DNA of 64,000 nt. It comes from Chrysophaeum taylorii. Its lineage: Eukaryota; Sar; Pelagophyceae; Pelagomonadales; Pelagomonadaceae. The translations under genes and the position numbers were made by a program. The stretch is taken from positions 1 to 64,000 of the forward strand of contig JAQMWT010000670.1 in NCBI GenBank assembly GCA_029834535.1, given 5' to 3'. The notes beneath the pieces were generated by a model that searched no databases, was not told the origin of the DNA, and worked only from the letters and a program-made list of their open reading frames with translations. Position 1 is the first letter of the stretch; each line of letters opens with the position of its first letter. Below are positions 1 to 64,000 of the stretch, one piece after another.

Positions 1-306
1 GTTAGCACCCGAAAAAGTCCGCGCTGGGATGGGTTCGCTCGGTTGGGCAGAACGCGACGGACGCGGTTGATTTTTTTCGTGGACCAACACGTCTGCGGTC
101 TGCTACGCTTTTGGCACGACTTCGCACAAGACCGCGCGCAGTGGCGGTCCGTCATCACCGAGCCCCGTCCCTCGCCTCTGCCCCAACCGCGTGCATTTCT
201 CTGTGATTCCGATCGGCTCCTGCCTGTCCGGCCTGCTCCCATGCTCTGGCTCCCGCAGCCTGGCTCCCATGTGCCTCGGGAGGTCGGAAGATGTTTGTTA
301 GTTGCG
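1..306. repeat. Dispersed repeat family R, copy 1 (cut by window edge)
   Basis: This stretch is highly similar to 13073-13345: the same run from 'gttagcacccg' through the 'tgtccggcct...gctcccatgctc' motif to a 'gttagtt' tail. A third relative lies at 43263-43610 and a partial one at 13780-13930. Short frames exist in it, but they are not conserved between copies, so I do not call a gene. Family is unknown; it could be a non-autonomous transposon or a gene fragment spread by one. Confidence 0.7.
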
Positions 307-467
307 CCTACTCCAAGACTTCGAGTCAAGGGCAGCGTTATTTGTTACGCTTCTGAGAAAGCAATCCGTAAGATTGGGCATACTGCCGGTGCCGCGTGTT
401 TAATGGTGTCGCTGCTCGGGCTGGTACCAGTTTTGCCTCAACACTTATATTCCAGTGCCAACCTCAT
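307..467. other. Unassigned spacer
   Basis: No recognisable gene, repeat or regulatory signal was seen between the dispersed repeat and the hAT remnant. Confidence 0.5.
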
Positions 468-3011
468 GCATTACACAACGATGTGATGAGCGGATGGGAT
501 TAGTTTTGATTGTTAATGGTCGTCTTGTTTGTTTTCTTCGAGGGGAATGATCTCTGACTTGAACTTGAAGTTGAACTTCTTGAGAATGTGGCCGTACTTG
601 TTTCGAGCCCACGTAATAAACTCCCTGTTTATGCGCAGGGTCACCAGCATGTCCAGCTCCTCGTCGCCCAGGAAGGTGCTGCCCTCGGTCATCACGATGT
701 TGGCAGCTGAGATGATGCGCTCGCAGAAGCTCTCAGCAGGCAGCGCGCCGATATTGCCCTTCGAACCTCGTGCCATGTCCTGAAGATAGCCGTGCTCCTG
801 GTTGCCTTCGATTCGCGTGTAGAGCTTGCCGACGTTGAGCATCATCAGGTCCAAGAGCTTGGGGATCCTGGAGGTTTTGGAGAAATCCGAGAGGTCGTCA
901 GTAAATACCTTGAGCCAATTGGTGCTGCGAGCTTACTGGGCCCACTTCACGAAGACGTGTTCGAACTCCACATTGAAATCCGGCATCACCCCCTCCGATT
1001 CCCCAGTTTGCTGCTGCTGCTGCTGCTGCTGCTCCTCGGGCTGAGGAATGGCTTCAGCCCAGGAGCCGGGCTCGACGTCGTCATCGTTATCTGAGTCGGA
1101 CGCCGGTGCCGTCGCAGATGCAGCCCGTTTCGGCGCCTCCAATGATGCCGCCATCGTCACTGCCGTGGTTGCAGAGTCAGCTACGTTGGCTTCCTTTGCC
1201 CGGTGGTACCAAAATGCTGTCGAAGCATATTCCATGTATATCTTCTCGAGGATGGCCCTGGCCTTGTCCGATTCGTCTTGATTGTCGAAAGCTTTACAAA
1301 CCAGCCGCAGGTCCAAGAGCATGGCGGCCTAAATCTCTTCACTCACTCAGGACGCCGAGGCACAACAAACACCAGAGCAGAATCTGACTCTGGTGACGAC
1401 AGACTCGCGGTCAGTGGGCTCGTAGTCCGAATGCTGGATGTCATCCGTCGTGTTTCCGCAGAAGCGCCGTTCTGCTTCGAGCCTGGCGCGGTTCTGCCCG
1501 ACAGGGTTGAGCTCATAGACGGGCTTCTTTTTCCGCTTGAGCTTCGGCTCTCGCGTGACTCGATCGAGATCCACGACTGAGCCCTCAGCTCCTTGATCAT
1601 GTCCTTTGTGATGAGTGCCTGGTAGCCGCTGAGAAAGGGCGTCTCGAACTGGACGAGCGTGATGGCGCGGTCCGCGATGTTCATGATGGCCTCAAAACTC
1701 GACGAATTGTTCCCAGTCATAGTCCGTGATGGTCCATTTTGCTCTCGTTTCCACCTGGTACAACTTGAGCCACTTATTCGAGTCAGCGACTCCAGCAGCT
1801 TGACCTTGGCCGTGACGCGAGTGCAGTTGAGGTCTAGCTTGGGTTTGATGAGCGGCCCGTCCACCCTCGATTTCGAGTATCCCTTGAGTATGTCTGCGCG
1901 GTTGGAGTAGGAGAATGCTTCGCGACATCGTGCGCTTAGTTCATGACCTTCATTCCAGCCGGGGCTCACACCCTGCGAACGGAATAAGTCACGGCTACTC
2001 GACGCTGCTTTCCTATCTTGATGTTCTTCCGTCTCACCAACTCACCTTCCGCCGACTCCTCGATGCCCATGCGCTCCTTCGATGCCTGCTTCAGAAGGGC
2101 TTGCGTCTCGCTGGAAGTCCCACTCTCGATCACCGCCGTATGCAGAGTTGTACCCGACTTGCATGTCCCAGAAGAACTCGTCCTCGAAGTTTGACTTCGA
2201 GACGCGGTTTTTTGCCGTATATGTAGAAGTGTTAGCAAGCGCCAGCGACATCATGTCGTTGTTCTCTATCAGCACGAGTCGAGCGTCCCCGGGCGTGCCC
2301 CCGCCGCGGTCGCTCTGCTAGTCGCGCTCGCTTCACCGGCCGCGACGTTGAGCGCCTCCTGGGTCCCTGTCTGCCTCTGGTGGAAGACCTGCTTGCACTT
2401 TTTTTCCGGCCGATGTCCGACTGCGGGTGCTTCTTGGCGAAGTGTCCGATCGCCTCGGTCGTCTTCCAGCACCTCTTCTTTTGTTGTACTGCAGCCTCAG
2501 CAATGCGTAGCACATGCCGGTGTCGTCCTGGTACAAGCACACGTGCGTCTTTTTAGACCTGTTGGCAGGCGGCTTCAGGCACTCGGGGTGGTCGCCCTTG
2601 AGGCGCTTCACCACGCCCCAGACGCCGCTCTTCTGGCCCGGCTGAACGTTGCCCTCCTTTCTTGGCGTGTTGTCGCCGTACTGGTCATTAGGCACAAAGG
2701 CGTTGCCGTCCTCCTCCTCACCGTCATCATCAAATCAGCACCACCCTCGCTCTCATCCTCCACGTTGTGTGTGGCACGCCACCGGAGGCGACTGCTCCGC
2801 GTCGGCCGGCCTGGCCGTCGCATGCGGGGTCCGTAACGCAGACATCGTCTACGGGCTTGGCCCAGCCATTGATTGGTCGACTTGGATGACGTACCAGACG
2901 GATTTCGCAGTGTAAAAATAGTACTATACCATCGCTTTTTGGCGCAACAGTAAAGTAATAATAAAGTAAAATTAAATTGGTAGAGTAAAGGAATCTGATA
3001 TTTTTTTTACT
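468..3011 (-). mobile_element. hAT-family DNA transposon remnant
   Basis: A minus-strand transposase remnant with hAT parts in order. The left boundary (about 468) is where sequence shared with the derivative at 40610-41512 begins ('caacgatgtgatga' in both copies). On the right, the shared AT-rich end is interrupted at 3012 by the LTR element and appears to resume at 12711-12736. I could not establish clean terminal inverted repeats or an 8-bp target duplication, so boundaries are approximate. The family call rests on the dimerisation region and the BED-like finger. Confidence 0.65.
513..2695 (-). pseudogene. hAT transposase, decayed
   Basis: Reading on the minus strand from 2695 down: a BED-finger-like segment around 2440-2640, with Cys residues followed by 'GHFAKKHP' in another frame; 'TDYDWEQFVE' near 1700 followed by a helix containing 'ALITKDMIKELRAQ' at about 1560-1690, as expected of the hAT core; 'LDLRLVCKAF...AILEKIY' at about 1215-1315; a CAG-encoded Gln run at about 1010-1035; and the C-terminal dimerisation region 'ALPAESFCERIISAANIVM...EELDMLVTLR' at 610-770. 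hAT enzymes excise and insert DNA using an RNase-H-like DDE core; the C-terminal region mediates dimerisation. The reading frame changes at least three times (near 930, 1700 and 2480) and stops intervene, so this is not a working gene. A closely related, shorter copy is at 40.6-41.5 kb. Confidence 0.65.
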
Positions 3012-3016
3012 ACAAC

Positions 3017-3204
3017 TAGAGATAGAAAATTCCATTTAGAATTAGGACCCCCCCCCTTGACCTCATCTCACACTAAACTCCCCCCAAAATCGCTGTGTCG
3101 AACACCGTGCTGCTCTTTGTGTCGTTAGAGGACAGGACGAAAGGCAGCACTACCACTGCCACCAAATTCTCTACCAGAGGCACAGTGATTTTTACTGTTC
3201 TCTA
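3017..3204 (+). repeat. 5' LTR of the TAGAGA-type element
   Basis: 188 bp, matching 12516-12705 nearly end to end and, more distantly, 63560-63755. It contains a C-run, a conserved 'aggacaggacgaaaggcagcac' type core, and ends in 'actgttctcta'. It is followed by a short spacer and then 'tggacccagtccggta', which has a counterpart after the LTR at 63.7 kb and may belong to the primer-binding region. Confidence 0.85.
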
Positions 3205-3425
3205 GGTTTGGACCCAGTCCGGTACTGGTAGAGAAACGTCCACCGAAAGACATCGATCTCGATCGACGTCTCGGACAAAGACTCAGGATTCCCAGAAAAG
3301 AGCAATCTCCTGAAGTTCCTGAAAGTTTAAAGACAGTAGTCAAGTTTCATCGCTTGCTACTGATGAACAAGTGTGAACAAAGTGTGAAAGGCAACCAACA
3401 ACGCGCAAAACACACCCGGAAAACG

Positions 3426-3956
3426 ATGGCGACTCACGACCCACAAGTCCCGAGTCTGGAATCAGCGAAGCCATTCGCTACACCACAAGACCCACAAGCT
3501 TTCTGGCAACCGCTCAAACAGCGCCTAGATGATATATTAAATCGGATCGCCGCTGATCACGCTGCCTTAAGAGCCAAACACGCTGCCGAAAGAGCTGCGC
3601 TCGCCGAAAAATTCGCTGCCGCAATCGAAGCTCGAGACGAGCAACTCGATCAAGACATGCAACTCGATCAAGACGAGCAACTTGAACAAGCTCCCCAACC
3701 ACCTGTTCATACGGCAACTCCCCTCAAGCACAAGCAAACTTCTCACGAAGTCGCGACCCAAGACCCGATCATCTCGATGGTCACCCCCCCCCTCCTGCCG
3801 ACAACCCCACCGGATGTCAAACACCCCACGGCAAAGTCTCAGACCCCACTGCCTTCCCTCCGGACCCAGGCATCGACAAGGTTACTCCACAACCTGGCAC
3901 ACCCCACATTCACGAGGACACTCCACCTTGTTCGAATATCGCACCAGCAATGTTGA
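3426..3956 (+). CDS. Gag-like coiled-coil ORF of the LTR element
   Basis: An open frame near the 5' end of the LTR element; an upstream in-frame ATG lies at 3354, and 3426 is chosen because the protein-like sequence starts there (MATHDPQVPS). Residues about 30-95 are Ala/Glu/Asp/Lys-rich with heptad character and a short duplicated 'QLDQD' motif; the rest is Pro/Thr-rich. The LTR element entering the window at 63.56 kb also begins with a coiled-coil ORF at the same relative place, which supports a structural (gag) role. No zinc knuckle was seen. The element is treated as a fossil; function is inference. Confidence 0.4.
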   Translation: MATHDPQVPSLESAKPFATPQDPQAFWQPLKQRLDDILNRIAADHAALRAKHAAERAALAEKFAAAIEARDEQLDQDMQLDQDEQLEQAPQPPVHTATPLKHKQTSHEVATQDPIISMVTPPLLPTTPPDVKHPTAKSQTPLPSLRTQASTRLLHNLAHPTFTRTLHLVRISHQQC

Positions 3957-6900
3957 ACACAACACCACCAATAAACATTACTCCCTTCACTCCACCAACC
4001 CCACCGGAGCCTCCACCTCCTTCACTGGAGCCTCACTCCCCACTATCGGCGACTCCCGCTACATCATCCATACAAGTTCCCCAACATCCTGGTCAACCCC
4101 CTCGCCTCACCACTCATCTCCTTGATGATCATGCCACCTACGGCCATGACGGCCCCGGCACCTTCATCCCTGACCAAGCCCCCACCGCGGCTCAAGCTCC
4201 TGCCGCCCCACTGTCGGATTCCCTTGTCCGATATCCATCATCTTCCGCAAGTCACTCTCCACAGGACTTTCCTCTCCATCCACAAGACCATTCCACCTAC
4301 GGCCACGACGGCCCCGGCACTTCCATTCCTACCACAGCTCCTTCTGCGGCTCAAGCTACCGCCGCCCAACCATCGGACCCTCCTGACAGACCTTCATCAC
4401 CTTTCGAAAGTCGCTGTTCCCCCGATGTTCATCTCCACCCGCGTGACTACGCACTCCACGACTACGACCATTCCTCCGTCTCCACCCAAGCAAAAACCCA
4501 CCTCCTTTCTCAAAGTTCCAATGCACCTCCGTCTGCGCTCCAACGCGAGTTGGCCGCCACTAAGGCTGCATTCCGCTCCCAAACCGCTGAATTGGCCGCA
4601 ACCAAGGCCACGCTCATTCGCAAGGACAATGCTTTGTCCTCCACACCCGCCAAACTCAACATCACCGACGCCGCCCTGGCTTTCGCCACTGCCCAGCTCG
4701 CCATCCAAGCCGACGAACTGGTCTCCACCCACGCTGAACTCCATCTCACCCACACCCAGCTCAAGGCACTCGAAACTGCCCACGCTGACATCCGCAACTC
4801 CCACCTTGAAACCAACGCCGTCCTCCAAACCATTCTCACCTCCTTGGATGCCACCCACCCCACCCAAGATGCTGCATCGCATCTTTCACCTCCTTTCCCC
4901 ATCCACAACCAACCCTTTATCCCCTTCCGAACCAACTTCCAATGCCTCTCCCCCGATTCTCCCAGAGTATCATCACCACCTCCACGGATGCCCCGGACCC
5001 GGTTCTCCTGGTTCACCACCCACTCCGCCTATCTGTTCTCAACCCCCCGCCATCTCTGGCCCCTCCTCCTCTGCCAAATCACTCTTCGCCTCTCTGGCAC
5101 CCCCGGAACCCCTTTGCACCCGCTCGCCTTATCAGCCACCTGGTTCATTCCAACTCGACCACATCCCCGCGTCCGAGTTGCGAGGGCGCACATTCAACAC
5201 CGGCGACCGTACCCCTACCACCAGCGACGATCACTACGTGCAAAGTACCACCAAGAAACAAGACCACCAACATCAAGAGTCGACAAGTTCCGAATTATCA
5301 AAAGACAGCTCTTTTCCTGACGGTCATGCTCACCATCATGCTGCCAAGACATGCACAAGGGCTTCTTCTCTCTTCGGGCACAACGGCCCAGGAAGCAATC
5401 TTGTCGAAGAAACACCAAGCCACCTCGATCCCACTTTCGACAAGTCAAAGAACAAGACACCTCGAGACGTTCCCGAGTATTATGCCTACATCGACTATGG
5501 CAACCACACCCAAGAACCTAAGGCTCCGCCGTATTCTACGCCGTATTCTATGCCCCAGGCACAAGAGCCGCAGGCCACTGACAACATCCCCTCGGATTCA
5601 GCCCCCTGGTATGATAAGGCTCCGCCGTATTCTATGCCCCAGGCACAAGAGCCGCAGGCCACTGACAACAACCCCTCGGATTCAGCCCCCTGGTACGATG
5701 CATACAGCGAAGAAGCAAGACCCACTTCACTAGTCTCGAAGATGGTCTCATCGACCATTCCAGATCAGCCGCCTGATCCAAGCACCATCAATGCCCCAGC
5801 AATGCCGTATCCACAAGGACAAGACACGCTGTCAACGGTCCCATGGTCACCATACTCGCAGCCACTCACCGCACCTGCAGGTATCAGCTCAGATTCACAA
5901 GGCATCCCCGCCTTAATCGATATCTCTCGATCAACAGCTCCCGATCACTTCGAAGCTGGTTCCGCCTCGCCGCCTCCGCTCCTCGAAGACAGGCGCGCAC
6001 TGCCGCTCACCGGCACTCGCTGCTGCACCCACCATCCACCTTCTCGGCCGGATGCGCTGTATGACACTGCTCAGCAGGTTGCATGGACCCATCTGCGACC
6101 ACCATATGTCTTCGCACGAGCACCAGTCAGCACCTGATCACCCGCTCCACAACTTTCAGTCAGAGGACGCAATCCTTTCGGCTGCCGATCCTTATGTCTC
6201 ACCGCGACCAAGCTTCTGGAAAGCTTTCCCCATGGCCGCAGTAACAGACATAGATTTCGAGAGTTCTGAACGACCCGATCCGCCGCAAACTATGCACGAG
6301 TCCATCGCGACCAATTCGGTCCTTTATGTCCCCTTGCATAGCTCTCTTCTGGACGCCACACACTTGCGCTGCCTTCGGAAAATCGATGTTGCGCTCTCTG
6401 CGAACATTCTCCGCGCACTATGCACAGGGTCGCTCCAACTGAACCACTTCTGTAAGCATTTTCGCCTCACTGGAATGCACGACAATCGTTCCATGTCAGC
6501 TGCCGGCCCCACCACAAACATGCACCCAAGTCACGTACGCTGCCTCCCTCAAAAGCGTCTTATCGCTCAGCACGTCACTCCTCATTTGAGGACGCATGTC
6601 ACATGCCCGCACCTTCGAATGCTCTACACGCCTAAGGGCAACCCTGGTCACTACGGCACTCACCACTCTGGTCCCAGCATCTCCGCTATTGAGGATGCAC
6701 CCAGCAGGACTGACCCATTCATCGCCTTTGGTTCAATGGCACGCACTCTCCTTCGGCGACCCCTCTTTTCGAATTCCCGCGCTGGACCCCAAGCATTTCA
6801 GGCCGGATACTCTCCACCACGGGATCTCAGCTCACGCGCCCATCTGCCCTACCTTGCAGACAGGTCAGCCGCGAGCCACACTCCTTTTGGCACTGACTTC

Positions 6901-7100
6901 GGACCACCCGCATCACGCGCTTTTGCTCTTGGAGCACGACACGCTTTTCGATGCTCTCCGCGTCACCGCCTCTAACACCACGACACTCGTCATTTCCACC
7001 GACACTCCGCGCCGCAACGTATCTCACGACCTTCAGATCACCAACATAAGTCGCTCGCGCCCGCACCACGTCGCGCACGCCTTACGAGGGCGTATTTAAA
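3957..7100 (+). other. Interior of LTR element: Pro/Ser/Thr-rich frames, second coiled coil
   Basis: Two plus-strand frames are open over long overlapping stretches (3950-5320 and 4122-6137). The better candidate contains a duplicated 'TYGHDGPGT' motif around 4140-4330 and a long coiled coil at 4530-4860 (heptads in the 'ELAATKA' region). The whole stretch is C- and A-rich and G-poor on the plus strand, which by itself makes stop codons rare, so ORF length is weak evidence here. No enzyme motif is recognisable. Confidence 0.4.
5541..5708 (+). repeat. 84-bp tandem duplication
   Basis: Two nearly identical 84-bp units ('ccgtattctatgccccaggc' begins at 5541 and again at 5625). It is a multiple of three and therefore keeps any frame open, inside the LTR element interior. 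Confidence 0.85.
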
Positions 7101-9984
7101 TTGGTGACCTCACAGGTCTTTCGATGCATTTTCAGACGCCCGACTTTGAACTTACGAGATATTTTATGGCAATCCACAATGCCAAAACGTCTGAAGCCGC
7201 GCAATCATGTCTCTGGAACTCCAAAGCAACAGAAACTACCAGACAAGAGACCACTCAGCTCTCAACAACTGCTCAACAGTTACTTAAAGTCTCGCACATA
7301 GCAACGAGTCCTATCTCGCAGTCTCTATTGGACGACAAGACGAAAGATAAGACCACAACGGCCAGCTACACCAGCCAGCCCATTGATGTAGCAGACGAGA
7401 CAACGCAAACCAACTGCACAGCACGGTTCCAGACTATGCTGACGATGCTCAGGTCCAACACTCAATTACTCGACCACGCAAACGTTCTGTCACCTGACCT
7501 TGCACTTCTACTGGCTCCCGTCTCATTCAAAGCTGATACACCCCATCCGATGGACCAATCCTAAGAAATGTCCCGCTCGCACAAGCACCACCACAGGACA
7601 CAAAGGTACATCATGAAGACACAGGTAAGCGCACCACGATCATGCGCACACGCTCAATGCGCCTATCCGATCACGACGAGACGAAGCTACAGCTTTGCTT
7701 GTTCCCTTCGCCTCTGGAAGACAAAGGCCGCCTTTCAGCCTCCCAGGCGCCTGACCCTTCCCTGTCGCTGCAATCCGTATTAGCACAGACGATCTCGCCT
7801 CCCTGCACGACTGCAGATCAGGCACAAGCCAATGTCAGCACTCTGCAGAGTTATGCGCACCCGCTGGAATCTTACCAGCACGGCTACCTCAGCCAGTCAG
7901 GTCACTGCACCACCTCGGTCTCCCCTGACACCAGGTCGACGTATCGCTCATTCGCGACCACCTCAAGTCATATAATGGACGACTATGATCTCGAGCATGA
8001 AATCATCGCAACGCATGAGTCATACCCAAGAAGGAATCCTACTTTGGAGTCACTTCAACCACGCCCACAGGAACTTTGGCCACCAGGCGCCACCAATGAA
8101 CTTTGGCCACCAGGCGCCACCCATGTGCTCGTGGTTTCTCCATTGGTTTCCTCCAAAGCATTTGACTGCAGCAGAGACAAAATGCAACCTTCCCATGCGA
8201 CTATAACCGCATTCTCGTTTGGGACACAAGCATTTACTTCATGTCATTTGTTTACGCCCATAGTACCGCGACACACGGCAACCAAGATAGAAGTGGACTG
8301 CGTTCCACCCTCATCTCTGAGCACTACCCCCCGCATGCTGCTCCCGGCACCACTAGCCAGTCTCATCACGTCTGATTCAGCTCCCATCGCTTTGTATGAC
8401 GTCATATGTCATATTCCGATTAAAGCCCAGACACCGCACAGGCTACAATGCACTCGCGACGGCACTCTCACCGCCCCTCTCGGTTTAGACTACAAACATT
8501 GCGCCATACCCATGGTACACCCACAGTCAACTGAGACGCACGCTCGCTTGTCGCACAGTACGATGCCCAAACACCATTTGATTCATGATACGCAGAACAC
8601 TGTCGTCTCAGCCACCGCTGAAGCGCCTCCTCCGACCGCCGCCCGGCTCTGCGCTCGTTTTGCAACCATGGTCTCTCGGTCTCACCGACAATTCGAAGAT
8701 TTCACCCAGTTCGAATTACGAGGGCGCATTAGTTTTCCACCGACGACAAGATTCGTTTCGATTCGTATCAGTCATGCCCCCTATGGCTACTCTGGCTACA
8801 TCGGAACTCAATTCAAGGCACGTACCGAAGTCCCTCTTTCTAAGGACCTCTGTCACACGCCAAGACGTGATGAGTGTTCGTCGTTCCTCCACGCTTCGAC
8901 GCGACTCCCGACGACCAAATCCCCGACGATTTGTGATGACACTAAGTTCCGTCATCAATGCAATTCAGAGCCACCCACGCTCTTCCGCCAGTCCCTTGCG
9001 GGTCAAACCTATCACGTTTCAGCTCGCTCGATTTTATCCAGCATGCTGCCATATGCAAACGAAGTTCTATCACGCCAAAGCCACACGTCGCAGTTATCGC
9101 CAGTCTCGTTCAATAAATGCCCACCACCAAATGATAGCCGCACGCAGAGTCCTTTGCTCACCTCTTTTCACGTCCCTCCCAGCACCATGCTTGACGTTGA
9201 AGCTCTGCACCACTATGGTTCGGTTACAACACAACTTAACGCGAAATCCTCGTCCAGTTCTGATCATATCTCGCGTCTGTCGACATTGTTATCAGAATCA
9301 TGCTTCGGACACAGCTCAGACTGCACTAGCGTATTACGCTCTTATGACGCACTCGGTTCGCTCCTCTCCATTCGCACTACAGGTTCCATCTTGCAGAACT
9401 CTGAGCCCAACAGCCGCCATTGCTATTCGCACCCAGTCGACACTTTCCGTAGCACCCGCGAGGATAACCCCCAATCTCCACAGGTTGGACACGCACTCTG
9501 CTCTAAGCATTCCACCGAATCTCACTGCCGCACACCGCTAGCCCCACCCAGTTGTGTTACGAATCAAGGGGAGTTAACTGCCATGACTATTTACATCTTC
9601 ATTCCCACACACTCGCTGCTAGTCACAGTATCGCATGACTCATTATCAGACAGTTCTCGCATTATGGACAGAACCTCACATCATGTTCATTCTTCGGACA
9701 TCCCCCGTCCACAGATTAATCCTCTCTCGAAACATGCGCTCCCTACACGTTGTATACTGTACAGCTCTCGCATATCGACAACACCCTCCTGTCGAATGTC
9801 TCCCCTTTCAGTCACTGCACGATTCACCAGGGATGCACCACGCTCCCTCGCGCTTGTACATCAAGGGAAGTTTGATTCCGGTGAAAACGCTTCGTTTGAT
9901 TCTAATGAAAACGACTCCGGACATGAAATGAATCGATCAGTCGATCGTTCAGGATTACAAGTGCAGGTCAGTAAGTTCACCTAG
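7101..9984 (+). other. Interior of LTR element: long ORF 7642-9984, no recognised product
   Basis: An ATG-started frame at 7642 runs 780 codons. The predicted protein is Ser/Thr/His/Pro-rich without any protease, reverse transcriptase, RNase H or integrase signature I can recognise, and it overlaps other open frames. Given the G-poor plus strand the length may be a composition effect. A 27-bp tandem duplication lies at 8071-8124. It could be a rapidly evolving element protein or non-coding filler; I cannot decide. Confidence 0.35.
8071..8124 (+). repeat. 27-bp tandem duplication
   Basis: 'gaactttggccaccaggcgc' starts at 8071 and again at 8098, giving two nearly identical 27-bp units. Confidence 0.85.
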
Positions 9985-10490
9985 TCCCAATCTCTAACCC
10001 CAGTAAGTTCACCTAATAACTAACTAACTAACTTCAGACCTCTCCCGAGCATGGGAGCCAGGCCGATCAGTCGATCGTTCAGGACTACAAGTGCAGGCCA
10101 GTAAGTTCACCTAGTCCCAATCTCTAACCCCAGTAAGTTCACCTAATCCCAGTAAGTTTCATACAAGTGCAGGCCAGTAAGTTCACCTAGTCCCAATCTC
10201 TAACCCCAGTAAGTTCACCTGGTCCCAGTAAGTTTCGTATAAGTTCACCTGGTTAGTAAGTTCACCCAGCTCACACCAACTCCTTTGAGCTCGTCGCTCT
10301 CGCCTCCGCCAATCTAAGCTGCTTTGATCCGCACGCGCCGCCAACCTGTGAGTTTACTCTAAAAACCCTTTACTCTAAAGACCCCAGTATGTTCACCTGG
10401 TCCCAGTTTCACCTGGTCACTCAGTTCACCTAGTCCCAATCCCAAACCCCAGTAAGTTCACGTGGTCCCAGTAAGTTCACCTATAGTGCG
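9936..10490. repeat. Imperfect tandem repeats with 'cagtaagttcacct' core
   Basis: A unit of about 128 bp starting 'gatcagtcgatcgttcagga' occurs at 9936 and 10065, and a partial third starts near 10161. The short core 'cagtaagttcacct' recurs more than ten times up to about 10490. The array abuts the C-terminal end of the Helitron helicase remnant on the minus strand, so it may be its 3' tail rather than part of the LTR element. Confidence 0.75.
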
Positions 10491-11070
10491 CGTGTAGACG
10501 CCGGGAGGGGGCTTATCGGTATTGCGCAGCACGTGTGGGGTAGGGTGGAGTCGTCGACCCAGATGAGTATCCTCGGGATGCCGATCGACAGAGAGCCACG
10601 TAGAGCTGGACGTGGCAGAAGACGGGCTTGGGAAAGAGGACGCCGACCTCGCGGGGCGTCTGGCCCTGGCTCTTGTTGATCGTTTGGCGTAGGCGGGCCT
10701 TAAGCGATACAGGTTGGAGGAGCCTCGGTGACAACGACACGATCGATCACGTATCTGGTACCGTTGCAGTGGCCGTGCGACGGGTCGAGGTTGCGAAGAC
10801 ATCAAGCTCGCGATCGAAGTCAGCATGCCGTTGGTTGTCAGGGAGTTGAAAACTCTACAGTAAAGAGCGAGGCGTCGGCTTCCGACCCAACCTAGTCGGC
10901 CGAAAAGAACTCCGACGCCTCGTCTCCGGGAAAAAAAGGCCGCGGTCATGCGCGCGTTGTCAGCATCGACAACATCGTTTCGACGGGGCGTGAGAATGGC
11001 GCGCTGAAAGAGCCGCCGCGGCTCGTGGAAATAGTCTGCGAGGTCGCCGTAGACGGCTTGGAGGATCACT
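10457..11070 (-). pseudogene. Helitron-type PIF1-like helicase fragment
   Basis: On the minus strand the order of motifs matches the C-terminal third of Helitron PIF1-family helicases: 'FQRAILTPRRNDVVDADN' (about 10950-11010), 'YVIDRVVVTE' (about 10735-10760), and 'TINKSQGQTPREVG...QLYVALCR' (about 10590-10680, the highly conserved SQGQT/YVAL block), then 'GVYTRTI' near the end. In Helitrons this helicase unwinds DNA during rolling-circle transposition, joined to a Rep nuclease; no Rep domain is visible here. The motifs fall in at least two frames, so it is broken. It sits inside the LTR element. Confidence 0.7.
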
Positions 11071-12515
11071 GTCTGGCCTCGCGCCTACCTGATCCTTACT
11101 CTCGGGCCTACCTGATCCTTACCCTAAATCGAGGGACACTCTCTTCGCCTGCCCCACGCCTCGGCGATGACCCCGACTAGGTCCCGAGTACTTATTTCCG
11201 CCCGTCAGGCACATCCCTCATACCCCACAAACCCACCCACATCCTTCATGCTCCCCACACACACCCCTCTTAGCAGTCGACATTTAAAGACAAACAGACA
11301 AAGAAACAGACAAACATCTGTCGATTAGTAGTTAAGACTTTATCGAACAGAACACGGACGATGCGACTTTGACCATATCTTCGAAGTCAACTCGCCCCCT
11401 GGCACGGACACTATCTTCAAGCAGTCCATCGCCTTCACAGGCTTCAGGCATTTTCTTCTGTTGCCCGACTCTTCTGCATTTTCTGCACAGGGTACCGACT
11501 CGTCAGCACAGGACACACGCCTGTATCCACCATCATACGCGATACACTCGCAAACCTCAGTCTCAGTCCACTCATCTTTCGATGATAGCAAATGGCACCC
11601 TCCACCAGACCACAACTCCAAGTCTAAAGCAAATTAGAGTTTTCATATGTATGGCCACCCCCAGCCGAATATATCCGGATATCAACATCACACGAAGATT
11701 ATCCGCGTGGTATTTTAGACGCTCATAGCCCAGCTTCAGCTGTCCCACGCTACACTCAGGACGACAGCTTCGACACGTATGTGACAGGAAATTCTGGTTC
11801 TCTCATCTTCCAAGAACAGCTCCGCCTTACTCGCTCTCATTATGACGATTACCTTACCATGTCGAAATCGATTTGGTTAAATGGTCATATCTCTTCATGG
11901 GATCACGCTGGCGCTCCGTCACATCGTCAAACCTTTACTAGCAAAACTTTTGTCACAACAGAATCTCATCCTTACGGCCACTTTCACTATTAGCTTTTCG
12001 ATCAACCATTGGTCTGCTGGACAATTCCCGACTGCCTGACCCATGATCCCTCCAGTTATTATTCGTCAGACCACCCGCTCTACTCAGATGCTCCCCCAGC
12101 CACTTAGGATTTATCCACCGGCACGCACCGTCCCCTATCTCATTCGCCACTGAGCAAGATGATGATCTGAACTCTCGCACAACATTCGCCATACTTCATC
12201 GTTAACCTACCTAGCATCTTCCTCCACTTTTCTTCTTACTCACGATCGATACTTTTTCCTTTCTTTGATCATCCACCTCGTCTTGCAATACCCTCTTTCT
12301 TTTGCTTCCCCTCTCAACCTATTCTACACTCAACTTCGCGCTCTTTCTCCTTTCTCACTCACACCTACCTGCTTTTGCTCTCCTCTATCTCTGTCATGCA
12401 CTTCGCACACTTTCCTTCACGCCTCCTCACGACTCAACGTCTATTTGTCCTTGGCCAGACATTTGTTTTGTTTGTCCCAGATTTCGCTCATCACCGAGCT
12501 CAATCTGCGAGGGCG
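11071..12515. other. Right part of LTR element interior, no gene seen
   Basis: C- and T-rich sequence with only short frames. A duplicated 'gcctacctgatccttac' occurs at about 11080-11125. The last bases before the 3' LTR, 'tgcgagggcg', are a candidate polypurine tract; the same 'cgagggcg' string occurs internally at 5181, 7085 and 8719. Confidence 0.4.
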
Positions 12516-12705
12516 TAGAGATAGAAATTTCCATTTAGGGTTAGGACCCCCCCCACCCTTGACCTCATCTCACACTAAACACCCCCCAAAATCGCTGTGT
12601 CGAACACCGTACTGCTCTTTGTGTCGCTAGAGGACAGGACGAAAGGCAGCACTACCACTGCCACCATTCTTCTACCAGAGGCACAGTCGTTTTCACTGTT
12701 CTCTA
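12516..12705 (+). repeat. 3' LTR of the TAGAGA-type element
   Basis: 190 bp, starting TAGAGA and ending TCTCTA, immediately followed by the ACAAC target duplication at 12706-12710. Similar to the 5' LTR at 3017-3204. Confidence 0.85.
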
Positions 12706-12710
12706 ACAAC

Positions 12711-12964
12711 GTTTGAGTACTATAAGAAAATGCACAGTCCTGCAAATACATGCTCGTAAGGAGTTGCAGGAGGGCGGTACCTTGACGTCGCGTCGTGACT
12801 CTTTGCGCGACTCTTTTCAGGCATCATCGCTGATCATTTCACACAACTCTAAACCCGCCCGTCGGGAGGCGTCCTTCGTGTTTATAATGACGTGGTGTTA
12901 GTTAGTAAGAGTCCAAAACGTATAGCGCTCAATAGTTGTTGGAGCGACGTCGCCCAATCCTGCG
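12711..12964. other. Flank of LTR insertion, likely end of hAT remnant then spacer
   Basis: The first ~25 bp (gtttgag...aaatgcac) correspond to sequence at 41494-41512 in the hAT derivative, consistent with the LTR element having split the hAT end. Beyond that I see nothing recognisable. Confidence 0.45.
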
Positions 12965-13345
12965 ATCGCTAACTGTTGGTTGCGATGGAGGACGGCGCCT
13001 AACACGCTTGCTCCCTGCGGCTTCCCCGGCCGTCCCGGAGTGAGACGGTGCCTGCTCGCCTCCCGGGCTGGCCGGTTAGCACCCGGAAAGTCCGCGCTGG
13101 GATGGGGTTCGCTCGGTTGGGCAGAACGCGACGGACAGGTCTATTGTTCGTGGACCAACACGTTTGCGGCCTGCGACGCTTTTGCACGACTTCGCACAAG
13201 ACCGCGCGCAGTGGCGGTCCGTCATCAACGAGTCCTCGTCCCTCGCCTCTGCCCCAACTGCGTGATTTTCCTCTGTGATTCCGGATCGGCACCTGCCTGT
13301 CCGGCCTAGCTCCCATGCTCGGGAGATGTCTGAAGTTAGTTAAGT
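12965..13345. repeat. Dispersed repeat family R, copy 2
   Basis: Begins with 'ttgcgatggaggacggcgcc', shared exactly with 43278 onward. From 13073 it matches window positions 1-306. It ends in the 'tgtctgaagttagtta' tail also present at 43590. No terminal inverted repeats were identified. Confidence 0.7.
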
Positions 13346-13779
13346 TAGCGACGTCGAACACGCGGCAACCCCACATAGAACGTCGCTCGGAGGTTGTTGG
13401 AGCGCGGTGCGACGAGGTGCCCTGGCGATTGGGAGAGGTTCTTCGGCTGGCACTCCAAGAGATGCCAAGGCGGGGCCCATGCATATTTGCGGAGGCAGGT
13501 GACCGTCCGCAAGAGGTTACTGTCGCTGGGATTCAGAGTGTCACGTCATGTTGTGATCTTTGATGGCGGCGGGGTGGCTGAGGGCAGCGAGAGCGAGCCT
13601 GGCACGCCGCAGCTGCGAAGAAGCCTCGGTGATGTTGCCGCAACCGACCAGTGATGGTTCGGACGTAGAAGAATCGGCACCGAAGCGAGCTGCGATAGAC
13701 TACCAGGGATTACAGCCCGCCGAGGCCGAAGGGGTGGGGCGGGAGGGCTTGGGCTGCCGTGCCGGCGAATGGCCGAGGT
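13346..13779. other. Unassigned GC-rich spacer
   Basis: Only short, unsupported frames; nothing recognisable. Confidence 0.4.
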
Positions 13780-13930
13780 CTGCGCGCGACCGAGTTGGCA
13801 CCTGTTCTCCTCCCGAACGGGCCTGTTGGCTTCCGGGACGTTCGCAGCGGGACGAGGTATGGTCGGGGGGCGTGGAAGGAAGTTGACGACGAAGTTGACA
13901 GTGAGTCCGAATGTCCGCGGTCTCAAAAAT
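13780..13930. repeat. Dispersed repeat family R, partial copy 3
   Basis: The stretch 'ttggcacctgttctcctccc' through 'gttgacagtgag' parallels 43347-43455 with scattered substitutions. It lacks the family's head and tail. Confidence 0.55.
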
Positions 13931-14184
13931 GAGGCGAAGATAGTTCACGTACGGCCGGGTCTCATTAAGGCACTCCGAATATTTCACATAAGCACGAAAA
14001 TATGGTACTCCCTCGCTCATGACCGTGACAACTGGCGACAGACCATCCACGTGCCCTCTGACCGCCCGACGACTCTGATTGCACGCGCCGCGGTGCTAGG
14101 AGTAAATAGCCGACGCCCCATGCATTGGGCCGGCCTTTAGTTTATTAGTTGGTGGTGACAGCAGCAGCCAGATACACGAGGAGG
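13931..14184. other. Unassigned spacer
   Basis: No recognisable feature. Confidence 0.4.
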
Positions 14185-14754
14185 GCGCGAGGAGCGAGAA
14201 GCAAAAGTACGCCCGCGAGAATATCAAAAATCGGCTTGTCATGAAGTTCAAGAATCAGCTGAACGGCGGTGAGCAGCTGTAGCGGCCGGTCAACTACGTC
14301 GAGATCGGCTCGAAGAAGCTCGCCGCCTTCCTCGACCAGCTCGAACACAAGTATGTATGCCAGGGTCAAGTGGTTCAAGCCCTCGGCGCCGCAGCCTTCG
14401 ACGGGCGAACGGCTTGCTGCTCAGGAGGCCACCCGAGATGCCCAACGTGATGCCCTCGCGGCCCTGTGCGAGGAGCTGCCGCCAACGTCGATCGAGACGG
14501 CTAAAAAGATGGACCTCGTGCGAAGGGTCAAGCTGATGGGCCTCAAGCTCCAAGTCCCTAGGACCGATGGCAAGCCCGGCACGCGCCAGATGAAAGTCGC
14601 CGAGCTCCGCAAGGCTTTCCTCGGGACACTCCGCCCCTCGGCCAAAGCCGCGGCGCCCGCTCCGTTCGCTCCCGTGCCCGCGCCAGCGCCCGCCGCACTG
14701 TTCCCGCCCACCTCACCTTCAACCGCTTCCGACGTCGATATGGCCGCGTCTTAA
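14185..14754 (+). pseudogene. Unrecognised broken coding region, C-terminal part
   Basis: Protein-like sequence runs through here on the plus strand. One frame (about 14196-14345) reads 'KYARENIKNRLVMKFKNQL', a stop, then 'NYVEIGSKKLAAFLDQLEHK'. A duplicated 'tatg' at about 14350 shifts to the frame that continues 'YARVKWFKPS' to a stop at 14752-14754. The second half has a basic helical stretch ('AKKMDLVRRVKLMGLKL', 'MKVAELRKAFLGTL') and ends in a Pro/Ala-rich tail. No family is recognised. It could be a dead transposon gene or host gene fragment; alternatively the part from the ATG at 14353 alone could be expressed. Confidence 0.4.
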
Positions 14755-15060
14755 ACGCAATAAACGCAACACCTTTGCGGGCGCTTGACTGCCCGAGGGC
14801 GCCAAGCAGACGAACCCGTCAAGCCAGAGCGCACAGCAGTAGTTCGTCTAGATGTACATCATTTGTACAAGTGTAGTATGTAGGCAAATCAGCTTGCGTT
14901 CGTTCCGTTGAGAAGGGAGAGAGACAGATTATCTCCATTGTAAAAAGAACTTAAAGGTTGAGTGTACAATCAGGGTAAGGGTCAAGAGCTCGTTATTAGG
15001 GCGCTTGGGTTGAAAAAAAAAAAAAGTTAGAAAAGGGGGGGGGGGGGGAGTGCTGCTGGT
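14755..15060. other. Spacer with poly-A and poly-G runs
   Basis: No gene. A run of about 13 A at 15014 and a run of about 14 G at 15037 lie close together; such runs are prone to assembly error. Confidence 0.6.
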
Positions 15061-15304
15061 GACTACGACGAGCTCGTTTAGCTCCCCTGCGACTCTTGCG
15101 GCATACGGCGTGGCGCAGACGAGCACTTTCGCGTTCGTCCTCGAGCGCGCGCATCGCGTCCTCGTCGCCGGCGTGCGCTTCTTCTAGACGATCATCAGGC
15201 CGCTCTGCAATTGCAATACGTTTGGCCTCGCGTTGACGCTCAAGCAGCATCGCCGCATTCTCGTCGCCGGCGGCAAGAGCTTCACGACGACGAGCGGCCC
15301 GCAA
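15061..15304 (-). pseudogene. Coiled-coil coding fragment, minus strand
   Basis: The minus-strand frame from 15304 encodes an Ala/Arg/Glu-rich helical stretch with an approximate internal repeat ('EALAAGDENAAMLLE' and 'EAHAGDEDAMRALED'). The frame then runs into low-complexity sequence. It looks like a detached piece of a repeat-containing protein; no family is assigned. There is no support for a start or end. Confidence 0.3.
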
Positions 15305-15928
15305 TCACCCCGTCTTCTCATATATTCAACGGTCAAAATGTTTACCCAGTAAGTAGAATCTTGAGAAGGCTACCACATACAACAACGGACATTGGCGAAT
15401 CTTGTGGTTTTTTGGCGATGATGTCCAGAAATCGTTTCCTGACGTTGAGTGATCGAGTAATGGGACATACTGGTGGCAAACAGCCAAAGGCTGTGCCACA
15501 GCGTTGCCACGACTTAAAAATTTACTTCGGCATCGGCAAACGGCCGAATCCAAACAGTTCAAGTGTTGTGCATTAGTCAGGTTTGTCAGACGCGCCGCCG
15601 CTGACGCCGAAAAGATTGCAGCAGCAGCAGCGTAAAAGGCATCAGCGGTCCTGTCGGGGTCTCACTCACCGCGCACTCCACCGCCGCCTCTACTACCCCG
15701 TCGCCATCTTCACGTTCTTCTTGACACGGTGTTCGCCGCCGCCGCCGCCGCCGAAAAATTCCACTTTTAAAAGAGCGAATCATCGTGTGGGCGATACAAA
15801 GTGGTAGCGAATTTGACAAACGTCCGTCCTTGTCGCGGCAAACGGTCCCAACTACAGAGAAGGTATACAGACCACGTACAATAGTCTCCAAGTCGTGTGA
15901 AGTCGTGCGAAGCCGTGCAGACGAGCGA

Positions 15929-16069
15929 ATGCAAAAAGCGATCATGCTGGTGACGCTCGCATCGACGTTCGCGCTCGGCGCCGCCGTGGGGCTTGGCGAC
16001 AGCCGCATCCGAGGGAGGGGTCGAGAAAGCGTTTTGCTGGGCAGGGGGGGCGCCACCCCCCAGCGCTAA
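15929..16069 (+). pseudogene. Orphan signal-peptide start duplicated from the giant gene
   Basis: The ATG at 15929 begins 'MQKAIMLVTLASTFALGAAV', which differs from the giant gene's start by one residue (Val for Leu at position 8). Immediately after the Gly codon at 15988 the reading frame enters the inserted transposon and stops at 16067-16069. The copy therefore keeps promoter and secretion signal but encodes only a 46-residue product. It might still be transcribed from the duplicated promoter; the sequence cannot show this. Confidence 0.85.
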
Positions 16070-16826
16070 AGTTTTGTGCCCGGGGGGGAGTCAGCGACAT
16101 CCCAGCACGAAAGTTTCGTGCTCGGGGGTGTCTGACAGCCGCGCGCGCACGCTAGAAGGGGCCTTGAATGCTTGCCGAGCGCCAAGGTGGTCGCCCGAGC
16201 TATAGACCCACGGACTGGGTGCCGGCGACTCGGCCGGGAGGGAGCGCCTCTGCTAGCCTCGCGCTCTTCGCGGGCATAGGCGTTAGAGAACCGGACCAGA
16301 GGGAGCGTGGCCGCAGGAAAATCACTGTGCCTTACGCATATGCGCAACTCCGAGCCGTAAAACTTGTCGAGATATTGGAGATATTGCACGCGTCCTGTCC
16401 TCAAGACGACGATGATGACGACAACGAACCGCCCCCAGTGAACATGGCAAGGCCAACGAACCAGACTCCGCCGACGAGCCTACCCTCGAGGAGGAGAAGG
16501 ATGACAGAGCCGCGCTCCCGAGGAGAACGTCCGCGACTACCTCATGGACCTCGGAGACGCCGCATTCTACCATGAGGCCGCCACATTCCTTGCGACCCAT
16601 TCAGCGTCGCCAAACACCCCCCTCGAACCCAATTTCACTGGCCTACCATGTCGAGTCACCCAGGTGCTGCAGTGCCCGTCGTCCAAGGGGGGGGTCACCG
16701 ACCCCCAAGCTATTGGCGAGGCCTAGGGGAGGGGACACCGAACCCCCAGCCCTAAGATTTCGTGCTGTGGGTGGGTTCTCGTCGAGTTCTCGCACCCCCC
16801 CCCGAAAATGCGGCTGTCGCCAAGCC
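15990..16826. mobile_element. 837-bp non-autonomous DNA transposon with 19-bp perfect TIRs
   Basis: The ends are GGCTTGGCGACAGCCGCAT (15990-16008) and its exact reverse complement (16808-16826), flanked by a TGG target duplication (15987-15989, 16827-16829). The uninterrupted site is visible in the intact gene at 17451-17463, which proves insertion. Similarity of the ends extends inward through a G-rich block. Internal G/C runs and 'cccgggggggag'-type motifs near both ends look like subterminal repeats. The interior holds a short acidic coding-like stretch (Asp run at about 16405-16425) but no transposase. A 3-bp duplication fits PIF/Harbinger or CACTA-type elements, but the terminal bases fit neither consensus clearly. 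Confidence 0.85.
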
Positions 16827-16881
16827 TGGCGGCAGGAAATGAGACCCGGCGGCTTACCGAACGTACGACTCGGATCCGACG

Positions 16882-17396
16882 TGGCGAATCTTGTGGTTTT
16901 TGGCGATAATGTTCAGAAATCGTCCTTTCCTGACGTTGAGTGATTGAGTAATGGGGCATACACCTACTGGTGGCTAGCGGGCGAGAGCTGTGCCACAGCG
17001 ATGCCACGACTTAAAACTTTAATTCGGCATCGGCAAACGGCCGAATCTAAACGGTTCTAGTGTTGCGCATTAGCCAGGTTTGTCAGACGCGCCGCCGCTG
17101 ACGCCGGAAAGATTGCAGGAGCAGCAGCAGGAGCGTAAAAGGCATCAGCGGTTCTGTCGGGGTCTCACTCACCGCGCACTCCACCGCCGCCTCCACTACC
17201 CCGACGCTCTTGACACAGTGTTCGCCGCCGCCGCCGAAAAATTCTACTTTTTAAAGAGCGAATCGCGTGGGCGATAAGTGGGAGCGAATTTTGTCAAACG
17301 TCCGTCTTTGTGGCGGCAAACGGTCCCAACTGGAGAGAAGATACACAGACCACGTAATTTAGTCTCGAAGTCGGGCGAAGCCGTGCAGACGAGCGA
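16882..17396 (+). promoter_or_regulatory. Upstream region of the giant gene
   Basis: Conserved between the two tandem copies, including 'ggcatcggcaaacggccgaat', a CAG/GCC-rich stretch, and 'ctttttaaagagcgaatc' about 145 bp before the ATG, an A/T core that could act as a TATA-like or initiator element. The exact transcription start cannot be read from sequence. Conservation may reflect recent duplication rather than selection. Confidence 0.4.
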
Positions 17397-20300
17397 ATGC
17401 AGAAAGCGATCATGCTCCTGACACTCGCATCGACGTTCGCGCTCGGCGCCGCCGTGGCGGTAGGAAATGAGAGCCGAGTGCTCACCGAGACGTACGACTG
17501 TGGCTCGGATCCGACGTTCGCCGAGCTCATCGCCGAGTTCCAGAAGTACGCCCTCATCACGCGCGACGATGCATACATCACGGCCAAGGTGCTGTACCGG
17601 AAGATTCTCGTGGGCGGGACCCTCGAGCGCACGACCAACGGCCACAGCATCGAAGTGGCCTCGAATTTTCGCGGCGACGGCCCGAGCTACGTCGCCAACG
17701 GCACGCCGCTCGAGAAGGTGACGTTCAACAGCGGCCTGGAGACGACGGGATTCCCCGCGTGGTTCGACTGGGAGGACATCGAGAATCTGGCCCTTTCGAT
17801 CGAGCCATCGACGAACGTTTACGTGGTGACGCAGCAACCCGGCGACATCTGGGATCTCTTTGATTTTGGGGACCAGAACGCGCAAGCCAACAACAACGGA
17901 GCGACTCTGGCCGTTTTTTTGGGTACTGCGGACGTCCTTTTGACTGACGGTGGCGGCCGGTCCTTTGGACCTTCGGTGCTGGCCCCCTTCGCGCGAGTCG
18001 AGCTCTTAAACCAGAACATCGGCTTCGTCGACGGCTTCATTGTCGCCAAGAATTACTACGGCAACGACTTCGACGGAATCGAGCTTCACGCGCAGGGCTA
18101 TAAAAACGAGTACGTCTGCAGCGCGCCAGACCCATCCACGGCGCCGACGACGGCTCCCATTCCGGCGCCCAGCCTCTTGCCATCCATCCTGCCCTCCGTC
18201 TTCCCGACGCAGGCCTCCGACGCGCCTACGCCAGCGCCGACGGATGCTCCGATTCCAGCTCCAACGACGAATCCCTCGGGGTTACCTGCGAGCGCGCCCA
18301 CCGCAATGCCCACGTCGACGCCCGTGTCCGACCCTACGCCAGGACCGTCAGCGGTGCCGATCCCTGCGCCGACGCCGGCGCCGACGGATGCTCCGATACC
18401 CGCTCCGACGACAAGTCCCTCGGGCTTACCTGCGAGCGCGCCCACCGCCGTGCCCACGTCGACGCCCGTGTCCGACCCTACGCCAGGACCGTCAGCGGTA
18501 CCGATCCCCGCGCCGACACCGGCGCCGACGGATGCTCCGATACCCGCTCCGACGACGAGTCCCTCGGGTTTACCTGCGAGCGCGCCCACCGCCGTGCCCA
18601 CGTCGACGCCCGTGTCCGACCCTACGCCAGGACCGTCAGCGGTGCCGATCCCCGCGCCGACACCGGCGCCGACGGATGCTCCGATACCCGCTCCGACGAC
18701 GAGCCCCTCGGGTTTACCTGCGAGCGCGCCCACCGCCGTGCCAACCAGCACGCCCGTGTCCGGTCCTACGCCAGGACCGTCAGCGGTGCCGATCCCTGCG
18801 CCGACGCCGGCGCCGACGGATGCTCCGATACCCGCTCCGACGACGAGCCCCTCGGGTTTACCTGCGAGCGCGCCCACCGCCGTGCCAACCAGCACGCCCG
18901 TGTCCGGTCCTACGCCAGGACCGTCAGCGGTGCCGATCCCCGCGCCGACGCCGGCGCCGACGGATGCTCCGATACCCGCTCCGACGACGAGTCCCTCGGG
19001 GTTACCTGCGAGCGCGCCCACTGCTGTGCCAACCAGCACGCCCGTGTCTGACCCTACGCCAGCACCGTCAGTGGTGCCGATCCCCGCGCCGACGCCGGCG
19101 CCGACAGATGCTCCGATACCCGCTCCGACGACGAGTCCCTCGGGTTTACCTGCGAGCGCGCCCACTGCTGTGCCAACCAGCACGCCCGTGTCTGACCCTA
19201 CGCCAGCACCGTCAGTGGTGCCGATCCCCGCGCCGACGGCGACGCCGACGGACGCGCCGACGTCGAGCCCGTTGCCGGCTCCGACTGCTGGTCCCTCAGC
19301 TCTGCCAACCAGCTCGCCCGTGCCCGATCCTACGCCAGCGCCGTCCGTGGTGCCTATCGCGGCGCCGACGGCCGCGCCGACGTCGAGCCCAATTCCGGCT
19401 CCGACTGCTGGTCCCTCAGGGTTACCCGCGAGTGCGCCCACTGCTGCGCCATCAAGCACGCCCGTGGCCGGTCCTACGCCAGCACCCTCAGCGGTCCCGA
19501 TCTCCGTGCCGACGTCGATGCCGACCGACGCGCCGACGGCGAGCCCGTTGCCGGCTCCGACTGCTGGTCCCTCAAGCTTACCCGCAAGCGTGCCGACCTC
19601 TGTGCCGACGAGCTCGCCCGTGCCGGACCCTACGCCGGCGCCCTCGGCGGTACCGATCCCCGCGCCGACGGCAGCGCCGACGTCGAGCCCAATTCAAGCT
19701 CCCACGGCGAGTCCCTCGGGTCTCCCTGCAAGCGCACCCACCGCCGAGCCGACGAGCTCGCCTGTGCCGGACCCTACGCCAGCGCCCTCGGCGGTGCCGA
19801 TCCCCGCGCCGACGGCAGCGCCGACGTCGAGCCCAATTCCAGCTCCCACGGCGAGTCCCTCGGGTCTCCCTGCAAGCGCACCTACCGCCGAGCCGACGAG
19901 CTCGCCCGTGCCGGACCCTACGCCAGCGCCCTCGGCGGTGCCGATCCCCGCGCCGACTGCAGCGCCGACGTCGAGCCCAATTCCAGCTCCCACGGCGAGT
20001 CCCTCGGGTCTCCCTGCAAGCGCACCCACCGCCGAGCCGACGAGCTCGCCTGTGCCGGACCCTACGCCAGCGCCCTCGGCGGTGCCGATCCCCGCGCCGA
20101 CGGCAGCGCCGACGTCGAGCCCAATTCCAGCTCCCACGGCGAGTCCCTCGGGTCTCCCTGCAAGCGCACCCACCGCCGAGCCGACGAGCTCGCCTGTGCC
20201 GGACCCTACGCCAGCGCCCTCGGCGGTGCCGATCCCCGCGCCGACTGCAGCGCCGACGTCGAGCCCAATTCCAGCTCCCACGGCGAGTCCCTCGGGTCTC

Positions 20301-23300
20301 CCTGCAAGCGCACCCACCGCCGAGCCGACGAGCTCGCCCGTGCCGGACCCTACGCCAGCGCCCTCGGCGGTGCCGATCCCCGCGCCGACGGCAGCGCCGA
20401 CGTCGAGCCCAATTCCAGCTCCCACGGCGAGTCCCTCGGGTCTCCCTGCAAGCGCACCCACCGCCGAGCCGACGAGCTCGCCCGTGCCGGACCCTACGCC
20501 AGCGCCCTCGGCGGTGCCGATCCCCGCGCCGACGGCAGCGCCGACGTCGAGCCCAATTCCAGCTCCCACGGCGAGTCCCTCGGGTCTCCCTGCAAGCGCA
20601 CCCACCGCCGAGCCGACGAGCTCGCCCGTGCCGGACCCTACGCCAGCGCCCTCGGCGGTGCCGATCCCCGCGCCGACGGCAGCGCCGACGTCGAGCCCAA
20701 TTCCAGCTCCCACGGCGAGTCCCTCGGGTCTCCCTGCAAGCGCACCCACCGCCGAGCCGACGAGCTCGCCCGTGCCGGACCCTACGCCAGCGCCCTCGGC
20801 GGTGCCGATCCCCGCGCCGACGGCAGCGCCGACGTCGAGCCCAATTCCAGCTCCCACGGCGAGTCCCTCGGGTCTCCCTGCAAGCGCACCCACCGCCGAG
20901 CCGACGAGCTCGCCCGTGCCGGACCCTACGCCAGCGCCCTCGGCGGTGCCGATCCCCGCGCCGACGGCAGCGCCGACGTCGAGCCCAATTCCAGCTCCCA
21001 CGGCGAGTCCCTCGGGTCTCCCTGCAAGCGCACCCACCGCCGAGCCGACGAGCTCGCCCGTGCCGGACCCTACGCCAGCGCCCTCGGCGGTGCCGATCCC
21101 CGCGCCGACTGCAGCGCCGACGTCGAGCCCAATTCCAGCTCCCACGGCGAGTCCCTCGGGTCTCCCTGCAAGCGCACCCACCGCCGAGCCGACGAGCTCG
21201 CCCGTGCCGGACCCTACGCCAGCGCCCTCGGCGGTGCCGATCCCCGCGCCGACGGCAGCGCCGACGTCGAGCCCAATTCCAGCTCCCACGGCGAGTCCCT
21301 CGGGTCTCCCTGCAAGCGCACCCACCGCCGAGCCGACGAGCTCGCCCGTGCCGGACCCTACGCCAGCGCCCTCGGCGGTGCCGATCCCCGCGCCGACGGC
21401 AGCGCCGACGTCGAGCCCAATTCCAGCTCCCACGGCGAGTCCCTCGGGTCTCCCTGCAAGCGCACCCACCGCCGAGCCGACGAGCTCGCCCGTGCCGGAC
21501 CCTACGCCAGCGCCCTCGGCGGTGCCGATCCCCGCGCCGACGGCAGCGCCGACGTCGAGCCCAATTCCAGCTCCCACGGCGAGTCCCTCGGGTCTCCCTG
21601 CAAGCGCACCCACCGCCGAGCCGACGAGCTCGCCCGTGCCGGACCCTACGCCAGCGCCCTCGGCGGTGCCGATCCCCGCGCCGACGGCAGCGCCGACGTC
21701 GAGCCCAATTCCAGCTCCCACGGCGAGTCCCACAGGTTCGCCAATCAGCGCGCCCACGACGACACCTACAGCTTCGCCGAGCTCGTCGCCATCCTCAGCC
21801 CCGACCACCAGCCCCTCAGGTTTGCCAATCAGCGCGCCGACAGCGTTGCCAACGAGCGGTCCTTCGTCGAACCCAAGCCGTGCACCATCCTCGGAACCAA
21901 GTGCGGCGCCGACTCTCAGTCCCTCGGCTGCGCCTACGTGCTTACTGGTCACTTATCCATGCGATGAAATCGACGGTTTCACCGAGTTGGCGGCAGAGTT
22001 TCAAAAGTATTCCCTCATTACTCGCGACGATGCGCATATCTCAGCGCATTCAATCTACCGAGCCATTGTCGTCGGCGGCAATCTTACACGGACTGACGCA
22101 AGCCACAGTATCGAAGTCGCTTCGAACTATCAGGGTGACGGACCGAGCTACGTTGCTGACGGGACTCCAGTAGATAACGTCAGGTTCAACAGCGGTTTGG
22201 AGACGTCAAATTTTCCTGGTTGGTTCGACTGGGAAAAGATCGAAGAGTTCGCGCTTTCGATTGCGCCGTCGGATGATGTGTACGTTGTCACGCAACAGGA
22301 GGGCGACACGTGGAACCTGTTTGACTTTGGCGACCAGAACGCGCAAGGCAACAATAACGGGAAAACATTGGTTGTCTTCTTGGGGACGGCAGATGTTCTG
22401 CTTACCGATGGAGGAGGTCGACAATTCGGACCTTCGATTCTCGCACCATTTGCGAAGGTCGAACTCTTCAATCAGGCCGTGGGCTACGTTGACGGTTTTA
22501 TCGTTGCCAAGTCATATAATAGCAATGATTTCCTTGGAATCGAACTCCATGGACGAGGCTACAGCGGAGAATACACGTGTGGACCAGAGAGCATATGTGA
22601 GCCATCGACGCTCCCTAGCTCTGTTCCGACGCTCAGTTCCTCGCGTCCTCCAGCGAGCACGTCCGTGGTTTTGCCATCAACAACTCCCTCGTCGTCTGCA
22701 GGACCAAGCGCCATGCCTGTTGCCTTCGCGCCCGCTGTTGCACCATCTGCGAGACCGAGCTCGGATCCAGGTCTCTCGCCACAGCCGCAACTATCGCTCG
22801 CGCCGACCCTCTCAAACGTTCCTACTTGTGCGCCAATATTGTTTTCTTGCGAACAAAACAACGTGTACGAGATGCTGGCAATCGAGTTCCAAAAGTATTC
22901 CCTCATTACTCGCGACGATGCCCATATCTCAGCGCATTCAACCAACCGAGCGATTGTTGTCGGCGGTAATCTTACACGTACTGATGCAGGCCACAGTATC
23001 GAAATCGCCTCGCACTATCGCGGTGACGGGCCGAGCTACGTTGCTGATGGGACTCCACTCGACAACGTCAGATTCAATAGTGGTTTGGAGACGACAAATT
23101 TCCCTGTTTGGTTCGACTGGCACGACATTGAGGAATTCGCGCAGTCGATCAAGCAATCAGATGATGTGTACGTTGTCACGCAACAGGAGGGCGACACCTG
23201 GAACCTGTTTGACTTCGGCGACCAGAACGCGCAAGGCAACAATAACGGGAAAACATTGGTCGTGTTCTTGGGGACGGCAGATGTTCTTCTTACCGATGGA

Positions 23301-26300
23301 GGAGGTCGACAGTTCGGACCTTCAATTCTCGCACCATTTGCGACGGTCGAAATCTTCAATCAGGCCGTGGGCTATGTCGACGGTTTCATCGTCGCAAAGT
23401 CATACAATAGCAATGAATTCCTTGGAATCGACCTCCATGGACAAGGCTACAGCGGAGAATACACTTGTGGATCAGAGAACATCTGTGAGCCATCGACGCT
23501 TCCTAGCTCTGTTCCTACGCTCAGTTCCTCAGATCCGCCAGCGAGCACGTCCGTGGTTTTGCCATCAACAACTCCCTCATTTTCTGCAGGACCAAGCGCC
23601 ATGCCTGTTGCCTTCGCGCCCGCTGTTGCACCATCTGCGAGACCGAGCCCGGATCCAGGTTTCTCGCCACAGCCGCAACTATCGCTCGCTCCAAGCCTCT
23701 CAAACGTTCCTACTTGTGCGCCAATATTGTTTTCTTGCGAACAAAACAACGTGTACGAGATGCTGGCAATCGAGTTTCAAAAGTATTCCCTCATTACTCG
23801 CGACGATGCGCATATCTCAGCGCATTCAATCTACCGAGCCATTGTCGTCGGCGGCAATCTTACACGGACTGACGCAAGCCACAGTATCGAAGTCGCTTCG
23901 AACTATCAGGGTGATGGACCGAGCTACGTTGCTGACGGGACTCCAATAGATAACGTCAGGTTCACCAGCGGTTTGGAGACGTCAAATTTTCCTGGTTGGT
24001 TCGACTGGGAAAAGATCGAAGAGTTCGCGCTTTCGATTGCGCCGTCGGATGATGTGTACGTTGTCACGCAACAGGAGGGCGACACCTGGAACTTGTTTGA
24101 CTTTGGCGATCAGAACGCGCAAGGCAGCAATAACGGTAAAACATTGGTCGTCTTCTTGGGGACAGCAGATGTTCTGCTTACCGATGGAGGAGGTCGACAA
24201 TTCGGACCTTCGATTCTCGCACCATTTGCGAAAGTTGAACTCTTTAATCAGGCCGTGGGCTACGTTGACGGTTTTATCGTTGCCAAGTCATATGACAGCA
24301 ATGATTTCGATGGAATCGAACTACATGGACGAGGTTATAGTGGAGAGTACACATGTTCCGCACCAAACGTCTGCGACCCGACGGCAGTTCCAAGTGCCGT
24401 GCCAACGTCGAGTCCTTCCGAGTCGTCTGATAGGCCCACAGCCGTGCCAACGGAGAGTCCAACGTCCGGCCCAATAAGTGCTCCATCTGCCGCGCCGAGC
24501 GCGGTGCCGACTTCTGTGCCGACGACCTTCTGCTATGACCTCGACAGACTCGGAGTGGTGGCGTATTATCCGTTTGAGGACGGTGTTGCGGTCGACTACA
24601 CTGGCAGCGGTCAGAATTGTGTCGTCCAGGGTGCCACAGAAACAACTGATCGGCTCGGCGACTCGACCGGGGCGCTCTTGTTCGATGGCACAAGCAACGT
24701 ACTCTGCGATGGTGTGGCGGCCAGCGGGTCGGATCCGCGGACGTACTGTGCCTGGGCGCGTGCGGATGACTCTTCAGACGACGAGCCATGGTACGCGCTT
24801 TTCCACACGGGTGACGAAGACAATGGAGGCGCCGTCTCGTGCTCGAGGTTCGAGCTGCAATTCAGCGACGAGGATGGTGGGCTATCCTGGGTTGGCAGTG
24901 GACTGGCCACCTGCGATGAGCAATTTCAAGGCGCGTCTGAGAGGGTGCCCAATCCGAGCGACTGGCATTTTCTTTGCGTTAGCTTCGATGGTGTCGATGT
25001 ATCTATCCACGCCGATGGCACTTTGCTGGTGACGTACACGCCTCCTGCGGATGTTGCAACTGGCCCTGGCCAAGATCTCATTGTCGGGCATGTTGACGAC
25101 GTGCCAAGCAACGACGTGTTGGGTTGGGTCGGCGCGATCGACGACGTCATGGTATTTGACAAGGCGCTCTCGACCGAAGAAATCGATGAGCTCTACAAGC
25201 TGACAGAGTCAGATCGCTTCAGTGCTAGGCTTGCGAAGTGCAGCCCAAGTCCAGCGCCGACCACTCTGCCGACATCTGCCCCGACTGCCAGTCCTTCTGG
25301 AATGCCGGCGAGCGTGCCCACGGCGCTGCCTACAAGTGGACCCGTTCCTGTGCCAACGAGCGCGCCGTCTCCGGGGCCGATTCCAGCGCCGACGGCGTTG
25401 CCGGTCCCGGCACCGACGCCTGCCCCGACTGCCAGTCCCTCTGGAATGCCGGCGAGCGTGCCCACGGCGCTGCCTACAAGCGGACCCGTTCCTGTGCCAA
25501 CCATCGCGCCGTCTCCGGGGCCGATTCCAGCGCCGACGGCGTTGCCGGTCCCGGCACCGACGTCTGCCCCGACTGCCGGTCCTTCTGGAATGCCGGCAAG
25601 CGTGCCCACGGCGCTACCTACAAGCGGACCCGTTCCTGTGCCAACGAGCGCGCCGTCTCCGGGGCCGATTCCAGCGCCGACGGCGTTGCCGGTCCCGGTA
25701 CCGACGTCTGCCCCGACTGCCGGTCCTTCTGGAATGCCGGCAAGCGTGCCCACGGCGCTACCTACAAGCGGACCCGTTCCTGTGCCAACGAGCGCGCCGT
25801 CTCCGGGGCCGATTCCAGCGCCGACGGCGTTGCCGATCCCGGTACCGACGTCTGCCCCGACTGCCAGTCCTTCTGGAATGCCGGCGAGCGTGCCCACGGC
25901 GCTGCCTACAAGTGGACCCGTTCCTGTGCCAACGAGCGCGCCGTCTCCGGGGCCGATTCCAGCGCCGACGGCGTTGCCAGTCCCGGTACCGACGTCTGCC
26001 CCGACTGGCATTCCTTCAGGAATGCCGGCGAGCGTGCCCACGGGGCTGCCTACAAGCGGCCCCGTTCCTGTGCCAACGAGCGCGCCGTCTCCCGGGCCGA
26101 TTTCAGCGCCGACGGCGTTGCCGGTCCCGGTACCGACGTCTGCCCCGACTGCCAGTCCCTCTGGAATGCCGGCGAGCGTGCCCACGACGCTGCCTACAAG
26201 TGGACCCGTTCCTGTGCCAACGAGCGCGCCGTCTCCGGGGCCGATTCCAGCGCCGACGGCGTTGCCGGTCCCGGTACCGACGTCTGCCCCGACTGCCAGT

Positions 26301-29300
26301 CCTTCAGGAATGCCGGCGAGCGTGCCCACGGGGCTGCCTACAAGCGGACCCGTTCCTGTGCCAACGAGCGCGCCGTCTCCGGGGCCGATTCCAGCGCCGA
26401 CGGCGTTGCCAGTCCCGGTACCGACGTCTGCCCCGACTGCCATTCCTTCAGGAATGCCGGCGAGCGTGCCCACGGGGGTGCCTACAAGCGGACCCGTTCC
26501 AGTGCCAACGAGCGCTCCCTCTCCGGGGCCGATTCCAGCGCCGACGGCGTTGCCGGTTCCGGTACCGACGTCTGCCCCGACTGCCAGTCCTTCTGGAATG
26601 CCGGCAAGCGTGCCCACGGCGCTACCTACAAGCGGGCCCATTCCTGCGCCGACCGCATCACCTATACCGGCGCCGACCGCATCACCGATACCGGCGCCGA
26701 CTTCCGCACCAACAGCAAGTCCATCTGGTTCGCCAACTTCGCTACCAACGGAGAGTCCAACGTCCGTCCCAATCAGTGCTCCATCTGCCGCGCCGAGTGC
26801 GGCGCCGACTTCTGTGCCGACGACCTTCTGCTATGACTTCGACAGACTCGGAGTGGTGGCGTATTATCCGTTTGAGGACGGTTTTGCGGTCGACTACACT
26901 GGCAGCGGTCAGAATTGTGTCGTCCAGGGTGCCACAGAAACAACTGATCGGCTCGGCGACTCGACCGGGGCGCTCTTGTTCGATGGCTCGAGCAACGTAC
27001 TCTGCGATGGTGTGGCGGCCAGCGGGTCGGATCCGCGGACGTACTGTGCCTGGGCGCGTGCGGATGACTCTTCAGGCGAAGAGCCATGGTACGCGCTTTT
27101 CCACACGGGTGACGAAGACAATGGAGGCGCCGTCTCGTGCTCGAGGTTCGAGCTGCAATTCAGCGACGAGGATGGTGGGCTATCCTGGGTTGGCAGTGGA
27201 CTGGCCACCTGCGACGAGCAATTTCAAGGCGCGTCTGAGAGTGTGCCCAATCCGAGCGACTGGCATTTTCTTTGCGTTAGCTTCGATGGTGTCGATGTAT
27301 CTATCCACGCCGATGGCACTTTGCTGGTGACGTACACGCCTCCTGCGGATGTCGCAACTGGCCCTGGCCAAGATCTCATTGTCGGGCATGTTGACGACGT
27401 GCCAAGCAACGACGTGTTGGGTTGGGTCGGCGCGATCGACGACGTCATGGTATTTGACAAGGCGCTCTCGACAGAAGAAATCGATGAGCTCTACAAGCTG
27501 TCGGAGTCAGATCGCTTCAGTGCTAGGCTTGCGAAGTGCAGCCCAAGTCCAGCGCCGACCACTCTGCCGACATCTGCCCCGACTGCCAGTCCTTCTGGGA
27601 TGCCCGCGAGCGTGCCCACCGCGCTGCCTACAAGCAGACCCGTTCCTGTGCCAACGAGCGCGCCGTCTCCGCGGCCGATTCCAGCGCCGACGGCGTTGCC
27701 GGTTCCGGTACCGACGTCTGCCCCGACTGCCAGTCCTTCTGGAATGCCGGCGAGCGTGCCCACGGCGCTGCCTACAAGCGGACCCGTTCCTGTGCCAACG
27801 AGCGCGCCGTCTCCGGGGCCGATTCCAGCGCCGACGGCGTTGCCGGTCCCGGCACCGACGTCTGCCCCGACTGCCAGTCCCTCTGGAATGCCGGCGAGCG
27901 TGCCCACGACGCTGCCTACAAGTGGACCCGTTCCAGTTCCGACGAGCGCTCCCTCTCCGGGGCCGATTCCAGCGCCGACGGCGTTGCCGGTCCCGGTACC
28001 GACGTCTGCCCCGACTGCCAGTCCTTCAGGATTGCCGGCGAGCGTGCCCACGGCGCTGCCTACAAGCGGACCCGTTCCAGTGCCAACGAGCGCTCCCTCT
28101 CCGGGGCCGATTCCAGCGCCGACGGCGTTGCCGGTTCCGGTACCGACGTCTGCCCCGACTGCCAGTCCTTCTGGAATGCCGGCGAGCGTGCCCACGGCGC
28201 TGCCTACAAGCGGACCCGTTCCTGCGCCAACAAGCGTTCCTTTTCCTGCACCGACCGCATCACCGATACCGGCGCCGACTTCCGCACCAACAGCAAGTCC
28301 ATCTGGTTCGCCAACTTCGTTACCAACGGAGAGACCAACGTCCGGCCCAATCAGTGCTCCATCTGCCGCGCCGAGTGCGGCGCCGACTTCTGTGCCGACG
28401 ACCTTCTGCTATGACCTCGACAGACTCGGAGTGGTGGCGTATTATCCGTTTGAGGACGGTGTTGCGGTCGACTACACTGGCAGCGGTCAGAATTGTGTCG
28501 TCCAGGGTGCCACAGAAACAACTGATCGGCTCGGCGACTCGACCGGGGCGCTCTTGTTCGATGGCTCGAGCAACGTACTCTGCGATGGTGTGGCGGCCAG
28601 CGGGTCGGATCCGCGGACGTACTGTGCCTGGGCGCGTGCGGATGACTCTTCAGGCGAAGAGCCATGGTACGCGCTTTTCCACACGGGTGACGAAGACAAT
28701 GGAGGCGCCGTCTCGTGCTCGAGGTTCGAGCTGCAATTCAGCGACGAGGATGGTGGGCTATCCTGGGTTGGCAGTGGACTGGCCACCTGCGACGAGCAAT
28801 TTCAAGGCGCGTCTGAGAGTGTGCCCAATCCGAGCGACTGGCATTTTCTTTGCGTTAGCTTCGATGGTGTCGATGTATCTATCCACGCCGATGGCACTTT
28901 GCTGGTGACGTACACGCCTCCTGCGGATGTCGCAACTGGCCCTGGCCAAGATCTCATTGTCGGGCATGTTGACGACGTGCCAAGCAACGACGTGTTGGGT
29001 TGGGTCGGCGCGATCGACGACGTCATGGTATTTGACAAGGCGCTCTCGACAGAAGAAATCGATGAGCTCTACAAGCTGTCGGAGTCAGATCGCTTCAGTG
29101 CTAGGCTTGCGAAGTGCAGCCCAAGTCCAGCGCCGACCACTCTGCCGACATCTGCCCCGACTGCCAGTCCTTCTGGGATGCCCGCGAGCGTGCCCACCGC
29201 GCTGCCTACAAGCGGACCCGTTCCTGTGCCAACGAGCGCGCCGTCTCCGCGGCCGATTCCAGCGCCGACGGCGTTGCCGGTTCCGGTACCGACGCGCCCC

Positions 29301-32300
29301 GACTGCCAGTCCTTCTGGAATGCCGGCGAGCGTGCCCACGGCGCTGCCTACAAGCGGACCCGTTCCTGTGCCAACGAGCGCGCCGTCTCCGGGGCCGATT
29401 CCAGCGCCGACGGCGTTGCCGGTCCCGGCACCGACGTCTGCCCCGACTGCCAGTCCCTCTGGAATGCCGGCGAGCGTGCCCACGACGCTGCCTACAAGTG
29501 GACCCGTTCCAGTTCCGACGAGCGCTCCCTCTCCGGGGCCGATTCCAGCGCCGACGGCGTTGCCGGTCCCGGTACCGACGTCTGCCCCGACTGCCAGTCC
29601 TTCAGGATTGCCGGCGAGCGTGCCCACGGCGCTGCCTACAAGCGGACCCGTTCCAGTGCCAACGAGCGCTCCCTCTCCGGGGCCGATTCCAGCGCCGACG
29701 GCGTTGCCGGTTCCGGTACCGACGTCTGCCCCGACTGCCAGTCCTTCTGGAATGCCGGCGAGCGTGCCCACGGCGCTGCCTACAAGCGGACCCGTTCCTG
29801 CGCCAACAAGCGTTCCTTTTCCTGCACCGACCGCATCACCGATACCGGCGCCGACTTCCGCACCAACAGCAAGTCCATCTGGTTCGCCAACTTCGTTACC
29901 AACGGAGAGACCAACGTCCGGCCCAATCAGTGCTCCATCTGCCGCGCCGAGTGCGGCGCCGACTTCTGTGCCGACGACCTTCTGCTATGACCTCGACAGA
30001 CTCGGAGTGGTGGCGTATTATCCGTTTGAGGACGGTGTTGCGGTCGACTACACTGGCAGCGGTCAGAATTGTGTCGTCCAGGGTGCCACAGAAACAACTG
30101 ATCGGCTCGGCGACTCGACCGGGGCGCTCTTGTTCGATGGCTCGAGCAACGTACTCTGCGATGGTGTGGCGGCCAGCGGGTCGGATCCGCGGACGTACTG
30201 TGCCTGGGCGCGTGCGGATGACTCTTCAGGCGAAGAGCCATGGTACGCGCTTTTCCACACGGGTGACGAAGACAATGGAGGCGCCGTCTCGTGCTCGAGG
30301 TTCGAGCTGCAATTCAGCGACGAGGATGGTGGGCTATCCTGGGTTGGCAGTGGACTGGCCACCTGCGACGAGCAATTTCAAGGCGCGTCTGAGAGTGTGC
30401 CCAATCCGAGCGACTGGCATTTTCTTTGCGTTAGCTTCGATGGTGTCGATGTATCTATCCACGCCGATGGCACTTTGCTGGTGACGTACACGCCTCCTGC
30501 GGATGTCGCAACTGGCCCTGGCCAAGATCTCATTGTCGGGCATGTTGACGACGTGCCAAGCAACGACGTGTTGGGTTGGGTCGGCGCGATCGACGACGTC
30601 ATGGTATTTGACAAGGCGCTCTCGACAGAAGAAATCGATGAGCTCTACAAGCTGTCGGAGTCAGATCGCTTCAGTGCTAGGCTTGCGAAGTGCAGCCCAA
30701 GTCCAGCGCCGACCACTCTGCCGACATCTGCCCCGACTGCCAGTCCTTCTGGAATGCCGGCGAGCGTGCCCACGGCGCTGCCTACAAGTGGACCCGTTCC
30801 TGTGCCAACGAGCGCGCCGTCTCCGGGGCCGATTCCAGCGCCGACGGCGTTGCCGGTCCCGGCACCGACGTCTGCCCCGACTGCCAGTCCCTCTGGAATG
30901 CCGGCGAGCGTGCCCACGACGCTGCCTACAAGTGGACCCGTTCCAGTTCCGACGAGCGCTCCCTCTCCGGGGCCGATTCCAGCGCCGACGGCGTTGCCGG
31001 TCCCGGTACCGACGTCTGCCCCGACTGCCAGTCCTTCAGGATTGCCGGCGAGCGTGCCCACGGCGCTGCCTACAAGCGGACCCGTTCCTGTGCCAACGAG
31101 CGCGCCCTCTCCGGGGCCGATTCCAGCGCCGACGGCGTTGCCGGTCCCGGTACCGACGTCTGCCCCGACTGCCGGTCCTTCTGGAATGCCGGCGAGCGCT
31201 CCCACGGCGCTGCCTACAAGCGGACCCGTTCCTGCGCCAACAAGCGTTCCTTTTCCGGCACCGACCGCATCACCGATACCGGCGCCGACTTCCGCACCAA
31301 CAGCAAGTCCATCTGGTTCGCCAACTTCGCTACCAACGGAGAGTCCAACGTCCGTCCCAATCAGTGCTCCATCGGCTGGGCCGAGCGCGGCGCCGACTTC
31401 TGTGCCGACGACCTTCTGCTATGACCTCGACAGACTCGGAGTGGTGGCGTATTATCCGTTTGAGGACGGTGCTGCTGTCGACTACACTGGCAGCGGTCAG
31501 AATTGTGTCGTCCAGGGTGCCACAGAAACAACTGATCGGCTCGGCGACTCGACCGGGGCGCTCTTGTTCGATGGCTCGAGCAACGTACTCTGCGATGGTG
31601 TGGCGGCCAGCGGGTCGGATCCGCGGACGTACTGTGCCTGGGCGCGTGCGGATGACTCTTCAGGCGAAGAGCCATGGTACGCGCTTTTCCACACGGGTGA
31701 CGAAGACAATGGAGGCGCCGTCTCGTGCTCGAGGTTCGAGCTGCAATTCAGCGACGAGGATGGTGGGCTATCCTGGGTTGGCAGTGGACTGGCCACCTGC
31801 GACGAGCAATTTCAAGGCGCGTCTGAGAGTGTGCCCAATCCGAGCGACTGGCATTTTCTTTGCGTTAGCTTCGATGGTGTCGATGTATCTATCCACGCCG
31901 ATGGCACTTTGCTGGTGACGTACACGCCTCCTGCAGATGTCGCAACTGGCCCTGGCCAAGATCTCATTGTCGGGCATGTTGACGACGTGCCAAGCAACGA
32001 CGTGTTGGGTTGGGTCGGCGCAATCGACGACGTCATGGTATTTGACAAGGCGCTCTCGACAGAAGAAATCGATGAGCTCTACAAGCTGTCGGAGTCAGAT
32101 CGCTTCAGTGCTAGGCTTGCGAAGTGCAGCCCAAGTCCAGCGCCGACCACTCTGCCGACATCTGCCCCGACTGCCAGTCCTTCTGGGATGCCCGCGAGCG
32201 TGCCCACGGCGCTGCCTACAAGTGGACCCGTTCCTGTTCCAACGAGCGCTCCCTCTCCGGGGCCGATTCCAGCGCCGACAGCGTTGCCGATCCCGGTACC

Positions 32301-35300
32301 GACGTCTGCCCCGACTGCCAGTCCTTCTGGAATGCCGGCAAGCGTGCCCACGACGCTGCCTACAAGCGGACCCGTTCCTGTGCCGACGAGCGCTCCGTCT
32401 CCGATACCGATTCCATCGCCGACCGCGTTGCCAATCCCGGCACCGACGTCTGCCCCGACTGCCAGTCCCTCAGGATTGCCCGCGAGCGCACCCACGGCGC
32501 TGCCAACAAGCGGCCCGGTTCCAGTTCCGACGAGTGCTCCCTCTCCGGGGCCGATTCCAGCGCCGACCGCGTTGCCAATCCCGGCACCCACTGCATCGCC
32601 GATTCCGGCACCGACGTCTGCACCGACTGCCAGTCCCTCTGGATTGCCAGCGAGCGCGCCTACGGCGCTGCCAACAAACGGCCCTGTTCCTGCTCCGAGC
32701 AGTGCTCCATCTCCCGTGCCGATTCCGGCGCCGACCGCGTCGCCTATCCCGGCGCCGACGTCAGTCCCAACTGCAAGTCCCTCAGCATTGCCCGCGAGCG
32801 CGCCGACGGCGCTGCCAACAAGCGGCCCCGTTCCTGTTCCGACGAGGGCACCATCTCCAGGGCCGATTCCAGCGCCGACGGCGTTGCCAATCCCGGCACC
32901 GACCGCTTTGCCCATCCCTTCACCTACCGCGGCCCCAACTGCAAGTCCCTCATCGTTGCCCGCGAGCGCGCCCACGGCGCTGCCAACAAGCGTTCCAGTT
33001 CCCGCTCCGAGCAGTGCTCCATCTTCGGGGCCAATCCCTGCACCGACCGCTTTGCCAATCCCGGTACCTACTGCGGTCCCGACTGCAAGTCCCACGGCAT
33101 TGCCCGCGAGCGCGCCCACTGCGCTGCCAACAAGTAGCCCGGTTCCTGTTCCAACGAGAGCTCCATCTCCAGGGCCTATTCCGGCGCCGACAATGTCGCC
33201 CACATTGCAGCCTTCTCCTGTGCCGACCCAGAGTCCCTCAGCTGATCCGTGCCCGCCAAATTCAACGTATTCGTGCGAGGAAAACGAGGTGTTCAGCAGG
33301 CTTATTGCCAAATTTCAGCAGTACTCTCTCATCGTTCGGGACGATGCGGAGATCGCGGCTAAAGTCGTCTACGGACCAATAGTCATTGGAGGAAATCTAT
33401 CGAGGACGTTTAAGGATCACAGCATTGAAATTGCCTCGAACTTTCGTGATCAAGGTCCAAGCTATGTTGCCGACGGGCTCCCGCTCTCGAACGTACGGTT
33501 TCAGACAGGGGTCAATACGACGTATCTCCCCGGGTGGTTCAACTGGGACGATATTGAGGCCTTCGCGCTTTCTATCGAGCCATCGGAGAACGTATACGTC
33601 GTCACGCAACAAAAAAACGACACCTGGAACCTGTTCGATTTTGGCGACCAGAACGCTCAGCCCAGTGACAACGGCAAAACTCTGGTCGTTTTCCTCGGGA
33701 CGGCAGACGTTCTCCTCACGGACGGAGCCGGTCGGCAGTTTGGTCCCTCGGTGTTCGCGCCCTTCGCCCACGTCGAACTTCTTAATCAAGCCGTAGGCTA
33801 CGTCGACGGCTTTATTGTCGCCAAGTCTTACAACGGTAACGATCACAACGGCATAGAACTTCACGGACGAGGCTATACGGGAGAGTACGAATGCTCGTGC
33901 CCTGTTGCTGATACGACGGCGACGACGGCGACGAGCACTGCCGTCGAGGTGACGCAGACAACCGTGATGGATGCTGATGGCAACGAGATGAATTTCGATG
34001 AAGAATCGGGCACCCAACTTACCATCGGGGATGAGTTCACCCTGTCTTACACGTTTGAATCCACGGACGTCTCCGAGGTTGAAATCACGGCCTACGTGTG
34101 CGCTGCCGGTGACTCCGAAGACGAGCCTTGCGGTCAAGTTTCTGACGTTGTTGTGGCAAATCGGACGGTATTCTTGAACGCGACAGGCGGCGCAACCACA
34201 GTAGTGTTGAACTACACGGTCGAAGCACCGACGCTCGGGTTGAGCGAGGATTATCGCATCGTGTCATACGTCGTTGCGATGCCCGCGACAACAGGAGGGC
34301 GGCGGGATTTGTTGGTCACCGCGCGTACTGCCTCCCGACGCTTTCTTTCTTCAACAAGCCTCATTATCGAACCTGGTGGGAAGTACGAGCTCTACACGGG
34401 AACTTTCGAGATCGGGCTGTCGCACCCTCCCTCGGCATCCCCTAGTGCGGCGCCGACTGTTACGCGGGCGCCGTCAGCCTTGCCGACGATCTCAGCCTTG
34501 CCGACGATCTTGCCTTCGCTCGGGCCGACGAGCTCGCGCGTTCCGAGCCCAGTACCCACGGTCGTGCCGACGACGACCGCGCAGCGCATCGTTGCCGAGA
34601 CGTCTTCGGCCGGGTACCACATCAGGGTCGAAAACAAAAAAGATTGCCTGGTGCTTCTTTTGGTGCTCACCCTTGTGGGATGGTTTGTTATCGCTGCCGC
34701 ATTCCGCGAACGAAAGCTCATTACGAAGGAGATGTGCCATCAGTTGAGGAGCGAAAGATACTCTACGGTTCCTTTCTTATTTTTCACCGTGCTCGATGCT
34801 GGTTCTGATGGGCTTTTCGTCTGCTTCCGCAGCGCCGAACGGCGCTGGACCTTCTTCTGGGCTGGGCTCGCAATCATCTCTGTACGAATGGTGCTCTTGT
34901 TCGCGTCGAACCGCATCCTTCGCCTCGAGCACGCGACGAGGCCCGACGGAGGCTCGACCAAAGCAAAGCTCCTCAACACCAAGGCGATGCGCGCGAGCGG
35001 TGCTGTTTATGGTTCCGTCTTTATGGTCAGTGCCGTCATTAATCCTTGGCTCCTGGTGCTGCTCCCGTGGTACGAATCTTCGCGCGCTAAGGCCCTCTCG
35101 GGGTTGCCCAGTCCGCGGTTCTACTTGTGGACTATGGGTGTCGCCATCGTGTCTTCGGGTCTTCATCTCGTTACCAAGTTGGTGTACTTGTCCAAGCCAT
35201 ACGAGAGCGACTACGCGACCGAAATCGGCGCGCTCACCAACGTCGCCGTCCTCCTCTACACCGTCTCCGCGCTCGCCAAGGGCGGTCAGATAGCGTTCAA

Positions 35301-35964
35301 GGAACGGAGGAATTTCAGCCAGTCCCAAGTTCACGACGTCAAGCCTGGACTTCAAGTCCTCGGTGTCGACGAAGACGCCGAACTCCTCAAAAAGGTCTTC
35401 CTCAAAAACAAAGATCTTGAGGGTGACGGAAACGGATCGTACGGCGGATACGACGATTCTTGTTCCGGCGGTGGTGGTGGTGGTACAGGCACGGTTAGCG
35501 ATCGCGATGATAGTGACCTTTGCCGCCAGAAGGAAATTGCCGGGCTTCAGCGTGACATTTTGGGATCTGACTTCGACAAGCCACTAAGCGAATTAGAAGA
35601 CCAGGCCCGCGCTACCCGCGAGTTGAAGAGAACCCCGTTCGTCTCGTGGGGCGGCCGTAGCGCCGACAATATCACTCTCGATGTCGAAGAGGAAGTCTCG
35701 GAGGGTACTGCCGATGCGGTCTTCGCTTCCTTTAATCAGCCAGGCTTATCTGTGACGCCTCAAGTCGATACGGGACTCTACTCTTCGTTCGACCCGTCGT
35801 ACGCCGGACCCGAGCCAACGGCCGTTGCTTCCGATGCCAACGTGGACCTCGTGAGTCTCGTTGTCGATGGCCAGGAGGGTACTACCCCACTCGAGCCAAC
35901 GCCAAAAAAGGCACCATCCTCCATTAGCGGCAGATTCGGGCGCTGGCTTTCGCGCGAGTCTTAA
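17397..35964 (+). CDS. Giant multidomain surface adhesin-like membrane protein (one apparent frame break)
   Basis: About 6,190 codons if the single frame break is ignored. The ATG at 17397 opens a signal peptide (MQKAIMLLTLASTFALGAAV). Then: choice-of-anchor-A (CAA) domain 1 at 17500-18130; Pro/Thr-rich arrays to 21940; CAA2-CAA4 at 21950-22580, 22840-23470 and 23740-24360; LamG-like jelly-roll domains at 24525, 26823, 28400, 29977 and 31411 (each about 690 bp, 'YYPFEDG', 'WHFLCVSFDG', 'GAIDDVMVFDKAL'), separated by Pro/Thr arrays; CAA5 at 33245-33900; a beta-rich, N-glycosylation-containing region to 34420; five or six membrane segments at 34641-35284; and a tail with a Gly run and acidic stretches. 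CAA and LamG domains mediate adhesion and carbohydrate or protein binding, so a cell-surface adhesive role is inferred. Near 29294 a repeat reads 'ccgacgcgcccc' where its sister copy has 'ccgacgtctgcccc'. This 2-bp shortage shifts frame, and the upstream frame then ends at 29988-29990. The continuation is in the second frame, either by assembly error or true disruption. No introns are evident. Confidence 0.8.
18273..19712 (+). repeat. 144-bp Pro/Thr module array, divergent section
   Basis: About ten units with mostly 144-bp period ('ccctcggg' at 18273, 18417 and onward) encoding 48-residue modules of the form SGLPASAPTAVPTSTPV... Units vary (TDAPIPAPTT, TSSPLPAPTA variants), and some are shorter. 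This section is older and more diverged than the next array. Confidence 0.85.
19713..21728 (+). repeat. 144-bp module array, 14 near-identical copies
   Basis: Exactly 14 periods of 144 bp (19713 to 21729 is 2,016 bp), encoding 48-residue units that begin GLPASAPTAEPTSSPVPDP. The copies differ at only a few sites, such as 'ccgactgcagc' versus 'ccgacggcagc' and 'cctgtg' versus 'cccgtg', indicating recent expansion or conversion. The minus strand and a second plus frame are also open throughout because of the composition. Confidence 0.95.
21950..24360 (+). repeat. Tandem triplication of CAA domain plus linker
   Basis: Three CAA domains spaced about 900 bp apart. CAA2 and CAA4 are almost identical (for example the 'ggtttggagacgtcaaattttcctggttgg' neighbourhood), whereas CAA3 between them differs more. 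In contrast the linkers after CAA2 and CAA3 are nearly identical to each other. The pattern suggests duplication followed by segmental conversion. Confidence 0.85.
25260..26640 (+). repeat. Pro/Thr module array between LamG1 and LamG2
   Basis: About ten 144-bp units encoding 48-residue modules starting SGMPASVPTALPTSGPVPV. They have the same period as the first arrays although the residues differ, so the 48-residue length is conserved across the gene. Confidence 0.85.
26826..29979 (+). repeat. 1.58-kb tandem duplication (LamG plus Pro/Thr array)
   Basis: The unit from 'ttctgctatgac' at 26826 to 28403 (1,578 bp) is repeated at 28404-29979 (1,576 bp) with almost no differences apart from the 2-bp shortage near 29294 that breaks the reading frame. 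A further related unit of 1,434 bp follows (29980-31413). Confidence 0.9.
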
Positions 35965-37298
35965 TCGAAGACGCCCGACGCGAAAGTCACAAAACCTACT
36001 TGATCCATGTGCTGTCATTTGAGCCATGTGACGGCCCGCGTGGCACCACCCTAAAAATGGCCTTTATTCACTTTCCACGTGCCTTGTTGACCGCGACAAC
36101 CACTAAACTTCATTTGTGTCGCGAATTCGTAAACGCTCGATGCGAATCGTACTGTTGATATAATTATATTCGCTCGCGTATCATTTCCTCCTGCACGTAT
36201 TTAGTCTACCGACGACGCATTGCCTTTACATGCTAGGAAATTTCCCTTGCCTCAGCAGTTGTCTTGATCCGCCTGCGTGCTCCTTAAAAAAGAAGATGAA
36301 GAAGAATCGACGCGTGGGCTTTAACTTATTTATTTTCCCGCAATCTTCGGCTTCCCCACTCTTGGCAACGTGATCTTATTTATCAAGATCCTCAGCATGC
36401 GCCCCGTTTATTCACCACCTGTATTGTGCCTCTCCTCTCTCGAGTATCGCCCTTCTCCTAAAGGCGTCGAGTGCGTGTTTCAGGGTATTATCTATTTCTA
36501 CTCTTAAAAAGTGGTTTAATAATACTAAGATACTTTTCGCTCGCTCGGTCACTCATTCACGCCCTCCGCCGTCGAGCGCCATCGGCGTTACTACTGGTCC
36601 CCCCTTTAGTAGGCACCGAGACGGCGAGAATCAAGAACACAACGACACTGTTGAACGGCGATGCTCGCAGCCTTCGCGGCGCTGTCGCTCGAGCTGCTCA
36701 GGCGCGTAGGTGAGTCGTGGCACCGGGCACCGCAACGACAAAAACCGAGGGCGTCGGATCGAACGTGGGCGCCTGAAAAAAAGCCGGCGCTACTGATATA
36801 CGCGTAGCCTGATGCGGTGGTGCCTCGAACGCAATCGCGGTCCCAAAATTGTGGCCTGATCGCGTGGGACCACGGGAGTTTTGGGTCTGGAAGTTATGGC
36901 GTTGCCTCGAGAGCAATAGATTATTGGATTGGCGCCACCCTCGTCCCAGTTCGTCGCTCGCGCGTCCGCGAGAGACGTCAGATACGCGTGTTAAGCACCC
37001 AGTCGCTCGCGGTCCATCTTTTGGTCTAAGAGAGGCCCTCGTCAGAGCCCTCACAACCGCGTTTGGTTCCCCCCCGAAAACGATCCAACATAATTGCGCT
37101 CATCATCCCGCTTCTGGCCAGGGGTATAGACTACTACTTTTTTTATGTGCAAAAAAAATGCTCGCTCGCTTCATAATATGTTCCGTTGGGGATAAGCGAC
37201 AGGAACAAGTTGGTCCAAAATATATATTCGGATAATACGACATAGGATTTAGGACTCCTCCGAAAAAAGAATCCTATCATCCGAAAAAGAATCCTATT
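35965..37298. other. Intergenic region, nothing recognised
   Basis: The 3' flank of the giant gene is A/T-richer and holds no clear gene. Short frames on both strands at 36.5-37.2 kb overlap one another and have no recognisable content. Confidence 0.5.
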
Positions 37299-37782
37299 AT
37301 GTCCGAGGACGCAAAAATTGCGGAGAAGAAGAAGCGGCCGCGCGGCGTCGTCGAGTGTCCCGAGGGACTACGCGCGGCGGTAGCCGCGACCCTGACCGGC
37401 AGCTGGCGTGCGCTCGATTCGGCTGACCGGTGCGACTTGTTCCGTCGGGGAGAACGGACGGACGGACGGACGGAGTCACATTCCTCGCAGGGATGTGCTG
37501 GCAAAGATGATGATCGAGCCCATCCCGTTCGAGGCGCGCCAATGGCTCCGCATGCAGCTGGGCGTCATGCTCGCCGGCTTAATGGAACACGCCAAGAAGA
37601 AGCAGAAGATGAGCCGCGACGACTTTCCAAAGTACGCCGGGACCCCCGAGGCCAAGAGCGCGACGCCTATTCCCTTGGAAAAGAAAGTACCCCGCGAAGA
37701 GGGGCTGCGACCCTCGCAGCGTGCGGAGCTCAAGCGCGAGGAACGCGCTCGACAAGAGGCGGAGCGCAAGCTCCGCTGGTGA
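37299..37782 (+). CDS. Small basic protein, two exons
   Basis: Exon 1 is 37299-37429 (ATG at 37299, MSEDAKIAEKKKRPRG); a 61-nt intron with GT at 37430 and AG at 37489-37490; exon 2 is 37491-37782. Splicing joins the codons in phase as '...ALDSAD-R-DVLAKMM' and gives 140 residues. Without splicing the first frame drifts into low-complexity sequence while the second frame has a good protein-like stretch. Residues about 45-75 look like an amphipathic or structured segment ('EARQWLRMQLGVMLAGLM'); the C-terminus is a charged helix rich in Arg, Glu and Lys. I do not recognise the family; a nucleic-acid-binding or ribosome-associated role would be a guess. The intron contains a (GACG)n run. Confidence 0.6.
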
Positions 37783-38484
37783 TATATCGTTTATCGTTCG
37801 TTCGTTCAATTGCGTCGATGCGATGGAGGAGGGATGTGAAAAAGGGAGGATTCATTAAGCTGAAGCCCGCACACCACCACCACCTAAAATTGCACCTCGC
37901 AATTTGTGGTGGTGTTAAACAGCCAGCCCCAGCGCCAGAGGTAGCCAGGACTCTGAAGAACCCGTCAGGCGGGGCTTGTTGGTTTGTGCTCGAGTTTCAT
38001 CATCAACGCGCGCACACACAACGGCGGGTCCAAAAAAAGAAAAAACACCCGCCCGCGGACTCGCTCGAGGCACGCCGATCAATAGTAAGAGGGGGAAGAT
38101 GGTGTCGTCGACGTTGATTTCCATCATCATCGATTCGGAGCGTCTTGAAACAAGCGAGGGGACATCATTGGTACCGTCGAGTGTGTTCACGTCGTCTCCG
38201 ATGATAGATTCCGCTACGAATAATCTAAAGAAGGCGCCCAGAAGTATTATAAGGCGCAAGAACCTTGTACCACTACGTATAAATGAGTGTCGTCTATTTT
38301 TGAACGAACTAGAGCCCGGCGCCGTATCACTCTCTCTCTTCGACACAAAAAGAAGAAGAGGCAGGTCGTGCGGCATGGCACCACCCCCGAAAAACTCAAC
38401 ATCCATGCGAAGGAAGTAATACCATCACGCCCGTATCCAAAATAAAGAAACTATTTTGTGCGAGGTAGGAATAAGACGTCATTT
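37783..38484. other. Intergenic; two overlapping small frames, undecided
   Basis: A plus-strand frame (ATG at 38099, ending 38419) and a minus-strand frame (37915-38406) overlap almost completely. The plus version gives a Ser/Arg-rich 106-residue product, the minus version a product with two hydrophobic stretches. Neither has recognised domains; at most one is real. Confidence 0.3.
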
Positions 38485-40431
38485 CTAGACCGCAGCAGCA
38501 GCGGCGGCGGCGGCGGCGGTTAGGGTATCAGAACCTTGTTGTCGGGTAAGCGGCGCGTAGACGAAGTCGAGATTGGGGATCACAGCCCTTGGGTTATGGT
38601 AGGCGAATGCGATTGCGAGGAGGGCGGTGATGGCCGAAAGGGCCCAGAAAGCGGCGGCGGCCGTCGGAAGCACGAGAATGGCAGCTATTTTGCATATTGC
38701 GCGTTTTACCAAGCGGGTTTGTACGAGGTAGAGCGTCGCGCACGCGGCGAACAAGGTCAGGCCCGAGGTCGCGGCGGCGTTGGTGGCGCAGGCTCTGAAA
38801 CCGCACTTGAGCGCCACGTACGGGCGGGCGACGGCCGCGAGGGCCGCGGCGTAAACCGCGAGCTGAAGGGCTGCCGCCACCACTCCTAAAACGCAAGAGT
38901 ACGCGAACGCTTTCATGACGGCTGTTTGGATTGGAGTGCTTTCGAGGACTACGCCAGCCCACCACGGGGTCGCGAGGGAAATCTTCGCAACTATCAAAAG
39001 GACGTCTACGAAATGACGATGGCGATGATCCTCGCGCGGCTTCTCGTTCTTCTTCGTTATCGCTCGCTCGAAGACTGCAGCACCCAAAAAAAGGACCAGG
39101 ATCGCCCCGAGCGCCCGGAGCTCCCACTTCCCGAGGACAGGCCAGCCGAACTTGAGGATGGGCCAGGCTTGCTGTGCCTCTCTCGCGGCGAGAAAAGCTA
39201 CGACGACGAGTTCGATCGTCCAAGGTTGACACCAAGCGGCGAGTCCGTGAAGGTCGACCGACTCCCAGCAACTCGGTAGGCACAGACTCCACGCGGCGTA
39301 GCCGACCACAAGAGCCGCGACGCCCGCGATGGCCGCGTAGGCGCTGGAGCCCAGGACGACGTGCGTCGTCGCGAGCGACGCGAACGCGACCGAGTGAGCT
39401 GCCGGTTGCGCGATCCCCCAGAAGACGAGGCTCTTCACCACCAAGTACAAGAGAGCCCCGAGGCCCGCGACCTGGACGAAGACCGCCGAAACGCCGTTGA
39501 TGCCGGCGCGCCGGATCGCGCGCTCCATTTGGGTTTTGCGCGTCGTCGCTGCTTCTTCCTCCGAGGCAGCCTCGGCAGCCTCCTCCTCGGCGGCCGCCTC
39601 CAAATCGGCCGCTTCCTCCTCGGCCGCCTCCGCCTTGGCCTCGGCCTCCTCGGCCGCGGCGCGGTCGGCCTCCGCCTCGGCCTCCTCGGACGCACTGGCC
39701 TCTTCCTGCTCGGTAGCTCCGGCTCGCGCGGCCGCGGCCGACTCGGACGCCTCTCCCGCGGCCGCCGTCGCCGCGCCCGCCGCCTCGGTCGCCGTCCCCG
39801 CTGCCGCCGTTTCCACCGCGGCAAGCGCCTCGCACCGCGCGGCGTTTGCGGCCTCCGCAGCGGCGCTCACCTCGAGGTCCAGGGCGATGGCCTGGCCAAC
39901 GAGCTCTGCCACGACGTCGACGCCCGGTATCCACCATACCGCGCCTTCGACGACGCCGTCCACAGCCTCGACCTCCCCGGCCTCCGCCTCGTCCACGCCG
40001 GCGGCCAGGGCATCAGCGACGCCCTCCGCCTCGGCTTCTTCGGCGGCGACCTGGTCCGCAGCGGCGATAGCCTCTTCGGCTTCCGCCTCCGCTTCCGCCG
40101 CCGCCGCCGCTTCCTCGGCTGCCTGGGCCTCCGCCTCCAGCTCCTCCGCGGTCGCGGCGTTCGTCTCGGCCGCCGCCTCGGCTTCCGAGGCCGCCGACGC
40201 TTCCGCCTCGGCGATCTCGTTCTCGGCGGCCGCACTCTCCAAGGCTTTCTTCTCCGCCGTCTCCGCCGCCTCGCTCGCCTCCAAATCCGAGGCCGCGGCC
40301 TCCGACAACGCGGCGTACTCCGATGCCTTCACCCCAGCGACCTCCGTCTCCTCGAGAGCCCTCTGAACATAAGCAGCTTTCCACCGACCACCCCAGAAGA
40401 CGTACGACAAGGCGACCACCGCCTGCCTCAT
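38485..40431 (-). CDS. Ala/Glu-rich coiled-coil multi-pass membrane protein
   Basis: 648 residues from an ATG at 40429-40431. Residues about 20-300 are extremely rich in Ala and Glu with heptad character, interrupted by a short hydrophobic patch near residue 165 ('VWWIPGVDVVAELVG'). From about residue 310 to 630 there are roughly eight hydrophobic segments (for example 'GLGALLYLVVKSLVFWGI', 'ALGAILVLFLGAAVF', 'LLAIAFAY'). The C-terminus ends in a run of ten Ala then Val, encoded by a GCC/GCG-type repeat. There is no signal peptide. Family is not recognised; the layout suggests a long cytosolic or lumenal coiled coil tethered to a membrane. The coiled coil is GC-rich and of low complexity, so length may vary between alleles. 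Confidence 0.7.
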   Translation of the reverse strand: MRQAVVALSYVFWGGRWKAAYVQRALEETEVAGVKASEYAALSEAAASDLEASEAAETAEKKALESAAAENEIAEAEASAASEAEAAAETNAATAEELEAEAQAAEEAAAAAEAEAEAEEAIAAADQVAAEEAEAEGVADALAAGVDEAEAGEVEAVDGVVEGAVWWIPGVDVVAELVGQAIALDLEVSAAAEAANAARCEALAAVETAAAGTATEAAGAATAAAGEASESAAAARAGATEQEEASASEEAEAEADRAAAEEAEAKAEAAEEEAADLEAAAEEEAAEAASEEEAATTRKTQMERAIRRAGINGVSAVFVQVAGLGALLYLVVKSLVFWGIAQPAAHSVAFASLATTHVVLGSSAYAAIAGVAALVVGYAAWSLCLPSCWESVDLHGLAAWCQPWTIELVVVAFLAAREAQQAWPILKFGWPVLGKWELRALGAILVLFLGAAVFERAITKKNEKPREDHRHRHFVDVLLIVAKISLATPWWAGVVLESTPIQTAVMKAFAYSCVLGVVAAALQLAVYAAALAAVARPYVALKCGFRACATNAAATSGLTLFAACATLYLVQTRLVKRAICKIAAILVLPTAAAAFWALSAITALLAIAFAYHNPRAVIPNLDFVYAPLTRQQGSDTLTAAAAAAAAAV

Positions 40432-40609
40432 AACAGGACAAAACTCGTGACGTCACAGGTTTTTTTGCCCCTTCACGATACCAAAAATCACACCACAGAG
40501 GTGCCGCCGCGTAAAGTAAAGGTAAAGTCTGACCGTTTCGGGCTGAAAATTTAATTTTGCCGTGTTTCTTTTCTGGCCCCAACCTCGCTCGCGCGCAGGG
40601 ACGGAGCAC
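40432..40609. other. Short intergenic spacer
   Basis: Upstream of the coiled-coil gene; contains 'gtaaagtaaaggtaaagtc' at 40511, similar to 'ataaagtaaagg' at the other end of the hAT derivative, in direct orientation. Confidence 0.4.
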
Positions 40610-41512
40610 TACGCAACGATGTGATGACCGGACTCGCTTGCTTTTAATGCTTAATCGTCGTCGTCGTCGTGGTTAATAATCCTCTCGTCTAATTTGAAGG
40701 GGAATGAAGAATGATCTCTCGGACTTGAACTCGAACTTCCTTCTCGAGGATCCATGTGGCCGTACTTGTCTCGAGCCCACTTAATAAATAAACTCCTTGT
40801 TCGTGCGCACGGTCACAAGCATGTCTAGCTCCTCGTCGCTCGGGAGGGTGTTGCCCTCAGTCATTACGATAAGCTGGCAGCTGAGATGATGCGCTCGCAG
40901 AAGACCACCTCTCAGCAGGCCAGGCAGCGCGCCGATATTGATAGCCCTTCGAGACTCGTGCAATGTCTGGAAGGTAGTAGCGTACTCCTGGTTGCCTTCC
41001 ATTCGCGTGTAGAGCTTGCCGACGTTGAGCAACATCATGTCCAAGAGCTTGGGATCATGGAGGTGTCGGAGGAAGGAATCCGAGAGGTCGCCAGGAAATA
41101 AATTCCTCGACCACTCACACGATGGTGCGAGAGACTACTGGACCCGCTTCACGAAGAAAGAAGCGTTCGAACTCCACCGTGAAGTCCTCCGCATCGCCTC
41201 CTCCGATTAATCAGGTTGCTGCTGCTCTTCGGGCTGAGGAATGACTTCGGCCCAGCAGTCGGGCTCGATGTCGTCATCTGAGTCGGACGCCGGCGCAGTC
41301 ACATGAAGGCGTCGCCGTCCTCCTCCTCCTCCTCCTCCCCGTCGTCATTAGTACGTACCACCCTCGATCTCATCCTCCACGTTGTGGCATATGCCATCGG
41401 AGGCGACTGCTCTGCTTCGGGACTCGGCCTGGCCGTCGCATGCGGGGTCAAGTAAAATAGATAAAGTAAAGGAATTTCGTATTATTTTTTACTCACGTTC
41501 GAGTAAATGCAC
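40610..41512 (-). mobile_element. Internally deleted hAT derivative
   Basis: Positions 40610-41300 parallel 468-1100 (C-terminal end of the hAT remnant), and 41305-41512 parallel 2709-3011 plus its resumed end. About 1.6 kb of interior is absent. The residual minus-strand frame (40781-41044) encodes 'MLLNVGKLYTRMEGNQE' and a damaged dimerisation motif ('DEELDMLVTVR'). It is typical of a non-autonomous derivative; terminal repeats were not resolved. Confidence 0.65.
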
Positions 41513-41599
41513 AACGCTGAAAAATCACAACCCGCTCTCCACGGGAAGCACAATGCTTTGCCAGCGATGGGGGAAGCGAAGGGTCCTGGAGGAACGCGC

Positions 41600-42590
41600 C
41601 AGCCGCGGGGTCTTCTTGTCCGTCCCCTCAAAGGCCACGACACACCTTACCTCGTTCTGATGGTCCTCGACTTTGTGGACTTGGCGGGCTGTGGTCGGAT
41701 CCCAGACGTCCTTGGAACAGCTCGCAAGGCGCAGCGTCGTTCACCTCGAACGCCACCACCCAAGAACAGAACCCTCGAGAGTGTGGAGTTGGCGGGGTAT
41801 AGTCGGGTCCCATTCGCGTACCGTCCTATCGTTGTTGGAGCAGCTCGCGAGGCGTAAGGCGCCGTTCATTTTGCACGTCACGTTGACTCGAGCCACGCGA
41901 CCCTCGGATTTCGCCGCGCGTGCTCGGATCCAACGCTCTCCTATCCCAAAGGCACCTCGCCAGCCCTTGCTTGCCATCCAGCCCTTGCTTGCCATCCAGC
42001 CCTTGCTGTAAGCCGCCAAGCACGCGAGGGCAAAAATTCGCCAAAAAAAGAAGCACCTTTGCTCGTCTCAAACACCACCGCAAACTTCGCCGAATTCTCG
42101 CGCGCCTCGAGCTCGCGGCTCGCGAACCTTGTCGCCAGAAGAGGAGCTCGCAAGCCGTGGTTCGCCGTCGCTCGTCTTAAACGCCGTCGCGCCACGCGCG
42201 TCACCCTCGTGGCCCTCGAGAACCAACTGGAGTAGTGTATTGGCAGGAGTGAGGCTCGGCGCGCCCGCGATCGTCGGGGGCCGCAACCCCATTTCTGCCG
42301 CGCGTCTCGTGCCAATCGCAAAAGAACCGCCGTCGCTCGCGACTTCTCGGCAGGCTCCAGCACGCGCTACCAGAGCAGCTGCTGCTCTGCGCGTGGTTTT
42401 CGCGAAAGAGGACCAGAGTTTTGACGCGAGAGCGTCGCCTCCATTCCCGTAACTTTGGTCGAGTCGGCGACGAGGTCTGTCATCCTGGCCCGTCTCAATT
42501 TTTCGCACGGTCGCGTAGAGCACAGCAGCGCCAACGCGACGCGTTCCAGTTTCGCCGCCGCGACGAGATGCGTGATGATCACCCATCACA
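41600..42590 (-). pseudogene. WD40-repeat protein remnant
   Basis: Minus-strand sequence contains several WD40-like blades in different frames: 'LVLEGHEGDARGATAF...RLASSSSGDK' (about 42140-42240), 'LRLASCSNNDRTVREWDP...QLHTLEG' (about 41760-41870) and 'LRLASCSKDVWDPTTARQV' (about 41680-41740). WD40 propellers are protein-interaction scaffolds. Frame changes and stops between blades show a dead copy. An 18-bp unit 'cccttgcttgccatccag' is repeated two and a half times at 41964-42006. Confidence 0.5.
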
Positions 42591-43262
42591 AAGCATAATC
42601 ATCCGCCAAAGCCGAGAGGTCGCCCTCGTCGTCGCCGGCGCCGCTCCACTCCTCGCGAATAATCACAAATGCTGCGTGCGCGTCGCTCTCGTTACCGTTC
42701 CTCCGTGCCTCCAGCGTGCGAAGAAGAGCGCAAGCGGCAGCGGTGAGCAGCGACGCGGTCGATAAGAAACAGGTCCTGGCAAGAGATATAATCATATCCC
42801 GATGGACTCGCGGGAGACGCGGACGCGCTCGCTGGAAAGATCTGCGGCAGAAACTCAACTATTGCCTTTGCATCTCGGGATGGTGCTCAAAAAACCCGGC
42901 AGCAGCGTTTGTGTCATTTGCGGCGGCGGCGGCGGCACAAAAGCGACCAGGATGGCATCTTCGAGGACGCGCGGGCAGTCGACGACGACGGAAAGATCGT
43001 CGGGAACGACGCGAGTAATTTGGGCAAGGGAGTGGCCCGTCGGCGAACGTCTCGATATCAAAACGGGGCTCGTCTTCGAGGCGCTTTCGTATCCAGTAGA
43101 GATACAAGAAGAGAGACCCTCGGGCTCGACGGCAGCGGTGTTGATGGCGGCCTCGAGGCGCTCGGCCTCGACAACCGGAGATAGAATGGCTCGCGGACGT
43201 CGGCCATTGACAGAGATGCACTCCGCCTTTTCGACCGGCGATCGCCAGTCATACTTACCCTG
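42591..43262. other. Unresolved coding-like debris
   Basis: Overlapping frames on both strands (minus 42855-43349, minus 42586-42858, plus 42802-43263). The minus frame around 42900-43260 ('VEKAECISVNG', 'VVVDCPRVLEDAILVAF') looks the most protein-like and may be the 5' part of the neighbouring WD40 remnant. There is no recognised domain. Confidence 0.3.
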
Positions 43263-43610
43263 ATCGCCGACTGCGGTTGCGATGGAGGACGGCGCCTCAT
43301 GAATCCTGAGCCTTGCGAGGGCATGCGCCCTCCCGGCGTAGGTTGGCACCTATTCGCCTCCCGGGCGGGCCGGTTGGCAGCCGGAACGTTCGCAGTGGGA
43401 CGGTGTATGGCCGGGGGGCGAAGACGGAAGGTTATCGACGAGTTGGTTGTCAGTTACATCGCGGTCTCCTCGTCGCGTGGCGATTGATGGTCACTCTCCG
43501 CCGACCGGCCTTTCGGCGCTCCTCGTCTACAGGCCCGTGATTCCGGACTGGCTCCTGTCGGTCCGGCCTGGCTCCCATGCTCGGGAGAGGTCTGAAGTTA
43601 GTTAGTTAGT
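43263..43610. repeat. Dispersed repeat family R, copy 4
   Basis: Head 'gttgcgatggaggacggcgc' shared with 12981 onward, a middle shared with 13780-13930, and tail 'gtccggcctggctcccatgc...gaagttagttag' shared with 13300-13345 and 220-305. It ends in a short (GTTA)n run. Confidence 0.65.
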
Positions 43611-44278
43611 TAGATCGCCGCTTTGGGAGCCAAAACCAAAAAGGCGCGTAGTTAGGTCGCGGTTCGCAGCATACCACGCCTGAGACGCCGACGACGAATG
43701 GCGTTGTCTTTCCCGCAGAGAATTCGCACGCAGTTCGTCGTGGGTTTTCGATGAGAATCGGGGTATCAATATTGCGGCAGTCGAGATCCTGGCGAATAGA
43801 CGGCGACGGGAGGTTGCGCCAAGTCGAGATCTGGATCGGGCGCGAGGAGTTCAGCTGCGTCGCCGACGACGAAAAAAAAGCCGTGCGCGGGACTGTTCTC
43901 GCCGACGACGCCTTCGGTCGCGAGCAGGCGCGCGACCTCGAGGGTCGTGGCGACGAGATCGTCGCTTACTAATCCGTCATAAGGATCAGCAGCCTACGTA
44001 ACTTGCTAGAAAGAGAAATTACCTATAGGACGCAAGACTGCTTAGGACGTCTTCCGGTTTTTCTCGCGGTTAACCGCGTCGTGGCGAGCGACGGCGGACC
44101 GCCGCGCGGCCCGGGATGACGAGACAAACCGTCCGGCGCTCGAGATCGTGCGGGAAACGAAAGAGGCGCGACTTCCTTTGAAAAGGAACTGGTACTCGAG
44201 CTCGTCTTACTCACCAGCAGCACTCTCCCACCTCTTTCTTGCCTTTTTTTTTCAACCAAAGCCCTGACGCGCCGGCCC
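43611..44278. other. Unassigned; possible minus-strand coding fragment
   Basis: The minus strand over about 43770-43975 reads as a plausible fragment ('DDLVATTLEVARLLATEG', then 'AELLAPDPDLDLAQ') ending in a stop, without recognisable family. The rest has nothing clear. Confidence 0.3.
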
Positions 44279-44280
44279 TA

Positions 44281-45967
44281 CAAGCGGGTCGACACTAAAA
44301 ATTACTGCTTTGTTGTTGCAAGGGCAGTACCATGGACCGAACTCGACCAACGAGGGAAGTGAGACGCTCAGGAGTACTCCCGACCACTCTCCTTTCGGAG
44401 GAACAGACCTGGGGCACGCCATGCCCCAGTTTAGCGTGATCGTGGCGTGGTGTGGGGTAATAATGTCTAGCAGTACCTGACACTAAAAATTTACCAGGCG
44501 CGAGGAAGGGGAGGATGGCGAGCCACACTAGGTGTCGAAATAAGCATGACCGTAGCCCCCGAAGTGTCAGTGGGGACCCTGGGAGCTGCTTTGGGCGGGT
44601 AGCTGGTTGGTTCGTGGCTGGGGTCGCCGACGGCGGCGACGATCGTGACCGATCTCGCGCTCGAATTCGGAGTTGCTGTCCTCCTCCTCATCTTCAGCAT
44701 CAGCATCATCCGGCACGGCAATTGCAAGATCCTCCAGCGCCTTTTTGCACGCCTTCTTACTGCACCGCTTCCATTTGAGGTCCCCGCAGATCTCGCAGTA
44801 CTTGAGTTTGCTGTGGCGTCGCACACGGCGCCGTTGTTAAGGCCGCAGACGCAGCCGTCCTTGCAGCGCTGCCACGCCTCGAAGCATGCCGAGATAGCCG
44901 CGTCCATCGCGGCACGCACAGGCCCCAGCACATCATGGCAGTGTTGCACTCGCGGTAGTCATAGGCCTCGGCCCACAGCAGACGTCACCCTTGCCGGCCC
45001 CAAACTTGGTCTTGGTGTGTTCCCTTTGTTGTTATCGGCGTAGTCCACGAACTGGGGCGTCTCGGCGAGTTTCAGGACAAAGCGGGGATCCGATATGGCG
45101 CCGTGCTCGTCCATAATCCCCGCGGCGTTGAACTCGGCGCGAAGTCCGTGGATGCCCGCAAACTACTCCTCGACCATCTCGTCGCAGTTCACGGCGGCAC
45201 GCTTCGCCTCGATTATTATTTTGCTGGATCTTCGCGCTGATCCGGTGCGAGTTGCGGGCGAAGAAACCTACGAATAATTCTTTCCGACGGCGAATGGCCG
45301 CACACAAGTTTGTAGTTGGCGTTGTTGAACGGGACTTTCTTGTGTCCGCCACGCCGGTTCTGAAGTCGACGGTTGAGGAGTAAAATATGGCGCACTTTGA
45401 ATCCAATCTCTATTCGCAGGAGCTTGGCGCGGCGCGGGCCTTGTTGCTCTCAACAATCCATTTCACAGGCGCCTGCTCTTCCTTCGGCGTGAGCAACATC
45501 CGGTCCGAGTTGGAGCGCGCGTCGCGGCTGTTTCATCAAACAAAACACGCTCCTTCAGTCTATCGTCGAGCTGTCTCCAGGTGATGAGCTCAATCCACTC
45601 TGGGTGGTCAGTCGTGGACTTCTTTGCCCCTACGCCTTCCTTCTCGCAATACGCTAAGGCCTCCGCGAAGAAAAACTTTCTGCTGCTGGCGCGTTTCTTT
45701 TCCGCGTCCAACGCAGCCGTTTTCTTGTTGAAAACTAGCTTCGGAGCCATTTTTTTGTTCTCGCTACCGCTTCTCCCGGGCTGTCTGTCTGTCTGTCTGT
45801 CTGTCTGCCATAGGGGCCCGCCCGCCCAGGCTCCTTCCATGCCTTGGGGGGCTTCGCCACCTTCGGCTTTGCTCTGGTGGCCTCCCTAGCTGCGGAAGCT
45901 GAGCTTCGAAAGAGCGGCTAAGCAAATTTAAGTGTCCGGTGGGTGATTTTTAGTGTCGACCCGCCTT
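44281..45967 (-). mobile_element. Pogo/Tc1-mariner-like DNA transposon, decayed
   Basis: The terminal repeats share 'GCGGGTCGACACTAAAAAT' (from 44284, and its reverse complement ending at 45964). TA dinucleotides at 44279-44280 and 45968-45969 fit the TA duplication of this superfamily. A second TIR-like string, 'cagtacctgacactaaaaat', lies at 44471-44490, just beyond the end of the transposase remnant. It may be the true end of this copy or part of a nested relative. The interior is a broken transposase. Confidence 0.65.
44491..45751 (-). pseudogene. Pogo-like transposase remnant
   Basis: The minus-strand start is MAPKLVFNKKTAALDAEKKR (ATG at 45749-45751). Then a helix-turn-helix-like stretch 'PKEEQAPVKWIVESNKARA' around 45430-45480 resembling CENP-B/Tc5-type DNA-binding domains; 'FFARNSHRISAKIQQ' and 'IIIEAKRAAVNCDEMVEE' around 45160-45260; 'GIHGLRAEFNAAGIMDEHG...ETPQFVDY' at about 45040-45160, where the first catalytic Asp position reads Ala; and a Cys-rich C-terminus ('YCEICGDLKWKRCSKKAC' at about 44740-44800). 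At least three frame changes and stops are present. A (CTGT)n microsatellite sits at 45781-45808, just upstream of the ATG. Confidence 0.55.
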
Positions 45968-46003
45968 TAATAATAAACAAATCATATTTTAAAGCTTCTT
46001 GTG

Positions 46004-46099
46004 TGTGACAACTGGAATGGGGCGTTACTCTAGCGATAAAGGAATGACGTAGGGATACTGGATACGTGGTGCAGGGGTAAGTGTCATAGCTTCCTCACA
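46004..46099 (-). repeat. Copia LTR, 3' end in element orientation
   Basis: 96 bp with TG...CA termini in the element's orientation; matches 51050-51127 and, on the opposite strand, 61082-61178 (97 bp). Confidence 0.8.
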
Positions 46100-46197
46100 C
46101 AGGTGCTGGAAAAGAAAGAAAAGGAAAAAAAAAAGGGTAAGTCAGGTCCTCACACAGGTGCTGGAAAAGAAAGAAAAGGAAAAACAAAAGGGGTAAG
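46093..46197. repeat. 56-bp tandem duplication next to the copia LTR
   Basis: 'cctcacacaggtgctggaaa' followed by an AAAG-rich run occurs at 46093 and again at 46149, directly inside the LTR. Confidence 0.8.
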
Positions 46198-49100
46198 GGA
46201 GATGCTCACAGAGGAGAAGCTTGAAGGATGTCGTCTGGAAAGGCATTGTGGCAGAAAGAGACAGGAGATGTCGGGCGAAGTCATGAGGTGAGGTAACGAG
46301 CACGAAGCCGGAGGAAGGGAGGAGCTTCCGTACTACGGGTGAAGATATCGCTAAGGTTGTCAAGGCGGGTGATGTGTTGGAGATCAATGATGTGGTTGCG
46401 AAGATATTCGGCGGTGCTGTAAAAGCGAATATCAATATGGCGGGTGCGCCGCGTGAGACATTGGAGACGGACTTGGGTGACGGTGGTGCTATTATCGACA
46501 TACATTGGTACCGTGTGACGAGGGAGATCAAAGTCATCAAAATTTTTGAGAAGCCAAGAGAGCTCAGCAGTAGCGGCGTAAAGAGCGAGCAATTCAGCTT
46601 CAAAAGAGGAGCGGGCGAGGAGGTACTGCGAGCGGGAACAGTAGGCTATCATAGAGCCAGCAAAGAGAAAACAAAAGCCAGTAGTGGAGTGGCGGTCATC
46701 AGGGTCGTCGGCCCAGCTGGAGTCGGAATAACCACAGAGACGAAGGGTAGAATCGCGACCAAGAACAAGGGCAAGATCCTGAGAACCGTTGAGATAACGC
46801 AGAGTGTGGGATAAAGCGTGCCAGTGGGGTTTACCAGGATTGTGTGAAAAACGCGCACACTGATTTACGGACCGAGTGATATCAGGGCGAGTCATGATGG
46901 AGATAAAAAAAACACAGCCAACAATACGACGAAATAGGATGCGTGCCATGAAGACGTGATCGGAAGAGCCAGGAGCAGGACAATCAGCCGCAGAAAGATG
47001 AAGACCTTTGGGAGCGGGAGTCAGTTCTGGTTTACTGTTGATGAAGCGATGTTCGGTAAGGATTTCACGGATAGCATGGGATTGGTCGATAGTGAGCGTG
47101 CGACGTGGGCGATGACGTGTAATGCGGAGACCAACGTAAGTGGTTAGATCAAGCTCGTTGACGTCAGTGAAGTTTCGGAAACGGAGGAAGAAGGCTTGGT
47201 AATGGCCAAGGCAATGACGAGGGTGCGCCACAAGAAGATCATCAACGACACAACGAGACGTAGGACAACGGTAGAATTAAGCACGAGCTTGTAACTGCAA
47301 GTGTCACCAGATCCGCGGACGAAGCCACAATCATGGACAAGGAAGCGTTCCAAATAAAGCCACCAATTACGACAAGCTTGTTTGCAACCATACCAAGAGC
47401 GACGGAGCTTGTAAACGATTTTGGAACCATCGGTGGGTTGGCGAGGAGCATAGCCTTCGGGTGGCCAGACATAGATGTCTTCGTCAATGGGAGCTTGGAT
47501 AAAAGCGGAGCTGACATCCAATTTATGCAAATCCCAGTCGTGAACAGCAACAAAAGTTAGAAAGAAGCGGATGGTGACGATGTTGGCAACTGGGGAATAG
47601 GTGTCGTGATAATCAATGCCGTGAACCTGGGTGTAACCGCGGACAACGAGGCGAGCCTTGTACGATTTGAAGCGGCCAGATTCATACTTCTTGCGGAGGA
47701 TCCACTTGAGGATACAGATGTTGCCAGAAAAAGTCGAAGGAACGCGAACAACATCCCAGCAACCTAGCTGACCGAGGGAATGATATTCTTTGGCGATGGC
47801 TTGCAACCAACCAGGACGCTCAGGATTTGTCTGAGCTAAAGCTTCGCGTAAATGGGTGGAAGTGATATTTTGATCGTCAATGTATGATATTGAGAGGTTT
47901 CTTCGGAAGCAGAGTAATGAACATGGACAGCATGGGGATCAACAGTGGTATGAGCTAGACAAAGGGGAAGGAAGACATAATGAACTAACAAGCGAAAGCT
48001 AGAATAAGAGACATACAGAGAGTGACAGGAGGAAACAGAATCGACATTGCGCTGTGTACAAACGCCAGAATGAAAGTTCGATGGTTGAGTTGGTTTTGTT
48101 GGTAATGCGCTTTGGTCGACTTTGCGCGGTCGGCCCCGTTTGGCTCGACGTAATGGTGCACGTTTCGTCTTGTCCGTTGACGGTTGTGATATTGTTTCTG
48201 GGGTGATCAGTCCCGATAAGGCCGGCTCCTGAGCATCAAAAAAGAGGAGACAAGGGAGCAACAGCGGAAGACAAACGAGGGTCATAATAAAATAAGTCAG
48301 GAAAACGAGAATCCACAAGAGGAGGAGGAAGGGGTTGGGAGGACAGAGACTTACGCATAGCAAAATTCTCGTCGAAAACGACATCAATAGAAGTATGAAT
48401 AACGGGACCAGTGGAGCGTTGAAGCAATATGCGATAACCAGGTCCGGCAGAGGGATACCCAATGAAGATACCCGTTATAGCTTTGGCAGGCCATTTGTCG
48501 CCAGTAAGAATTGCAGCAGGACAGCCCCAAACACGAAGAAAATCGACACGGGGGAGAGTTTCATGTAGCATTTCATATGGCGTCATGTAACCAGGGTTAG
48601 AGGCGTTTGGCATGCGCTCGGAGATGAAGTCAGCCGTTTCCATGGTCCAACGCCAAAAATCAGGTGGACGGTGCGCATGCACCAAAAGAGTGCGAGTAAC
48701 ATCAGCAGTTGCGCGATGAGAGCGTTCCACAACACCAGAAAAAGCGTGCGCCTGTGAAGTTTTGGATTGAGCAGCAGGAGCCCGTTAGAGGGCGATGTTG
48801 TTGCCCAGACCGAAGGTTTCGAATTGGCCAATAAGAGAGCGGTCACGATCGGTGTAGATGAGGGCGATGCGATATCCGACGAACCACGGTAGACAGAAAA
48901 AGTACGAGTTGACGAGCGTTCGTAAGTGCATCGTGGCGGGGGGCAAAGTAACGTGTGCGGCGGCGCGTATGATCATCAACAAACGTAAGGATGGCGCGGT
49001 CTTGGTAGATGAACGAAGGAATGCCGGTAAACATCAGATCTGCGTGGATAATAAGATAAGGAGCAACGGCACGTGGACGGGACAAAGGCTCGGTGGCAGG

Positions 49101-51049
49101 AAGAGAGGTGGAAGTGGAGGTGTGTGCTTTACGTTGGCCAACATGCGCAGCATGCATTTTACCTAGAGCACAAGCAGGGCAAAAAGAAAGAGACGCGGTG
49201 CTGGGGAAAAGCGGGGCGCCAACAGCGAGAGAAGACAAACGTCGGATATAAGAGGGACTATAGTGACCAAGACGAGCATGCCAAAGGTCGAAGGTAAGTT
49301 GGGTGCGTTGAGACACAACGGGAAACGCACAAGGGTCATGTACGCGAGGGCAAGAAGAAAATGCCACAAAAGGTGAAACGAAGTCCGCGTAGGGCGCAGC
49401 GGTCGTATTGCCGATCCAACAGACGATCAAAAGAAGACCACAGCGACGAAGCAGGGGAATAACGTGATGCGTTTGACGGTGACGTAAAATGCGTTGCGGA
49501 TGAGTAGGGCCAACATCCTGAATCGTATGACAATCGTAACCAACTTGCTCAAGGGCATGATCCGAAAGAATCTGTTTGTCACCAAGGCCAGGAGAGATGA
49601 GGGTATGCGGGAACGCGACATGGATGCCATGAGGGGCGGAAAGAGTGGGTGCAGGAGAAGGAAGACCACGATTGTCAAGAGGACCAATTGAAGGGAACGT
49701 TAAGTGAGCAGTGCCAGAACCAGAAACAGAGCCAGTGCCGATAGCAGAAGTGATGTTGTGCTGTTGAGTGTTGTCAAGGTCAGTGAAACCAGCAGGAGAA
49801 ATGAAGAGATTGACGTTGGCACCGGTATCGTAGACGACGAGGCGAAGGTTGTTGCTGTGCAGGTAGTCGCGCTCACGGGCGGTGAGCAGAGCGGTAAGGG
49901 CATTGGTGGAGGAAAGGACTTGGTGAATGGAGGGGGGGATGGAAAGAAGATGGAAATTGAAAGACGGATAGGTGGGTGCAGAAAGAGATGGGTCAGAAGG
50001 GGAGATGGCGGTGGAAGGCGGGACAGAGGGTGTGGTGGAGGGTGGCAACGCAAGAAGCGGCGGAGAGGGTCGAGAGGGGGGCAAGAGTGGGATGGGGGCG
50101 GAAAGATAGTTTTGGTAGAATGGTGGATGGGGTCGAGGTGGGTATTGAGGATTGGGTCGATGTGGGTACTGGGGACGAGGGCGAGGGCGGGCTGAGGCTT
50201 GAGAGAGAAGATAGCGCTGGCGCTTACGACAATCCTTCTGGTGATGGCCAGGAATACCACAAAAGAGACAAAGGTCAGTAGGGCGTGGGCGCTTGCGATG
50301 GAAAGAACCACGGCGACGGCCTGGAACGGAAAGATGGGCGAAAAGATGGGCGAGGGCTGGAACGTTGTTGGGAGCGCAAAGCATTGGGACGATGAAGGCA
50401 TTTATCAGAAGGATGGTTGGTACGACCGCAAAAGTTGCAACGTTCACGACGGCGGGGACCCTCACGGAGCGTAGCATGGACAAGCGCAGACTTGGTCTGA
50501 AGATAATCGAAGACTTTACTGTTGCGGCGACTAACGAAACCATCATATGTGCGCAGTTTAGGGTCAAGTGCAATGAGATCCTGAGACAAGATCGAGTCGG
50601 GGATTTTGGTCTGAAGCAATTGCAATGCAAGAGCGTCAGGGAAATCTTGATGATGCCGAGAAACTTGAACACCGGTGATGAACTTGTCAAGAAAAGACTC
50701 AAGTTCATCGATATTGTTGCATACCAAGGAGAATGCAAGGAAGCAATTACAGACTGAGCGACACGATCCCCATGGCCCATGTAAACATCGGTAATGCGCT
50801 TGTAAAGCCGCGTGAAGTTCATATCGCGGTTTTCACGGATATCCGCACGATCAGTATCATGCATCGGAAGCGCCATGAACAGTGCAGAGTACCAACGTTG
50901 CTGCTTGACACCAAATTCTTCTTCAGAGCAGCCAGAGGTGGAAATGCTGGTCCAAGTGTCGTTGGTCAAAATAATGCGATCGCCGGTGGAAATGATCATG
51001 TTTTCCAGACGCCGGGTCCATTTGTGAAAAAGATGTCGCTCGGAAGGGG

Positions 51050-51127
51050 GGGTTACTCTAGCGATAAAGGAATGACGTAGGGATACTGAATGCGTGGTGC
51101 AGAGGTAAGTGTCATAGCTTCCTCACA
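51050..51127 (-). repeat. Copia LTR-matching end, 5' side in element orientation
   Basis: Matches the 46004-46099 LTR, with outer terminus at 51127 followed by the TTGTG target duplication. Confidence 0.75.
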
Positions 51128-51132
51128 TTGTG

Positions 51133-51306
51133 GGAGGTACCAAATAAGGAATCACTAGTAGTAGTAGTAGTAGTAAAAGGAATAAAACAACAACTAGGAT
51201 GATCGATTGCGTGACGTCGTCCGTTACTGTGACGTCACTATAGCGCGTCGCCAAATTTATTTATTTATTTATTTATTTCTGAGTCAACTTGTTGTGGGAC
51301 GTCGCT
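51133..51306. promoter_or_regulatory. Short 5' region of the Patched-like gene with microsatellites
   Basis: Contains (AGT)n at about 51157-51174 and (TTTA)n at 51255-51278, the latter ending 28 bp before the ATG. No defined promoter element is recognisable. The copia insertion lies only about 180 bp upstream of the start codon. Confidence 0.35.
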
Positions 51307-53667
51307 ATGTTTTTTGGTCGCATTGGCCGCGCGTGCTCGCGGTGGCCGCGATTGGTCATCGTGGTGTCGGTGTTGGTGGGGTTGGCGTGCTCCTCTGGTC
51401 TCGTTGATGCGAGCGTCGAGTCGAACGAAGCGACGCTGTACACGCCAAAGGACTCGGAGAGTGCCGAGAGACTCGCGTGGGCGCGCGCCACGTTTCCGAG
51501 CAGCAGAAGTCGGGGCCGCAGCGTCGATCTGTATTGCGAGGGGTCGAACGTCGCGACGTATGAAGGGATGCTCGAGTTGTTTGAGATAACCAACGCCGCG
51601 TTGGCTGCGATCGGCGAGTCGGGAGCAAAGCTCAACGCCTACGGCCATCCGGAAATCATGAGCGTTCTGAGCGCCTGGAACGCTTCGAAAAGCGTGTTTA
51701 TGCTCGACGAAAACTGGCGTGCCACGCTGGCGGCGCTGCCGGCGACGAGATACGGGGAAACGACGACGGAGGCGGGGGTAACGGTCGACGCCAAGTACGA
51801 CCTCGGCCAGCTCGTGGGCAATGCTGAGATCTCTGCTTCGGAGGGTGTTACCTCCGCCAGGGCGTTCAAGTCGCGGCTGTGGCTCGAGAAGCGGGCGAGC
51901 GACGGCGTGCTGCGGTCGGCGGATCGGGTCGTGGAAAACGCGTCGTTAAAGCACATGCGGTGCTCGATTCGATCTTCGACGTCGTATCGCGACGCCGTGC
52001 TGGGCGCCATTTCGCACGACCTCAAGCTCGTCGTTCTGTCGGTGATCCTGTTGTTCGTCTTCGCGACATCTTGCTTCGTCGCCCGACGATCTTGGTGCCG
52101 AGGGCTGGCGCTCGGGGTCGGGGCGATGGCGTCGGTGTCGCTCGCGCTCGCGAGCGCGTTCGGGCTCTGGATGAGGTTCGGTGGCTCGTTCCACGCGCTG
52201 ATGGGCGCGGCCATCTTCATGGTGCTGGGGTTGGGGGTCGACGATGCGTTCGTGATTGTGGACGCGGCGGACGTCGAGCCGGACCTCGAGACGGCGATGA
52301 ACAGGGCGGGCTCGTCGATCCTCGTGACCTCGGCGACCGACTCGCTCGCGTTTCTCGCGTGCGCGCTCACGACCTCGATTCCTGCCCTCCGGTCATTCTG
52401 CGGCGTCGCGAGCACAGCCATCGCACTGGACTTTGCGTTTCAGGTGACGTTCTTCGTCGCCGTCGTCTCGATCGTCGACGGCGCTGCCCGAGACGACGAC
52501 GACGACGACGCACGACGACAAGGCGGTGTGTCGCCGTCGAGGGTGGTGGCGCGGTTTGTGGTGGGGCGCAAGTGCCGCTGCGCGGTGGGCGTGGTCGCTG
52601 TGGCGCTGGTCGCGCTGGGCGCTGTCGGCGCGTCCAAATTAGAAATGGAGTACGAATCGGAATGGATGACGCCTCGAGGATCGATGCCTCGCGAGGCTCG
52701 CGAGGTCGAACGCAAGTACTTTCTCGAGGGCGCGTGGCGGGTCGAGGTGTACACGACGAAAGGGGACGTCGTCTCCGAGCTTGAAGCGTACCGTAAGAGC
52801 GTTGGCGCGTTGCGACGCCAGTCGTGGTACGCGTCGGACGAGTGCTGGATAGACGCCGGCGCCGCCACAACAAACTCGTCGTCGTTGCTGGATGCGGCCA
52901 AGATAAAATATCCGGAGGACCTCGCGTTCCTGACCGAGGGCTTGTGCTTGTCGCTAGGGACCAACGGGACGCCGTGCGCGACGCGGGCAGAGTTCGTTTG
53001 GGACAAAACGCCCGCGAAAGCGACGCAGATCTCGCGCCTCGACTCGGCTCAACGAGAACTCGCGTCGTCCCTCGGGATGTTCGTAGCTCGGTCCCCAACG
53101 CTCGAGGCTCTGGCATTGACGCGGTCTGCTGTGGAAAGGTCCATCCTCGTCGCGGGCGTCTCGGTTTTCGCGTGTTGCGCGTTGCTCTTCGGCCGCCTCG
53201 GCGCCGCGTTCGTGATGGCCGCCGTCGTCGCCGCCATCGACCTCGTGCTCCTCGGAGGACTCTACTGGGTCGGAGAATACTACAACATGGTCACGGCTGT
53301 CATCTTAACCTTGGCTGTCGGATTGAGCGTCGACTTTAGCGCGCACGTCATGTACGCTTACCTCCACGCGGAATCTACGAGCCTCGCGCTCGCTCGGATG
53401 CTCCCGCCCATCCTCAAGGGCGGTGTCTCGACCTTGCTCGCTGTGGTCCCGATGGCCTGGTCGACCTCCTATGTGATCCGCCTTTTCGACATCATCTCCA
53501 CGCTCATCGTTCTCGTGGGCTTGTTTTTCGGCCTCGCGGTCGTGCCGTGCGTATTACAGACTTACGACGACCTTCGGAATCCGCAGTCATCATCCCGCGA
53601 CGACGACGACGACGAGGGGGATTTTTACCGGCCCCTCGAAGACGGCCCCATCCTTGAGCTTAATTGA
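51307..53667 (+). CDS. Patched-family RND membrane protein with sterol-sensing-type domain
   Basis: 786 residues from the first ATG at 51307; the frame is open a little further upstream but without an ATG. TM1 is at residues about 13-32, followed by a large extracytoplasmic loop to about residue 235. A five-TM block then holds 'GLGVDDAFVIVDAADVE' (around residue 305), the sterol-sensing-like region of Patched/Dispatched/NPC1-type RND proteins. TM7 follows at about residue 425, then a second loop to about 610, then a second TM block with 'LAVGLSVDFSAHVMYAYLH' (around residue 668). These GxxxD motifs in TM4 and TM10 are typical of RND proton-coupled transporters. The tail is acidic with an Asp run. 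Members export or move lipids or sterols; the substrate here is unknown. The length is compact for the family and the gene is intronless. Confidence 0.88.
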   Translation: MFFGRIGRACSRWPRLVIVVSVLVGLACSSGLVDASVESNEATLYTPKDSESAERLAWARATFPSSRSRGRSVDLYCEGSNVATYEGMLELFEITNAALAAIGESGAKLNAYGHPEIMSVLSAWNASKSVFMLDENWRATLAALPATRYGETTTEAGVTVDAKYDLGQLVGNAEISASEGVTSARAFKSRLWLEKRASDGVLRSADRVVENASLKHMRCSIRSSTSYRDAVLGAISHDLKLVVLSVILLFVFATSCFVARRSWCRGLALGVGAMASVSLALASAFGLWMRFGGSFHALMGAAIFMVLGLGVDDAFVIVDAADVEPDLETAMNRAGSSILVTSATDSLAFLACALTTSIPALRSFCGVASTAIALDFAFQVTFFVAVVSIVDGAARDDDDDDARRQGGVSPSRVVARFVVGRKCRCAVGVVAVALVALGAVGASKLEMEYESEWMTPRGSMPREAREVERKYFLEGAWRVEVYTTKGDVVSELEAYRKSVGALRRQSWYASDECWIDAGAATTNSSSLLDAAKIKYPEDLAFLTEGLCLSLGTNGTPCATRAEFVWDKTPAKATQISRLDSAQRELASSLGMFVARSPTLEALALTRSAVERSILVAGVSVFACCALLFGRLGAAFVMAAVVAAIDLVLLGGLYWVGEYYNMVTAVILTLAVGLSVDFSAHVMYAYLHAESTSLALARMLPPILKGGVSTLLAVVPMAWSTSYVIRLFDIISTLIVLVGLFFGLAVVPCVLQTYDDLRNPQSSSRDDDDDEGDFYRPLEDGPILELN

Positions 53668-53950
53668 CCACACTCCCATGTGCCCTGCTACGACTATTCG
53701 TCGACGCAAAAAAAAAAGAAAAAATGCCCCCGTCTACTACTCTTCTGAGACGTCGACTTTTAAAACAAACTGCTATGTGCTGCTTTCAAAATGACTAGTG
53801 GGTCACATCATCATTTTCAAGCTGAGCTCAAAGGAGGGGAAAAAAAAACAAACAACAACAAAGCATCATTACTTTTGGCTGGCCATATGGCCGACCGATG
53901 ATCAATCACACTAGTGGGATAGTCCGCGAGCGAGTTTTTTTTTCTCGGTG

Positions 53951-53992
<42 letters not shown>

Positions 53993-55056
53993 GTCCCTTT
54001 TGGTGGTATCTAGAAACGGAATATAGCCTTGTGGCGGAGTGCGTCAGCTGAGAGCGGCAAACAGGCCGCGCCACAACACTAGGTCACCGGCGAAAAAAGC
54101 AGGGTGCGATTCTGTCACTTGATGTGGAGACAGTCACGCACTAGACGGTGCGCACCACCCGATAATCATTTTTGCTTATTAGAGGGATGATGATGAATCC
54201 TGCGTCAAGCAACAAGTTGAAAGTCTTGGTGCCAACCCGCTTCAAGCTCATACACGGCGTCGAGTGTCAAACACCCGAGATCATCGTTGCGGCAAGATCA
54301 GCGACGAGAGTTACTACATCTGGCGAAGCGTCCCATCTCTTCTTTGGCAGCCCCAACGGGCGGGCGTTGTGGCGTCGACGTCACGGCCAACTGAAAAGGA
54401 TTCGGCTCAACCAAGATCTTTGAGCGGGTCGCCTTCTGAGGAGACAGACATACGTGCGCGTCGTTGCTCGCACAAACTTCAACACAAACTACACGAGGAG
54501 TTGGCGTCGGCTGCGTTTTGGTTGCTCACCTCGGAGACTGGCAGGTGCGGCCGAGAGCGGAGACCACACACGTTGCGACGACGACGAGTTCTGTGTTTGC
54601 TTTGACCGAAACATCTTGCTCTCAGTCCTAGAGAGCAGACGAGGTCATCAAAAATTCTGCGCGAACTGGGCCAACGGCGCTTAGTTTGAACAAACTGCCA
54701 GTCTCATCATTGCACCAGCTTGTGCGGGCAGCTTTTATAACAACCGAGTCGCGTGCCTTTTTTTCTCGCAACAGTGGACAAAAAATTCTACCACCACAAA
54801 GTGACGTTGTTTATATTACTCGCTTCTGGCTGGCGCCTGAAGACATATCCAATCCAGTCGACACCTCTGCGTGTTCTCGTTCATTGTTGGACGGTTCTTT
54901 GATGAATGTGGGTTCGGCGACATGACCTTGAATTGTGAGCGCCTAGTAAAGGCGTCAAGAGTCGAAGCGTTGATTGTAATTATTAAAGGATAATATAATG
55001 TACCGCGTCGACAAAATTCATGCGGGTCGTTTGGAGTGGATAGCGCGTTTGTTTTC
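53668..55056. other. Intergenic, (GACA)n microsatellite, no secure gene
   Basis: Holds a (GACA)n run at 53953-53991. Around 54187-54610 two overlapping short frames exist (ATG at 54187 and another at 54264) without recognised domains. Confidence 0.5.
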
Positions 55057-55086
55057 GCATCACATCACATCACATCACATCACATC
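55057..55086 (+). repeat. (CACAT)n microsatellite
   Basis: About six perfect units of the pentamer 'cacat'. Confidence 0.95.
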
Positions 55087-55162
55087 GGGGTGGCCTCGAG
55101 TCACGGCTGATTGTCAGAGGCGCTCGTTCGTCAAGCTCAAATGCGTTTCGGCTCCTCCAGTT

Positions 55163-55189
55163 GAATGAATGAATGAATGAATGAATGAA

Positions 55190-55264
<75 letters not shown>

Positions 55265-55266
55265 AT
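55163..55266 (+). repeat. (TGAA)n/(TAAA)n microsatellite
   Basis: Six 'tgaa' units grade into about twenty 'taaa' units, 104 bp in all. The minus-strand frames through it ('IYLFIYLF') are artefacts. Confidence 0.95.
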
Positions 55267-55318
55267 CTCCTGTCTTCGATTCCACCCATGCTGCAAATGA
55301 AAAAATGGATCACCTCTA

Positions 55319-56136
55319 TTGCCACGGACCGCACGCGTTTCGGGTGGGTCGAGAGCACTATCGTATGGCCCAGCGCAAATGAATGATGTGCAGCTTTCTG
55401 GGGGTTGTCCGCTCCCTGGCTTGACCGCTGCATCTGATCGAACAGTCGATCTTGCGCTCGCTGTTGGTTGGCCGACCACTGACATTAGCAAGTTGCAGCG
55501 GGTCTGCCGCGAGATAATGCCAGGTTTGGTGGTGGTGGTCCACCTTCTTCCTCGCGGCGGACGGATATACCTTCCATGTCGCACGTATTTCTCCTTTGGC
55601 GGCACAGACCGTGCTTGGTTCGTCGGGCGCTTGAAGACACGACTCCACGTAGTAGGTGCTGCCCCGGTCTTGCTGGGCCCGGGTTTCGGGCTAATCGCGC
55701 AATGGCAGGTGGCACCCGTGGTGACGTTGCCTTGTGCAGGGTTGACGGCCACCTGCGCAGAGTAGAGGTGCAAGACACGGACGGTGACGATGCGCTGGTC
55801 TGCGAATTGGAATCCGGACAGACGTACCACCGCGAGCTGCATCCAGGTGCAGCCGGCGGCAAAATCGAAGGGGTTTGGTATCATGGTCGTATCCACGGCG
55901 TCACGGGCCGCGGTAGTAGGTATCCTTGTTTTGCGCCGGTGGCGACCAGTTGTACACTTCGAAGGCTACGCGTCCATTTCGTGTATGATTTGTCTATTGA
56001 CTGGGATCCTACACAAACGTGGTTTGCCGCGAAAGCCACGGCCACCACGGCCTCTCGCGTCGGTGTGCGTCGCCTTTCCGTGAACGCCGCCGCCCCGCTA
56101 GCGAGTTTCATCGGGAACCTTTCTCTTTGCCCTTAA
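55319..56136 (+). other. Possible hypothetical gene, frames 55319-55765 and 55576-56136
   Basis: Two overlapping plus-strand frames carry plausible protein sequence: 'YLPCRTYFSFGGTDRAWFVG' in the first, and 'RRVEVQDTDGDDALVCELES' and 'GGKIEGVWYHGRIHG' in the second. A GT...AG pair at about 55708-55739 could link them, but phase and boundaries are uncertain. No family is recognised; the minus strand is open too. Confidence 0.25.
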
Positions 56137-57029
56137 AGAAGCCCCGGCCGCGATGCGTAAAAATCAACAATTAATTAATCGTTTCCACGTCCGCCGCAAC
56201 ACATCCATATCTGCATCCGACGCCCCCCACTCTCCCCGAACCTCGGTCTGGGCACCTATCCCGCGATGCCCGGTTTCCTACGTGGGCCGCGCCTTGTTCT
56301 GCGCTTGATGGCTGGGGTGCTCGACCGCCCACCGATGATCTCTACGCGGCCAACGACGGATCCGCCGTATTCAGAGGTTAGGGCTGAGCTGCTGCGGTCC
56401 TCTCACATTTTTTTTTCGTCCGGACACCTTTTGTGTCTGTCGCCCCGCGCGAGTCCTTCGTGTGATGACGCGCGCCTTGCTTGGTTTAAATGTTCCTCGT
56501 TGCTCAATTTAGAGCCACCCGACAGCGCTCTGCTGCCGGAGGGGTTCAAATTTGTCCTTGATCATACCTGTCGCTGTTGTCGCCGCCCTGGCTCTTCCGA
56601 GTCGCTTTGAATACCATCTTCTGACTACCCCACTTTGACGACGTCGAGAGAGAGTTATGTGGCAACTCTGCTGCTCCATCCTCTTGTACATAATCGCGAG
56701 CATGACTTTACAGGACAGGTTTTGAGACGCCCCGTCTCTCTGAGCATCCTCAAACTCCCTTCACTCTTGATTTACGACCGCGACGTTCGTCTGTCATTCC
56801 CGTTGCGTATGGTACCGAAGCTGCTTCTAAATTCGTGCGCATTCGTTTGCCGGCGGAGCTTGTCGACCGACATCCGTCCTTGTTGTTGTTGCTTGTGTGG
56901 TTGGTTACCTTGTCGCAACATAAATTTGGCCGCCGCCTCGCCCGGACGAAATTATGGCGGCCTGAGCACTTGGGAGGTCTGGCATATATTATGCTGTGAC
57001 CATCTCCCATCGTCGCCGCCTTAAGATTC
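56137..57029. other. Intergenic, weak ORF only
   Basis: An ATG-started frame at 56266-56610 (114 residues, no domain) and a frame at 56635-57024 are the only candidates; neither is supported. Confidence 0.3.
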
Positions 57030-57033
57030 ATGT

Positions 57034-57036
57034 CTG

Positions 57037-57071
<35 letters not shown>

Positions 57072-57072
57072 G

Positions 57073-57146
<74 letters not shown>

Positions 57147-57165
57147 TTCCTTCCTTCCTTCACAA
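57034..57165 (+). repeat. (CTTT)n/(CTTC)n microsatellite
   Basis: About 130 bp of TTTC tetramers with one interruption, ending in TTCC units. It lies about 470 bp before the synthetase gene. Confidence 0.95.
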
Positions 57166-57521
57166 CCAAGAAAAAGGCCTGCCGCTACTCTCTCTGCTTC
57201 TCTTCGTTTCCCTTGAACTCTTATAGCGAGAGAGCTTGTGGCGTCACTCTTTGTTGCCCTGCTTCCTACCTGTACCGCACATCTTTGCGTTCTTGCTTCT
57301 TCCTTGTGCGCTCATGAATAATAAATTCTAGCCTGGGAGTTGCAAACCAAAAAATAATGGTTAAGTCACACAGGACAGCTGAACGCGCCCACGTTCGCAC
57401 TCCCCTCCTCTTAGCTAGCAGTCGACTTTCTTTGATTCCTACTATCTTTATCGATGCGCCCTCACTTTCGCAGTAACAGTCGCGCGCGGTATTATAGTAA
57501 AACCAGTAATAATAATAACCC

Positions 57522-57634
57522 CCCCTAGACTAGACTAGACTCGACTCGACTCGACTCGCCTCGACCCCCATAACCTCGCCTCGCCTCGACCCCTGGGGGG
57601 GTGGTTCAATTCAAGTCAAGTCAAGACTCAAGTG
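57522..57634 (+). promoter_or_regulatory. Pentanucleotide repeats and leader before the synthetase ATG
   Basis: (GACTA)n grading to (GACTC)n and CCTCGAC-type units at about 57527-57595, followed by a G-run and 'caattcaagtcaagtcaaga'. The ATG is at 57635. No canonical promoter motif is visible. Confidence 0.4.
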
Positions 57635-60169
57635 ATGTGGCTTGTCGCCGCGATGCTGAGCTGGAGCGTGCGCGCGTTCCAGCAACAGGTCGGTCGGGGT
57701 CGGGGTGGGCGTCGGGGTTTAGTTTTGAGGGCGTACGACCACGCCGGGATCGAGGCGCGGTGGCAGGCGTATTGGGACGCCGAAGGGACGTTCAAGGCTC
57801 CCGCGAAGCCGAGCGAGAAGAAGAAGTACGTGCTGGATATGTTTCCGTATCCGTCGGGGTCTGGTCTCCACGTGGGTCACCCCGCTGGGTACACGGCGTC
57901 TGACGTGATGGCGCGGTACTGGCGGATGCAGGGTTTCGAGGTGTTGCACCCGATGGGTTGGGACGCGTTCGGGCTTCCGGCCGAGCAGCACGCCGTAGAG
58001 ACGGGTCAGCACCCGCGAAAGACGACGAAAGAGAACATCGCGACGTTCAAGAGGCAGTTGAAGGCCTTGGGATTCAGCTACGACTGGGAGCGCGAGCTGT
58101 CGACGACGGACGCGGAGTACGTCAAGTGGACTCAGTGGATATTCCTGAGGTTGTTCGAGATGGGGTTGGCCGAGCAGAAGGAAGTCGCCGTGAACTGGTG
58201 TCCCGCGTTGGGGACCGTGCTGGCGAACGAGGAGGTGATAAACGGGTTGTCGGAGCGCGGGAATCACCCGGTCGTCCGGCAGCCGCTGAGGCAGTGGGTG
58301 TTGAAGATCACCGAGTTCGCGGACGAGTTACTCTCCGCGAGAGACCTCGATTGGCCCGCGGGAACCCTCCGGTCGCAACGCGAGTGGATCGGGAAGAGTC
58401 GGGGGGCGCGCGTGCAGTTCGGTCCGTTGGAAGTGTTTACGACGCGACCCGACACGCTGTTTGGCGCGACTTTTGTCGCGATAGCGCCCGAACACCCTCT
58501 GGCCGAAGAGCTGTGCGAACGAGGAGACAAACTCGAGGAACTCGAGGAATACCGGGAGCGCGTGTCGCGAATGAGCGACATGGATCGACAGCTTGGTGGT
58601 GGTGGGAAGACCGGGTTTGCGACGGGATCTTTCGTACCTCACCCGTTGATGCCCGACGAGGCAGAGCTGCCGGTGTGGGTCGCGGACTACGTTTTTTCGG
58701 GCGTAGGGACCGGCGCGGTCATGGGGGTGCCGGCGCACGACGCCCGGGATTTCGAGTTTGCGACACTCTTCGACCTCCCCGTGAAGCGCGTCGTGGAGGG
58801 CGGGGACCTCCCGTTTAGCGAGCCCGGGACGTGCGTCGGTTCCGGGCTCGAGTTCGACGGCCTCGAGACGGAAGAGTGCAAGGCTCGAGTGATCGAAAAG
58901 CTGGAAAGTCTGGGGAAAGGGAGCGCGGCCACGACCTACAAGCTGCGGGACTGGGTGTTTTCGAGGCAACGGTACTGGGGCGAGCCGATCCCGATCTACT
59001 TTCCCGTCGTATCGAAGTCGACGGGCGAACCTCTAGAATCCTCCCAAGAACTCGTAGATTACGACATCAAGTACGATCAACCCATCCCTCTCGCCGATTC
59101 CGAACTCCCTCTCGAGCTTCCCGAGGTGGACGACTTCAGTCCGGGCGACGACCCGCGAGGCTGCCTCGCGCGAGCGACCGACTGGAGGTTCTTCGCGAAA
59201 AACGGAAATTGGTACGCGCGCGAGACCAACACCATGCCGCAATGGGCTGGATCTTGTTGGTATTACGTGCGTTTTGCAGACCCGCGCAACCCAGACGCTC
59301 TCGTATCCCCCCAAGCCGAACGATGGTTGCCCGTCGACCTTTACGTCGGCGGATCGGAACACGCCGTCCTCCATTTGCTCTACGCTCGGTTCTGGCATAA
59401 AGTTCTTTTTGAAATAGGCGTCGTTTCGTCGCCCGAACCCTTCTCAAAACTCGTACATCAGGGCATGATCCTCGGCGCGGACGGCGAGAAAATGTCAAAA
59501 TCGAGGGGCAACGTCGTCAACCCCGACGAAGTCGTCGAAGCTTCGGGCGCCGATGCCCTCCGACTCTACGAAATGTTCATGGGTCCCCTCGACGCCGTAA
59601 AACCCTGGCAAACCGACCAGGTCGCCGGTGTTGTCCGGTTTAGGGACCGGGCGTTTGCCGCCTGCGAACGCGCGGTCGACGACGCCCCTCTTCATCCCGA
59701 TACGCTCTCGATACTCCACAAGACCATGCGCAAAGTTACGTTGGATATCGAAGCCCTCGCCTTCAACACGGCCATATCCGCCCTCATGGTCCTCGTCAAC
59801 CACCTCCAAACCCTCGACCGAGTACCAAAACTCGCCGCCGAAAAACTTGCTCTCATGCTCTCGCCCTTCGCGCCCCACCTCGCCGAGGAGTGCTGGTCCA
59901 AACTCGGCCACGACCCCTCCGTCGCACACCACCCCTGGGTCCGCTGGGACGATGCCCTCTGCCTCGACGCCACCATAACCCTTCCCATCCAGGTCAACGG
60001 CAAGGTCCGCGCCAAGCTCCAGCTTCCCCCCGACGCCCCCGAAGCCGACGTCAAGCGACTCGCCCTCCAAGATCCCAGCATCGCCAAGTTCCTTACCGCC
60101 GACACGGACCTCAAGAAATTCATCTACGTCCCGGGTCGCATCGTCAACCTCGTCGTCTCTACCTCCTAA
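57635..60169 (+). CDS. Leucyl-tRNA synthetase, bacterial/organellar type
   Basis: Class Ia synthetase that joins leucine to tRNA-Leu using ATP. 844 residues, near the roughly 860 of bacterial LeuS. The signature motif is 'HVGH' (residue 79, HIGH box) within 'MFPYPSGSGLHVGHPAGY'; the editing domain has 'TTRPDTLFGATF' and 'VMGVPAHDARD'; 'KMSKS' is at residue 619 within 'DGEKMSKSRGN'; the anticodon-binding and C-terminal domain follows. The ATG at 57635 starts an N-terminal extension with a hydrophobic segment ending 'VRAF-QQQ' and then a basic stretch (GRGRGGRRG). This resembles the bipartite signal plus transit peptide with Phe at the cleavage site used by stramenopile plastids; mitochondrial or dual targeting is possible. 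The frame is open slightly upstream without an ATG. Intronless. Confidence 0.93.
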   Translation: MWLVAAMLSWSVRAFQQQVGRGRGGRRGLVLRAYDHAGIEARWQAYWDAEGTFKAPAKPSEKKKYVLDMFPYPSGSGLHVGHPAGYTASDVMARYWRMQGFEVLHPMGWDAFGLPAEQHAVETGQHPRKTTKENIATFKRQLKALGFSYDWERELSTTDAEYVKWTQWIFLRLFEMGLAEQKEVAVNWCPALGTVLANEEVINGLSERGNHPVVRQPLRQWVLKITEFADELLSARDLDWPAGTLRSQREWIGKSRGARVQFGPLEVFTTRPDTLFGATFVAIAPEHPLAEELCERGDKLEELEEYRERVSRMSDMDRQLGGGGKTGFATGSFVPHPLMPDEAELPVWVADYVFSGVGTGAVMGVPAHDARDFEFATLFDLPVKRVVEGGDLPFSEPGTCVGSGLEFDGLETEECKARVIEKLESLGKGSAATTYKLRDWVFSRQRYWGEPIPIYFPVVSKSTGEPLESSQELVDYDIKYDQPIPLADSELPLELPEVDDFSPGDDPRGCLARATDWRFFAKNGNWYARETNTMPQWAGSCWYYVRFADPRNPDALVSPQAERWLPVDLYVGGSEHAVLHLLYARFWHKVLFEIGVVSSPEPFSKLVHQGMILGADGEKMSKSRGNVVNPDEVVEASGADALRLYEMFMGPLDAVKPWQTDQVAGVVRFRDRAFAACERAVDDAPLHPDTLSILHKTMRKVTLDIEALAFNTAISALMVLVNHLQTLDRVPKLAAEKLALMLSPFAPHLAEECWSKLGHDPSVAHHPWVRWDDALCLDATITLPIQVNGKVRAKLQLPPDAPEADVKRLALQDPSIAKFLTADTDLKKFIYVPGRIVNLVVSTS

Positions 60170-60402
60170 TCGTCGTCGCACTTCACGAGGAGGAGCCAAG
60201 GCGTACTTTTTTTCGGCGCCCTTGCGCGCTTGCGCGCTTGCTTCGAGTATAATCACCTAATACCCACCATCGACGATGCATGCCAATGACAGATTCTCGA
60301 GGTCTCGGGCTTGATCGACGACGACGACGACGACGACGACGATAAGAGTGCGAAACGTGGAAATGATAGATCTACGGTTTCTCGATTGTGACTGACGGGT
60401 TG
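60170..60402. other. 3' flank of synthetase, with (GAC)n run
   Basis: (GAC)n of about nine units at 60316-60342; nothing else recognised. Confidence 0.6.
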
Positions 60403-60546
60403 AAAGAAAGAAACAAAGAAAGAAAGAAACAAAGAAACAAAGAAACAAAGAAAAACAAAGAAACAAAGAAAAACAAAGAAACAAAGAAAGAAAGAAAAAC
60501 AAAGAAAGAAAGAAACAATGAAAGAAAGAGAGAAAGAAAGAAAGAG

Positions 60547-60597
<51 letters not shown>

Positions 60598-60768
60598 ACT
60601 ACGGTTTCTCGATCTGTGACTGACGGGTTGAAAGAAAGAAAGAAAGAAAGAAACAAACAAAGAAACTAACAAAGAAACTAACAAAGAAACTAACAAACTA
60701 ACAAAGAAACAAACAAAGAAACTAACAAACAAACTAACAAACTAACTAACTAACTAACTAACTAACTA
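60403..60768 (+). repeat. Long (AAAG)/(AAAC)/(AACT) microsatellite with internal duplication
   Basis: Three microsatellite blocks of AAAG- and AAAC-type units, ending in (AACT)n. The spacer 'gtgactgacgggttgaaaga' occurs before the first block (60387) and again at 60614, so a block of about 230 bp was duplicated. Confidence 0.9.
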
Positions 60769-61081
60769 TTTTTAGAGTCGCTTGGTGGTGGTGGTGGCAC
60801 GTCGCGATATTATACTTATTTTTTGTCTCGGTATGTTACAACTAACTCCCTATCGTGTTGAGCATGGTATTATCAACAACCCTTTCTCCCAACTCGAACC
60901 GCGGGTGAAACCACCACACGCCCGATCTCCGCGTAATACCTCACGCCATCAACGTATAGAAAACCAGACAATCAAAATGAGGGTAATAGCAAGAAGACAG
61001 CAAGAAAGCAATACAAATGCCTGGTACATTGGGCTCAGTCGAAGCGCAGGTGAGGATGCCAAGACGACACCCCCCCCCCTC
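60769..61081. other. Spacer, nothing recognised
   Basis: No gene or known repeat seen between the microsatellite and the copia fragment. Confidence 0.45.
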
Positions 61082-62160
61082 TGTGGAAGCTATGACACTT
61101 ACCCCTGCACCACGTATCTAGTATCCCTACGTCACTCCCTTATCGCTCGTCTCGTAACGCCCCATTCCACTTGTCACATGCTAGCAGGTGATCGTCTCGA
61201 TCGACCCTGAACTTGACTTCGTGGCGACTCCTTCTGGGCTTCAGTTCATTGCTACGTGTTCGGTTCGTTGTCGTCTATCATGTCCTCGATCGAAATTAAA
61301 GATAGCAAGCTTTCGCAAAAACTTGATGCCTTCAGCGGTGAGCGACATCTTTTTCATCAATGGACACGTCGTCTTGAGAACATGATCATCTCCACCGGCG
61401 ATCGCATTATCTTGACCCATGATACATGGACTAAGCATCTCAGCATCTGGCTGCTCTGAAGAAGAATTTCACGTCAAGCAACAACGCTGGTACTCTGCCC
61501 TCTTCATGGCACTCCCGATGCATGATACTGATCGTGCGGATATCCGTGAAAACCGCGATATGAACTTCACTCGGCTTTCAAAGCGCATTCCAGATGTCTA
61601 TATGGGCCACGGGGAGCGCGTAGCTCAATCCGCTATTGCCTTCCCTACATTCCCTGGTGTGCAACGCTATTGATGATCGTGCGAACTTCCTCAACAAAAA
61701 ATTCATCACCTGAGTACCAGTTGCTCGGCATTGTACCTGATCCTCCGTATCCTCGAGCGTGTCCTCGCATTTGATTACGCGCATCGTGCTTCACGACTTA
61801 CTGGCTTTGTTTTATCGTCTCGCATTTCGTACGTGAATGTGGTTGTACCCTCGAGAAGTTCAACAACACACAATTTAGACGGCATGCACAACCACTACCC
61901 TCGCACTATCCGCTGCGTCGTCAGCCACAACCCCGACTTCAGACTCTTCCAAACCGACCTACCCTAGACGCTCCCGTTTCCCAACAACCTGGCTCTACTC
62001 GATTCCGACGCAATACCCAATGTCATTTTGGCGGCTGCAAGGATCACTTTAAGAGGGAATGCCGAAAGTTTCAGAGTTCCTCGCTATTCACCCTACAACG
62101 CCCTACCCACCATCGCCGTTCTTCTCAACAGCGCAACAATTCCAACGACTCCAAGAACAC
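61082..62160 (+). mobile_element. Ty1/copia fragment: LTR and gag region
   Basis: Plus-strand relative of the copia element at 46-51 kb. A 97-bp LTR (61082-61178, TGTG...CACA) is followed by a leader and gag sequence beginning near 61280 ('MSSIEIKDSKLSQKLD'), with the shared 'MIISTGDRIIL' and 'HDTDRADIRENRDMNF' segments and a zinc-knuckle-like 'HFGGCKDHFKREC' near 62020-62065. No polymerase region is seen after it, so it is broken and incomplete. Confidence 0.75.
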
Positions 62161-62289
62161 CCAACAACACCAACCCCCCAACACCAACACCACTAACACT
62201 CCCCTTTCACCTCCCATGCCTACTCCAACCTTGACTGATTCTCGTTCCACTCCGCCGCTTTTCTTAATACCAAACTTTTTTTTTTTGAC

Positions 62290-62460
62290 TCCCATTGCAC
62301 AGGCGCCCTTCGTTCTGTATTTTCATCTCGTCGTTGCTCCACCCCTCGTTCTGTATTTTCACCTAGTCGTTGCTCCCCTCCTCGTTCTGTATTTCACCAC
62401 TTCGTTGATTCATTCCTCGTTCTACTATATTTTCAGCTATTCGTTGATCCACTCCCCGTT
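62290..62460 (+). repeat. Imperfect ~36-bp tandem repeats
   Basis: Four units related to 'ctcgttctgtattttcacct' followed by 'cgttgctcc'. The origin is unknown. Confidence 0.7.
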
Positions 62461-63559
62461 GTGCTTGTCGGTTTTGGTAAAACCAGCGAATCACGTTCCA
62501 TCGCGCATTTTCCCCGACACAACTATGCTGTGCTTTCGTGCTTCCTATGTGGTTGGATCGCTCATCTTCGGGATCCTGGACCGACGCTTCTTCGGCTTCA
62601 TCATCTACGGTATCAACACAATGTTGTGGTTATCCTTCGCGCACTATCTGCTCTTCGCCGTTTTTCTGCTAACATTCGGTTTTGCTATCGAAGTGAATCC
62701 GTGCTCAGCACCCGCGACGCTATCTGCACTGTTCTTACGTGTCACTGCGACGCTATCTGCAACGTTCTTACGTGTCACCACTGTTTTGCCACTATCGCCA
62801 ACTTCTACCGCAGTCTACTCGAGTATGACGAGCAAACGTCGCCGCTTGCTCCTCAAAAGTTGGCCCATATGGCACCTTCGTTCTTGAGAATGCGAAAAAG
62901 AGCCACTTTCTTATCTGCCACAGCAGGCTGGCATACAGCAGCCTGGTCTACCCGTGTTCGTTCCTTACACCGCTGGCGCGTCCGAAGTCTTCTATCTTCG
63001 CGTCCAGGACGCGGTCATGAACATGGCAACTTGCTCGCGCCACAACGACCAAACACCAACGTTCGCATCAAACCTGCTTACGCCCGTTTTTGATTCAGTC
63101 GACTCCGACTATCGTCATAACCTGGTCATCATGCAACATATACTGCCCAAAGGCACCGTTCTCCTCAGACGTCTGGTACGCCGCCATCATATATACCAGC
63201 CTGTGTTCCCGCTATCATTGTAACGCTGCGATTCTCGGTGGCAACAATCGCCTAACGCAAGTCTTCCCAGGCACCTTTGTCGCTCTTGTTCTTCAGATCT
63301 CGATTTTGCTGGCAGTTTCGCTTATCAGATTTCCTGCAATGTCACCCACCGAGGGAACTTCAACGTTGTTCCGACTTTCTCGAATCCCGCTTCCAAGCTA
63401 TCGTGTCGATATCAACCCCTACTGGGACTGATCACCCCATCACGCGAACCGACCCATTCTACGAGCTCATGAACTCAGAAGAACCAACAACCCCCAGAAA
63501 AAAGTGCACAACAAAGTCGAGCAAACCAGAGCCGACAACACAAAGAACCCAAAACCTCC
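62461..63559. other. Unassigned sequence between elements
   Basis: Short frames on the plus strand only. There is a ~36-bp tandem duplication at about 62706-62776 ('gcgacgctatctgca...ttacgtgtcac'). It may be the interior of another degraded element, but no diagnostic motif is visible. Confidence 0.35.
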
Positions 63560-64000
63560 TAGAGATAGAAAATCTGAACTAGGGTTAGTACCCCCTATTC
63601 TAGGGTTAGTTCACTTAACTTTGCCACCTTTTGATTTAAGAAAACGCTGTGTTATTCACACCGGCTGTCCTCGATTAAGAGACAGATTCGAGGACAGACT
63701 ACCACTGTTCTCACGCTCTGCTGAAGGGTAACACAGTTGTGATTACTGTTCTCTAGGTATTGGGCACCAGTCCCGGTATCAGCAGAGCCACAGGATTTCC
63801 AGACAAGTCAAGCTCACTGACGTTCCTGAACCCAAGCAAAATGCCGACGACACAAGAACTCCAAAAGGAGATGCGAGAACAAGAAGCTCGCTTAGAAGCA
63901 AGGCATCAAAAGGAGATGCAATACCAAGCTCTAGCGTACGAAGCTCGGCATAAACAAGAGATGCCAGACCAAGAAACTCGCTTGATGGCACAATTCATTG
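63560..64000 (+). mobile_element. 5' end of a second TAGAGA-type LTR element (runs off the window)
   Basis: LTR 63560-63755 (196 bp) starts TAGAGA and ends TCTCTA like those at 3.0 and 12.5 kb, but is clearly diverged in sequence. It is followed by 'ggtattgggcaccagtcccg' and 'ggtatcagcagagcca' (a primer-binding-site candidate). An ORF from the ATG at 63841 is open to the window edge and encodes a Glu/Gln/Arg-rich coiled coil, matching the layout of the first element. Confidence 0.75.

Follow-up and report, generated by a model that had tools for sequence, protein, structure and literature searches.

Within the window, by which we mean the whole 64,000-nucleotide stretch of DNA that was analysed, a chimeric protein is encoded on the + strand by two overlapping open reading frames (ORFs), 17397-29990 (4197 aa) and 28927-35964 (2345 aa). 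From the N- to the C-terminus it comprises a hydrophobic leader, a choice-of-anchor-A domain (CAA 1), an array, CAA 2-4, LamG 1-5, CAA 5, a juxtamembrane (JM) domain, six hydrophobic segments, and an acidic tail (Table 1). Repeat and profile analysis of the window showed that each of the five LamG domains is trailed by an array. The coding frames are open for 4197 and 2351 codons, and the other four frames carry 102 to 145 stops across the stretch; the openness of both coding frames is far beyond chance. An initial annotation had described a single 18.6-kb gene for a protein of ~6,200 residues. The length agrees well with the 6186 residues of the two readable parts together, 5731 of which lie ahead of the membrane part, but the coding sequence is split over two ORFs, whose registers differ by two bases with a switch at about 29289, so that the single gene is a model rather than an open frame. 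The switch falls between two identical LamG units, where one copy among 21 of a repeat motif is shorter by two bases. The flanking LamG 3 and LamG 4 show zero nucleotide differences, which would make mis-assembly easy at this point, and judging from the sequence we are undecided between an assembly error and a young frameshift. An intron here is possible and is not needed, since the repeat continues through the site.

Table 1. Features of the gene, with positions in the window.
Feature	Position	Strand	Basis
Signal-peptide-like start and short stretch up to the RVL tripeptide (nt 17475-17483)	17397..17472	+	Hydropathy, RXL positions; cleavage inferred
CAA domain 1	17493..18122	+	Within-gene homology
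Pro/Thr/Ser/Ala array, about 24 copies of a 144-bp unit	18221..21731	+	Repeat analysis
CAA domain 2	21954..22583	+	Within-gene homology
CAA domain 3	22842..23471	+	Within-gene homology
CAA domain 4	23730..24359	+	Within-gene homology; PF20597 over cut-off at 24030-24302
LamG domain 1	24528..25241	+	PF13385 profile match
LamG domain 2	26826..27539	+	PF13385 profile match
LamG domain 3	28404..29117	+	PF13385 profile match
Register switch, coding moves from one frame to the next	29289..29307	+	Repeat-motif copy two bases shorter (1 of 21)
LamG domain 4 (nucleotide-identical to LamG 3)	29980..30693	+	PF13385 profile match
LamG domain 5	31414..32127	+	PF13385 profile match
CAA domain 5	33268..33903	+	Within-gene homology; PF20597 27.5 bits on 33271-34380, cut-off 23.8
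JM domain, two invariant Cys; loop with RRDL (34300) and RRFL (34336)	33937..34413	+	Alignment, motif positions
Six hydrophobic segments; invariant Asp pair in 2, Arg in 3, Thr-Lys at end of 5, Asn in 6	34645..35277	+	Hydropathy, alignment
Acidic C-terminal tail with conserved (D/E)(V/I)xL(D/E)V-type motif	35299..35964	+	Comparison of tails

The ectodomain

The domains that had been read from the sequence were borne out. The N-terminus is signal-peptide-like by hydropathy, five CAA domains were found by homology within the gene, with matches at 17499, 21960, 22845, 23733, and 33271 (and CAA also by profile search), and the long Pro/Thr arrays proved to be built of 144-bp Pro/Thr/Ser/Ala units, the first array spanning 3.5 kb. 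All five LamG domains exceed the cut-off of PF13385 (Laminin_G_3; 60.7-60.9 bits each, cut-off 27.6), with matches at 24726, 27024, 28602, 30178, and 31612, and the copies are also above the cut-off of the pentraxin family. For CAA, P0001 scored 71.5 bits with PF20597 (cut-off 23.8) and 54.5 bits with TIGR04215 (cut-off 29) when summed over copies; P0002 taken whole stayed below both cut-offs (19.2 and 23.1 bits, respectively). These two curated models cover mainly the C-terminal half of the CAA copies here, and over the whole genome PF20597 gave 19 matches of 24.3-29.4 bits that were confined to the C-terminal half of the model.

Sequence searches of the PDB returned no match for CAA 5 alone or LamG 1 alone, and the two matches obtained with the CAA alignment as query (E 0.34 and 0.89) were taken as chance. 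A structure prediction of CAA from the five window copies was unusable (pLDDT 28.7). No CAA relatives were confirmed in viral contigs, nor in a prokaryote genome collection searched with two peptide patterns; because CAA is a bacterial family, the latter result reflects the limited reach of such a search. Against plasmids, the CAA query gave six records at 20-22% coverage (E 0.2-0.7).

The membrane domain and tail

The polytopic end is part of the same protein as the ectodomain, as had been proposed: LamG 4-5, CAA 5, the JM domain, the membrane part, and the tail share one ORF, and the order CAA-JM-membrane is found at 11 of 13 loci in the genome (see below). Where five or six hydrophobic segments had been noted, the mean hydropathy of nine paralogs gives six, followed in the window by a tail of 221 residues, close to the ~220 first estimated. 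The nine paralogs align over 246 columns, and the invariant residues include D67 and D71 (segment 2), R97 (segment 3), T193-K194 (end of segment 5), and N215 (segment 6). A D-x-x-S-D motif suggested a likeness to XK-related scramblases; that family is absent from the Pfam results for the window segment and for the nine members, and we do not retain it. Pfam searches of the nine members at E up to 10, in which filters dropped most matches above about 0.1, yielded seven names, each in one member only, and the best of these was TMEM249 (E 0.021, one of the nine). No match to the domain was found in the PDB by sequence, no relatives were confirmed in viral contigs, and a structure prediction of the domain folded alone was unusable (pLDDT 47.7).

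Charges gave no consistent in/out assignment. Six segments and an outside N-terminus would place the tail outside, contrary to its cytoplasmic look. All eight tails that were read are acidic, lack arrays, and contain 0-2 Cys. Six of them carry a (D/E)(V/I)xL(D/E)V motif; in the tails of C44 and C293 it is present in a looser version only (by eye).

The juxtamembrane domain and its RRxL motif

To the initial annotation we add a conserved JM domain with an RRxL motif. The 5731-residue ectodomain contains three RXL sites, namely RVL behind the leader (17475) and RRDL and RRFL in the JM loop, and RR occurs in it only at the latter two. Shuffling would give 5.1 RXL and 1.4 RR, against three and two observed, so the numbers are uninformative and only place and conservation count. 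RRxL is present in 10 of 11 JM loops (the exception being C449), as compared to 0.43 expected by shuffling, with the qualification that the loops were bounded by eye, that paralogs are not independent, and that the C44 and C293 loops are identical. In an alignment of ten JM sequences, nine have letters at this motif; eight of these keep the first R and all nine keep the second R and the L, in columns that sit among gappy neighbours. An RXL shortly after the leader was seen in three of the five leaders read (window, C106, and C344), while those of C35 and C449 have none before CAA 1.

According to the available text of two papers on diatoms (PMC5525289, PMC4557024), RXL is a processing motif, silaffin repeats terminate in RRIL or RRNL that are removed on maturation, and silicanin-1 carries RRL behind its signal peptide, with a cut thought to fall between its luminal part and its membrane helix. 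The protein in the window likewise has RVL behind its leader and two further sites, at which cleavage is predicted. In the literature cited (PMC5525289, PMC4557024; available text), RXL cleavage is documented for diatoms only, which, together with the lack of a silicon-transporter match in this genome, counts against our proposal of cleavage.

The best Pfam name for the JM domain, DUF5643, was rejected at 17.6 bits (cut-off 34), and three PDB matches by sequence (E 0.13-1.2) were taken as chance. No GPCR or GPS/GAIN family appeared among the nine membrane-domain or ten JM members at E up to 10, with most matches above about 0.1 again dropped by the filters. By these sequence searches, the JM-membrane module matched no known family convincingly.

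A gene family in an algal genome

That the organism is a photosynthetic alga is supported by 84 matches to light-harvesting proteins. No match to a silicon transporter was found in the genome, which argues against a diatom, and 22 dynein-heavy-chain matches, some only pieces, make it probable that the alga bears flagella at some stage. Three matches to cellulose synthase (82.7-97.4 bits, family cut-off 699.1) were discarded as uninformative, the model also matching in 11 of 14 control genomes.

The membrane domain occurs at 15 places on 14 contigs of the 70.8-Mb genome, and the 14 places besides the window are related at 31 to 70% identity. At 13 of the 15 (C670, C103, C282, C35, C340, C106, C449, C6, C268, C344, C216, C293, and C44) a JM domain lies within 0.8 kb before it, and the remaining two (C391, and C344 near 214 kb) are fragments. 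CAA is found upstream on the same strand at all of these 13 loci except C344 and C216; C6 and C268 seem to represent a single locus twice, and the more careful counts are therefore 12 JM-membrane loci and 10 with CAA upstream. Nine membrane copies, those that were aligned, are readable in one frame, the C44 and C293 copies being shorter. The copies on C340, C6, C268, and C216 are broken by frame changes or stops, or by introns (none were modelled), and six of the 15 are interrupted or fragments. CAA and membrane part share one open frame on C670, C44, C293, and C35. By match tables, 7 LamG (one with an internal stop) and 16 CAA lie upstream of the JM domain on C44, and 22 LamG and 3 CAA on C106, each possibly spread over more than one gene. 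Among the starts of seven relatives, a leader-like sequence directly precedes CAA 1 in three (C35, C449, and C106, by eye); on C6, C103, C282, and C340 the sequence runs on into arrays.

On C344, a 9,100-codon ORF closes with the same JM-membrane module. In its parts outside the middle, this ORF has a leader-like start (by eye) with RRRL, a Pro/Ser/Thr array, many near-identical repeats that are beta-rich by appearance, and a right-handed beta-helix match (PF13229, 27.8 bits, cut-off 25.9). Profile and homology searches found no CAA or LamG on C344. DUF2170 and AGA2 reached their cut-offs on one C344 repeat stretch with no single passing match and were given no weight. On C216, an array stalk precedes the JM domain. 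As far as these sequences go, the membrane end travels with different ectodomains.

Pairwise dN/dS (Nei-Gojobori) was 0.23, 0.33, 0.24, 0.33, and 0.51 for the membrane part (five pairs), 0.28, 0.27, and 0.27 for the JM domain (three pairs), 0.25, 0.13, and 0.16 for CAA (a fourth pair being saturated), and 0.36 for the tail (one pair); several of the dS values are rough, lying near or above 1. The LamG copies are too similar for dN/dS. The recurrence of the JM-membrane and CAA order and dN/dS below 1 indicate that the layout is no fusion accident.

Discussion

The architecture described here, giant and putatively glycan-gripping surface proteins on a JM-membrane module, is real and holds at the level of a family. 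We consider it probable, though well short of certain, that the product of the gene is a giant glycoprotein of the cell surface, that it takes hold of polysaccharide in the alga's own wall or matrix, on a substrate, or on a partner cell, and that it acts as an adhesin or a wall sensor, two roles that cannot be told apart from sequence. A cell-surface adhesin or receptor of the alga had been suggested before; the alga (light-harvesting matches) and the CAA and LamG domains (profile matches) stand, and the adhesin or receptor role stays a proposal. In the mechanism that we envisage, CAA and the pentraxin-like LamG domains would bind glycans such as cellulose, the Pro/Thr/Ser stalks would be O-glycosylated, and an RXL-type endoprotease would cut behind the signal peptide and, within the JM loop, at RRxL. 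The cut in the JM loop would leave the last part of the JM domain attached to the membrane domain, with the ectodomain either set free into the wall or retained by non-covalent contacts. Given the invariant charged residues in its segments, the membrane domain is probably more than an anchor and may, for example, sense pull from the wall. The recurrence of the family, dN/dS below 1, the placement of RRxL, the tail motif, and the second type of ectodomain count for this interpretation; against it count the register switch at 29289, by which this copy may be broken, the fact that the CAA copies match the curated models mainly in the C-terminal half, the C449 loop that lacks RRxL, the two leaders that lack RXL, and the outside position that six segments would give to the tail.

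The closest parallels for the ectodomain are CAA proteins of other protists. In the available text of PMC6541295 and PMC11423589, the Jonah lectins of Acanthamoeba are CAA proteins with strong cellulose binding and weaker chitin binding, and are predicted to be three-sided beta-helices in which the authors saw no linear aromatic array. Like the present protein, they are secreted proteins of a eukaryote in which CAA domains, one or three in number, go together with linkers rich in Ser/Thr/Pro; here, too, a leader (by hydropathy) is joined to CAA, and cellulose binding may be inferred. Unlike this family, the Jonah lectins are not described, in the same available text, with LamG or JM domains, and the membrane part here recurs at 15 places. 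For Jonah-3, an earlier prediction of 12 transmembrane segments proved mistaken in annotation, and all of them were gone once transcripts were read (PMC11423589, available text), which calls for caution with a CAA and membrane architecture. Unlike that case, the membrane end here is backed by recurrence and selection and not by one gene model. Cafeteria burkhardae has CAA, laminin G, and fibrocystin-L domains among the cell-adhesion functions enriched in stationary phase, although the available text lists them without architecture and describes no polytopic end (PMC7852580). As far as its available text goes, the 2019 paper (PMC6541295) states that CAA is absent from other eukaryotes, yet discusses CAA arrays in Piromyces and Neocallimastix; these arrays, the Cafeteria data (PMC7852580), and this genome conflict with that statement. 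No CAA-LamG-polytopic protein was evident from title or abstract start among the literature matches listed, which is no proof of absence.

A rather unlikely alternative is that the protein is purely structural and senses nothing: cleavage at RRxL would let the ectodomain be incorporated into the wall, after which the membrane anchor would be turned over, as proposed for silicanin-1. In its favour, 10 of 11 JM loops place an RRxL immediately outside the membrane part, repeated lectin-type domains fit a wall cross-linker, and the silicanin-1 luminal domain enters silica without its membrane helix (PMC5525289, available text). The likeness to silicanin-1 and the silaffins also extends to the RXL behind the signal peptide, but silicanin-1 has a single membrane helix and an Asn/Gln-rich luminal domain (available text), and the genome here is without a silicon-transporter match. 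Against this reading, a one-way anchor needs neither six segments with invariant charges nor a conserved tail motif, and the JM-membrane module is kept under the unrelated ectodomain of C344. We regard it as unlikely that the copy in the window is a family member decaying into a pseudogene: the register switch and the interrupted or fragmentary relatives (C340, C6/C268, C216, C391, and C344 near 214 kb) would fit decay, but apart from the switch the reading frame stays open to either side, the switch lies between LamG units without a nucleotide difference, where mis-assembly is easy, and dN/dS is low for the CAA, JM, and membrane parts of the window copy. That the membrane domain forms a channel, or a transporter of the scramblase-like kind, which opens under the pull of the tether seems very improbable to us. 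The invariant Asp pair of segment 2 (D67 and D71), the invariant Arg, Lys, and Asn in other segments, and the TMEM249 match (an auxiliary subunit of a sperm cation channel; weak and probably chance) would suit such a function, but no pore-forming channel, GPCR, or XK-related family is among the seven Pfam names for nine members, and the PDB gave no sequence match.

Animal adhesion GPCRs have a very large adhesive ectodomain, a juxtamembrane domain cut near its end, a polytopic end, and a tail. The layout had been said to recall adhesion receptors, which is fair as an analogy given the possible cut in the JM domain, but membership in the adhesion GPCRs failed the tests run: there are six segments instead of seven, RRxL instead of an autoproteolytic site, and no 7TM or GAIN/GPS Pfam name, a comparison at the Pfam level that leaves room for a remote relation. 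We speculate, and hold it to be quite improbable, that these proteins are a family of algal receptors unrelated to GPCRs, which undergo a cut within the JM domain yet stay assembled, with glycan-gripping ectodomains several thousand residues long (5,731 here) that hold the wall; pull would free or shift the last part of the JM domain and so work a tethered switch for a six-segment signalling domain of a kind not described before.

To our knowledge, little is understood of the means by which walled algae grip their walls and sense them. The family joins lectin domains of a cellulose-binding type to a polytopic membrane end, and its JM and six-segment module, with no PDB sequence match or convincing Pfam match, occupies about a dozen loci, where it sits under ectodomains of at least two unrelated kinds. 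A conserved protease-type motif stands at the point where a cut would part the grip from the membrane, and this RRxL motif and the tail make direct tests possible. Should the tethered switch prove true, the family would parallel the mechanism of animal adhesion GPCRs by convergence, using an RXL protease site and interchangeable ectodomains.

Other open frames in the window

Open reading frames (ORFs) with Pfam matches in the window
ORF	Position	Strand	Match
Retrotransposon-type, with GAG-pre-integrase domain	48843-50999	-	PF13976
Sterol-sensing/Patched-domain	51289-53667	+	PF12349, PF02460
Leucyl-tRNA synthetase-like	57632-60169	+	PF13603, PF00133

Related loci elsewhere in the genome

On C. 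taylorii contig C344, we observed an open frame of 9,100 codons (approximately 264161-291463; stretches L061, L062 and L026), in which numerous near-identical repeats are placed between a beta-helix and the module of juxtamembrane (JM) and six-segment membrane domains. Two of the eight acidic C-terminal tails read across the family, L022 and L023 (contigs C106 and C449), contain KSISWAP and KSVSWAP respectively, a motif that resembles a phosphatase-1 docking motif in shape.

We also found choice-of-anchor A (CAA) matches on five further contigs of this genome (C524, C381, C686, C78 and C379), with a laminin-G-like domain adjoining CAA on three of them. When the genome's contigs were searched for the JM-membrane module, these five gave no match. 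Their CAA loci represent a second set, which may be secreted.
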